Assembly (NCBI GenBank): GCA_034509925.1
Contig: CM067532.1
Coordinates: forward strand, 1,581,142 to 1,645,141
Length of the DNA: 64,000 nt
Source: Hirudinaria manillensis
Taxonomy: Eukaryota > Annelida > Clitellata > Hirudinida > Hirudinidae
Reading direction: 5' to 3'
The notes beneath the pieces were generated by a model. It was not told the origin of the DNA. It searched no databases and saw only the letters and a list, made by a program, of their open reading frames with translations. Positions 1 to 64,000 of this stretch are shown here, in pieces (the first letter of the stretch is position 1; the number at the start of each line of letters is the position of its first letter). Made by a program: the position numbers and the translations under genes.

Positions 1-227
1 AACAGCATTTGGATTGTGATAACATTTATGTCATGAGGACTACATCTGAGATTGCCAGGATTAGAGATGCATTCCTTTAAAATATTTTAGCTACTAATTA
101 TAGCTCTTACTGTGAAGTGGGTGAAAAGCTAGGTTTTGAACACCAGACCTCTGGACTTTGTAACGCAGTTTGTCGTAGTCACCATCATCGTCGTCGTCGT
201 CATCATCATCATCATCATCATCAACAG

Positions 228-2739
228 AAAGGAAACACTTCCCTGCACATTGCCTCCCTGTGTGGCCAGGAGGATGTGGTGGATCTCCTTCTGAGATCTG
301 GTGCCAACGTCAACATTCAATCACTGGTGAGCTTTTTGAGATGATGATGATGATGATGGTGACCATGGCCATTATGATTATTGCAAGAGTAGTTCTTTTT
401 AATAATAATAATTATTATTATTATAAAAACAACACCAATAATATTATTAAATTAATATAATAATAATATTATTAAATTAATATAATAATAATAATAATAT
501 TAATATTATTATTAATAATAATAATATTATTAAATTAATATAATAATAATAATAATATTAATATTATTATTAATAATATTATTATTATTATCGTTTTTTA
601 ATGACATTATTTTACATCATTATCATATTAGTGTTGTTGTTGTTATTTTTGTTGATGCTGTTTAATTGTTTTTTTTTATTTTAATTGCAGTGGAATTCGT
701 TTATTTGTTTGCTTGCTTCTGCAATAGAACTATTCTGCCTACTGCACGTTTGACTTGCGTCCAACAATAGCAACAGCACCAAATCATTCTTGCATTCTCT
801 AGTTGTACAATTACAATTACAATTATATTTACTGAGTCTTGTTTACCAGACATTGCTTGTCCTCTGGCCATTGGCCCTAAATAACTTGTAGCTTGGCTAA
901 CATGATCTCAGAAAATTATTTTTATTATTATTATTGTTATTATTATTATTATTGTTGTTGTTGTTACTGTTATTATTAATAATAATTTTATTATTACCAT
1001 TCAATAATAATAATAATAATTATTATAATAATAATAATATTTCAATAATATCCAATAATTATTGTTAATACATCATGAAATATCTTTGTGCTCACCTTAT
1101 TATTGTTTCAGATATTTTTATACTTTCACTCCAATCGATCGATTGAATGAATGAGTGTCCATTGTTTCTGAATGGTTGTTTATTAGGCTTCATTAGGTGC
1201 AATTCTCTGCACTGCTTTGTTTCTACGCATGGTCTGCGTTCAAAAGTCAGCTGAATGCCAGAGTGCTCAGCAATTTGGCATTGTCAGATGGCATTGCTTC
1301 TTATAATTATTATAACTGGCATGCTTATATTAATATTAAAAGTCATTAATAGTAATTAATGTATCGGGAAAATTCAATTGGTCAAACAACTGACTTTAGA
1401 TATTCTGATGTTTCTCAGGTCAGATATGGTATCATATCATATCTTATCTTATCATATCATATCATATCATATTAACATTGTAAACAAGTACTGAAAATCA
1501 AGTAAAGCATGCGGTGCTTCTGTAATTATTGGAGTTGACCTTGCACTGAAGCTACAAATCTATCCATAACTGAAGTTTTTCAGACTGCTATATCAGTTGC
1601 TAATGATCTAATCTACTAACTATTTTTTTAATGAGCTCGCTAATTTTATTCACTGTTTACAAATTAACCCAAAATTTAAATTAATTAATTTAATTCAATA
1701 GCATATAGATTGATTTTTAAATATTTATAATTTAGAGAACTTAAATTGCTATTCTCACAGCAGTTTGTGGGGCGCAGATAAGCATATTTTTCCTTCAATT
1801 CATATGTATTCTCCACTTTAACCTTGACATTTGTCTACAACCTCATGAATATTCATACCATACAGCAAGGCTTCTCAGCCCTGTACATGGCTTGCCAGGA
1901 GAACCATTCCTCCATCGCCCTCAAACTCCTGGAGCACGGAGCAGACCCTGCACTCCCGACAGTGGTCGGTATTTCTGACAATTGTTATTATTATTATTAT
2001 TATTATTATTTTTATGAATAATATCCAATAATTATTATTAATGCAATCGTTGATGCCACAGACATTAGAAAAATTCTCTCTTGCTGTTCTACTGTTGTTA
2101 TTTTATTTATTTTTTTACTGATGACAACGACGACATCGTTCATCGAAATGGCTGACCATGCGTTCTTGTGTGCTATTCGATGCATCTTGTCTCGTGTCTA
2201 GTTCGTTTTTTAGTTTGTTTGTTTGTGTTTATTTGTGCAATTTCTTTTTCTGTCTTTTGATCAACTCTGTGGCTTTCCATAGACTCGGGTGCCTGTGATC
2301 CTGGTGATTGCCATGACAACCATGTAATTGGAAATTCAATATTCCTATTCCAATGCCTTTATATTTTTGACCTTTTGATAAAAAAAAGAACATGTCTTAA
2401 TAAAACATACAACTTTATTATTTTTAGAGATTGCTATAATTAAATATGTAATTACATATTTTATTTATGAATAATTCATAATTTGTAATTGTGGTTACTT
2501 GACTGATTATCCTTTAAGAGCATTGTTTGAGGATGACTCGTGCTTTGTTTAAAATTTTTTAAAAGTACCTCGATGTGCACACAATAAATATTACATTACA
2601 AACAATAATTGGAAGCAGAACACATGGTGGGAGGAGTTGTTAAATAAATCAAATCATAAATCAATTGCTCTCCTCATGAATAACTAATTGGTTCTGTCAT
2701 AATAAATTATTGTTATTATTGCTATTATTATTATTATTA

Positions 2740-2770
<31 letters not shown>

Positions 2771-5700
2771 AACTAACAAACCCCTATCATAATCAATACA
2801 GGATGGATTCATGCCGATGGACGTGGCAAAGCAGTTGGGCTACGATTCGGTCGTAAAACTTTTGGAATCCCAGGGGGCAGTCCGAGCCCACAGCCCCTTG
2901 ACCAGGTCGCACGGTCACTCGAGGCACACCTCAAGCCTCGGGGCTAACTCCCTCCCGAGACTCCACGCGGCGGCCAAGAGGGACGACGTGGACTGCATCG
3001 AAAAGATCTTGACAGAGGGCCTGCCCATAGACGGACAGACCAGGGTCGGTTGTTTTAAATGATAATTTATGGTAATTTATGCAAATCGACCCGATCTTTG
3101 GGGATAACTTTTTTAATGCAAATTTTTTAAAATTATTAATGGTGATTGTTTAATTCAATGTTTGCAGATTTGAATGATAAATATTTCATCAAATGGGGAG
3201 GGAATTTAATTTACATGATTTACATAATTTATTTTACAATGATGATGTCATCACGTAAGCATCCTTAAAACAAAAAAGCACAACTTTAACATCAGAGCAT
3301 GTTGTTGCCTGTAGTAACTCTCTTCAAAAAGACTCGCTTTCATGCTTTTATTTCAATGGCAATTTGTCTACGTTGCCAATTGAACAACAAAAGCCCTTAA
3401 TCCTATTATATGGATTTTATACCAAAACTCAATTATAATATGATATCATAATATCATAATATAATAATATAGTATAATATCATACTATAATATAATAATA
3501 CAGTATAATATAATAATAATAAGAATAATGTTCTTAAACTTAAACTCTTCCAGAGCGGCTTCACGGCTCTCCACATTTCGTGCCACTACGGCAAAACAAG
3601 GGCTGCCCGCTTCCTCATCGAGAAGGGAGCAGACGTCAACTTTTCCAAGGCCAGGGTGGGTCAGGTTTTGATCCGGTCGTGCTTCGCCTTTGTTTTGTAA
3701 TAGTATAGTTTTGTTTTAAATTAAAAATTTAAAAATTAAGTTTGTTTTTATTCAAAAATCATAACCAATCACATTATATTACTTTGTTTTATATTATATT
3801 ATATTATATTTATCTATATTTTAAGTCATTATTTTATTCAGCTATTTTGATGTTTAAGTTTCCAATGCTATGCCTTAGTAATGCTTTTCGTAGAAAATGA
3901 CAGGATACGATTGGAACATTTAATTTCTACCTCTATGGAATTTTAAAAAAATAATTGAGAAAAAAATTTATAAATAAATAAAGTGAAAAAATTCTGTTTT
4001 TCTTTCTTCTTAAATTATAAACCTCGGCTTTTCTCTCTCTCTCTCTCTCAGAACTCAATTACCCCGTTGCACGTGGCTGCCAAGTGGGGCTTCAGGGACC
4101 TGATAATCCTCCTGTTGGAGCAGAAGGCAGAAATTGAAAGCAGAACCAAGGTCGGTGAAAAGGGTTGAATAATTTCAACATCAGTTGCCTCTCTCCACTC
4201 GTGATTTTCAGGGCTAATTATAATAAACTTTCTTTTTTTTCCTTTAATAATAAATAATCTTTAAATGCTTGCTCATCCTTGTTGCCTCATTCCCTCATTC
4301 TGGCAGTTATTATCTCTTCAAGTAGCACGATCTGTCCAATGAAGCTTTTTGAAATTACTTCTTTGTTTTTCTTTATTTTTGTCATTAATTGTCATTAATT
4401 ATCATTAATTGTCATGTTCGTCTTTTAAGCCAAATCGTGCCGGAAGGGTGTTGCACGCCAATTAAGCTTATCTTATCCTTATATAATCAATCACACTTGT
4501 TGACGTTCCTGTCATTTGTTGTTAATGGATGATGATAAAACAACAGCATAATTTAAATTTTACTTGTTCCGTGGCATCATGCATCCCGATTTGATTCGTT
4601 CGTTTACGTTCCGTCCGTTCTCGACCTCTCAGGATGGCTTGACCCCACTGCACTGCGCAGCCAGGTTCGGAAAGGCGGTCGTCATAGAAACGCTGTTGGA
4701 CAGGGGCGCACCGATCGACCCCCAGTCGCAGAACGGCCTCACGCCTCTGCACATGTCCGTCCAGGGAGACTTCGAGGACTGCGTTCGACTCCTGCTCGGC
4801 AGAGGGGCGTACATCGAGGCCCCCACGGTGGATCACCTCACCCCCCTGCACGTGGCGGCCCACTGCGGACACGTTCGATGCGCCGAAGTGTTGCTCAGCA
4901 ACAACTGTGATGCCAAGGCTGAGGCTCTGGTCTGTTGATGAGTTTCTTGTTGTCTGTTGTTGTCGTCTGTGTCTTATGTTTTCATGTTGTTGCTGAGAGA
5001 TTGTTGGTTTCTTGATCTTAAAAGATTATTTGTTATTAAATTATATCATTATGTAATATTTATTATTATTATTATTATTATTACTACTATTTATTTCTTA
5101 GAATGGATTCACTCCCTTGCACATTGCCTGCAAGAAGAATAGGATCGCAGTCGTGGAGCTGCTACTCGGTTACTATGGAAACAACGTCAACATCAAGACG
5201 AAGGTGAGCACGGTCCGAGCGACCAATCCGGGCAGTTCGGTCCGAGCGAAAGAAAGTTTCGTTTAACTTTCATTAAAGTCATGCTAAAGAAGCACCTGTC
5301 ATGGCGATGATGAGAACAGGTGCTGATGGCATGGCAATAAATATGATGATGATTATGATGACGATGATGATGATGATGATGGTGGTGATGGTGGTGGTGA
5401 TGATGACGACGACGACGATGATAAATGATAACGTTTCAGATGGATGAGTGCGGCAAACGAGCATTAAAAATAATGGCATCTACGTTATCAGTTACGACAA
5501 ACATTAGATTTGATTGCTGATTCATTTGCACGAACGCTTGAGCCATGTCGGAGCAGTCCCGACGAGTGCAATTACTTGGCTGTTGTAATTAGTATTTATA
5601 TCGTTGTAATTAGTATTTATATCATTGTAATTAGTATTCGTATAGTTGTAATTAGTATTCATATAGTTGTAATTAGTATTTATATCGTTGTAATTAGTAT

Positions 5701-5989
5701 TAGTATCGTTGTAATTAGTATTATATCGTTGACATCGATTATGGCTGCCATTGAAGAGAGAAGCAAAAAAGATTCCATGTTGCCATGTTAGATGATTCAG
5801 AATAAAGTTATCAAAATAAAATCCAAAATAAAAAATGATAATTCATGACAATGCATGATCTGGTATTTTGAAGGTTTTTTTTCCTCTCATTCTCATACTT
5901 TCATGCATTCGATTGAAAAAGCACATTGTCCAAAAAATTATAAATTGTTTAAAAACAAACTGAAAATAATAACAGTGGCAATAATAATG

Positions 5990-6028
<39 letters not shown>

Positions 6029-9000
6029 GTAAAAATAGAATGAAAACTACCAAGCATTGATTATGCTCCTAATTATTCTCTCTTTATTCATTTTCATTTC
6101 CTTTTCCATCCATCCATCCAAAGTTAAAACGAATCTCTCACAGGCAGGACTCAGTCCTTTGCACATCGCCGCCTTCATGGGCCACGTTGACCTCCTTGAA
6201 CTCTTGACCTCCAAGGGGGCGGAGATAAACAGCGGCACAATCCAGCAGGAGACGCCCCTCCACCTGGCCATCAGGGCAGACCAGTTCGACTGCGTCCACT
6301 ACCTGGTCGACCACGGAGCAGACGTTGGAGCGCTCACCAAGGCAAGGGTCATTTTTGGGGAATTCCGATGAAGTCGGTTTCAGTTTCGGTTTAATGGCAG
6401 TTTATCGGTAGATATCGGTAGTATCCATAGGTGGTATCATTGCATTAACATTTTTATAATTATATTATTATAATATTATTACAATTATGTCAGGTTAGGG
6501 AAAATCCCGGCTTTCGGTTTTGGTTTAATAGCAACTTATCAGTAGCTCGGTGGTATCCATGGTCACGTAGTATCATTGCATTAGCATTTCTATAATTACA
6601 TTGTTCAAGTGCATATCATTGCAATGACATTTTTATAATTAAATTATTCACGTGCTTGTTAATCATGAGCAGAGATATTTTTTGTACCGTGTTTTTTGAG
6701 GCGTCAGATGCTCTCAAATTCGGATGCTCGTGTCTTGAAGTCATACGGGGCCGCTTCTGAATTCAGAAGGATTCGTGGAAAATCTGTTTTATTTAAACTG
6801 GATTAGATTTTACAGGAATTTAATAATGAGAAGTTCTTTTTTTGCCTTCTATATATAGAACGGCTATACGCCTCTCCATCTGGCCGCTCAGCTCGGAAAC
6901 CAGAGGGTCGCGAGTTTCCTCATGAAGCGAGGGGCGAGCCCCGACTGCAGGACGCAGAACGACCTCACGCCGCTTCACCTTTCGGCCAAGGAGGGCTACG
7001 CCACCATTGTCGACGAACTGCTCACCAACGGAGCTGACAAAGAACTCGTTTCAAAGGTCACTTTACTGACCAGATTTTATAAGCAACTGCTCATCATAAA
7101 TGGAAATGGAGTTTACAATTTTTAACATTATATAATATTATGCATGAAGGTTTTAAAGTGATATGTTCATGTCATCTTATTATATAATAACATATGAGAG
7201 TTTTGAAATATTGCTTAATATTTAATATAAAAGGCCTTACAAAATTATAAAATAATAGTTGTTATGCTGTCATGTGTCTATTTTTCTCATTAAGCTTAAA
7301 GACATGATAAAGAATCGATTCGTTTTCATTCCATCCATCAATCATCTACCACCCTTTGTCGACAGAGAGGCCTGACCCCGCTGCACTTTGCCAGCAAGTG
7401 TGGTAACTACGAGGTGGTCCACCTGCTCCTGAAACACCAAGCAGAAGTGGCAGTCTCGGACAAGAACGGCCACACGCCCCTCCACTACGCCGTCCAGGGA
7501 GGGCATCACAACGTCGCAAGGGTTCTCCTGGAACATGGATCTGATCCGCATTCCATTGCAAAGGTTTTATTTTGGAAATTTTTTAAGTGAGTGCGGTTTG
7601 AAGAAGAAGAAGATGATGATGATGATGATAGCGAAGGTGACAGTGATGGAGGTCAGTGATGATGACGACAGCAATGATGGTGTCTCTGGAGAGGACATTG
7701 ATGATGCCAACTAAGGCGATCATGATGATTATGATGAAGAAATAAATCTTCAAAGTAACAAGATACCATCTGAGCTCAACTTGATATTGGCTCTGAAAAC
7801 TATTTAAAAACAAGCTTTGAAATCACATAATTATAATAATAATATTAATAATAATCCAAGGAATAACTTAATTATAAAAATTATAATTAACTAAACGATC
7901 GCACAAAATGACACAATGATTTCTGCATCCAGAATGGATTCACTCCTCTCCACGTGGCTGCCCTGTACAACAAGTACCACTCTGCCAAGCTGATGCTGGA
8001 AAAGTACGAAGCCAATCCGCTGGCCAAATCTCTGGTTATTATTATTATTATTATTGATAATAAATTTAAAAGTGAAATTAGCTAAAAAAGCTAAATGTAT
8101 TTGCCAATGTGTCGTCTGCTTTTGCAGGATATTTTTTGACGCTTTGTAGATTTCATAGTCTTTAGCCGTTATTTGTGGAGTCATATATTTTAATAATGTT
8201 GAAAGTTTAGGAAACATGACTTTCAATTACCTAATATAAATACCAAACTCTTTCTCAAAACTTAACTCGCCGACAGAATCTGATGCGTATTCTCACGTCA
8301 GAACACTGAAATCAATTAAATTAATAAAATTGCATCAACTTCTTTAGAATGGATACACACCCGTGCATATTGCCAGCAAAGAGGGATACCACGACCTGTT
8401 GGCCCTCCTACTACTGTGGATCATGCCTGGTAATGGAGATACGTTGGCCGACGTTCGGACCAATGAGGGCATCCATCCCCTGCACCTGGCTGCCCAGGAG
8501 AACCACACCCCCGTACTGAACCTGCTCCTCAAGAACTCTGCGACCCCGGATCCGACAGATAAGGTGTCGAACGGATGGAAATTCATTATGTTAACTTTTC
8601 CCACTTTATACGTCATACCTTTCTGGCAGGCACCGGGCATTAAAATTTTCTAAAGTCTATTTTTATTTATTTAATTTAATTTTATTAAATTTTATTTTAT
8701 TGCAGGACTTAATCACCCCTCTCCACCTTTCCAGTTACTATGGAAACCTCGATGCTGTGAGGACCCTCTTGGAGCATGGAGCTGATCCCAACAAGGCTGA
8801 TAAGGTGAAAATTTGTTCATGCTAATTTGGTCATAAGTAATTATTATTATTACTATTATAATTATTATTTATATTCGTTAATTGCCTTGATTTGTTATTT
8901 ATTGGCTGCTTAATGTATAATGTTATAACCTGCTCTCACATAGAATGGTTTCACCCCATTACACCTGGCTGCACAGGAAGGAAATTCTGTGGTTGTTACC

Positions 9001-9476
9001 TGCTTATTGGACAACAAGGCTGATCCAAACCTTGTAAACCAGGTGAGCCACGTCTTGTGTTGACAGTTGATGACAATAATGATGATGATACTGATATTGA
9101 TAGTGCTGATGAAGGTATTGATAGATGATTTAATTAGCTGAAACTAATAAATAATATAAATAAAAAATTAATGTTTAATACTTGTTATTACCTGTAATCT
9201 CTTGTATTACCATTATCATCACCTCCATCCACAACAATAGGTAATAGTTAATGGCCTACATAATTTAAAAATTGATCCCCTATTATCCACCATTAAATTT
9301 GTTGCAGACCAATCACACGCCATTCCATCTCGCACACGCGCACGGATTCAGGAACGTCGTCAAGCTGCTCGAGCCAGTGACTCGCGTCGAGAAAGTGCCG
9401 ACGGCAGATGTCGCGAGACTCGTTCCCAAGCAGATCTTCGGGGAGGAAGTCGTTGCCGACTCGGAAGATGAAATCG
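228..9476 (+). CDS. ANK: Ankyrin membrane-binding domain, ANK repeats 3-24 (15 exons)
   Basis: Twenty-two ANK repeats with the GxTPLHxAA consensus are visible. Most sit in phase-0 exons of 99 or 102 bp (one repeat) or 198-297 bp (two or three repeats). Alignment from memory with vertebrate ankyrins makes the first exon ([14 protein letters not shown]) repeat 3 and the last ([13 protein letters not shown]) repeat 24. The exon at 2802-3044 carries repeats 5 and 6 separated by a Ser/His-rich insert. Repeat 20, in exon 8348-8563, has about six extra residues before repeat 21. Introns hold AT-rich microsatellites and no second gene. Repeats 1-2 and the start codon lie left of the window. Confidence 0.93.
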
Positions 9477-12400
9477 GTTGGCATGGATTTCGGCGAATGT
9501 TTACGACGACGACAATGGTCAACGACAGGACTGAGTTTCATTGGCTGGCAAGACGATGCGTTCTTGTGGCTTTGTTTTTATTTGCAAGTTTTTTGTTAAT
9601 TTTGTGACTGTATGGCTTGTTTAACTCAGATGGGTTTAGTATTGATTATTATTCTATTCATGGTTAATTAATTATTGTTTTAAATTTATCAGAGAGTGAG
9701 AAAGTCAAGACCAGCGATTTTGCGAGCCTCCCAGAAGATGCGCAGAACTTTTCCTATGTTGCAGGACAAGAGGTGAGACACACAAATATGAAATTCATTT
9801 TTTAAACATAATCTTCACTTTTTTATTCATTTAAATTCTTCATGAGCCATTTTGAAATGTAATTAAGTTCGTTCGATTGCTAATTATTGAGCCATCTGTC
9901 ATTAATCCAACGACTGAGTTAACCGAACCCACGACAGGCTGGCAGGGACAGTGTCTTTGGAGGAAGGACAGGCTTTGGGGACAGGAGCATGAGTAGAGAG
10001 TTGAGATACCTCAACGATGAAGCAGAGTTCTCTGTTGCCTCTCTCCTCATGTCTCAGGCAAGATGATGTTGCTGTTGTCATTGTTGTTGATGTTGTGTTG
10101 TTGACTGTTGTTGTCTAACAGTCATTAATATTTAAACAATAATATCTACTAATATCTATGTTAATTAATTACTTAATTAATTTCCTTGTCAATATTCAAT
10201 ATGCCATTACAAATTACAATTTTATTTTGTATTCTTATTTTTTTTTTATGAGATACATGGATGCAAGTATTACAAAATTATCAAGAATATTAGATCTCCA
10301 TTACCATTTTCACCTTTCACTATCACAAAATAATGTTATCATTGAATAATATTTAATAATAATAACAAATAATACATAATAATAACATCTAATATTGATA
10401 ATAAATAATGATAGTAATAATAATAATAATAAATATGTTTACAACCATTAACAGAAGGAGAGCGAAGAAGGTAGAACCATGGAGAGGAGCCAGGACTCTG
10501 GCAGCCTTGGATTCCGCTACCAACACCTCCACCCCATGAGATACCTCGATTCCAGAACCTCCTCCATCAACACCAGCCACAGTGCCCTGCTCTCCGAAGC
10601 AAGTGGTAGCAACTACAATCTGGATCTTGCTGACAGTCCCATCCAATCAGGGTACGTTTATAAGTCATTCTGTCCATCCAATAGTAATGGTACAAATAAT
10701 AATAATAATAATAATATCATTACAATATTAGTTATGTATTTTATATAATAACCAGATAGAATATGTAATCAATATCGTATCATATCATAGTATAAGATAA
10801 TATAATAATGATAATGGGTCCTTGATTCCAGCTTCCTGGTTAGTTTCGTGGTGGATGCCAGAGGCAAAGCAATGTGCGGCATGAGGCACACCGGGGTCAG
10901 GATAATCGTCTCGCCTGGCAAGACCTCTGGACCGATCAGGGTGACCTGCAAACTCGTCAACCCTTCCAAGATGTCAAGCCCGCCGCCCCTAGTGGAGGGC
11001 GAAGGACTCGCTTCGAGGGTCCTCAAGATGGGTCCTGCTGGAGCAACGTTCGAGGGGTAGAGAAACCTTTTCTTTCTGCATTCGGTCGTTCGGTTTGGAA
11101 AATCTTGAAAGTATTTCTGTCTTGATACTTTTTTTTTCTTTAACTTCTATCTTGGGTCCCATATCAAATTTAATTTCATGTTGTTGTCTGACATGGTAAT
11201 GAAGCATCTACGTGCAAAAAAGCCCGTACGGTTTTAACTTATAATATCTGCATCAGAGCTCATTCGGATGTTCAACTTAATTTCATTTTAAGAACTTATA
11301 TTTGTTTCCATCCTCATTTGTTTGAGTTGTTGTCAACAACAGTAATTGAGATGGCAGTGTTTCCATTCAGGCCGGTGGTGATCGAGGTCCCGCACTTTGC
11401 CTCGCTGCAAGATCGGCAGAGGGAGGTGATCATCCTGAGGAGCGAAGACGGGGAGGTGTGGAAGGAACACATCAACAAGTTTCCTCTCTCGGAAGTCCAA
11501 AACATCATCAAGAACAGTTTCGGAGAAGGTCGGTCCACTTTTACAGTCAGCAAACGATTACTGTGTAACACAGATGAGAGCAAGGCAACAAACGTAACAA
11601 TAGTAATAGTATTGATCACGACTACACTAGCAATAATAATTATAGGTTCGCTTGGCATATAATCAAACATTTAATGATCTCGGGTGAAGCTTTGACGTAT
11701 AAAAATATTCTGAGTAGAAATATTCTGTGCTTGTTGTTGTTTGAATGAGAATCAGTCTTTCCCACGTGCACTGCATTCATCTATCAACATTCACTATTTT
11801 TTTATTATCTTTTTTTGTGTTTTGGTCTCGAAAGATTCTCTTAAGTTCTAGTATGCAGCCTTTTGGCAATATTTATGCTCTAAATCTATGATTCTTACTC
11901 AAAACTATATATATATATGTTTAATTATTGTCTTCTTAATCCATTGGAATTACAAATTTTACTGGTATTGGTACTGGCACTAAAGAAGGCTATTATGCAG
12001 TATTGTATCTCTTGTTCTGAAATCAGTGATTAAATTTATGACAGTATTTATTTTATTATTATTATTATTATTATTATTAATGCATACAATGACATACATT
12101 CATAAAACATTCATGCAGAGCTCAGCAGTGCAGAAGAGCTGTACCAGCAGAGAGTGGCCAGGATCATCACCTGCGACTTTCCAAAGTACTTTGCGCTCGT
12201 CTCCACACCTGCCCACGACAGGAGGGTGATCGGACCGAGCGGGGGCGAGATGACCTCCTCCATCGACCCCAGGGTGGTCGTCGGGATCCCCAAGAATGCT
12301 TTCAACAAGAAGATCCACATCAGGCTCATGGTTAACGTTCATAATTTGCATCAGCATTTTGATTTTAAAATCGAGCAGCAATGGTCGTTTGAGCTCAATT

Positions 12401-15400
12401 AATTTGTCCTTGGAAATTAGTCTTTCAAAATTCATGAACATTACTTTACCTATTTAAGTTAAGGTTAGGGTTAGGTTTACCTATTTAAAGTTGATAGAAT
12501 GCAAATTTGCACCGTTAAAGTCATCCATTATTAAAAGTAATTATTAATTAAGTAACGATTATCTTTTATTGCTAATGACCATCGATGATTCGTTTACTTT
12601 ATTGGAACTTTATTCAATCAAAAGATTTATTGAATAATAGGTAATGATAATTTATTATTAAAGATTTTTATTATCGTTATTGTTGTTGTTGTTTTTACTT
12701 TAACGACGATGGTTCTCATTCGCTGCCTGCAGGTTCAGAAAATCCCCGACAACCTAAAACAGAAAATGGAAGAGAACAGTGTTTACATGAGTCCCGTGGT
12801 GACCGTGGAGCCGAGAAGACGAAAATTCCATCAGCCTGTGACCATCAAGATTCCAGTTCCGCAGACTGGAAGCAACAAGTCCGGAAAGATGTGCCTTCTC
12901 TGCAGCTTGTCTGGTACCTTTCAAGCTTGTTTATTAATTTTTTTTTTCTTCACTTTGCTGTTATCACATTATTAATACTATTTTATTATTTGTTATGTAT
13001 TATTTTATTATTTATATTGTTTATTAATTTATTTATTTATTTAATTTGGTGCTAGAGAAACCATGGTTTTGCTAAATTAAAAATTATGAGAACAGTTAAG
13101 ATTCATTATTATGCCAAATGAATTAACCTTTTGTTTAAAAAAAATACATGAGGTGTTTCCAATCCTCTTGTTTCAGAGGGTCAAGATGTCTCTGTTTGGG
13201 AGGACATTACCAGCAAGAGCTCGCTGAAAGGGGAGAATGAATGCATCTATTTTCACACATCTGTGTCTGGGAGGTCCGATCATTTTTTTTTTCATTCAGT
13301 GTTTATCAGGAGCCATTTGTCGTTAGAAACATTGATTTTGGATATCGTTTGATCCTTTTAGTTAGCAATTTATAATGTTTAGAAAAATTATTATTGCAGG
13401 ACTTTTCTTAACAATGATGCAACTAGTGGTGTATTAGTAAAGAAATTAAATGAACTTCATATTCACTCTCTGAGGCTCTACTACAGACAAATTAATTTAT
13501 CGAGTCATTGACTTCTTGCAGATTTTGGCTCGTGAACACTACGGATCCGGCCATAACGCCGGCTTACTGCGGAAAGGCCTACGAAGACATGTGCAAAGTG
13601 CCTTACTTTTCCAAGTTTGTCCTCTTTGCCAGGAGGTCGGGATCCAACAAGGGAGTGCTAAGACTCGTCTGCTCTGCAGAGGGAAAAATCCAGAAGACGT
13701 TGGAGGGCAGGGAGCAGTACAAGGAGCTGGGTCAGACTGATGAAGCTGAGGTCAATTACAAATCAATAATTGCTAGATTATCTACCATCTGAATTACTGA
13801 ATTTACTGAAGATGCTATTTAATTTAATCATCAATATAAATTTTTTTAGATATTTATATGGCAGAAATTAACACGTCTATAATTATGAATAAGGTATCCA
13901 TATAACAGCCATTTGAAGCATGATTCGTCCCAGCTACATCCAATTTTCATGATGATCAGCATGATACAATATCTTTATGTTGTTCAACAGGTCATTTGTG
14001 GCAACAAGTATTCAGTGAGCTTCAAAGGAAATCTTGAACCATACCAGAAGCTAGAAAAGGGACCGCTGGACTTTACCTTTGAGCCCTTCAAAGAGAGCCG
14101 TCTCTCGACCGGAGTCTTCATAAAAAATCTCAACTCCCAGCCATCCTCTGAGATCGACATTTTCCAGGAGGCGACCAGCTTCAACGAGTCGAGGAAAGTT
14201 TCTTCTCTTGACTTCGTCCTACCCGAGCCCGAAGAGGATGCCATGCAAACAGAGGACCAGGCCGACGCCTCATCCCCCGATCGTGCCATTCGTTCGGGTT
14301 TGTCGGTTGCTTTGTAATTTTGTTTAACCCTCAAGTTACTCGTTGTTAATTGATGATTTGTGCTTCTCGTGTTCACGTTAAGTACATTTTTTATATTTGT
14401 CTGATCTTGTTTTTCATTTAATTTCATTAATAATTATTCAGTATAATCTTTTCCATTTATTACAGACAAACATCCTGGCATACATTATGACTTGACTCAG
14501 CTTGGATGCCTACTGGGTAGAGATTGGGTGAAGCTGGCAGATGCCTTTGGAATAAGTGATTCTGAGGTCAATAACATTAAGCAAAGAAATGAACTGCCCG
14601 AGCAGGAGGCCCAAGACTTCTTGAAGAAGCTTCTGACCGAGGTCAAAGATCCCGAAACGATCGCCAAAGGTCTCGATCACATCCGCAGACCAGATGCTAC
14701 GAAACTCTGGCTCAGAATGAATGAAGGTAAATGAGAAAATTTGTTTATTAAAAGAAATTATTGTTATAAATATTTGTAAGCATAGTAGTTTACGAATATT
14801 CTGCCTTTTAGCTTGTATGCTTATTTACGTTAAGCAGTAAAGAAAACTATATTTTAATTTATCAAATGATTTAAAACCATACTTTTTTTTTAAGAGCAAG
14901 AATTGAGAGCCTACATTAGGAAGTATTTGCCTGGAGAAACATATGATAATTACACATGGACAAAAGAAACAGAAAACATTTATAGCGGTTGTAAGGAACA
15001 GATGCACGGTGATGTCATCATTAAACACGTTGTCAAAGTACCATTAAATCTAGTAGATAAAGATTTGGAAACCATTACAAAGGAAGTGCTATTTAGGCAG
15101 CACAACAAGGATGGAACACAATCGTTGAAATGCATCAAGAAAACCACGTTTATGGCAGCAGGTTTGCCAGCTTACGAAGAAACCAGGCAAGAAATGTTGG
15201 CCAGAGAGTTCCAACTAGCTAATCTGCCCTCGCACTGCTTCGATGAAAGAGTTGGTGAAAGAAAGGAAATGAAGCCAAATGGGAACTTGATGCTAATAAG
15301 AATATTCAAGAAGTCCCCAGGAGCAAAGAAAGACGAAGCCGACATCATAGAAGAAGTCGTAGAGGCCTCTGCAGAGGCAAACAATGAAGACATCGAGGAC

Positions 15401-18400
15401 CTGGTTGTTGAAACTGTGGAAGAGAGATTGGATAAGATAAAATTGGATGATGGCATGAGAGGATCGAAGCTCATCAGGAAAACCTTCATCAAGCCTAAGG
15501 CAATTGAGGTTCAGAGGGATACTTCTGAAGCTGAAAAACGTGATGCAGACATCCAAGAAAAACCAGAAGATGAACTTTTATTGCTTAAGAAGTTCGTTTC
15601 AGACACATTTCCATACATTGACTTAAAACATTACCATGTCACACCTGGCCAGCCTGTCATCCTTAGAAAGAAAATCCCTAGTTCAGGCAAGCTGTCAGAA
15701 TCGTGGGAAGAGATCATCGAATTGACGCCAGGAGTGGAAACGATGAAGCGAGAAGATGTTGATATCGTTACCAAGATGAGGGAGTTCAAGGAAGATTTGC
15801 CAAATGCCAAAATGGTGACGAGATTTTTGAACAAAACAATAGTAAAGCCAAAAGAATTAACTGATCGCAAAGAAACCCCTCAGGAGATTTTAGCACAGGA
15901 ATTCCAGTCTCATAATTGGCTCTCATTTGAACTAGACAAAGAAAAGGACTCAACCAAAGAAACGAATAATAATGGATCATTGGTAATAACTCGACATTTT
16001 AAAAAATCTCCGTCAGCGGAGAAGCAAGAGGCCGACGTCTTGGAGGAAATCATAGAAATCACTCCAGAAACTGATGAAATTAATATGAATGACGTGGTGG
16101 TTGAATCATTTGAAACAAGACTCGATGATATCCAATTACATGATGGTAGACGAGGCTCAAAAGTTATTAAGAGAACTATCATAACGCCAAAGGTTATATT
16201 TGCAAAAAGAACTTCGCCCGAAAAGCAAGACAGGACGGGTGAAGAAAGACAAGCACATCTGCTTATCAGAAAATGTGTTTCAGATATCCTACCCATAGCT
16301 GACCTTGAGAAATTTGAAATTGAAGTCAAACCTGGCCAGCCAATCATACTTAGAAAGCTCACAAGCCCTGGAAAACAGTTACAGTCATTTGAAGAAGTAA
16401 TTGAATTGGCACCAGAAATAAGTAAGACGAATAAAGAGAACATTGAAATTAAAACAAAACTCAGAGAATTCCAGGAATATTTGCCAGATGGACGAGTAAT
16501 GTTGAGAGTGTTAAAGAAAATTATAATGGTACCAAAAGAAATGACTTCAGATAAACAAACACCTCAGGATGTTATATCAAAGGAGTTCCAGATAATTGAT
16601 TTTCCATCGTTTGAGCTCGACAAAAGAAAAGGTGAAACCAAAAGAACAAATAAAAAGGGAAGCTTAGAAATAATCCGGTATTTCAGGAAAACACCTAAGG
16701 CCGAGAAAGGCGAACCGGACGTCATAGAAGAAGTTGTAGAAATTGCCGAAGGAATCGACGAAGATAACGTGAATGACATTCTGATAAAATCATATGAAGC
16801 AAGACTTGATGATGTCAAATTATATGACGGGAGACGCGGCTCAACAGTGATCAAGAAAACAATAATTACACCTAGAGCTGTGGTCGAAAAACAATCCAGA
16901 CATGAAACTGAAAAACATGACATCAAAATTAAAGAAAACGCCGAAATTGTATCAAAATCATATATATCGAAAATCTTACCAAAATTGGATATTAATCAGT
17001 TCACTCAGACGACTGTCGTAAGACCCGGACAGCCGGTAGTGCTGAGAAAGAAGACATCGACGCCGGATAAACCATCCGAAACTCTCGAGGAAACGATAGA
17101 ACTCGCACCTGGAGTGGATCAAATGCAGCAAGACAACGTCGAAATAAGCACCAGCACGAGAGAATTCAAGGAATACCTGCCCGATGGACAGTGCGTGACG
17201 AGGGTTTTGAAGAAGACCATTGTCAAACCCAAGGGCCTGCCCGCAACCAAGCAGCCTCAGCAAGAGATACTGTTCAAAGAATTCCAACTTCCCGAGTTGC
17301 CATCCTTTAAGTTGGACGAGAGTAGAGGCGAATCCAAAAAATTCGCGGATGACGGAACGTTCGTGGTGACGAGGATCTTCAAGAAAGCTAAAGGAGCACA
17401 AAAGGGCGAAGCGGACGAGGTCGAAGAAGTCATTGAAACGGCACCGGGAATCGACGAAACCAACGTCGACGACGTGACCGTAGAAACGTTCGAAACGAGA
17501 TTGGATAACGTAAAACTTGACGACGGAAGGAGAGGAACGAGACTCGTTAGGAAGACGGTCGTTAGACCAAAGACTGTTGTCGTTCCTGAGCCGGCAGAGA
17601 AGTTTGTCGAGCCTCAGGTGGTCATTGAAGAGAAGAAACGCAAGGAGGTACCGGAACCGAAAGTTCAAGATAGACCTCAAGATCAGTTGGTAGCCGTAGA
17701 AAAGGTCATTGGCGAATCGCTGCCGAACGTCGATCTGACGCAGTTCACTCAGACGACCGTGGTCAGACCCGGAGAGCCGGTAGTGCTGAGAAAGAAGACA
17801 TCGACGCCGGATAAACCATCCGAAACTCTCGAGGAAACGATAGAACTCGCACCTGGAGTGGATCAAATGCAGCAAGACAACGTCGAAATAAGCACCAGCA
17901 CGAGAGAATTCAAGGAATACCTGCCCGATGGACAGTGCGTGACGAGGGTTTTGAAGAAGACCATTGTCAAACCCAAGGGCCTGCCCGCAACCAAGCAGCC
18001 TCAGCAAGAGATACTGTTCAAAGAATTCCAACTTCCCGAGTTGCCATCCTTTAAGTTGGACGAGAGTAGAGGCGAATCCAAAAAAGTGTTGGATGACGGA
18101 ACGTTCGTGGTGACGAGGATCTTCAAGAAAGCTAAAGGAGCACAAAAGGGCGAAGCGGACGAGGTCGAAGAAGTCATTGAAACGGCACCGGGAATCGACG
18201 AAACCAACGTCGACGACGTGACCGTAGAAACGTTCGAAACGAGATTGGATAACGTAAAACTTGACGACGGAAGGAGAGGATCGAGACTCGTTAGGAAGAC
18301 CGTCGTTAGACCAAAGACTGTTGTCGTTCCTGAGCCGGCAGAGAAGTTTGTCGAGCCTCAGGTGGTCATCGAAGAGAAGAAACGCAAGGAGGTACCGGAA

Positions 18401-21400
18401 CCGAAAGTTCAAGATAGACCTCAAGATCAGTTGGTAGCCGTAGAAAAGGTCATTGGCGAATCGCTGCCGAACGTCGATCTGACGCAGTTCACTCAGACGA
18501 CCGTGGTCAGACCCGGACAGCCGGTAGTGCTGAGAAAGAAGACATCGACGCCGGATAAACCATCCGAAACTCTCGAGGAAACGATAGAACTCGCACCTGG
18601 AGTGGATCAAATGCAGCAAGACAACGTCGAAATAAGCACCAGCACGAGAGAATTCAAGGAATACCTGCCCGATGGACAGTGCGTGACGAGGGTTTTGAAG
18701 AAGACCATTGTCAAACCCAAGGGCCTGCCCGCAACCAAGCAGCCTCAGCAAGAGATACTGTTCAAAGAATTCCAACTTCCCGAGTTGCCATCCTTTAAGT
18801 TGGACGAGAGTAGAGGCGAATCCAAAAAATTCGCGGATGACGGAACGTTCGTGGTGACGAGGATCTTCAAGAAAGCTAAAGGAGCACAAAAGGGCGAAGC
18901 GGACGAGGTCGAAGAAGTCATTGAAACGGCACCGGGAATCGACGAAACCAACGTCGACGACGTGACCGTAGAAACGTTCGAAACGAGATTGGATAACGTA
19001 AAACTTGACGACGGAAGGAGAGGATCGAGACTCGTTAGGAAGACCGTCGTTAGACCAAAGACTGTTGTCGTTCCTGAGCCGGCAGAGAAGTTTGTCGAGC
19101 CTCAGGTGGTCATCGAAGAGAAGAAACGCAAGGAGGTACCGGAAGCGAAAGTTCAAGATAGACCTCAAGATCAGTTGGTAGCCGTAGAAAAGGTCATTGG
19201 CGAATCGCTGCCGAACGTCGATCTGACGCAGTTCACTCAGACGACCGTGGTCAGACCCGGACAGCCGGTAGTGCTGAGAAAGAAGACATCGACGCCGGAT
19301 AAACCATCCGAAACTCTCGAGGAAACGATAGAACTCGCACCTGGAGTGGATCAAATGCAGCAAGACAACGTCGAAATAAGCACCAGCACGAGAGAATTCA
19401 AGGAATACCTGCCCGATGGACAGTGCGTGACGAGGGTTTTGAAGAAGACCATTGTCAAACCCAAGGGCCTGCCCGCAACCAAGCAGCCTCAGCAAGAGAT
19501 ACTGTTCAAAGAATTCCAACTTCCCGAGTTGCCATCCTTTAAGTTGGACGAGAGTAGAGGCGAATCCAAAAAAGTGTTGGATGACGGAACGTTCGTGGTG
19601 ACGAGGATCTTCAAGAAAGCTAAAGGAGCACAAAAGGGCGAAGCGGACGAGGTCGAAGAAGTCATTGAAACGGCACCGGGAATCGACGAAACCAACGTCG
19701 ACGACGTGACCGTAGAAACGTTCGAAACGAGATTGGATAACGTAAAACTTGACGACGGAAGGAGAGGATCGAGACTCGTTAGGAAGACGGTCGTTAGACC
19801 AAAGACTGTCGTCGTTCCTGAGCCGGCAGAGAAGTTTGTCGAGCCTCAGGTGGTCATCGAAGAGAAGAAACGCAAGGAGGTACCGGAACCGAAAGTTCAA
19901 GATAGACCTCAAGATCAGTTGGTAGCCGTAGAAAAGGTCATTGGCGAATCGCTGCCGAACGTCGATCTGACGCAGTTCACTCAGACGACCGTGGTCAGAC
20001 CCGGAGAGCCGGTAGTGCTGAGAAAGAAGACATCGACGCCGGATAAACCATCCGAAACTCTCGAGGAAACGATAGAACTCGCACCTGGAGTGGATCAAAT
20101 GCAGCAAGACAACGTCGAAATAAGCACCAGCACGAGAGAATTCAAGGAATACCTGCCCGATGGACAGTGCGTGACGAGGGTTTTGAAGAAGACCATTGTC
20201 AAACCCAAGGGCCTGCCCGCAACCAAGCAGCCTCAGCAAGAGATACTGTTCAAAGAATTCCAACTTCCCGAGTTGCCATCCTTTAAGTTGGACGAGAGTA
20301 GAGGCGAATCCAAAAAAATTCGCGGATGACGGAACGTTCGTGGTGACGAGGATCTTCAAGAAAGCTAAAGGAGCACAAAAGGGCGAAGCGGACGAGGTCG
20401 AAGAAGTCATTGAAACGGCACCGGGAATCGACGAAACCAACGTCGACGACGTGACCGTAGAAACGTTCGAAACGAGATTGGATAACGTAAAACTTGACGA
20501 CGGAAGGAGAGGATCGAGACTCGTTAGGAAGACCGTCGTTAGACCAAAGACTGTTGTCGTTCCTGAGCCGGCAGAGAAGTTTGTCGAGCCTCAGGTGGTC
20601 ATCGAAGAGAAGAAACGCAAGGAGGTACCGGAAGCGAAAGTTCAAGATAGACCTCAAGATCAGTTGGTAGCCGTAGAAAAGGTCATTGGCGACTCGCTGC
20701 CGAACGTCGATCTGACGCAGTTCACTCAGACGACCGTGGTCAGACCCGGAGAGCCGGTAGTGCTGAGAAAGAAGACATCGACGCCGGATAAACCATCCGA
20801 AACTCTCGAGGAAACGATAGAACTCGCACCTGGAGTGGATCAAATGCAGCAAGACAACGTCGAAATAAGCACCAGCACGAGAGAATTCAAGGAATACCTG
20901 CCCGATGGACAGTGCGTGACGAGGGTTTTGAAGAAGACCATTGTCAAACCCAAGGGCCTGCCCGCAACCAAGCAGCCTCAGCAAGAGATACTGTTCAAAG
21001 AATTCCAACTTCCCGAGTTGCCATCCTTTAAGTTGGACGAGAGTAGAGGCGAATCCAAAAAATTCGCGGATGACGGAACGTTCGTGGTGACGAGGATCTT
21101 CAAGAAAGCTAAAGGAGCACAAAAGGGCGAAGCGGACGAGGTCGAAGAAGTCATTGAAACGGCACCGGGAATCGACGAAACCAACGTCGACGACGTGACC
21201 GTAGAAACGTTCGAAACGAGATTGGATAACGTAAAACTTGACGACGGAAGGAGAGGATCGAGACTCGTTAGGAAGACCGTCGTTAGACCAAAGACTGTTG
21301 TCGTTCCTGAGCCGGCAGAGAAGTTTGTCGAGCCTCAGGTGGTCATCGAAGAGAAGAAACGCAAGGAGGTACCGGAAGCGAAAGTTCAAGATAGACCTCA

Positions 21401-24400
21401 AGATCAGTTGGTAGCCGTAGAAAAGGTCATTGGCGAATCGCTGCCGAACGTCGATCTGACGCAGTTCACTCAGACGACCGTGGTCAGACCCGGACAGCCG
21501 GTAGTGCTGAGAAAGAAGACATCGACGCCGGATAAACCATCCGAAACTCTCGAGGAAACGATAGAACTCGCACCTGGAGTGGATCAAATGCAGCAAGACA
21601 ACGTCGAAATAAGCACCAGCACGAGAGAATTCAAGGAATACCTGCCCGATGGACAGTGCGTGACGAGGGTTTTGAAGAAGACCATTGTCAAACCCAAGGG
21701 CCTGCCCGCAACCAAGCAGCCTCAGCAAGAGATACTGTTCAAAGAATTCCAACTTCCCGAGTTGCCATCCTTTAAGTTGGACGAGAGTAGAGGCGAATCC
21801 AAAAAAGTGTTGGATGACGGAACGTTCGTGGTGACGAGGATCTTCAAGAAAGCTAAAGGAGCACAAAAGGGCGAAGCGGACGAGGTCGAAGAAGTCATTG
21901 AAACGGCACCGGGAATCGACGAAACCAACGTCGACGACGTGACCGTAGAAACGTTCGAAACGAGATTGGATAACGTAAAACTTGACGACGGAAGGAGAGG
22001 ATCGAGACTCGTTAGGAAGACCGTCGTTAGACCAAAGACTGTCGTCGTTCCTGAGCCGTCAGAGAAGTTTGTCGAGCCTCAGGTGGTCATCGAAGAGAAG
22101 AAACGCAAGGAGGTACCGGAACCGAAAGTTCAAGATAGACCTCAAGATCAGTTGGTAGCCGTAGAAAAGGTCATTGGCGACTCGCTGCCGAACGTCGATC
22201 TGACGCAGTTCACTCAGACGACCGTGGTCAGACCCGGAGAGCCGGTAGTGCTGAGAAAGAAGACATCGACGCCGGATAAACCATCCGAAACTCTCGAGGA
22301 AACGATAGAACTCGCACCTGGAGTGGATCAAATGCAGCAAGACAACGTCGAAATAAGCACCAGCACGAGAGAATTCAAGGAATACCTGCCCGATGGACAG
22401 TGCGTGACGAGGGTTTTGAAGAAGACCATTGTCAAACCCAAGGGCCTGCCCGCAACCAAGCAGCCTCAGCAAGAGATACTGTTCAAAGAATTCCAACTTC
22501 CCGAGTTGCCATCCTTTAAGTTGGACGAGAGTAGAGGCGAATCCAAAAAAGTGTTGGATGACGGAACGTTCGTGGTGACGAGGATCTTCAAGAAAGCTAA
22601 AGGAGCACAAAAGGGCGAAGCGGACGAGGTCGAAGAAGTCATTGAAACAGCACCGGGAATCGACGAAACCAACTTCGACGACGTGACCGTAGAAACGTTC
22701 GAAACGAGATTGGATAACGTAAAACTTGACGACGGAAGGAGAGGATCGAGACTCGTTAGGAAGACGGTCGTTAGACCAAAGACTGTCGTCGTTCCTGAGC
22801 CGGCAGAGAAGTTTGTCGAGCCTCAGGTGGTCATCGAAGAGAAGAAACGCAAGGAGGTACCGGAACCGAAAGTTCAAGATAGACCTCAAGATCAGTTGGT
22901 AGCCGTAGAAAAGGTCATTGGCGACTCGCTGCCGAACGTCGATCTGACGCAGTTCACTCAGACGACCGTGGTCAGACCCGGAGAGCCGGTAGTGCTGAGA
23001 AAGAAGACATCGACGCCGGATAAACCATCCGAAACTCTCGAGGAAACGATAGAACTCGCACCTGGAGTGGATCAAATGCAGCAAGACAACGTCGAAATAA
23101 GCACCAGCACGAGAGAATTCAAGGAATACCTGCCCGATGGACAGTGCGTGACGAGGGTTTTGAAGAAGACCATTGTCAAACCCAAGGGCCTGCCCGCAAC
23201 CAAGCAGCCTCAGCAAGAGATACTGTTCAAAGAATTCCAACTTCCCGAGTTGCCATCCTTTAAGTTGGACGAGAGTAGAGGCGAATCCAAAAAAGTGTTG
23301 GATGACGGAACGTTCGTGGTGACGAGGATCTTCAAGAAAGCTAAAGGAGCACAAAAGGGCGAAGCGGACGAGGTCGAAGAAGTCATTGAAACAGCACCGG
23401 GAATCGACGAAACCAACTTCGACGACGTGACCGTAGAAACGTTCGAAACGAGATTGGATAACGTAAAACTTGACGACGGAAGGAGAGGATCGAGACTCGT
23501 TAGGAAGACGGTCGTTAGACCAAAGACTGTCGTCGTTCCTGAGCCGGCAGAGAAGTTTGTCGAGCCTCAGGTGGTCATCGAAGAGAAGAAACGCAAGGAG
23601 GTACCGGAACCGAAAGTTCAAGATAGACCTCAAGATCAGTTGGTAGCCGTAGAAAAGGTCATTGGCGACTCGCTGCCGAACGTCGATCTGACGCAGTTCA
23701 CTCAGACGACCGTGGTCAGACCCGGAGAGCCGGTAGTGCTGAGAAAGAAGACATCGACGCCGGATAAACCATCCGAAACTCTCGAGGAAACGATAGAACT
23801 CGCACCTGGAGTGGATCAAATGCAGCAAGACAACGTCGAAATAAGCACCAGCACGAGAGAATTCAAGGAATACCTGCCCGATGGACAGTGCGTGACGAGG
23901 GTTTTGAAGAAGACCATTGTCAAACCCAAGGGCCTGCCCGCAACCAAGCAGCCTCAGCAAGAGATACTGTTCAAAGAATTCCAACTTCCCGAGTTGCCAT
24001 CCTTTAAGTTGGACGAGAGTAGAGGCGAATCCAAAAAAGTGTTGGATGACGGAACGTTCGTGGTGACGAGGATCTTCAAGAAAGCTAAAGGAGCACAAAA
24101 GGGCGAAGCGGACGAGGTCGAAGAAGTCATTGAAACAGCACCGGGAATCGACGAAACCAACTTCGACGACGTGACCGTAGAAACGTTCGAAACGAGATTG
24201 GATAACGTAAAACTTGACGACGGAAGGAGAGGATCGAGACTCGTTAGGAAGACGGTCGTTAGACCAAAGACTGTCGTCGTTCCTGAGCCGGCAGAGAAGT
24301 TTGTCGAGCCTCAGGTGGTCATCGAAGAGAAGAAACGCAAGGAGGTACCGGAACCGAAAGTTCAAGATAGACCTCAAGATCAGTTGGTAGCCGTAGAAAA

Positions 24401-27400
24401 GGTCATTGGCGACTCGCTGCCGAACGTCGATCTGACGCAGTTCACTCAGACGACCGTGGTCAGACCCGGAGAGCCGGTAGTGCTGAGAAAGAAGACATCG
24501 ACGCCGGATAAACCATCCGAAACTCTCGAGGAAACGATAGAACTCGCACCTGGAGTGGATCAAATGCAGCAAGACAACGTCGAAATAAGCACCAGCACGA
24601 GAGAATTCAAGGAATACCTGCCCGATGGACAGTGCGTGACGAGGGTTTTGAAGAAGACCATTGTCAAACCCAAGGGCCTGCCCGCAACCAAGCAGCCTCA
24701 GCAAGAGATACTGTTCAAAGAATTCCAACTTCCCGAGTTGCCATCCTTTAAGTTGGACGAGAGTAGAGGCGAATCCAAAAAATTCGCGGATGACGGAACG
24801 TTCGTGGTGACGAGGATCTTCAAGAAAGCTAAAGGAGCACAAAAGGGCGAAGCGGACGAGGTCGAAGAAGTCATTGAAACGGCACCGGGAATCGACGAAA
24901 CCAACGTCGACGACGTGACCGTAGAAACGTTCGAAACGAGATTGGATAACGTAAAACTTGACGACGGAAGGAGAGGATCGAGACTCGTTAGGAAGACGGT
25001 CGTTAGACCAAAGACTGTCGTCGTTCCTGAGCCGGCAGAGAAGTTTGTCGAGCCTCAGGTGGTCATCGAAGAGAAGAAACGCAAGGAGGTACCGGAACCG
25101 AAAGTTCAAGATAGACCTCAAGATCAGTTGGTAGCCGTAGAAAAGGTCATTGGCGACTCGCTGCCGAACGTCGATCTGACGCAGTTCACTCAGACGACCG
25201 TGGTCAGACCCGGACAGCCGGTAGTGCTGAGAAAGAAGACATCGACGCCGGATAAACCATCCGAAACTCTCGAGGAAACGATAGAACTCGCACCTGGAGT
25301 GGATCAAATGCAGCAAGACAACGTCGAAATAAGCACCAGCACGAGAGAATTCAAGGAATACCTGCCCGATGGACAGTGCGTGACGAGGGTTTTGAAGAAG
25401 ACCATTGTCAAACCCAAGGGCCTGCCCGCAACCAAGCAGCCTCAGCAAGAGATACTGTTCAAAGAATTCCAACTTCCCGAGTTGCCATCCTTTAAGTTGG
25501 ACGAGAGTAGAGGCGAATCCAAAAAATTCGCGGATGACGGAACGTTCGTGGTGACGAGGATCTTCAAGAAAGCTAAAGGAGCACAAAAGGGCGAAGCGGA
25601 CGAGGTCGAAGAAGTCATTGAAACGGCACCGGGAATCGACGAAACCAACGTCGACGACGTGACCGTAGAAACGTTCGAAACGAGATTGGATAACGTAAAA
25701 CTTGACGACGGAAGGAGAGGATCGAGACTCGTTAGGAAGACGGTCGTTAGACCAAAGACTGTTGTCGTTCCTGAGCCGGCAGAGAAGTTTGTCGAGCCTC
25801 AGGTGGTCATTGAAGAGAAGAAACGCAAGGAGGTACCTGAACCGAAAGTTCAAGATAGACCTCGAGATCAGTTGGTGGCCGTAGAAAAGGTCATTGCGGA
25901 TTCGCGACCATATGTAAAACCAGATCCAGAAAAGTTTGTTGAGCCTCAGTTTGTGGTTATTGAAGGGATTAAAGATATGCTTTTTGATGAAAAGAAATTT
26001 GATTCCAAAGAGATACTGACCAAAGAGTTTGTCTCTACTCCTGAGAAAGATGCGGAATCTCTGGAGGTGGTAGGACCACGAGATCAAGAACTCGCTGTAG
26101 AAAAGGTCATCCCAGAGCCATCAATGAAATTTGTTGATCAGGTGCCATTCAAAGAGACTGAGAAGATGCTTCTAGAAGATAAGAAATTTGATTCCAAGGT
26201 GATAATTGATACAAGACAAAAGGGTCCAGGAGAAACAGGTTTTCTTCCTCAGACCCAAAGGTCACGTGAAGTTATTGTTATGACCCATGAGCATTTGAAC
26301 ATTGATGGAAACATTCTGATGGCTCCTCGTGCAAAAGATTTCCCGAATATCGAATCCTTTCTGGCCTCACTCTCTTCTGATCCTTCTGGTTTCCCATTTC
26401 CTGCAGAATCTTCAAGGACTGACACTCCATATGTTCATCTTGTTCCAAGTTGGTTTGAAGTTTTTTTCTGACTTGTTGCTTAATTGGTTGTTTTTGTTTA
26501 TTGTGTTTATATGTGATTTGGTATATTTGCAAATATGCTGTTAAATCAATAGTTGTTTAATATACTTTATTTCCAGGCTTTTTGCTATGACTTTTTCTTT
26601 TTATATATTATTTATATGTGTTTTTATATATTATTTTTGTTATTTTTAGGCCATTTGAGATATGCCTATGAATTTCCCTTGCCTGAGACACCACAAATCG
26701 AAAATTTTAAAGAAAGTGTTGGTGGTTCAAAGGCTTTTCGAGCAACAATTGATGTTAGAAATTATGATGAAAATTTTAAGTTTGAAGGTGAAACAATCAC
26801 AATTGAGTCTTCCAAAGTAATTTCTGATCACTCATCCCAAGATGACGCAGACTTTTATGATTCTCGAGTCGATATTTGTCATGTCCATTATAGTGAAACC
26901 ATCGACTCTTCTGAAGGCAGCAGTGCTCATACAGAGTTTTCCGAGCTCGACCATCAATATTCAACTGCTGTTACAATCTCTGAGGCAGGAATAAGTACCA
27001 TAGAATACCAAGAATCTCACAAGGATGACTTGATCAAAGATGCTCCCAAACCCCAGTATTATGAAGAGTTTAAGTTAGATCCATCTTCAGCTGACAGTGC
27101 TCAACAGACCACTTCAGTGGTGGTTACTGAGACCAAAATTGGTACTGAGGAGCACCATGCACCTTCAGATGATTTATCAAGCAGTATCATTTCTAAACAG
27201 AAAGAGTCTGATGAACGACAGTCTTCCACCCCTTCAACTGTAATTAGCCAGGATTATTCAATACATGGAGAATATGAGGAATCACAGCAGTTTGAGACTG
27301 CTGGATTAGGTACTAAAGAGTATCAAGTACCTTTTGAGAATGTTTCCACAATAATTGAACAGGAAGTCAAACACAAGGAGCTGCCAGAACCGAAAGTTCA

Positions 27401-29918
27401 GGACAGACCTCAAGATCAGTTGGTTGCCATTGAAAAGGTCATCGCCGATTCTCTGCCATACATCGATCTCACTCAGTTTACCCAGACTGTGGTCAGACCA
27501 GGACAACCTGTGGTGTTGAGAAAGAAGACATCGACGACTAAGAAACCAGACGAAACTCTTGAGGAAACGATTGAACTCGCACCTGGAGTGGATCAGATGC
27601 AGCAAGACAACGTCGAGATAAGCACCAGTACCAGAGAATTCAAGGAATACCTGCCCGATGGACAGTGCATGACGAGGGTTTTGAAGAAGACCATTGTCAA
27701 ACCCAAGGGCCTGCCCGCACCCAAGCAACCACAGCAAGAGGTACTGTTCAAAGAATTCCAACTTCCCGAGTTGCCATCCTTTAAGTTGGACGAGAGTAGA
27801 GGCGAATCCAAAAAAGTCGCAGATGACGGAACGCTCGTGGTGACAAGGATCTTCAAGAAAGCTAAAGGGGCACAAAAGGGCGAAGCGGACGAGGTCGAAG
27901 AAGTCATTGAAACAGCACCGGGAATCGACGAAACCAACGTCGACGACGTGATCGTAGAAACGTACGAAACGAGATTAGATAACGTAAAACTTGGCGACGG
28001 AAGGATAGGATCGAGACTCATTAGGAAGACCGTCGTTAGACCAAAGACTGTTGTCGTTCCTGAGCCGACAGAGACGTTTGTCGAGCCTCAGGTGGTCATT
28101 GAAGAGAAGAAAGTCGAATGCAAAGAAGAAACAGTGCCAAAAGTACAGGACAGACCTCAAGATCAGTTGGTAGCTGTTGAAAAAGTCATTGGTGACCTAC
28201 TGCCGAATGTCGACGTGACTCAATTCACTCAGACGACCGTGGTCAGACCTGGACATCCGGTAGTGCTGAGAAAGAAGACATGGACGACTGAGAAACCAGA
28301 CGAAACTCTTGAGGAAACGATTGAACTCGCACCTGGAGTGGATCAGATGCAGAGAGACAAAGTTGAGATCAGCACCATCACAAGAGAATTCAAGGAATAC
28401 TTGCCCGATGGACAGTGCTTGATGAGGGTTTTGAAGAAGACCATTGTCAAACCCAAGGGCCTGCCCGCACCAAAGCAGCCTCAACAAGAGATACTGTTCA
28501 AAGAATTCCAACTTTCCGAGTTGCCGTCCTTTAAGTTGGACGAGAGAAGAGGCGAATCCAAAAAAGTCTCGGATGACGGAACGTTCGTGGTGACGAGGAT
28601 CTTCAGGAAAGCTAAAGGGGCTCAAAAGGACGAGGCGGACGAGGTCGAAGAAGTCATTGAAACTGCACCGGGAATCGACGAAACCAACGTCGACGACGTG
28701 ACCGTAGAAACGTTTGAAACGAGATTGGATAACGTAAAACTTGACGACGGAAGGAGAGGGTCTAGAATCATTAGGAAGACAATCGTTAGACCAAAGACAG
28801 TTGTCATTACTGAGTCGGAAGAGAAGTTTGTTGGGCCTCATTTGGTCATTGAAGAGAAGGGAGCTGAACAGAAATATTTTGACAGTTCTGACAGCCAGGA
28901 ACTACATGTTTCTTCTGCTATTACTAGCGAAATTGGTAAACCAAAAGAATCCTCCTTTATCAGTGATCAGAAATTCACCTCTTCTAGTATCACAGAAAGT
29001 GGGTTGTTTTCCACAGATCATCGCTTACTTCAAGGAGATTTCTCGACACTGACAGTTTCAGAAGCTAGGGATTCTGCTGAACAAAAATCATACATCTCTT
29101 CAACAGTTGTTAGTCAAGGTGATTCTGCAATAATCAGCCAGGTTCATGAAGAGTATGAGGAATCAGAGGAGTTTGAGACAGGAGAAGAATGGAGTTTGAT
29201 TGATGATGCAAGAATTGCAGGAAGAAAGTTGAAAAACAGACTGGCAATGGAGCGAACTGTTGGCCCAGATGGAGAAATCATAGAGAGACTCATCACCGAG
29301 GAGTACCTTTCGGACAAATCCGATTCATCCAGTCGAAGGTCCAGCATAGATTCTCTGAGTCTCACCGGCAAAGAAATCGAAAGGCTCGATCCGCTCGGCT
29401 TGTCCAGCGACATAGAAAACGTCGACTCTGAATTCAAACCTCTGACCGTTTTCACTCATACTTTGGAACAAGATCCAGTCTACGAGACCGAAACTACAGA
29501 ATACGAGGACACTCTGCCCGACGGAACCATTGTCAGAAGGAGAGTCATAAAGACCAACAAGAAGCAGACCATCATAAAACGTGTCATACTCGAAGGACTG
29601 GGTGAAGAGGAACCCTTTTCCGATCTCAACTCGGCAGCCACGGTTCCTCATGGCTCCTCAAACAAGCAGCAGATCACCCGCTATTCGGACCACTCTTCAG
29701 CCGATCCGGAAATCAGCACGGATGTGCAAGCATTCGAAGAACAGTTGGAGGATGGAACGATTGTTCGCAAGAGGGTTACGAATACGAAACAGCAACAGCT
29801 GACTACAGAGAGACTGGTCGTTTCCGGGACGGGACTTTTCGAATGCTCAAAGGAGGGTGAAGAAGATGTACTGGAATCTCTCAAACATCTTAGCCTCCCA
29901 GCAAAGGAGCAGGATTGA
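228..29918 (+). CDS. ANK: Giant ankyrin (ANK repeats, ZU5-ZU5-UPA, death domain, repeat-expanded tail); 5' end outside window
   Basis: Ankyrins tether membrane proteins, bound by the ANK solenoid, to spectrin, bound by ZU5. The window enters at canonical repeat 3. I place 28 coding exons here: 228-326, 1866-1964, 2802-3044, 3554-3655, 4052-4150, 4633-4929, 5102-5203, 6144-6341, 6859-7056, 7366-7563, 7933-8034, 8348-8563, 8706-8804, 8944-9042, 9308-9476, 9693-9772, 9938-10057, 10455-10651, 10832-11056, 11371-11528, 12119-12330, 12733-12913, 13177-13273, 13522-13750, 13991-14297, 14466-14726, 14895-26448, 26650-29918. Phases join at every junction, and the sum is about 6,402 residues once one extra A at 20312-20318 is discounted. 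Which ankyrin paralogue this is (Ank2/unc-44-like or the only copy) cannot be told from the window. Shorter isoforms lacking the giant exon are likely by analogy with other animals, but no alternative exon was identified. Confidence 0.93.
384..598. repeat. (AAT/ATT)n microsatellite cluster in ankyrin intron
   Basis: AAT and ATT triplets alternate over about 215 bp, making the block partly self-complementary. Similar short clusters lie at 905-1054 and 2703-2770. Confidence 0.85.
1430..1473. repeat. (ATATC)n pentanucleotide repeat
   Basis: ATATC/ATCAT units, about nine copies with two TATCT variants, in an ankyrin intron. Confidence 0.75.
5343..5421. repeat. (GAT)n microsatellite in ankyrin intron
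   Basis: Imperfect GAT/GGT/GAC triplets over about 80 bp between the repeat 12 and repeat 13 exons. Confidence 0.75.
5581..5731 (+). repeat. 21-bp intronic minisatellite
   Basis: About seven copies of GTTGTAATTAGTATTTATATC with small changes, in the intron between the repeat 12 exon (ends 5203) and the repeat 13-14 exon (starts 6144). The open frame through it is a by-product of the 21-bp period. Confidence 0.88.
5985..6031. repeat. (AAT)n microsatellite
   Basis: About 14 AAT units upstream of the exon at 6144. Confidence 0.85.
6342..6347 (+). other. Candidate GC-AG intron donor after ANK repeat 14
   Basis: The ANK 13-14 exon ends ACCAAG at 6341 and is followed by GCAAGG. This matches the GC-donor consensus AG|GCAAG, in phase 0 with the next exon at 6859. 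A weaker GTCATT at 6348 would add two codons and is also in phase, so GC use is likely but not proven. Confidence 0.6.
9693..10651 (+). CDS. ANK: Ankyrin linker between ANK repeats and ZU5 (3 exons)
   Basis: Exons 9693-9772, 9938-10057 and 10455-10651 encode a Ser/Arg/Tyr-rich, low-homology linker. This matches the unstructured stretch between repeat 24 and ZU5 in other ankyrins. Phases are 1-0-0-2, and they join repeat 24 to the ZU5 exon without a stop. The donor after 10057 reads GCAAGA. The nearest downstream GT would put TGA in frame, so a GC-AG intron is needed. Boundaries rest on phase more than on similarity, because linkers diverge quickly. Confidence 0.75.
10058..10063 (+). other. 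GC-AG intron donor in ankyrin linker
   Basis: Exon 9938-10057 ends CTCAG and is followed by GCAAGA. Reading on to the next GT passes TGA in frame, so only the GC donor leaves an open junction to 10455. Confidence 0.72.
10832..14297 (+). CDS. ANK: Ankyrin spectrin-binding module: ZU5N, ZU5C and UPA (7 exons)
   Basis: Exons 10832-11056, 11371-11528, 12119-12330, 12733-12913, 13177-13273, 13522-13750 and 13991-14297 read continuously through the ZU5-ZU5-UPA supramodule. ZU5N opens [12 protein letters not shown], keeping the Asp-Ala-Arg of the spectrin-binding surface, then VEGEGLASR and MGPAGA. ZU5C keeps [11 protein letters not shown] and IPVP. UPA keeps VWEDIT, a WL(V)N segment, VPYFSKFV and the GNLEP segment. 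The last exon continues into an acidic linker toward the death domain. Spectrin binding is known for the family; here it is inferred from the conserved surface motif. Confidence 0.93.
14466..14726 (+). CDS. ANK: Ankyrin death domain exon
   Basis: This 261-bp exon (phase 2 in, phase 1 out) encodes an 86-residue death-domain fold. It contains [17 protein letters not shown], then SEVNNIK, a long helix ending LLTEVKD and a final helix with LWLRMNE. The order agrees with ankyrin death domains, in which DW(xx)LA is the hallmark. The exon sits upstream of the giant exon, so the expanded tail is C-terminal to the death domain. Confidence 0.9.
14895..26448 (+). CDS. ANK: Giant ankyrin tail exon with tandem 248-aa units
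   Basis: This exon is about 11.55 kb. It begins with two bases completing a codon from the death-domain exon and ends one base into a codon, joining the terminal exon at 26650. It contains three diverged repeat units (about 15010-16937) and twelve nearly identical 744-bp units (16938-25893). A unique acidic segment with a short ~60-aa local duplication follows (25894-26448). The protein is rich in Glu, Lys, Val and Thr with alternating charged strands. I see no membrane segment or catalytic motif. Frame is open except for one extra A at 20312-20318, which gives TGA at 20327-20329; deleting one base restores 3,850 full codons. Cytoskeletal or spacer function is inferred from vertebrate, fly and worm giant ankyrins. 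Confidence 0.88.
15010..16937 (+). repeat. Three diverged upstream copies of the ankyrin tail unit
   Basis: Approximate units are 15010-15561, 15562-16246 and 16247-16937. Each repeats the order KPG/RPGQPV(I/V)LRK, then (E)LAPG or (E)LTPG, REFKE-LP, KPK and FETRLDD. DNA identity to the central array is low and codons are more A/T-rich. The first unit lacks a recognisable first half. Confidence 0.8.
16938..25893 (+). repeat. Twelve-copy, 744-bp coding tandem array in ankyrin
   Basis: The segment starting CTCAGCAAGAGATACTG recurs at 17257 (offset by its first bases), 18001, 18745, 19489, 20233-20234, 20978, 21722, 22466, 23210, 23954, 24698 and 25442. Spacing is exactly 744 bp except where one extra A occurs. 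Units differ by only a few bases. Protein variants are GQPV/GEPV, KFADDG/KVLDDG, NVDD/NFDD, EPK/EAK, IGES/IGDS, one AEKF to SEKF and one GTR for GSR. Near-identity starts sharply at about 16997 and ends at about 25893. Confidence 0.96.
20312..20318 (+). other. Extra A in A7 run: frameshift in array unit 5
   Basis: Eleven sister units read six A at this point; unit 5 reads seven. The original frame then meets TGA at 20327-20329, while the frame one base over continues open for about 6.1 kb. The likeliest causes are a consensus error in a hard-to-assemble array or a recent mutation. Confidence 0.9.
26650..29918 (+). CDS. ANK: Ankyrin terminal coding exon with two further repeat units and conserved tail
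   Basis: Acceptor tatttttag ends at 26649, and a 201-bp intron separates this exon from the giant exon in matching phase. The order is: a Ser/Glu-rich spacer (26650-27403), two diverged 248-aa-type units (27404-28857), a second Ser-rich spacer related to the first, and a C-terminal tail. The tail has two copies of a (P/E)DGTIVR(R/K)RV strand motif (about 29510-29600 and 29735-29830). The stop is TGA at 29916-29918. The tail motif resembles the ordinary invertebrate ankyrin C-terminus, which ties the giant exon to the same gene. Confidence 0.88.
27404..28857 (+). repeat. Two diverged downstream copies of the ankyrin tail unit
   Basis: Units at about 27404-28151 and 28152-28857 follow the same 248-aa order as the central array but carry many substitutions, such as TTKKPDE or TTEKPDE in place of TPDKPSE. 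They lie in the separate terminal exon, so the repeat family spans an intron. Confidence 0.88.
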
Positions 29919-30487
29919 GCCGGGAGAATGAGTGAAAACAGTGAACTTTTTACAGACTTGCACCACTTCCAGGACCCACGAACTCTTTTCGTTTTTAATT
30001 CCAAATCACCATCACTTTGTTTGATCAATTGATTGATTTTGCTTGAGCATGGATGTTAATTTTTAATTCATATTTTGTGTAGCAGCCTCGTTATTACGTT
30101 GTTTCGATTTCTCCACTTGACTCCCATCCAATCAAATTGCTTTCGTCGTTTAATTGATGCCTGCCATCGACCAATGAACTGAATTCTCGTTTGATTTCGT
30201 CACACACGCTTATTACATGCCAGCTCCTGTTAACTATTATAGTGCTTATAACTTCATAACACATGCCTCTTAGCAGGAGCACCATTCCGCACGTCTGCCA
30301 TTCCTGAAATTCATGGATGAAAGATACGTCGGATCATTCGTCATTGGCCGATCGCACGAACTTTGAACTGCTCTAATTCCGATAACACTGACGAGATGTT
30401 TTTTGCGAACTTTGAAGCCGCTTTTTACTGGCCACTAACTGTACTAGATGAACTTACTCGTGTCGCCCGCTGAATTGTTAACGAAAC

Positions 30488-30493
30488 ATTAAA
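30488..30493 (+). promoter_or_regulatory. Probable polyadenylation signal of ankyrin (ATTAAA)
   Basis: ATTAAA lies about 570 bp after the ankyrin stop, in an otherwise featureless 3' UTR (29919 to about 30510). A second AT-rich ATTAAA-like site follows closely. Confidence 0.4.
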
Positions 30494-30534
30494 GTTATTA
30501 ATTAAAATTAAATGCTAGTGTTGTTTATATGGCT

Positions 30535-30540
30535 TTTATT
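30535..30540 (-). promoter_or_regulatory. Probable polyadenylation signal of cystinosin (AATAAA on minus strand)
   Basis: TTTATT on the plus strand is AATAAA for the minus-strand cystinosin gene, 160 bp past its stop. It almost abuts the ankyrin 3' end, so the two genes converge with little or no spacer. Confidence 0.5.
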
Positions 30541-30700
30541 AATATTTTAATTTCTCAGACAATATCACAAAATTGAAGATAATCATAATAATTTGTAGAA
30601 AAAGACGTTTAACTTTGATAAGTTAAAGATCGGAAACAGTTCATTGGATGGCTGAAATCAGTTGATAATCAATTCGGGCCGCCATCCTGTCGTGTCGAGT

Positions 30701-32803
30701 TCAGACGACTTCGTCTATGACCTCGTAGGTTGACCTCTTCCTGTAGAAGACGTAGTGCTGGAGGAGGAAGATGATGTCAAAGAGGATGGAGAAGGCTCCG
30801 AGTCCGAACTTGGTCGGATCTCCGAAGAGGGAGCCCCAGTCGTCTGTGGAAGAAAAAATAATAGGAAATAATAGAAACGTGTTAATTAGGAATTAATTAA
30901 TTCATGCCCAAATAAGACTTGATTAATTAAGATATTCAATTAGGATATGCAATTTTAATATTAACAGTTTACCAAGGAAGACTCTATGCTGCATATGCAT
31001 GAGATTCATCAAATAAGTTTGTTGACAATATTGAACAAGTATTGGCTTCATCAATAGACACAAATGATTGATTGCAAGCTATTAGTGTACTTAATTCAAG
31101 GTCAATAGGTAGAAAGGTTTGATTTTTGACATAAAAACAGTCATCATTATGACAAAAAATCATGAAATGAGTGATGGGAGTTTGAAAAAAATTGGTTAAT
31201 AGTTACAGATTAAATATAAGTTAGAGCATAAGCTGCAATGCAAGACAGTTGCAATGCACATTCATTCAGGAAAATGTATGAAATGTGCTGACCGCTGTTG
31301 TATGCCACCATGAACATCTGAAGGAGGCTGAAGGTTCCGCCAGTGAAGTCGAGGATGACGTTTCCTATGCTCCATCCCTCGGTGCTCTTCCTCCTGAAGT
31401 TTATCCAGGCCTGGAAAAGAAGCAAATGCTCGTTGTAGGCAGAGGCATGTTTTGTTACAACATTAATACCAGCTGGTCGATACCACGACCGTTGTTTCTT
31501 TATCCGACGATGAAAAGTGAAATAAATAAAAATGATTCAATTTTTAGCCGTAGAATCCTGGTCATTTCGGAAGTTAAATTTCAAGCGTTTCGATGATAAT
31601 TTGAATCGTGACAGTTATTATAATGTCATAATTATGATAATTGTTTCTATGAGAATGAACTCACTTGGGGAAAGTACTTGACAAGTGTAATGAAGAGCTT
31701 AATGTAGGAGAAGCAGTAGACAAACAACAGCCAAGAGATGACATGGAAGAGTGTGATGAGGAGGAGGACGAGGGCCGTGGACCAAACGAGGGCAATCAGT
31801 GTAATTCCTACTTTGGACACCTTTTGGCTGCCTCTCTGAATAGATAAGATGTAAATAATCAAGTGGATTAGTCATAATAATCATTCAATGGGATAGGAGT
31901 AAAATAAATGGGAATAGATAAATCTATAAATATTTATAAAAGTATCTAAACTTAATATTAATCTTTACAAGCATGACAATTGATTCATTTTGTGTACTGA
32001 CCAATTTTATTTTATTTTGCCATCTTATTTCATAAATTTTACGATCCACATCATGCAGTAGAAGCAAATACTCGAGCACATTGTTGGGATTTTCCTACGT
32101 TTTTTTAGGAATCATTTTCTTCGATTTGATGGAAAGCGAAACTCACCTCGTAAATGAAGCACTGGATGAGAGTGACAACAGTGAGTAAGATGGCATGCAG
32201 GGCAAACGCCACGTCGTTCAGTTCGACCGGGTTGACACCCCTCGGGTGAAGGTCAAAGTACTCGGCCTGGAGGAGAATCGCGAGCACGATTAACAAATTA
32301 TGATGACCCAACAAAATCACGAGAACTGCTTTCACTACCGAAATAGATGCTTGAGTGCAAAGGCAAATTGTTGTCATAATAACTCGTAATTTAAGAAATA
32401 ACTGTTTTCCTTTTTCTCACAAAATCGCATGACTATTATAATATGAAAATGTCGCTGCTTAAAATCTGTAAATCATCAAACATCACAAATAGAATATACC
32501 AGTTTTTGGTATTTTAGATAAATTTAACATTCCTTATCCAGGAGTTAATAAAGAAATAACAATGAAATTGATTTCATGGACTGTCGCAACATGTAAGCTT
32601 CGAACAGTTGGATGCATTTCACCACTGATGCATTGGAATAACCTGGATGGAGGGAATCCAGTAGAGAGCCATGTTGAACACAAAGTAACAGAGGAAGCCC
32701 GTCACGTTCAGAGAAACAAAGTCGAAGCTGAGCCCTACTACGCTGAAAATTAATCAATTATTATTATTATTATCATTGTTGTTGTTATTGTTATTATTAT
32801 TAA

Positions 32804-32871
<68 letters not shown>

Positions 32872-34192
32872 CATCATCATTATTATTATTATTTTTATTA
32901 TTATTGTTAGTACTAGTAATGGTAATAATTAGTAGCATTATAATTAGCTGTCATAATTACGGGTTCTTGTGATAAGTATATTTAATGTTTTATTTTTATT
33001 ATTATTATTATTGTTATTAGGTTAATTATTATCTGCATCGTCCTCATTGTAAGAGTAATTGTAATTGGTCCAAATTAAAGTCAAGGCTTATGATCTTATT
33101 TGGAAGTTAACAGTTCAAAACAAATATCGTCTATTCTATGATAGTGATCCCACATGATCCCACATATCAATCAATTGACCATTCTCAAACTCTTCTTGCT
33201 TGACTCATCACATGAGCATGTGAGCTAATTTACATGAATAATTCAGTACTTTATTATAATTTATTTATCAAAAGCTTTAATGTTATATGTGAAGGTCATC
33301 ATTTACAAACTAATTATTTTGAGACTTAATTAGTATTCGTATCGGGATGTCACGCATTATTAGCATATTTTAAAAATTCATTCTGTGTAAAATTGTGAAA
33401 TATTAGAAATATTTAACATGAAATAATTCTCAAGCAACCACCCAAATTAACTTCATACCTCTTCCTTCTCCAATTCTGAATGACTTGAGGATAGAAAGAA
33501 ATGGACCATGCTAAGAAATAAATCCAGCCAACGATCTGCTCGATGATGATCAATGGCTTGCTGTGAACGACAGACACTCGGAAAACTGTCCTATTGAGGC
33601 TATAAAATAAACATCATGCTTTATCTTATCGATAAAACAAATTTATAATCAATTTTAAACAAAAAAATCTATCAGTAGATTCTCACTCTGCAAATTCGTC
33701 AGACAAAGAGTTTATTCCAACAGTGACAGAGCCAATGTTGAGTGCCTTCACTTCAATTGTGACTTCCAATTCTTCACCATTGACTGTTAGGTTTTTCAAA
33801 GGTACAATAATTTCATGGTCTTGAACATACTGAGCTGAATCTCCAGATCCATAATTAAACAACAACTCAGCTGGTTTCTGCCTGGTCTGGCTATAAATAT
33901 TACAATACATTTTTGAGTTAACTTCAGAAAAATGTCCCAATGTTAAAGTAAAATTACTTGAAACGAATTGTGACGTTGTAGGCTGAGTTAGGTTCCAGCG
34001 AAAGCTCTTTGGGTAAAAACTCAATAGTCGTCTCTACCACAAATAAGAAGAATATTCATTCGTATTTACAAAAATCACATGCGGTTTAAGGTAGGTCTTA
34101 CTTGTTTGATTAGATGATAAACATTCTGCTTTCAAACTGAAGCATGCTATTAGCACAAAAACAAAAATGCGACAATAAGCGCCTAAGGCCAT
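30701..34192 (-). CDS. CTNS: Cystinosin, lysosomal cystine/H+ symporter
   Basis: Cystinosin exports cystine from lysosomes with protons. There are nine coding exons on the minus strand, in transcript order: 34192-34102, 34033-33958, 33890-33687, 33599-33459, 32742-32643, 32266-32147, 31835-31665, 31410-31293, 30843-30701. All phases join, giving 387 residues (human about 367). The order is a signal peptide, a luminal domain with several N-x-T/S sites, then seven membrane segments. Both PQ loops are present: [16 protein letters not shown] and [20 protein letters not shown]. The Asp of ILDFTGG, needed for proton coupling in the family, is kept. The C-terminus ends [17 protein letters not shown] fits a tyrosine-type sorting signal in place of the human GYDQL. 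The start is the only ATG giving a signal peptide. Confidence 0.95.
32758..32897. repeat. (ATT)n microsatellite in cystinosin intron
   Basis: A long, mostly pure ATT run with GTT and ATC variants at its edges, within the fourth intron of cystinosin. Confidence 0.93.
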
Positions 34193-36367
34193 CTTGACCG
34201 TCTCCTATGACTACTCAAACGAATCTGCTGCAGCGACACCCCCAACTTATAATGTAAATAACATATGACTAGAATTCCCATGACTTAAATTAGAACTATT
34301 TTGACGGTAAGGTTTATTAATATTTTTCTAATAAAATTCAAAGCTGTTTGTAATATTTTGTATTGTGATTGTATTTTGTATTATATTTGTATAAATAATG
34401 TTTTCCAATGCAAGAAAGCAATCTTTCAGCGAACTTTAGATTCCAACCTTTTCCCGTTTTCTATGCGTTTCTATCTCCGAGTAATTCTCAAAACTTTTGA
34501 GAGTCAATCTTAAGACCGAATACTTTAGGTGAAATTAAATCTAAAACAAAATGAATGACAAGCTTTGACACAATGTGGAGAGCACTGGGGGCAAACACTA
34601 AACCTATAAAATCTAAAAAAAAGTTTGCAAGATTCCATTTTAATGAAAGCTTTAATATAACTGATGAATAACTTTGGTGATATTAGTTTCTAAATTCTAG
34701 GGTATTATATCGCATAATATCCAGAATAGCTTTTAATTAAACTATTCAAGTTGATCTTCCATTCTTTAATCAGGAACGTCATTTGGAGAGACGAGAACTA
34801 TCCCCGTAATTTGGGAAGGTGAGAAGCAAAAAAGGGTCCTCCCCATCAACTTGTGAAAAGGCTCCCCTAAGAAAATTTTTAGCGACAGTCAAAATCTTTG
34901 CTTATTTAATGGTGTAATTACCTGTATTACTTCAATATTGTACAACTGTTTTAAAAGGGAGTCCAATTTTTTCTCTGCTTTACTTAGATTAATGGCTAGA
35001 GTTATTTAATACTATTTATAAGTGATTTTTTTTCTAAAGTTTAAATACTTATAAATTCTTCAGAAGTTGTAACTTTTCTCATATGACACAACTATGCAAT
35101 TATGCTGATTGGGTCACTTTTAAATTTTATTCGTGCAAAGTGGTGCTGTTTTGGTTCGAAACTGCATTTTAAAACAATAGTTTGTTGGCAGTTGGTGTGT
35201 TTCAGCATTTACAAACATTGATGTAGCCCTCCCAAGTTAGATGAAGTTTGTAATTTCACAGTTTGTGGTTTTTCTGTAACGTTTTAGTGTAAGGTTTACC
35301 TAATTATAGCTGCACCGAGGCAGGTTATTCTGGCGACTTAAGTTTGCTTTAAACTGCTTTCTGGGCAAGATAATTGGTAAATTATATATTGCAAATGATA
35401 TACTCATGTATTGGTAGTCACTAACCTCAGAAGTTCTTTGAAATGGACTTTAAGATGTTCAATTTGAGACTAATAAATATATCTCGGGGCCCCTTTTACT
35501 CGATATAGATTACTATAATGAATTGCAAGCAATTACAACAAAATTAAACAAATAAATCAATGTAAATTAAACAAATAAATGTTGTTCTCATAATAGAATA
35601 GTTTAAACTATTTATATTTGTAATATTGTGTTATGTTTGCGAGGAAATACGATATTAATTGTATTGAAAACATTAAGTCTAGACCTGTGTCCAGATGATT
35701 GTTTAATGAAGCAAAAATAAATATATTTACAAATAATTTACATATCATGATATGTATTGCAATAGTTATATCTTACCTCAATAATATTACATTGTGATAA
35801 TTTATGAAATATTCACTTTATCATGGTTTTAACTTTTGATTCATGATTGGGTCTTCGATGTCATGTTTGTTGAATAATTATACTTTTTGATAACATTGCT
35901 TAATCTTTTGTATGTGGTTTGTTTGTTCTGAGTCAACAAAGTGTATTATCATAGATATAACAGTAATTGTTTGAATTCTAGGTTAAGCAGAAATATTGTT
36001 ATAATTATGGACCCAGATAATTAGAATAATAGTCACTTAAATATATTGCCATTAATTAACTTTATTATTATAATTATTAATATAAAATATTATTAGCAGA
36101 TTGGTATTTGTAGTCTTTTTAAATCGCTTCAAATGATGTAACATATCAGTAAGCCATAGAGGGAGAAATAGCAGGCTTTAATAATCCAGATTAGGTTTCT
36201 CAATTCTTCAGTATTCCAATAAACTTGGCCTCACATTAATTAGTTTGCCAACCACTGAGATATAACAATATATTTTTGGTGCAAATGCAAATCAGCTTCA
36301 GTATTAGGAAGTTAAATGGATTTTTCTTTAAAATGCTTTTTTCATTTGCACAGAATATCAGTCTGTC
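34193..36367. other. Intergenic region between divergent CTNS and PIK3R4
   Basis: About 2.2 kb of AT-rich DNA without a convincing reading frame. A TATA-like CTTATA (minus-strand TATAAG) at 34246-34251 lies 55 bp before the cystinosin ATG. A pyrimidine-rich acceptor-like tttgcacag at about 36345-36353 suggests that PIK3R4 may have a spliced 5' UTR. Confidence 0.5.
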
Positions 36368-39300
36368 ATGGGCAATCAGCTTACAGCTATAGCTCCTTCT
36401 CAGATTCTGCCAGTGGAGCAGTTTCTGAGCGAATGTCCAAATTGGAAATTCGAATCGAGCTTGGGAAGCACCAGATTCTTCAAAGTGGCAAAAGTCAGGA
36501 GCAACGATGGGCCCATGATCGTCAAAGTCTTTGTCGTTCACGACTTGGGTACAGTTCTGAAGGGCTACAAAGCTCAGATCGAGAAAATGAAGAGCAGCCT
36601 GAATTGGGTCTTAAACTGTAGTCCTTTTCATTCGATAATACAGACCGACAAGGCCGTCATGCTTTGTAGAAGATTTGTGGATTCCAGCCTGTACGACAGA
36701 ATCAGCACCAAGCCCTTTCTGACTCTCATAGAAAAGAAATGGATTGCTTTTCTGCTATTGAATGCCCTAAACCAGTGTCACAAATTGAGCATTTTCCATG
36801 GTGACATCAAGTCCGAGAACGTTTTGATAACGTCGTGGAATTGGGTGCTTCTGACCGACTTTGCGAACTTCAAGCCGACATTTTTGCCAGACAACAACCC
36901 TGCCGACTTTTCTTATTATTTCGACACCTCGAATCGCAGGGCATGTTACATAGCACCCGAGAGATTTGTCGAGGCCGGTTCCATCACCAGCTACAATCCT
37001 TACTCGGTACCCTTGGAACCGATGCCAGACGTGCAGCTGACTGCAGCCATGGACGTGTTTTCTATTGGCTGCGTCCTCATCGAGTTGTTCACGGAGGGAG
37101 ACGTGCCGTTTAATTTGAGCCAACTCTTGGCTTACCGTGCCGGGGAGTACTACCCACAGAAACTGATCGACTCGATAGAAGACAAAGGCATCAGGAAGTT
37201 GGTCGAGCAAATGATCCAGCTGGATCAAGGCAAACGACTCGAAATCGAAAGGTACCTCGCATTTCACAGAGGCAGCACCTTTCCTGAAATATTCTACGTC
37301 TTCCTCAAACCTTACTGCCAAAGATTTGCAAGCTCTCCGTTCCTAAATGCAGATGAGAGGATAGCCAGACTGAAGAGAGACTTCGACCTGATCACTCAGA
37401 AGGTCGATCGCTATGCCGACGGCAAGGAAGCCATGAACGACGGGTTTCTTATAGTGCTGCCCATAATCATTTCTTCTATTGGAAAGTTGCAGCTGGTCGA
37501 TTCGAAGCTTCATGCGCTCAATTTGTTCTGCAGTTTTTCCCTCCATCTCTCTTCGGACATCGTCATCAACCACGTCATCCCGTCTGTCCTCGTCTTTGCG
37601 AGGGACAAGTACCCGATCATCAGGTGCGAAATGTTGAGGACCTTGAATTTCTGCTTCCTGAGAGTAAATACGGTTTCGAGTTGCGACTCCAACTTGTTCA
37701 CCGAGTACATCTTCCCCTCCATCAGTCATCTGGCCAATGACGGCAACCTGGCCGTGAGGATCGATTTTGCACGTTACATAGCCTCGTTTGCCGAACACGC
37801 CCACAGGTGCTTGGAGCTGATCTGGCTTCGAAGCCACGACGAAGAAGAGCAGTCGAGTTACGAGACCCAGGAAGAAATTCCCGACAGGCAGTCCCTTTAC
37901 GAAATAGAACTCAAGTCACTGAGAGACGTCGTCCAGCAGACGGTCGTCCAACTGTTCGGGGACAAAGAAAACTGCGTCAAGATGAGCTTACTCGACAGTG
38001 ACTTTGAAAAGCTGTGCGTATTCTTCGGGAGGCACAAGATCTGTGACATCATCTTCTCGCACATGATAACGTTTCTCAACGATAAACAAGATCACGAACT
38101 GAGAGCGGCTTTCTTTAAAAAAGTCGACGGAGTCATAGCGTTACTGGGCTGGCATTATTCGGACATTTTGAAACCTTTGCTTCAACAGGGTCTGTCAGAC
38201 TCAGAAGAATGTAACGTATCTGCCTCCCTGTCCTGCATGGCCGTGCTGATTGAACTTGGTCTTCTTCAGAAGCACGTGGTCATTCATCTTTTGGATGATG
38301 TTGTTCCTCTGCTTTACCATCCGAACATTTGGATTAGAAAAGATGTCGTTTGGGTCCTCGTCAAGCTTTCTAAGGCTCTGGGCTGGGTCGATGAACAGTG
38401 TTACATCTTGCCCGCATTGTCGGAATACCTGGCGGTTGAAGTTTACACTGTCTCCGAAGGAGCGGTTCTATTGAATTCCCTCAAGCCGTCGCTGCCCCTG
38501 CAGATCTACAGACAACTTTCAAGGAGTTCTGTCCCGATAGAAACTTTCTTGGAATTTTTGGGAAAGTCCACCGTCTCTGGAGAAGTCGGAGAGACGTCAG
38601 AAGAGAATGCCATCCTTTTGAGAAAGCTAGAATCCCAGGGCATGACAGAAGATGACAAGAGGAAGATCCTATTGATGGGCAATCATCTGAAAGGTCTCCA
38701 TAGGTATAAGATTCATGAGCTGTCGGCCACAAACAACATCTCTGGTGATAAAAACATTGATAGGAACAGAAATGTCATTGACCTCAAAGATAGCATGGAG
38801 CTGGCCAGACAGTATGATTATAGAGTTTCTGATACTAATTCAGCTTCAGAAACAATGACTCTGTCCAGAGGCAAAGCGAATAAAAAGCTCAAGCACAGTG
38901 ATATATCCATGAATGAAGATTGGAGGCAGATGTTTGGCCCAGAGTCGAATGCTGCAAACATTGACAAGTCAACGTCAACAGAAATCGTTCGAAAAGACGA
39001 TCAGACGAGTCTGCCGCTCACTCCCTCGGATTCCGAACCTCGAAAGAAAATCATCCAAGAGTCTCTGACGAGACCGATAATTGCCCCGAACAAGGCCAAG
39101 CTCGAGGCTCTGCTGAAGAAGAAGAGGGAGCAGTATCTCAGCGAGAAAGCCACTTTCGACAGCATGGAAGAATGGAGGGAGAGAAGCAACTCTCAAGACT
39201 GGAGGCCACGAGGGATCATGGTGGCCCACCTCCACGAACACAGAGGTGCCGTCAACCGGCTCTGCGGAAGTTCCGACGGAATGCATTTTGCCAGCTGCTC

Positions 39301-40594
39301 CAACGACGGATCTGTCAAGGTAAGAGAGCAGTGGATCGACGTTGCTTCAATAGTCCTTAATTATAAGATGATGATATTATAATCTATAACATGTGCACAT
39401 CGAATTTTGTTTCTTCTAGTTTCTTGTACTAGTCTCAATAATTGTTCATTAATTTAGGTGTGGGATGCAACAAGGTTTGATGGCAAGAGCATTACTAATC
39501 GTTCTAGAATGACCTATTCAAAACAAAATGGCCAGTTGAAGTCTCTGTGCTTCTGCGACAAATCTCAGTCCTTGGCTTCTTCCTCGGACATGGGCACCAT
39601 CCATCTGTTCAGAGTTGACGGCAAAAACGATTCGACTCTCGAGAAAAAAATAAACCCCGTCGAAGACGGCGTCATCGTCGACATGACGACCTGCGATGCA
39701 GGATCTGAAAGCGTCATCGTCCTGGCCACTTCCTATGGAAGAATCTTCGGCTGGGACATCAGATCTCCTGCGAAGTACGCGTGGAAGGTCCAGAAGGACC
39801 ACGACCATGGCTTGATAACGAGCATAGATGCCCACAAACAGCTCGGATGGTTTGCGGTCGCCACCTGTCGTGGAGTTCACATCTGCTGGGATAGGAGGTT
39901 TCTCCTTCCTGTCAATACCTTTACCCATCCAAATGGTTTGGCTTTACCCTGAATAAAATTTGTTTTTCATATAATAAGCCAATAATGAGGAAAGAATTAG
40001 ACTAGTGCCTCTGATTGCAAAAGATGATTTTCTCTAAATCTTTAACATTTAAGTTTTGTATTGTTTGCAGGTTCCCGCATAAGGAGGATGATTGTCGACA
40101 AGAATGCCCAGTCGGTCGTTCTGAGTTCATCGCACAACAACAACGAGCTGACTATCTTTGATTTCGAGACCAGCACCAGACAGAAAACCTTGTGGGCGAG
40201 TCCCACTCCTGCACTCGGTTATGCCCAGTCGACTAAGCACTACTTCGGGGGCATCCATGCCGATTCTTCGTACGTCATCACGGCGGGGTCTGACATGAGG
40301 CTGAGATATTGGGACCTAAATATGCCTAGGGGGTCATATATCATTGCCGGAGGTTCTTATGATGGCAAAAATGTCGGTTCAAAAGTGTCGTATCATTCGA
40401 GACTCATAGAAGCCACGGCCGTGATCTACGAAGCATATGAAAATCAGACATCTGCACAGAATGAGTCCAGAAATGACTCCTGTGACGTGTCCGTAGGACA
40501 TAGGAACATCATTACGGACCTGATTGTGTGCTCTTCTTCCCAACAATACATTGTTACCTCGACGCAAGATGGCATCGTTAAAGTATGGAAATGA
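36368..40594 (+). CDS. PIK3R4: VPS15 / PIK3R4, regulatory pseudokinase subunit of class III PI3K
   Basis: VPS15 scaffolds VPS34 and Beclin-1 in endosomal sorting and autophagy complexes. Exons are 36368-39319, 39458-39935 and 40071-40594, giving 1,317 residues (human 1,358). MGNQLTAIAPSQIL supplies the N-myristoylation glycine. The kinase-like domain (about residues 25-320) has HGDIKSENV and DFA in place of HRD and DFG, then YIAPERF, as in family members. HEAT-like helices follow (about 360-800), including FFGRHK and SHMITFLNDK. A basic linker leads to a WD40 propeller (about 950-1317) that opens VAHLHEHRGAVNR and ends GIVKVWK, the usual C-terminus. Kinase, HEAT and linker regions all sit in one 2,952-bp exon. 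Confidence 0.97.
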
Positions 40595-40690
40595 TCAATT
40601 GTGACATCAAGCTTAAAATCATTTGTTGTTTTGAAATTTTGTATATTTACCAATGACCTCATTAAAATTATATAATGGAAACGTTTCTGT

Positions 40691-40696
40691 AATAAA
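40691..40696 (+). promoter_or_regulatory. PIK3R4 polyadenylation signal (AATAAA)
   Basis: AATAAA lies 97 bp after the PIK3R4 stop at 40594, the first canonical signal in its 3' UTR. Confidence 0.65.
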
Positions 40697-41111
40697 CGAT
40701 TGTAAGTGGCAATTGAGCTTTTGAAAACCTTCTTCGATTTCGTTGTGGATGCCTGGAGGAAAAACAAAGCGTTACTAATCGGCGTTCATTTTTGGACTGG
40801 GTGATTGTCCTTGTCTGATTCATATTAGTAGAGCAGCTAGACATACAGCCTCTATTCGAAAATGACAGTGATTGAGTGTAGAGCTTCTGTGTGAATAATG
40901 TTGAAATACTGAAAAAGAACATTTTAGTAATTTCTATGGCATATTTTCTGTATGACTCAATTTTTTTTTCGTTTGACTGACATTCGACAATTTACCATGC
41001 GTTATCAACGTGACTACAGTTGGCTACATATTACCGCTTACCTCCGCTTAGTTGCGAAACATTTCTGACATGGAACATCGCGCTTAGCTTTCATCTGGTC
41101 AACTTTTCTAT

Positions 41112-41120
41112 TATAAAAAG
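41112..41120 (+). promoter_or_regulatory. TATA-like box before the ATP13A first exon
   Basis: TATAAAAAG lies about 70 bp upstream of the ATG at 41181, leaving room for a start site near 41140-41150. The rest of 40700-41180 shows no coding feature. Confidence 0.45.
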
Positions 41121-41180
41121 CCACTAATATGAGCGGAGACTATTCCTAGAAGTGTCGATCCGTTTTAAAATTAAAAACAA

Positions 41181-43005
41181 ATGGAAAACAACGGTAGGAT
41201 TAACTGTTTTAAATGGGGACAATGACTCGATTAATGCCAGTTACGTAATGGGACACTGATTCTTTTTAGCTCAAGCTAGTTGCGGACAATTTCAGTCCAA
41301 ACTTATATGTTTGGATTTTGTCATGGACCCGAATTATTCAAAATTATTATCTATTCAACATAGTCGCAATCTTTTTACAGTAAACTCTGAACCCCAAGAC
41401 CTGGAGTCTGTGGTTGTGCAAGGTTTTGGTTCAACAGTACCAGATGAAAGTCAAGCTGGGATACTAAACCAGGGTTCAGAGGATGAAATGGTTGGTTGAT
41501 CACCATTGTTGATTTCATTGCTTTAGAAGTGACTATTTTATGCTTTTAGAAATTGGTAAATGTTACTTTAACAATGTCATCAGATCTGATTTCATGGCAT
41601 TTATTAGTTGCTTGTTAATCTTTTACAAAAGCTTTGTTAGGATTATGTTAGTTCATTATATAGAAATTAAGTCATCAAAGTCTTTTCATTTAGTTTGAGA
41701 ATCAATGATCGAGAGATCCAGGTTAACCTTTGAAAATCGTCTGATCGACTGACATTTTTGCACAAAAGTTGCTCACGAAAAGTTGTTAACATCGCAGAAA
41801 ATTGAAGGCTACCGATTGGACAGAACGAGGAACGTAGTTGCATGGATACTCACCTTCATGACTGCAGGACTCTTGTGGCTCTTTTTCTATTGGAGACCTG
41901 ACCTGAGACTGAAGTTCACCAGCAAGAAATGTCCCGTTTCTAAGGCTGATAGAGTCCTACTCATGGTTTGGATATTAATATTTATTATTATATTAGTATT
42001 ATAAGTTATTATATAGTTATAAACTATATATAGTTATTATATTACGTAGTAGTTGTAGTTATTATTATTATTATTATTATTATTATTGCCATTGTTGTTA
42101 TTATCATTATTATCATGTAATGAAAAATACAATGGCTGTCGTCGGTTATTTGTCTCGTGGCTCAAAAGTTATATCTTGTTAGTTAATTCACTGGTGATTG
42201 GGTTTTCATTGGATATTCATTAGATACTTAACTTGAAATTTCATTTGCATATTTCTTGCGTCATAAATGCATTTCAATGGACGTTGAACGTCAATGTATG
42301 TTGACAGGATCAATACGACCAGAAGCATGTCGAGCGAGTCATTACTCCAACTTGCAAAACAGAGTAGGTAGATTGTTTTGTATCTCGTATTGTTTTGTTT
42401 CTCGTATTATTTTGTATCTCGTATTGTTTTGTATCTGGTATTGTTTTGTCTCTCTTATTGTTTCGCATCTTGAACGTATTTCAGTTGAGCCATAAATGGC
42501 GTGCAAAGCCAGTTTTATTCTTAGATAATTAATAGCATTAAAAGCAATTGAGTTTTTCTAGTAAACAAAGATGCTTGTTCTATTGATGCTGTACTATTCA
42601 AGTACAAATACAAATTAATTCCTCTACGTACAAATTGTAACTCATTTGTTTATTTATTTATTTATTCATTTATTTATATATTTATTAAGCAAAATCAATT
42701 TTGCCTCATTAAGAACAAAAATTTATTCGTCTTTCACACACCTGCGTCACTCAATGATTGTTGCCTTGAATGCGTTTGACAGAACCAACGGCATTTCTTA
42801 TCACAAGAAGAATCGGACCGAGACAGACTTCAATCTTGTTGACAAAGGCCCGAGTGCACCATTTCAGGGAATTGAGGTATTGTAAACGGTATAATATGAT
42901 AATAATAATAATAATAATAACAGTGGTAACAATAGGAATGATCACAAGGCTAACAGCCTTTGAGAATAGGTCAACAAAATAGATCAATGTTAATACTGCT
43001 GTTGC

Positions 43006-43055
<50 letters not shown>

Positions 43056-44168
43056 GTAGTAGTAGTAGTATTAGTAATAGTACTGGTATACTATTGCGTT
43101 AGCAATAAATCAAGGTTGGTCAAATAAAATATTAACAATAAATTGTAATTATTTCTGAAATGTCCTTACAGTGTAACATGTTGTTGGATGATAACATGAT
43201 AATAACAAAGTAATGATAATGGTCCTGACTTTAGGCACGACTGTAGTGGTGTGCTGAATTAATGAGTTTATTAAATCAATTGGATTAGATTCGTTTGTCA
43301 ACATTTGTTTCACTGCTTGTGTTTCCTACGATAACATGCTGACATGATAACTTAGTTTTTGCGCTTATGGTGATGAGTCAACACCGGCCTGAATCCTTGG
43401 CTTGATCCGAGTCAATCGATTGTATGTTCGTTCAATCGATTGTTTCGTTCAATCAATTGTTTTGTTCAATCGATCGGTCGAGTTCAATCAGATGGTTGAA
43501 CTCTGCTGACACTTTTTTCCTCAATTTCAGTATCAGAACGATGCCTTTCATCTCGAGCTCGTTAAGCCGTCGTTGCAGAAAGTTGGTTGACTTGACTTTT
43601 CACTCGTAACATTTCAATTCTTAATACGATTTCATGCCTTTTTCACCGATTGCTGGCACTAACGTCGTTTTCAACGCATCATTCCTCGGTCGTTGTCAAT
43701 TTCACAATCTTGACTGGAACGGCTTAAATCAACTTTTGGAATCCCTGATAGCAAAAATATTGGCTTGAATCTAGTTTGAGTTGCAATGATTTAAATTCTT
43801 GGAGGATTAAACTTTCAACTTAAGGAACTTCGGTTCCAACATTCGAGCGTTTTTAATTCTCGATTTTGACAGGCAATGCAAGGTGCCAGGTTTTTTACAA
43901 ACAAGAAGATGAAGTACGTCTGGAATAGCGACACTGCCTCCTTTGAAAAGCTGAGGTGAGTTCGTAATTGTTGAGGTCAAGCAATGACTATTGAGGTATT
44001 ATTATTATTATTATTATTGTTATTATTATTATTAAGTGGAATAATTGTCCATAGTCCCTATATAGTGATGCATAGTCTGCAGTGAGTAAATAGAGATTGT
44101 ATCAATGATGAATGCCCTGAAGAAAGTATTGCTTGCAGTGGACAACTCAACTGTGGTGATGTTGGTTG

Positions 44169-44235
<67 letters not shown>

Positions 44236-45066
44236 ACTGCAGGGGCCTTGTCGACAACCTGCCTTGCTCTTTCTTCCACACGGCCAGCGGATTCTCTCAG
44301 TTCGAGCAAGCAACTTGGTCAGACTTTTGCAAGTTTTCATTCATAATACTAATATAATAATAATAATAATTATAAAAACGATTGGAAAATAATATTATAA
44401 TAATAATAATTATTATTATTATTGTTATTTATTGATTGATTATTTCATAATTATTATATTATTGTAATTTTCCAATTGTTTTTCACTTCACTGCTCGTCA
44501 TGAATGAATGCCAAGCACTTCATTTGAGCACTTACCATAATATGTGGGCAGTATTGTTATTATTATTATAATATACACATTTTTCCTTCTTCTTCTCGGC
44601 TTCATTGCCGGTGAGGAATGAATGCTGAGCACTACCAGACCTCTCCGAGGAATGTGGGCAGTGCCCAGCAAGGAGATCTTCTGAATCTCCGAAGTCTTTG
44701 GTTGTCCCGGTATCAACTCTACATACTTTGTAAAGTCTTTTCGTAGTGTTCCGAGCGCTCCTACAATTACCGGAACGACTTTAGACTTCACATTCCACAT
44801 CTGGTTAATTTCAATCTCCAGGTCCTTGTATTTGCTAAATTTTTCAGCTTCTTTAAGCATGATGTTTTTATCATCCGAGACTGAAACATCGATTAGCATG
44901 CACGACTTGGATCTCCTGTCATGGATGACAATGTCAGGTCTGTTGGCCAATATTTTCCTGTCTGATAATTGCGTAGTACCATAAGATGGTGCAATCCTTT
45001 ATATTTGTCACACTTTGGGGTGTGTGTTTGTACCATTTCTTTGGAACTTCACATCCTAGGTCACTC

Positions 45067-45145
<79 letters not shown>

Positions 45146-48100
45146 CATCATCATCATCTTTATCATCATCATCATCATCATCATAAAAAACATCCATGTC
45201 CTACAATCATGTTATCTGAAGGGGATGCAAAATATTCCCGGTGCAAATTAATCATTATTATCTCGTGAACCTTAGTAACGAAGAAGAAGAAGAGCAATTT
45301 GAACTTGAATAACAAGGAGAATAATAAATAAATAAATTAATTAATTGCTCACAATGAAAGATGTATGACTCATGAACACGTGATGCATTTTTCACAGTTT
45401 TTTTTTGTTATTTATGTTTTATTCAAAACAACGTAATGTTATTGGCCAGCTCCAAATGAAAATCTTGTTCGAGTTTTTTTCTTTTAGAATGAGGTTCTTA
45501 GAAATGATTGTTGCTGATGGTGCTGCTGTTGTTGTTATTGTTGTTTCACCCCTTGAATGCTGTTGTTTCACTCCTTGAATGTTGCTGTTGTTGTTCATTG
45601 CAGGAGGGAACTTTACGGCGCGAATTCATTGGTCGTTCACGTGACACCGATACTTAAACTCCTCTTGACGCAGGTTCCTGATTGGCTTTCGGCCACTTTT
45701 TCCACTTTCTTTTATTTTGTTATTTTATTTATTTATTTATTTTTCTTTTTAAATATTTTGAAATATATTCCACCACCACCACTGCCATAGATTTTTCGAG
45801 TGGATGTTTCTGTTGATGATGAGTGATTGGTTCTTCTTCAATTATAGGCGCTGGATCCATTTTACATCTTCCAACTGTTCAGCATCATACTCTGGTACAC
45901 AGACGACTATGCCTACTATGCCACCTGCATCGTCATCATCTCCCTCGTGTCTCTCGCAATGTCCATCTATGAAATCAGATCCGTGAGAATTTTGGTTGCG
46001 ATTATCAAATCTTTAGTGACGTTTAATGAAATGTTACAGTAGCAAGAGGCGTGTTATGGTTTCGACGTTTCAGATTATGATGATAGTGCAATGAAATGAA
46101 GATGCATATATTATTATTATTATTAAAGAATTAAAAGAAGAAATTAAAGAATTAAATCGTAAAAAACAAGGCACATTTGAATAGAATGTCGAGACTGCCA
46201 TTCTACCATGTTTCTATGCTCTACCCCTACCAAAGGGTGCCTCCTGCCAGCTCAAGCTGGTTTGCTGCATACACGACATGCAAAAAGACCGTGTCAAAGG
46301 GCTTACCTAATTGGCAACATTGAATTTCTTTCCAGACCCAGAGGGCACTGAAGGGAACCCTCTCGCCATCTGAAATCGTCTCCGTTCTCAGGAGGGACAC
46401 CGGAGGTTGAAACTATTGATTGAAACGATCGATTGAACGCTCAATTGAAACCTTTCACCTTTTTTTCTCCTTCTTCTTCTTCAGAGTTCGAGAACGTGAC
46501 ATCGGACATGCTCGTGCCCGGGGAAGTCATCGAGGTGCCTCGACACGGTTGCATCATGCAGTGCGACGCCGTCCTCCTCACGGGAAACTGCATCGTCAAC
46601 GAGAGCATGCTCACGGGTCGGTTGCGGTAAATTGATTGTTGTTGTCGTTGTGCATTTTTGTTGTTGTGCATTTTGTTGTTGCAATCGATCGTTCTATTGG
46701 ATTTTGCGCTGCCTTTTGTCGTGTTCGTGTTTGCTTCAAGTTGTAAACGACATAATGATAAGAAGAATTTTAAGAGGTCGACGGAATGTTTGCGCTCTTG
46801 ACGTTTGGAGCGTCGAATGATTTTTATCTGCTATTATTAAATTATTATATTAAATTATTATATTAAATTATTATATTAAATTATTATATTAAATTATTTT
46901 TTTTAAATTATTATATTAATTGCGGACTTAATGTTACGGGAAGTTAATCACTCGTAAACCAATTTTAAAATCATCCTGAAAATTTAAAGCCATCAAGTTC
47001 TGTTATCTCCAGGCCCATTATTTTTTTATGTACGAAAAAGCAGGAACAATTAGTTCGGATCGTAATCAGTTTGCAAGTGTCAATAGATTTCCTTGATAAT
47101 TTATGAAAATGATCCAAATGATCCTCAAATAAATTATTAAACGTAATATAATTAATTATTAAATGTAATATAATTAAATTTTAATTAAACGGTTAAATAT
47201 AACATAATAAAATGAATTAAAATTGAATGGAACCAAACGAACCCAACTCCCCGTTTCAGGTGAAAGTGTCCCCGTCACCAAGACCCCCCTTCCACCCGAC
47301 TCCACCTTCAACATGACCGACCACTCGAGACATGTCCTCTTCTGCGGCACTCAAGTCATTCAGACACGTTACTACGGAGACGCAAAGGTCAAGGCCGTGG
47401 TTCTCAGGACAGGTACTTGATTTTTGGGTTTATTATTAATATTATTGTTATTATTATTATTATTGTCATCTACTTAAGTTGACAAGAATCTCTAGACATT
47501 TGCACTTTCACTTTGTTTGATTGAATTATGGATTGATTGATTGATTTTTAATTGATTGGTTAAACTGATCGATTGTCTCATCAGGGTTTGCCACAGCGAA
47601 GGGGGAGTTGGTCCGATCGATACTGTTCCCGAAACCCGTGGACTTCAAGTTCACGAGGGATGCCTTCAAGTTCGTGGGACTGTTGGCCCTCCTGGCCCTC
47701 GGCGGCATGATCTACACCGTCGTCCTCATGGTTCGTTTCCATGGCAGCACGACGTCATTGATGTTGCCAACAGAATGAAATGCGAACATTGCCTGTTGTT
47801 GTTGTCTTTGGCGACTAGGAGTTGTCGACGTTGTCGTTCCAGATCTCTCGAGGCGAGGATGCCTCCCTAGTGGTGCTGAGAACTCTGGATCTCATCACCA
47901 TCGTCATTCCCCCTGCCCTCCCGGCTGCCATGACGGTGGGCATCGTTTTCGCCCAGAAGAGGCTCAAGAGGGCCAAGGTCTTCTGCATAAGCCCGAGGTC
48001 CATCAACTTGTGCGGCGCCGTCAACGTCTTCTGCTTCGACAAGACGGGCACCCTGACGGAGGAGGGCCTGGACTTCTACTGTGTCGTGGCTACTTCACAA

Positions 48101-51100
48101 GACAAGTCGGTCGCTTTTTAGTTTTGTTTGTTTGTTTGTCTGCCAGCCGCCTGCCTGCTTTTGTTTCATTCATTTTGTATTTTTGGCAAACAGCCTACGA
48201 CGATTGTTATTGACAAAGTCAGTGTCAGGAATATAGAATAGTCCAAAATTAGGTGACATTAGGTGTCTTGTACCTTTGGATAGGCTTTTACAATGGCCTG
48301 TGTTAGTCACAAGATCAATAACATCTTGTTTACGTTTTCCCATTTGTTTACATCTCACCACCATGAATGCTCGAAAAGGCGAGCTTTGGACTTGAAAGCA
48401 ATTTAATCTCGATCATCAATTTTCCCAGTCCCTTTTTTTTTCAATATTTTTTTGTTTAACATTTAATATAATTTTTTTTATATTTTAATCCGAGAGTTTT
48501 TCTTAATCATTTTCTTCGAATAAAAAAATTAAAAAAATAAAATAATTAAAATGAAACAAAAAGCTTCCTGCCCGAGGAAAAGAACGTGTCCGCGTTCGAC
48601 AAGAAGCACCCGCTGGTCGTCGCCATGGCGACCTGCCACTCGCTCACCCTCATCGACAACCAGATGGTGGGGGACCCGCTGGACGTCAAGATGTTCCAGG
48701 CGACCGACTGGGTGGGTGTGGCTTGGCCGCTTAATATTCATTTATTTGGATTCTAATAATTTTCCTTTCTTATTTTTTTTTGTATAATAATGAAATTATT
48801 CTTGCAAGTTAAAAATATGTAATTCTCTTGTTTATCTACAACTATTTGAATAATGTAATATTAGTATTACCAGAGGCATTGATTATTAAACGTCAATCAC
48901 TTAACGCTAATTTAAATATTAATTAATTATAATTAGTATGTTTATCCTTGGATTCCAATACTAGGGTACAATTGGTAGACATTACATTGTTTTTTTTTTA
49001 ATTATTTTGTCTTAAATTCCCTAAAAAAGGAATTAGAGGAACCGGGCGAAGACGGTGAGAAGTATGACTGCATCGTGCCGACAGTCGTCCATCCCAGGGA
49101 AGCGGACATCATCAGCGAGTCGTCCGGTTTTGAAAACCCGGAGGTTTTGAAATTTAAATAAAATTTAAATCGAGATTTTAGCTCACTGCACCACTATTCT
49201 TGTCAGACTCAAATCCAGTTAAGTAGGACAATGCTAAGCGTACTGATGATGATGATGATGATGATGATGGAATGACAGAATCATAATTGTCCGATGCCGA
49301 TCAATAAACATCATCGTTGGCATGGTGCCAAATTGATGCGATCAACGAATAATAAATAAATTATGTTAGCGACATCATCCAAGAGTCTTCCTCTCTTTCC
49401 AGGTCCTTCCCTATCAGGTCGGCATCCTGAGAATGTTTACGTTCTCCTCGAAACTCCAGCGGATGTCGGTCGTTACCAGGGAGCTGAGCAGTGGAACCAC
49501 CTGCTGCTTCGTCAAGGGATCGCCGGAGATGGTCACCTCCTTCAGCATTCCCTCCACCGGTCAGTCGGTCCATCGATTTGTCCATCCATCCTTCCTTCCT
49601 TCATTTGTTTGCTCATTCGTTTGCTCAATTCAATTTCTTACTTGTAATCATCGTCGTCTGCAGACTTGAGCCGATTGAGATTTGTTAGAATTTTATTAGA
49701 ATTTTAATTTTGCGCTGGTTATTTAAATTTATTCTTTATTATCTTTCATTATTCTGGGCATTAAGTCAGCAATTTAATAATCATATATTCAATTCCTATG
49801 AACTATTTTTTGTCTATTTTAATTCATTAATTTTAATTTGTCATCGTCGTTTGTTGGTATTGTACGTATTGTATTGTTACAATGCATTGGTCCGTAATAC
49901 TATTGTGGTCATCATAGATGAAATGCAATCATTCTCCAGATTTATGGACGCATTTATTTCATGCACATTAAGTGCCAAATTGATGCCATATTGTTTTATT
50001 CTGCAGTGCCTTCAAACTTCCAAGAAGTGCTTATGACATACACAAAGCAAGGCTACAGGGTCATAGGCCTGGCCTACAAGCCCCTCTCAAAACTGTCGTA
50101 CGTCAAGATCCAGAGGATGGAAAGGTATGCGATGATGTTCTTACTTTCTTCTCCCGGATGGGTTTTGAACACGGGACCCTTCGATTGTTGTTACCCAAAT
50201 GATGTGTATGATGTCATTGTTACCATTGTTCTCTTGGCAGGGATGGTGTAGAGAAGGATCTTGTCTTTCTAGGTCTCATGGTGTTCGAGAATCGACTGAA
50301 GCCGCAGACGACGCCCGTCATAAGGACGCTCAGGAAGGCCGACATCAGAAATGTCATGGTCACAGGTGATGGTTGTGATGATTGCACCGTGGTTTTTAGT
50401 ATTATGGATTTATGATTCGTTTGTTTACTTATTATTATTATTATTATTGATAATTTTTATTAATTTAGGATATTATGGATTTGTTTCGAACCGATAACAG
50501 TTAATGGAAGTAATAAAGATAAGGCAAACTGTTAAATGAACGACGACTTTTTTGGCGATAACATCCTTGCCATGCAATGCTATGCAACTGCACGGAGAAT
50601 AACAAGTGACAGAACACCTAGCAACACCTCATAAACTTTTCATTATTCATTTACAAAGACATTAACGAGACAAATTAAGATAACAAACAACAGCGACAAA
50701 ACTAACAAGTAAACTCAAGAGCAAAGTAATTAAGTTAATTACTAATTACTGTTGTTGTTGTTATTATTATTATTATTATTGTTATTGTTATTATTATCAT
50801 CAAGAGCAAAGTAATTAAGCTAATTACTACTTACTTTTGTTGTTATAATTATTATTATTATTAATATTATTATTATCATCATCATCATCATAGTAATCAT
50901 TATCAAACAGGCGATAACATTCTGACCGCCCTGAGCGTGGCCAGGGACTGCGAGATGATCGAAGCCAACGACCAGGTGATCCTCGTCACGGCCGTCCCGC
51001 CCTCCTTTCCGGAAGATCCGCCAACCATCGACTTCACGCTCTGCGAGGAGCCGGGCATGGAAAAGGTGGCTTCAAATTTCTAACTGGTGCTGGAAAAGGC

Positions 51101-54100
51101 TGTTGTTGTTGTTGTTGTTGTTGGGACTTTCCCCTTGTGAAGATTTGGTTTGCTGGCAATGATGATGATGATGATGATCTGCCAAATCATGCGGTCCCGT
51201 TCACTTTTGACAGCTCGCATCTGGCGACTTGGATACGAAACAGAGGATCCACTTCATCATCAACGGGAAGTCGTGGGCCGTCATCAGGAAGCATTTCCCG
51301 AGCTTCGTTGCTAAGGTTCGTGTGTCTTTAGAAGCGGTTGTAATGTACAAGATGGCAATCAATTCGAGCGATAACGGTCACGGTGGTTATCGATTTTGAT
51401 GATAATCTGAGTGCTGGACAGAGATTTTGAGTACCAGTTGGTGCCGATATCAATTGGTTAACAACAACCTGGCGGCAATAACGACCACAAATCCTTTTCA
51501 TTGCAATCCTCAAACAAATGAATGTTGCGACCTTGAAATTAAAAATTTGAAAAGTTTTTTGTTATTTTTTTAAATTCTTCCTCTCAAGGACTAAGGTCAA
51601 CAAAGACTTTGCCTTGTCACTTGTGATAATGAATGTTACTGAATGTTGTTGTTGTCATTTGTTCTTATCATTGTTGTTGTTGTTGTTGTTGGTCGATGCA
51701 GTTGGCAGTGAGGGGCACAGTGTTTGCCAGATTTCTTCCTGAGCAGAAGCAGCAGCTCATTGAGGTCCTCCAAGAGATGGGGTACGTAGCATTGTGGTTT
51801 CATTTTGAATATATAACAAGCTATTTGAATATGCAAGATCTGGCAATTAGTCGTTAATAATTAATATGCGAACGTCAAAATGCGACAAATTAAAAACCGA
51901 ACTAGAACCTGTTTTGATGATTTGGCTTTTTAATTACCTTTCAATGAATATTTTATGATAATTGGATCCTACTTAATTCATGCGTTATTCATTCGTTCGT
52001 TATTTATTCAATATTGGATTTATATCTATTACATATATTATTTATATATATATTTGGTTGGATGGATGGATATGATGATATATTATTTACATTTATATAT
52101 ATATATATATATTATTTATATTCATATACATATGTTGTTATATTTATTAAATACATATTATTTATTTCATTCAATCATTCGTTCCCTCCACCAATTCACT
52201 CCGATTGCAGTTATTTTGTCGGGATGTGCGGAGACGGAGCAAACGACTGCGGTGCCCTGAAAACCGCACACGCAGGGATTTCGCTGTCGGAGGCAGAGGC
52301 TTCCGTAGCCTCCCCGTTCACCTCCAGGGAGCAGCATATCGGATGCGTCCTCGACGTCATCAGGTATGCGAGCCGTCGTGCGTACGTACAAAGTTGTGAT
52401 GTCGAGTGGTGGTCGTTAGCCAACTCGCGATTGGTCGGTTGGGTTTGTCGTTGCGTGACATCGGTGATTTCCGATAGGTGGAATTCTGTGGGTTAGAAAT
52501 TTAATTTTCCTGAAATAGGATCTTATGATCAATAACAATAATAATAGTAATAATGATAATAATAATTATAAATAATAAAGACCGGGCTGTTTTTTATTTC
52601 CAGAGAGGGCAGAGCAGCATTAGTGACCTCATTTGGAGTTTTCAAGTTCATGGCAGGCTACAGCATGACCCAGTTTTTTTCCGTTTGCCTTCTTTACTGG
52701 GTCAGTTCAAATGCTGGGTGTTATACCTTTTTTTTGAGAAAGAGTTTTGTAATAATTAAAATTAAATTAATAATTAACAACTTGTACAACAAATACTTAA
52801 AATATTTGTACAATTGGCATTTAATGAGATCAGAAGATACTTATCCCTTAGTAATTACTAATTGTAATTCTCTGGTTATTAATGAGCTCAGAATATTTTA
52901 TGATAATTTATTATGAATATTGAATATCGAATGAATGAACAACCCTAGGTTGGAGCCAATTTCACAGACTTCACGTTCCTCTACATCGATCTCATTCTCC
53001 TGACCACGCTCGGAATAACATGTAAGTTAATGATGATGATGATGATCATTGTGTTAATGATGATGATGATTGTGGTAATGATGATGATGGTGATGGCTCT
53101 TGTTGAATATTCATATAGTTCAAATTTGATAGATTTGATTATCAATAATAAACATGTCTCCTCGTCATAAACCTCTACAAAAAAAATCCCTTTCCAGTCT
53201 GCTATACTGGTGCTTCCAGGCACCTGGGCTCCAGGCCCCCCTCCATCAACCTGATCGGAGTGGCCCCGATTTCATCTGTCGTTGCCCAACTGGTACTCAA
53301 CTTCGCCTTTCAATTGGCCATCTGGAAGTTCACGGAAGCCCAGCCCTGGTAAGCAGACTACTCCTGCTATTCCGTGCCATTCCGACAGAATTTTGAACGG
53401 CTGCCATTATGTTAATCATACGAGAATTATATTTATTGCATGTGATTATCATGGTTGTGGCTACCTTCATTGACATGAATTATTAAGACATGAATAAATC
53501 AATTAATTATGCTAATGACCAACCACTTCTGCTGCCCTCGAGGTACGAGCCCTACGTACTCAGGGACCACGACTACAGGTGTCACGAGGTGACGGTCGTG
53601 TTCTGCATCTCGACTTTCCAGTACATCACGATGTCCGTTGCTTTCACAAAAGGACCTCCCCATCGCAAGACCATGTTTACAAATCGTAAGATTGGCTTCG
53701 TTTGGTTTTGCTTTGTTGACGTCGTTGATGGGGTTTTTTTTTTGTATGATAAATGTCTTTAGGTCGACTCTGATTGGTTGACGTATCCAGAGTAATTATG
53801 CTGTAGCGATGGGTCGTTATAATAATTACTTTAATATATTAATTAACTAGGCGTGGAATAATAGAATAGAACCATTATTTGCATCAGTGGTTCTCGAAGG
53901 TTTTGTTTTTTAGCATGCGCATAAATTTTAGGTCATTAACTGGCTTCGTTAAGTCTAAGGTTTGAATATGGTGCTAAGATTTGGAGATCGTTGATTTGTA
54001 TTTTTGCGGTTTGTTGTTTGGAGATTGTTGTTTTGTATTTTTGTGGTTTGTATATTCAGTGTTTTTAAATTACTTTTGTTGTAGCACTTTTCCTGGTGAA

Positions 54101-55053
54101 CCTGGTCTTGTGCATCGTCATAACGGTGTACATCGTAATGTACCCGTTCCAGTGGCTCGTTGAACTCTTTGAGGTTGGAATGTTTGAAGATGATTCGTGA
54201 TGGCGGTGGTAGTGATGGTGGTGGTGGTCATGATGATAATGATGATGATGGTGGGGTTCAGATTTCTTTATTGCTAACTTCATGAGAAATTTAAATCTCT
54301 TGAATTCACAAGAGATATCCCCTTAATCTTAGCTTTGAAGTAACCAGCAGTTTATTTCGATTAGATTTTAATTTTAAAACTTAATTCATCAATTGATTTA
54401 ACTTGAACTCTTGACCTCTTATTGTTGTTGTTATCACGTTGCAGCTGTCCCTCCCACCGTCACTCATTTTCAGAGCCATTGTCATCGTAGTGGCACTCCT
54501 GAACTTCATTCTCAGCATCCTCGTGGAAGTGAGTTCATACTGCAGATGTTTTCAAAGCATTTTCGTGCATCATTCCGAGCCTATATAATCAGACAAATCT
54601 CTGAGTTTTGAGAATCCATCAATTACTTATAATTTTATTTCTTAAATTATAATCGTTTTTTGTTATTTTTAATCGATAACCTCGTTGATCAGATGCGTTT
54701 CTTAATTGCTAATCACTAAGCAAGACTTTCATTATTGTTGTTGTTGTTGCCCGCACCAGACGTACATCATAGAAGGCATGCTGGACAACAAGTGCCTGCA
54801 CCCGATCAAAGAGAAGAGAAGAGGAGACAGCCTCAAGTACCTGGTCGTTGAAAGGGACATCTCCGACAATCCAATATCCCCGACCCGGTGCACCACCCTC
54901 ACCGAACTGCTGCAGCTCGGGGACCCGACCGGGTCCCCTTCCGGTCGGCCCGAGGAGGCCCCCGAAAAGGTGCTGCCTGCGGGAGATGCGCGATCTTTTT
55001 CCGTTGATTCGACGGCCAGCGAGGACAACAAATCCTTCGTCACGCCGCTCTAG
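41181..55053 (+). CDS. ATP13A3: P5B-type ATPase (ATP13A2/3-like polyamine transporter)
   Basis: P5B ATPases move polyamines out of late endosomes or lysosomes. Exons: 41181-41193, 41270-41490, 41798-41965, 42308-42363, 42783-42876, 43531-43581, 43873-43955, 44243-44317, 45604-45673, 45848-45982, 46336-46405, 46485-46616, 47260-47412, 47585-47730, 47819-48105, 48564-48711, 49030-49143, 49403-49559, 50007-50124, 50241-50365, 50911-51065, 51214-51315, 51702-51781, 52211-52363, 52604-52700, 52949-53021, 53198-53348, 53543-53685, 54085-54173, 54445-54528, 54760-55053. Every phase joins, giving 1,278 residues. Motifs: TGES (about 390), PPALPAAM in M4, DKTGT with the phosphorylated Asp near 563, KGSPE, TGDN and GDGANDC (about 925). 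[15 protein letters not shown] is closer to ATP13A3 than ATP13A2 as I recall them, so the symbol is a best guess. If the 13-bp first exon is wrong, the start is the ATG at 41323 (1,256 residues). Confidence 0.93.
42371..42470 (+). repeat. 17-bp intronic tandem repeat
   Basis: About six copies of TTGTTTTGTATCTCGTA with small changes, directly after the short ATP13A exon ending at 42363. Confidence 0.82.
43004..43072. repeat. (ATT)n then (AGT)n microsatellite
   Basis: About 17 ATT units pass into five AGT/ATT units, in an ATP13A intron. Confidence 0.9.
44170..44235. repeat. (GAT)22 microsatellite abutting an ATP13A exon
   Basis: Twenty-two GAT units end only a few bases before the acceptor actgcag at 44242. 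Confidence 0.93.
44485..45068 (-). mobile_element. Decayed 3' fragment of a non-LTR retrotransposon
   Basis: Minus-strand peptide pieces [16 protein letters not shown] and then [36 protein letters not shown] and LLGTAHI follow the order seen at the C-terminus of many invertebrate non-LTR polymerases. The PD...LIDV pattern suits a restriction-like endonuclease (R2/R4-like group). Frame is broken near 44950 and no reverse transcriptase remains. The element lies in an ATP13A intron in antisense orientation and borders an (ATT)n tract at 45067. Its 3' end appears as two diverged ~70-bp copies (44485-44558 and 44599-44672). Confidence 0.68.
45067..45182. repeat. (ATT)n/(ATC)n microsatellite next to the retrotransposon fragment
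   Basis: About 26 ATT units followed by ATC units. The tract meets the broken edge of the retrotransposon fragment at 45068. Confidence 0.93.
46838..46915. repeat. 13-bp AT minisatellite
   Basis: About six copies of AAATTATTATATT, one of them altered to T-runs, in an ATP13A intron. Confidence 0.8.
53975..54052 (+). repeat. Two-copy ~36-bp tandem duplication
   Basis: Both halves read TTGGAGAT(C/T)GTTG, then TTTGTATTTTTG and GGTTTG, in an ATP13A intron. Confidence 0.7.
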
Positions 55054-56918
55054 CTCCGACCCAAGGCCGTACCTTTGTCATCGTTTGATTCGAGTCTTTT
55101 GGTCTGGAAAAATTTTTGTTATAGGAAAATTTTTTGCACTCTAAACGAAAAGTGCACGTAAGGTTTTAATTTTAACCCATCCGGCGACAGTCTTCTTTAG
55201 TCTTCTTTAGCTGTTCACTTAAGTTGCATTCCTTGACTAACATCCTACGCTGTTGCCAAGTTTGCAAATGCCACCGCGTTTGGTCCGCAGTACTTGAATC
55301 GCTCTGGCGTGTCGTCATTCCGGATGGACGACTTTTCCGATGATCCGAGACGAGTCAGTTTTAGAAGTTTCTTATCGACTCGGATGTCTCAGAGGCGTAC
55401 TTCTTTCCATCCTTATGTGGCATGCTATTGCGATCGTATTTATTAGAATTTTGCTCTTTTGTACTTCTGTTATTCTTTGTATTCTTCATTGTCGGTCTGG
55501 TTAATTTTAACGTGAACTCGCAAATCTCAAATCTTTAGGATGCTTGCTTCCGAGTTTGATACGGACAAAAGTTGTTTTTGTTTGCAACGTTTGTGTCGAT
55601 CCACTTCTAGTTCTCTGAGCTGCGTGGTTCACGGCGATGAATTTTTATGCGTTTTACAGGCACCAATTTGTTCAATATGAAGTGTCTTAAAAGATTTTTA
55701 ACACCCCTTTGTTTCCAATTCTCTAGTACAGATTTTAATTTTAAAGCAATCATCTCACTTCTCGACACTGTCGCAGCGGCGCAGTTTGATATGACACAGC
55801 AATGCCCCTGCTTTTTTATTTTGCCCTGTACATTTGGGAATAAATTTGTGTGGCTTATCACCTTCCAAGAAAGATGCTGCTTTACTGTTTTATTTTGGAA
55901 TGATTTTATCAAGAAAATTTGTCAACCTGGTGGACTGAGGTGTTTCAAAGAGTCAGACGTTTTCATGAGCAAAATGGCCTCCATTCAAGTTTCAGCCATT
56001 ATAGGTTGCTCAGATGTGCTGTTGAGAACAGTTGCATTATTAGACTTAATTATTATCGCATTGTTAGGCTGGCAATCGAGGTGGGGCCTCATTTAGACAG
56101 AATGTTTTTGCCAAAATGGGTTTGGATCTCATTGAATGCTTTTGGTTTATTTTAATTGGCTTCGGGTATGTTATTCGCTTGAAATGTTGTAGGCTATAAC
56201 ACTGGCTGTTTGTTACCTTTCCAATTCCTTTAGTTCTGTTCTAGAGGTTGTTGATGGAGACATTTTCATTAACAATCATTAGAAAATGATAAGACGTTTC
56301 TGGGATCGTCAGAGTATTTATTTGAGTCGCACAATATAGTCTAAACAAGCTGAGTAAAAAGCTAAAAAAATCATAAATTATTTAATCCTAGATTTATATT
56401 TTGAATTTGGTACTTTAGAAAAATTATAAATATGATATAAGTCATCAGGGAAAGAGCATTACATGAAGAAACCGTCTGCTTTGCAAACTTGAAAAGGTGA
56501 GAAATTTGTTTCATGAAAACTTTCAAAATTAAAAATGATTTTTTACTGTAATTTTCAGTGATATTATAATAAATTATTACTTTGCTAATTTTGTCATCAG
56601 AGGAAATTTGGTTTATTTTTCATAATTTCATGTTTTTGTAAACTCGCACATTGTATCGGATCGCTGCATTAGCCGGCTGGGTCTCATAGCGAGGTATTTT
56701 GGATGTTTTAAAAATACATTTGCTTTTCCAAATTTAGACTTAAATTATCTAGATTATACGTTGCTTGTTTTTATCGTTTTCATCGAAACATTTTGGAACG
56801 ATGCGTTTCGTTGGCACAGCGGATTTTTCATGTTTTGAAGGTGATGCCGTGTTGCCGAGCAGACTTTGCATTAAACAAAATCTGATAAATTTCAGGAGCA
56901 CGAGAGATTTCATAAGCC
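55054..56918. other. ATP13A 3' UTR and spacer before AURKAIP1
   Basis: The ATP13A 3' UTR probably runs to near the AATAAA at 55839-55844. The rest is AT-rich. A 149-codon open frame at 55647-56096 has no recognisable domain and no splice context, so I treat it as UTR. Nothing else is supported. Confidence 0.5.
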
Positions 56919-57659
56919 ATGGCCAGGTGCTTGCTAAAGTCACTGATTCAAGTGACTACAAGGACAAACTGCTTTGTCCAAGGTTGGTAATCACTCACAA
57001 ATCTCAGGAATCTGAGATGTGTATTTATTTACTAAATGCCTGTGCATCTACTAATTATTTTCTTTTCTTTTACAGTATCTGGCACTTCAAAGCTCTTTTC
57101 TTCACTGACCAGTCAGCCAGCTAGGACTGTCAGGAATCCCCAAATCCCCTTTATCACATCATTGTACAACTTTGAGAACCATGCTTCACAAAACATAACA
57201 AAAGTCGATCCTGTTATAAATAAGCATTTAGTATATACAGACCCCGTCCTGGTGCACCAGTCGTACGAAAGGTTAGACCCGTTTGCAAAAATCGATGCAG
57301 AATGCCCAACCTTCAACAACAACAAGATCATTACTGAAGGCAACGTCAAAGAAACTCCGCTCCAGCTGATGCCAAACATGCTTGTGATCAGAAAGAGAAA
57401 AATGAGGAAGCATAAGCTGAAGAAATACAGGAAGAAGATGAAATTTGTGTGGAGGAGAGTTAGGCAAGCCAGAGAAAAGGCCAAAGAAAAGGCAATTGTC
57501 GATTACGAGAAGGATTTAGCCAAGTGGGCCAAGGAATACGATCCAGAGAAGGAGATAGAAAAAGTGCTGGCGAAAGCCAGAGATGCAGGATGGTTCATTG
57601 ACGTCATAGATGGCAAGATGAAGGTCAATATGGGAAACGATCCAGCATCAAAGTCGTGA
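56919..57659 (+). CDS. AURKAIP1: Mitochondrial small-subunit ribosomal protein mS38 (AURKAIP1)
   Basis: mS38 is a basic protein of the mitochondrial small ribosomal subunit. Exons are 56919-56982 and 57076-57659, giving 215 residues (human 199). The first exon encodes MARCLLKSLIQVTTRTNC, an Arg/Ser/Thr-rich, acid-free presequence suited to mitochondrial import. It is the only upstream frame whose donor (G|gttggt) matches the phase of the acceptor at 57075. The diagnostic C-terminal block reads MLVIRKRKMRKHKLKKYRKK, comparable with the RRRKMNHHKYRKL core of human AURKAIP1, followed by a helical Lys/Glu tail. The middle is poorly conserved, as is usual. AATAAA occurs at 57713 and 57724. Confidence 0.88.
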
Positions 57660-57678
57660 TTTCAACTCTTTGACCACT

Positions 57679-57729
57679 TTTATTTTTTGGCTATTTTGAC
57701 AAATCACGTGCAAATAAAATTTGAATAAA
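57679..57729. promoter_or_regulatory. Interdigitated polyadenylation signals of convergent AURKAIP1 and SDR genes
   Basis: Plus-strand AATAAA at 57713-57718 and 57724-57729 serves AURKAIP1. Minus-strand AATAAA (TTTATT at 57679-57684) serves the SDR gene. Each signal lies beyond the other, so the two mRNAs should overlap tail-to-tail by tens of bases. Confidence 0.55.
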
Positions 57730-57803
57730 TCACGATCTCGTTTGCATTCTTTTAATTCATTGTAAAATTTTGGGATCATATGTGCATATGCTAAAAGGAT
57801 TGC

Positions 57804-59185
57804 CTATTTTGGAGGCGATCTGGCCAGTAGTCCTGGGAATGCATACAGCACCTTCAGAATGGGTTTAGGAACGAAAGAGGCGAGATTCATGAGGAAGGCG
57901 TCGATTCCTATGACGTACCGACTTTGCGGTCTCTTGCTGAAGAGGGCGTGACAATAAGCTTCCGTCACCCTGTCTAGATTTCTAGAGTTGAATATCTTGA
58001 GGAATGTGCTACCAAGGAAAGTAACTGAAATCAAATTTAAGACATGATTTGTCAGTGGGTTATTAAGGGGTAACTAGAGATCTTGTTATTACTTTTCTTG
58101 AAGTTTTTCTCGCCATATTTCTTCCTGTCTCCTTCTGACATCCTCTCCCAGCATGCCTGGATGGATGGGTCGATGCTCTTAATGAAGTTGGTTGCATGAG
58201 CCCCTGGTTCTATGACCATGACTTGTATATTGGCACCCGTCATCTCAACACTTGGATGAAATATTGAATGTTTAGCAGATTATAAAAATAGCTGGACAAA
58301 TTAATTAGAAATGAAGCTTGAGGTTTACATAATCTTAAATTTAAAAAAAAGCTCATGGACTTGCAGAATGTACATTTGTTTATATTCAATAACTGAAATC
58401 AAGAACATCTTATGACATTAAATGCAGTTTAGACAGATTGACATGGACAACATATTCATACCTCAAGATATATGAAAATGTATTGAGAGCATTCTTGGAG
58501 ATGCAGTATGCAGCTGAATAAGGAGTATGGAATGTGCCCAGTATGCTGGTCATGTTCACAATTCTTGCCTTTTCTCTTGAGTTGGACTTCATGAGAGGAA
58601 GAGCAGAGATTATCATATCAAGAGCACCAAGGAAATTGACATCCAGTATTTCCTTGAAGTCTTTCCTTTGCAGAAACTCTGTTGGACCAATGGGTCCGCA
58701 GACACCAACATTGTTCACAAGACCCCAGAGACCTGCATATCAACATTGGGTAAGCCATTGTGCCACAATTGACCACAATTGATTATTCATTACTAACGTC
58801 TTCCTTTTAATTCATGCTTAACATCATCTATGACTCTTTGAACGTTTGTGCTGTCTCTGACATCAAGTAAGTATGCTTTCACATTACTTGAACATATATT
58901 CTTTATATGCTCAATTCCTTTGTCTGTTAGACAACAAGCATATACTTGGCATCCCATGCTGTCCAGTTTAAGGCATAATTTTAACCCAAAACCAGAATCG
59001 CATCCTGTCACCAGAATGCACCGCTCCTGTAATCTATCGACGTATTGAAGCCGGTAAAGCCACTTTAGTAATCGTATGATAAAGATAAACAAGGCGACTA
59101 GCGTAATGGCGTAAGCGTATTGCTCATTGTCGATAGCACGAATTACAAAGCAATGGGAAAGAAAATATCTAAGTAGAGACAGCAT
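57804..59185 (-). CDS. Membrane-anchored short-chain dehydrogenase, SDR9C (retinol/hydroxysteroid dehydrogenase) type
   Basis: An NAD(P)-dependent oxidoreductase of the retinol dehydrogenase/17-beta-HSD6 group. Four exons in transcript order: 59185-58798, 58732-58462, 58250-58093, 58024-57804; phases join for 345 residues. An N-terminal hydrophobic anchor (YAITLVALFIFIIRLLKW) precedes the Rossmann motif VTGCDSGFG. Next come LLDVRD, LWGLVNNVG, the catalytic Ser region NMTSILG and YCISK (Tyr-x-x-x-Lys), then IEPGAH. The substrate cannot be told from sequence; retinoids or steroids are usual. A five-codon upstream ATG frame (59220-59206) sits before the start. Genes of this family often occur in clusters, but only one copy is seen here. 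Confidence 0.9.
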
Positions 59186-61430
59186 TGGAACTCCTTCAAT
59201 CACAACTACGTTCGCACCATGTGAACGAAATGAGTGAAAGGGCCAAGCTTTTGAACTTCGTCAGATGACAAAAACCGGCTCGACAAATTAGCGTGAAAGC
59301 TTTAGCATCGACGATCCAATTATCTAGCGCTAGTACCGGAAGCTCATAATAATGGATACGGGCCATATTTGCGTGTCTTTTTTGGAAAAACTGAATCGCC
59401 ATCTTTTGAGCGTTAAAAGTTACGAGGATTCATAAATTAGGCGAGATTTAATTTACTACGTGTATAAATTCGATGAAATAGAATTTGTTATGCTTTAAAT
59501 ATTTTGTTTGAAAATTTTAATACTATATCGTGTTCAAAGACGTTGTGGGAGCCAACTGTAGATTAGATGTGTTATTTATAATGTCGCAACTTAACCACCC
59601 GTCGAATAACATTAATTCTCATTGGACTTAGTTGATCAAATGAAATCCAGAAATTTTCGTTGGAAAAAGATTGACCCACATCAAAAGTCGACGAATCTGT
59701 GCACAGAGTCGGTTGCGATTGCATTCCTAGACTTCAATAAATAAGATTTAATGTCCCACTGCCCGGTGTGAGAATGATCATTTGTCATTGGCCTGTTGGC
59801 CACTGGAGAGAGAAAGTTGAAGCGAAGGTATTCGATGGGAGAAAACTGGCATCAGATGAACGGCCTTGGCAGATATTGCATACCTTAGTGAAGCATAGTC
59901 AGTCAACTTCATTTATCCGGGCATAGTTTTTTTTTGTCGAAATGTTTTATTAAAAATTGAAGCAAAACATCTTCGAAGAAGTGATGAGATTTTTTTTTTC
60001 ATCGTTGATCATTCTGCATGGCAATTTGGAAATTTCTCATCCACCAGGGTTATGAGCGGATTCGCCTTAGTTTTGCAGTTTCGTATAAAAGGGACAATTC
60101 AAAAAGACAGTGCGGCAGATTTACTAAGACATTTCTGTCCGAATTAAAGCCCCGTCTGACAGATTCGTAAAATTATTGGACTCTGAGATAAGTTTTAAAC
60201 TTGATGCCGGCTGGGTTTTTACGCTCCTCTGCCGCTCTCCTGGAGACAAATATTTCCGTCATTGTTGCAATGGCACGACGATGTCGAAACAGTCGTTTGT
60301 TGAATTTGCATATAAATGTCCAAAGATATTAGTCATAACTGCTTTCTTTCTTATCGACCATAAAAAGAAACTCCTCTTTTCTTGGACGAGAAGGCATTTT
60401 GCCATCTCCGAACAGCTAATCCGTAGAGCAACAGCAATAGCTCCTATCAGAGTCATGCGTGTATTTCCATCACGGATCTTCTACCGCGTCACACCTGGTA
60501 ACGTTTCTGACACAATCACGTCTGCGCTTCTCTCGGAGGAAATATTCTGCTCGGCATTTCGAATGTAAATATTAATGCATCGAGGCGCAAAAGTTAATTT
60601 GAAGCGATTAAAAATTCTTTTGAGAATTTTATCCGGACAATTTGGCGAAAATTTCTCGAAACGACTAATGACGAGCTGGAGGAAGAAGAAGAAAAAAAAA
60701 GAACAGAAAGACTTAGAAAAAATTCTACAACGACGACGAGATAGAAGAGGAAAGAGCGAGAGATTGAGCGAACGTGGATGGGATTCCAGGAGGAGGATGA
60801 AGAGGAGGGAGAGGAGGAATAGAAGATGTGCAGATGCTGGAAGGAACATGTCTTTGAGAGGCAGCGTGGTCACATATCAGACAAACAGAAGCAATTACTC
60901 GCCACGTGACACCGCCCGCTTCAACACGATCCCTTTGCTCTCTGATGTCTTGTAACTAAACAAACAAGACCAAAGCAAACCCTTCTAGGAATTCTATACC
61001 ACATATGTCCTTTTTCCTGCCACACTGTCCATAATACCTCCCCACGCCGGCCCGCCCCTGGCACGTCCCTGGCCTGCGCCGCATCCATCCCAATCCCCTT
61101 CTCCCACTCTCACGCGTCCTGGTAACCAAACCCGACCGGGGTCCGAAGAACAAGCTCATCAGTGGCTCGTCATGAACTCGTTTCCGGGCACGGAACATTC
61201 TGGAAGCGATGACGATAGAGATGTTCCTCGTGAGAAGGGACTACCTACGATCATCATCGTCGTCGTCGTCGTCATTACCATCATCACCGATCATCATCGT
61301 CGTCATCGTCATCTCCATCACCATGGTCATCATCGTCGGTGTAACTAATAATGAAAACAAGGTGCGACAATAAGGTAATAAATAATTTAAAGTAACGACA
61401 GTAGGAATGATTCGTCCATCCACCATTGTA
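59186..61430. other. Intergenic DNA with no recognised gene
   Basis: AT-rich to about 60600, then a purine-rich stretch (60660-60830) and a C-rich, CpG-containing stretch (61030-61145). Open frames at 60176-60568 and 60575-60955 have no domain I recognise. A short (CGT/CAT)n tract lies at 61240-61330. Confidence 0.4.
60084..60090 (+). promoter_or_regulatory. Orphan TATA-like box
   Basis: TATAAAA followed by GGG lies in an AT-rich stretch, and about 30 bp downstream is a plausible start (acagtgcgg). No convincing coding exon follows directly. It could serve a noncoding first exon of the gene beginning at 62963, or nothing. Confidence 0.25.
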
Positions 61431-61830
61431 CGTGCATTCATTCATCCATCCATCAATTCATCAACAGCCGGAGTCCTACTCGTGATCTATGACGTTGGCG
61501 GTTTTCCTTCTGAGACACTGGAACTGTTGAGTATCACCCATCCGTTCATTCTTCCATCCATCCATCCATCCTTCCTATTCTTTCATCAGTTATCCAACCA
61601 TCCATCCATCTATCAATCCATCCTTCCATCAGTCCATCCATTCGTCCGTCCATTCTTCAATCAATCCGTTGTTGTATTTTATCAGTCATCCAACCATCAA
61701 TCCATCCATCCATCCATATTTATTCATTCATTCATCCATTCATCCGTCCGTCCGTTCAACCGCCCATATTCCTAACAATTCATTCTTTCAACCATTCATT
61801 CATTCATCCATCCATCCATCCATCCGTCTA
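61431..61830. repeat. Degenerate (ATCC)n tract
   Basis: CATC/ATCC tetranucleotides interspersed with other bases run for about 400 bp. They are complementary in sense to the perfect (TGGA)n tract that begins 80 bp further on. Confidence 0.8.
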
Positions 61831-61909
61831 TTCATCGATGCGGGCAGATCCTCGTAGAATGTGATCAGAGCACTAAAACATATTCCACAAAAAGTGGAGG
61901 ACGGCTGGT

Positions 61910-62477
61910 GGATGGATGGATGGATGGATGGATGGATGGATGGATGGATGGATGGATGGATGGATGGATGGATGGATGGATGGATGGATGGATGGATGGA
62001 TGGATGGATGGATGGATGGATGGATGGATGGATGGATGGATGGATGGATGGATGGATGGATGGATGGATGGATGGATGGATGGATGGATGGATGGATGGA
62101 TGGATGGATGGATGGATGGATGGATGGATGGATGGATGGATGGATGGATGGATGGATGGATGGATGGATGGATGGATGGATGGATGGATGGATGGATGGA
62201 TGGATGGATGGATGGATGGATGGATGGATGGATGGATGGATGGATGGATGGATGGATGGATGGATGGATGGATGGATGGATGGATGGATGGATGGATGGA
62301 TGGATGGATGGATGGATGGATGGATGGATGGATGGATGGATGGATGGATGGATGGATGGATGGATGGATGGATGGATGGATGGATGGATGGATGGATGGA
62401 TGGATGGATGGATGGATGGATGGATGGATGGATGGATGGATGGATGGATGGATGGATGGATGGATGGATGGATGGAT
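61910..62477. repeat. Perfect (TGGA)n microsatellite, about 142 units
   Basis: GGAT is repeated without interruption for 568 bp. All six frames stay open, which yields long artificial Met-Asp-Gly-Trp or Ile-His-Pro-Ser frames that are not genes. Confidence 0.98.
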
Positions 62478-62479
62478 AG

Positions 62480-62962
62480 AAGAAAGACTTCCTCGGATAG
62501 AGGATGCGGTGAGATCTTCTCTAGAGAAAAGGAGAATTAATGAAAGAAAGAAAAAAAAGAGGAATGAAAGAATGAGTGAATGAATGAATGAAAGAGAGAA
62601 AAAGAATAAAAAGAGAGATGAGGTGACGACGAGGCGAGGGTGAGGCACGGAGTTTGAGCGAGTGGACATCCGTACGAGAGACCGAGTGACCGCCGAGGAC
62701 AAACATATGCAGTCTCCTCTTTCTCGGATTGCAACAACATCTCCGACATCATCCGAGAACCACCACCACCACCTCTTCTTCTTCCTCCTTTTCATCCGGA
62801 AGTAGTCAGTCACGTTCAGTCGCCCGTCTGCCTCTGACGACGTCGGTCCGTCTGTCCGTACGAGTCGAGGAAGCGCTAGATGAATTTCAAATCGCTTCGA
62901 GTAGCTCTTGTCGCTGTTTCGACGTCGCTTTGTCGTCACGGTTGACCGGCGTCAGATGAAGC
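62480..62962 (+). promoter_or_regulatory. CpG-containing putative promoter/5' UTR
   Basis: A purine-rich stretch (62510-62620) passes into CpG-rich sequence (62620-62960), unlike the AT-rich surroundings. It immediately precedes a signal-peptide exon. No core promoter element is clear. Confidence 0.35.
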
Positions 62963-63035
62963 ATGACCAGGAGGCTGGCTTTACGTTGTCGAGTCATCGT
63001 TGTCTTCGTCTTCGTCGTCACACAAGTCATCGGCG
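62963..63035 (+). CDS. Putative first coding exon (signal peptide) of a gene extending past the window
   Basis: The ATG at 62963 opens MTRRLALRCRVIVVFVFVVT, a basic N-region and hydrophobic core, ending VIGG one base into a codon at a GTGAGC donor. The strong donor, signal-peptide character and CpG-rich upstream DNA support a secreted or membrane protein. No second exon is found before 64000, so the product is unknown. Confidence 0.45.
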
Positions 63036-63137
63036 GTGAGCTAATTATTTATGATTATCTTTATCAATAATAATAATAATGATGATGATTATAATAATAA
63101 TCATTATAATGATTATAATACTAATAGCAATATAATA

Positions 63138-63171
<34 letters not shown>

Positions 63172-64000
63172 TTGATAATGTTGATGATAGTAGTAGTGGT
63201 ATCGATTAAGATTAAAATTAGAAAGCGATTATAAATGTTTGTTGGATAAAACCCATAAAATATGCTATCCTTATTATTATTATTGGAATAATATTACTAA
63301 TATTAATTATAACAGAATATAAAGAAAAATTAATTAATAATTCATTAATAATTTGAACATCATTTGAATGATTAAGCATTCAGCGCCAATGATGATCGCT
63401 GAACGAGAGTGTTGCTTCCGTCTGAGCAAAGAACTAATAAAAACAACAACAACAACAACAATAATAATAATAACAAAAACAACAACATCGTCAATAACAA
63501 CAGCAACAACAACAACAACAGTAATAACAGCAACAACAATAACAACAACAACAACATCATCAACAACAACAGCAGAAACAACAACAAGAAATTTGATAGA
63601 AAGGATCGCCCGCTCGGTTCTCGGGGTTTTTTTGCAACAGGAAAACATGAAAAGGTATAAAGAAATTCGTCACGATGATGACGATGATGATGATGACGAT
63701 GACGATGATGATTATGATGAGGAGGAGGAAGAGGAGGAGGAGGGTGACGATGATGAAGATCGAGATGCTAATAACTAGCATTAGTATTATCACCGCTTAG
63801 AGTGACGCTCACACGGATGATGTCAATCGCATTAGAGACGATTTCGATGACGACGATGACGAGTTCGATGATGATGATGACGATGACGGCGATGACGGCG
63901 CTTTGGATGATGATGATGACGACGACGACGATGAAACGGGTTGAGGTTGGCGTGGGGCTAACCTCATAAACCCCTTAATCGGATGACGTAAACCAATCAA
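63036..64000. repeat. Microsatellite-rich intronic or intergenic DNA
   Basis: (AAT)n at 63070-63180, (AAC)n at about 63440-63596, (GAT)n at about 63674-63770 and again at 63836-63935. Open frames here are low-complexity and not credible. Confidence 0.75.

Follow-up and report, generated by a model that had tools for sequence, protein, structure and literature searches.

A giant exon in a leech ankyrin gene carries a homogenised array of two-module units with a predicted beta fold

Introduction

Giant ankyrins organise axons. Their long exons evolve too fast for visible homology and are strongly biased in composition, at least as described in the relevant part of one survey (PMC5135030). An ankyrin gene of the leech Hirudinaria manillensis, in a stretch of 64,000 nucleotides (“the window”), contains a very long open exon filled with near-identical units, and raises the question of whether this exon is the tail of a giant isoform and, if so, what such a tail is built from. 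We give about 55% to the reading that it is the tail of a neuronal giant isoform, built as a chain of beta modules whose uniformity is maintained by unequal exchange.

Results

The ankyrin head

The sequence-only reading had called this a giant ankyrin exon, and the gene's layout bears that out: upstream of the exon come, in order, ankyrin repeats, ZU5, UPA and a death domain, and an ankyrin-like tail lies at the end. The gene begins before position 1 of the window. Matches to a local ankyrin-repeat HMM span window positions −191 to about 9370; 23 ordered matches, a few of them weak, read as repeats, in agreement with the roughly 24 of a canonical ankyrin, and extra weak or short matches occur at −864 and 4980. 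The ZU5-ZU5-UPA arrangement is present, with PF00791 and PF17809 above the Pfam cut-off. Beyond the first ZU5 exon, the cassette lies in three stop-free stretches (11192–11659, 12106–12399 and 12634–12972), all matched by paralogs and two of them by Pfam ZU5, one slightly below cut-off. The 98-residue stretch 12106–12399, taken alone, had no match in the Pfam search; it has a paralog match at six of the seven loci compared. The death domain follows the UPA domain (PF00531, E = 1.3e-4) and scores 22.5 bits, 0.1 bit short of the curated cut-off of 22.6; a tblastn search with this stretch gave no match at any of the other ankyrin loci compared.

Table 1. Features of the ankyrin gene in the window
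Feature	Position	Strand	Basis
Ankyrin-repeat domain exons	231–9370	+	Local repeat HMM; Pfam Ank/Ank_2 in the 2 exons tested
ZU5 exon, first part (spectrin-binding cassette)	10815–11057	+	Pfam PF00791, E 6e-18
Remaining ZU5-ZU5 cassette exons	11192–12972	+	Pfam ZU5; paralog matches
UPA domain exons and linker	13152–14314	+	PF17809, E 4e-5 on 13889–14314; paralog matches
Death-domain exon (5′ edge putative)	14447–14726	+	PF00531; splice site
Giant exon, 11,554 bp (phase 1 at both ends without surplus A)	14895–26448	+	ORFs; junction phases
Older degenerate units u−2, u−1, u0 (about 2.5 units)	14948–17011	+	Alignment to unit 3
Core array, 12 units of 744 bp (unit 5, 745 bp)	17012–25940	+	In-register copies
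A7 run, frame break in unit 5	20312–20318	+	A6 in 13/13 other copies compared
Proposed intron, giant exon to last exon	26449–26649	+	Weak donor; plausible acceptor before 26650
Last exon (stop 29916–29918)	26650–29918	+	Units 13 and 14, then tail
Unit 13	27486–28235	+	In last exon
Unit 14	28236–28985	+	In last exon

The repeat array

The twelve near-identical 248-residue units that had been read from the DNA are present as in-register copies, and take up 8.9 of the 11.6 kb of the exon, so that conserved repeats fill most of it, as in fly Ank2-XL. Units 1–11 differ by 0–14 nucleotides, units 8, 9 and 10 are identical, and the claim of almost no synonymous change holds (synonymous distance 0–0.04 over 28 pairs of the eight core units tested). 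That all units are divisible by three does not: one of the 11 spacings is 745 bp, with A7 instead of A6. The total array comprises 33 half-modules, or 16.5 units, with only the central 12 units homogenised. The degenerate units u−2, u−1 and u0 have 39–46% amino acid identity to unit 3, and their silent sites are mostly saturated. Unit 13 differs from unit 3 with dS 0.27 and dN 0.048 (ratio 0.18); for unit 14, dN/dS is 0.47.

The forward frame is open in all 14 aligned units, a set outside which lie units 5, 9 and 10, the last two being equal to unit 8. Antisense coding was rejected: over the nine units covered by the stop test, a minus frame is open in the four core copies and in none of the five diverged ones. 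A dispersed repeat was likewise rejected, as all 19 genome-wide matches of the unit lie inside the window gene.

Near-identity of the core at silent and non-silent sites alike means that the present homogeneity reflects recent exchange, not selection. It is also what one would expect of a coding satellite, expanded and homogenised by unequal crossing-over, in which any copy number is tolerated and length has no tuned function. Sites are mosaic among the units (the four-gamete test is violated by 12 of the 28 site pairs), and the identity of units 8–10 points the same way. Against this, the older copies have retained related sequence and, in the 14 units aligned, open frames, and dN/dS is 0.18 for unit 13 and 0.47 for unit 14. 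We consider the satellite explanation unlikely, though a serious competitor.

Unit architecture and predicted fold

The 248-residue unit consists of two diverged copies of one module: the halves align best at an offset of 112 residues (336 bp) with a score of 130, versus 37 ± 6.8 (maximum 65) for 300 shuffles. A half-module HMM, built from 13 of its own 33 domains, finds all 33 above 60 bits. AlphaFold, given 14 rows from one gene and returning moderate confidence, modelled the unit with a mean pLDDT of 70.4 and a pTM of 0.60, residues 189–240 falling below 50; the half reached 76.2, with four strands at nearly equal places. The half-module is thus predicted to be a four-stranded beta structure, with a short helix after the first half, and the two halves to form one folded block of ~188 residues, with a disordered linker of ~52 after it. 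In Pfam, neither the unit nor the set of 14 aligned units had a match above the cut-offs (best name below them YscJ_FliF_C, E = 0.0017). Among PDB sequences, one unit had no match and the half-module profile a single one at E = 0.27, and neither unit nor half matched a PDB fold at E ≤ 0.001.

Relatives of the module

In the first pass of the half-module HMM, the paralog on C4 (L045) matched at E = 2.1e-6, against 0.052 for the best shuffled sequence, and iteration found six C4 modules at 1e-8 to 6e-19. Sequence comparison thus supports a module common to the two loci. Like the window gene, this paralog has a long ORF downstream of its death domain, which here is confirmed by Pfam; the ORF holds several copies of the module, and these are diverged, whereas the window copies are homogenised. 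Less firmly, profile iteration suggests that the module and the tail motif of other ankyrins are related. The tail motifs scored domain E-values of 1.1 to 8.5 in the first pass, no better than the shuffled control of 0.052; on iteration C5a entered at 1.5e-6, and C5a, C2 and C5b then scored 1e-4 to 5e-4 (best shuffled E-value 1.1), these later values coming from models that already contained earlier hits.

Ankyrin loci of the genome and the C2 paralog

The 148-Mb leech genome has nine ankyrin loci, a count that leaves aside four weaker ZU5 places (two on C6 and one each on C9 and C12) that neither ankyrin query matched, and three UPA-query matches without ZU5 (one on C2 and two on C8; E = 2e-9 to 0.01). 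Of the mitochondrial gene order only COX1-COX2 was used, since ARAGORN detected no mitochondrial tRNA in L023. Giant open stretches follow at least three of the nine, and one of these, on C2, extends over about 70 kb (C2:12259249–12329660), exceeding the window array in size. As in the window gene, a giant open stretch with homogenised repeats and an ankyrin-like tail follows the death domain, here Pfam-confirmed. The C2 unit differs: it has 108 residues and is very acidic (net charge −0.26 per residue in the parts computed). In the same parts Ser+Glu amount to 38.1% and six residues to 61.2%, which agrees with the bias of giant exons. The frames, of 4,431 and an uninterrupted 19,056 codons, are separated by a break consisting of one A fewer in one copy versus 53, and the ankyrin-like tail shares the uninterrupted frame with repeats. 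Of this locus, the iterated search with the window module matched the tail only, and not the 108-residue repeat.

Reading frame and junctions of the giant exon

The giant exon lies directly 3′ of the death-domain exon, as expected of a protostome giant isoform, and contains one frame break. The upstream donor, after 14726, is AAG|GTAAAT. That after 26448 is weak (CAA|GTTGGT), and the unspliced frame would stop at 26469–26471. An acceptor before 26577 was rejected, because the T-rich, hydrophobic stretch it would add looks like intron sequence. The tail of the last exon has two DG motifs at about 29450–29800 and is similar to the tails of other ankyrin loci. The two long exons alone encode about 4,940 codons, and the more than 6,400 residues of the sequence-only reading would be a putative total for the part of the gene in the window. 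The full-length product is only putative, since unit 5 contains a frame break and the second donor is weak.

The surplus A splits the exon into two ORFs (14894–20329 and 20187–26471) and is probably a consensus error. Were it real, as it stands in the assembly, the exon would be decayed and the giant isoform would end early, at about 1,810 residues. Short reads were, however, used to polish the published assembly that matches (PMC10671345). Moreover, about 2,000 further codons of the exon are open, and the break is a single A within an A-run. Without it the exon measures 3 × 3851 bases, with equal phases at both ends. A break of the same kind separates the two C2 frames, which suggests consensus errors in repeats. 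Decay is therefore improbable.

Near-identical copies may also be homogenised by short-read polishing, and copy number or homogeneity could in principle be an artefact of collapse, expansion or over-polishing. The mean HiFi read of 18.73 kb (PMC10671345) is nevertheless longer than the exon, and the divergence of the outer units from the core follows the pattern of natural arrays; we hold such an artefact to be just as improbable as decay. That the open array forms a gene of its own or is part of a non-ankyrin transcript is least probable of all, with a phase-matched junction to the death-domain exon, a C2 tail in one frame with its repeats, and the unit's module at a second ankyrin locus.

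Comparison with known giant ankyrins

The array had been described as of an unrecognised kind. In this it was only partly right: repeat arrays are already known from giant ankyrin exons, that of fly Ank2-XL among them, so the kind is not new; the 744-bp unit, though, lies above the 36–228 bp reported for the arrays that some giant ankyrin exons contain (survey section of PMC5135030). The neuronal Drosophila Ank2-XL, of about 1200 kDa, likewise has a giant exon 3′ of the death domain with a conserved tandem core, described in the same section as 93 highly conserved 76-residue repeats with a proposed spacer role (PMC5135030). Compared with that description, the window unit is of 248 residues, dimeric, in 12 core copies and predicted to be folded. 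The fly repeat region is needed for microtubule interaction, as cited in a passage of PMC6703079 from Stephan 2015. C. elegans UNC-44 AO13, a giant neuronal ankyrin, also has C-terminal repeats; according to the pertinent passages of PMC7159925, these are six STEP-rich blocks with hydrophobic stretches between them, in contrast to the near-neutral beta modules of the window, and UNC-44 immobilises UNC-33 and UNC-119, linking microtubules to the cortex. In vertebrates a very long exon similarly gives the giant neuronal AnkG-480 and AnkB-440; it precedes the death domain, unlike that of the window gene, and the AnkGs are described as having no arrays of homologous repeats (both in the survey section of PMC5135030).

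Composition counts against our preferred reading of the exon as a giant-isoform tail: Ser+Glu amount to 15.8% and Ser/Glu/Thr/Asp/Lys/Pro to 49.3%, short of the about 25% and over 55% given for giant ankyrin exons in that section (PMC5135030). Our literature search, on giant ankyrins of leeches or annelids and on the number of ankyrin genes, turned up no leech giant ankyrin paper, and the accessible part of PMC6054404 mentions ankyrin solely regarding TRPA channels; a search on record-length exons found nothing usable.

What differs from the known arrays is the domain-sized two-module unit, its predicted beta fold, the C4 relative, the nine loci and the 70-kb C2 paralog. The array itself had been recognised earlier from the sequence; the frame break, the make-up of the unit, the module's relatives and the paralogs are additions.

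Discussion

We propose that the array arose when ankyrin's own tail module duplicated into a dimer, which would then have multiplied via unequal crossing-over and conversion, with the protein sequence under selection. By analogy with Ank2-XL and UNC-44, the head would in neurons be anchored to membrane proteins and spectrin, and the beta blocks on their linkers would extend inwards, offering many identical sites for microtubules or partners. Copy number would set reach and avidity; both the neuronal setting and the length-tunable spacer, already suggested in the sequence-only reading, are what we infer from these analogies. Skipping of the giant exon would give a shorter in-frame isoform that keeps two units.

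More tentatively, the nine leech ankyrin loci might be a set of graded molecular rulers from membrane skeleton to microtubules. Their tails would have grown separately by tandem amplification, in the window gene as a folded beta chain derived from the tail motif of ankyrin itself, on C4 as diverged copies and on C2 as an acidic bristle of ~23,000 residues, with length given by gene-specific copy number; we regard this as possible, if doubtful.

A module that a second ankyrin locus shares, and that may go back to the tail of ankyrin itself, would if true be a concrete origin for a giant exon. The domain-sized repeat with its predicted fold is a unit that can be produced and assayed. With nine loci and at least three giant stretches, leech neurons offer a setting in which to ask whether the calibre of axons or the spacing of microtubules depends on the length of the tail.

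The Ankyrin Gene and Its Repeat Array

Most of one ankyrin gene lies inside the window on the + strand, its identity being near certain. Twenty-three matches, a few of them weak, read as ankyrin repeats and run from just upstream of the window to ~9370, with an extra weak match farther upstream; the domains that follow are listed in the table.

Features of the ankyrin gene in the window, and the ninth ankyrin locus of the genome
Feature	Position	Strand	Match or remark
ZU5 exons	10815 onwards	+	PF00791
UPA	13889-14314	+	PF17809
Death domain	14447-14726	+	PF00531, E 1.3e-4, 0.1 bit below cut-off
Giant exon start	14895	+	Next exon after the death-domain exon
Ninth ankyrin locus	C3:1233997-1235045		ZU5 and UPA stretch matches; the others are L014-L021

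The core array consists of 12 in-register copies of a 744-bp (248-aa) unit from 17012 to 25940, in agreement with the twelve near-identical units of the sequence-only reading: units 1-11 show 0-14 differences per 744 positions, with none among units 8, 9, and 10, and the divergence of unit 12 lies mainly at its 3' end. The spacing, described there as constant and divisible by three, is 744 ten times and 745 once. Upstream of the core are ~2.5 degenerate units (39-46% amino acid identity to unit 3), and the following exon carries two more units (91% and 77%).

In this sequence the giant exon does not form one open frame: unit 5 has A7 at 20312-20318, where the 13 other copies compared have A6, and the surplus A splits the exon into ORFs 14894-20329 and 20187-26471. 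We take it to be a consensus error: only one A is involved, in a homopolymer run within repeats that are nearly identical; ~2,000 codons are still open beyond it; and a like break lies between two very long frames in the ankyrin paralog on contig C2, where one copy has one A fewer than the full run in 53 copies. According to passages of PMC10671345, a published Hirudinaria manillensis assembly was built from HiFi reads (mean 18.73 kb, exceeding the giant exon length) and Illumina-polished. Without the surplus A, the giant exon would be 11,553 bp long and have phase 1 at either end, and a direct join of the death-domain exon to 26650 would be in frame too. The donor after 26448 is weak; were it unused, the exon would run on to a stop of its own at 26469-26471.

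Farther downstream, a long ORF (36332-39382) of PIK3R4/VPS15 type matches protein kinase and VPS15-like helical sequences, with WD40 matches below threshold, and a perfect TGGA microsatellite of 142 copies (61909-62477) gives rise to long spurious ORFs on both strands.

Module Make-up and Predicted Structure

The 248-aa unit is composed of two diverged copies of one module, with a local alignment score of 130 against 37 ± 6.8 (maximum 65) in 300 shuffles. A profile of this half-module, built from 13 unique halves, detects 33 in the window gene at more than 60 bits, its 13 source halves being among them by construction. The profile search covered the window and the fetched ankyrin regions, a scope that tests relatedness and not specificity. 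Its first pass hit the C4 paralog once (E 2.1e-6), with the next best ORF outside the window gene at 0.34 and the best shuffled sequence at 0.052; iteration added five further C4 modules, six in total, at final values of 1e-8 to 6e-19, the best shuffled sequence reaching 1.1 with the final model. Set against these shuffled scores, the sharing of the module with the C4 paralog is firm. The DG motif of ankyrin tails joins late, first C5a in round three (1.5e-6), then C5a, C2, and C5b in round four (1e-4 to 5e-4). Because the tail motifs had scored no better than shuffled sequence in the first pass (domain E 1.1 to 8.5), the relation of the module to this motif is suggestive.

An AlphaFold run with 14 window units (mean pLDDT 70.4, pTM 0.60) predicts strands at 9-15, 23-31, 43-55, and 61-73, a helix at 83-91, and then strands at 117-125, 136-143, 155-168, and 174-186, with pLDDT <50 over 189 to 240. 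A separate half-module run of 14 rows (mean pLDDT 76.2) predicts strands at 9-17, 20-31, 43-55, and 61-73 and a helix at 84-90. Foldseek against solved structures returned no match at E ≤ 0.001 for either the unit or the half. From the predicted strands and the low-pLDDT stretch, the repeat is best seen as putative β-structure blocks on flexible linkers. The giant exon contains 15.8% Ser+Glu, and six residues (Ser/Glu/Thr/Asp/Lys/Pro) together make up 49.3%; it thus lacks the composition bias reported for giant ankyrin exons in PMC5135030 (about 25% and over 55%, respectively).

Evolution of the Array

Synonymous distances among 8 core units are 0-0.04, which bears out the near absence of synonymous change noted earlier. 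Compared with unit 3, unit 13 has a dS of 0.27 and a dN of 0.048 (ratio 0.18) and unit 14 values of 0.33 and 0.16 (ratio 0.47), while silent-site divergence in the upstream units is mostly at saturation. Of the 28 site pairs formed by the 8 shared variable sites of units 1-11, 12 carry all four combinations. The picture suggested by these comparisons is one of repeated unequal exchange mid-array with old copies at the edges, and of a protein probably conserved over the longer term. Present uniformity alone is no evidence of selection.

G+C is 0.50-0.51 over 18001-26000 and 0.30-0.46 in the remaining 2-kb bins, and third codon positions have a G+C of 0.59 for unit 3 versus 0.33 for the old upstream unit u0; GC-biased conversion would give such a rise.

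Ankyrin Paralogs in the Genome

The genome searched comprises 23 sequences and 148.43 Mb (C1, the largest contig seen, has 14.756 Mb); searching it for the ZU5 family yielded 19 matches. Local tblastn showed that each of eight fetched loci, the window gene plus seven more, matches at least three ZU5-ZU5-UPA stretches; whole-genome searches with both the window ZU5 and UPA stretches match nine loci, these eight and one on C3. Off the nine loci, C8:8331938-8332153 matches the window UPA stretch (E 2e-9) within a 2,039-codon open frame.

Past the ZU5 exon, 40 kb were read in C5a, C1, C6, and C2, plus 10 kb at the C2 end; the remaining three paralogs were read over 10 kb apiece, one of these three pieces being partly masked and set aside. 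C5a has two DG tail motifs inside about 7 kb and no ankyrin-like giant ORF within 40 kb. A giant acidic ORF is likewise absent from the 40 kb of C6 and the 10 kb of C5b; C1 has acidic long ORFs without repeats (714, 310, and 1,740 codons). C4 has a 2,067-codon ORF carrying diverged copies of the window module; with its diverged, non-homogenised copies, the stretch L045:2374-9714 makes a third type of giant ankyrin exon. In C2, an open stretch of 70,412 bp (C2:12259249-12329660), measured stop to stop and not between exon ends, with letters read at its two ends (L038-L042), comprises frames of 4,431 and 19,056 codons; the latter is uninterrupted, and its end, in the same frame, is ankyrin-tail-like. 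A 108-aa acidic unit of C2 has at least 153 matches (150 of 191 candidates scored), all in C2 among the matches listed. We know of no open animal exon that is longer. The Pfam death domain before the long stretch scores 31.3 bits in C2 and 58.2 bits in C4; in C5a, C1, and C5b the match is below cut-off.

Several other features were seen. The 40 kb read at C5a show periods near 393 and 1761, and downstream of this ankyrin, C5:5591562-5607216 (L028-L029) is a tandem ORF array with RRM-like sequence EVFVSNLSYDVTEEELEELF. C23 is the mitochondrial genome (15,581 bases; COX1 reads with code 5), and the chromosome-sized contig C9 holds a COX1-region copy of equal score (C9:3026446-3027786, L022), which would reflect either recent insertion of mitochondrial DNA into the nucleus or a join made in assembly. 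The genome also has a match to the hirudin family, which is not known outside leeches.

Relation to Known Giant Ankyrins and Proposed Function

Jegla et al. 2016 (PMC5135030) place giant ankyrins in every bilaterian group they examined, protostomes and echinoderms having the giant exon 3' of the death domain, and describe repeats of 36-228 bp in 5 to >160 copies in a subset of these exons, fly Ank2-XL having 93 repeats of 76 aa as a postulated spacer, only a fraction of it being required for axon diameter. The window array therefore belongs to a known kind; it differs in the size and dimeric make-up of its unit, in the fold predicted for that unit, and in its possible origin from the ankyrin tail. 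The same paper gives a single ankyrin gene for echinoderms, cephalochordates, and tunicates, a lone unc-44 for C. elegans, and two genes for flies, in contrast with the nine loci of the leech.

The main rival explanation is that array copy number drifts without function. Passages elsewhere describe the repeat region of Ank2-XL (1200 kDa) as essential for microtubule interaction (PMC6703079, citing Stephan 2015) and UNC-44 as anchoring microtubules with UNC-33 and UNC-119 (PMC7159925). We favor a functional spacer, giving the whole chain slightly better than even odds (about 0.55): inclusion of the giant exon would yield a neuronal isoform, whose ankyrin head would be fixed to membrane proteins and spectrin, while the string of β-blocks may extend inward, a spacer making multivalent contact with microtubules or with partners of microtubules.
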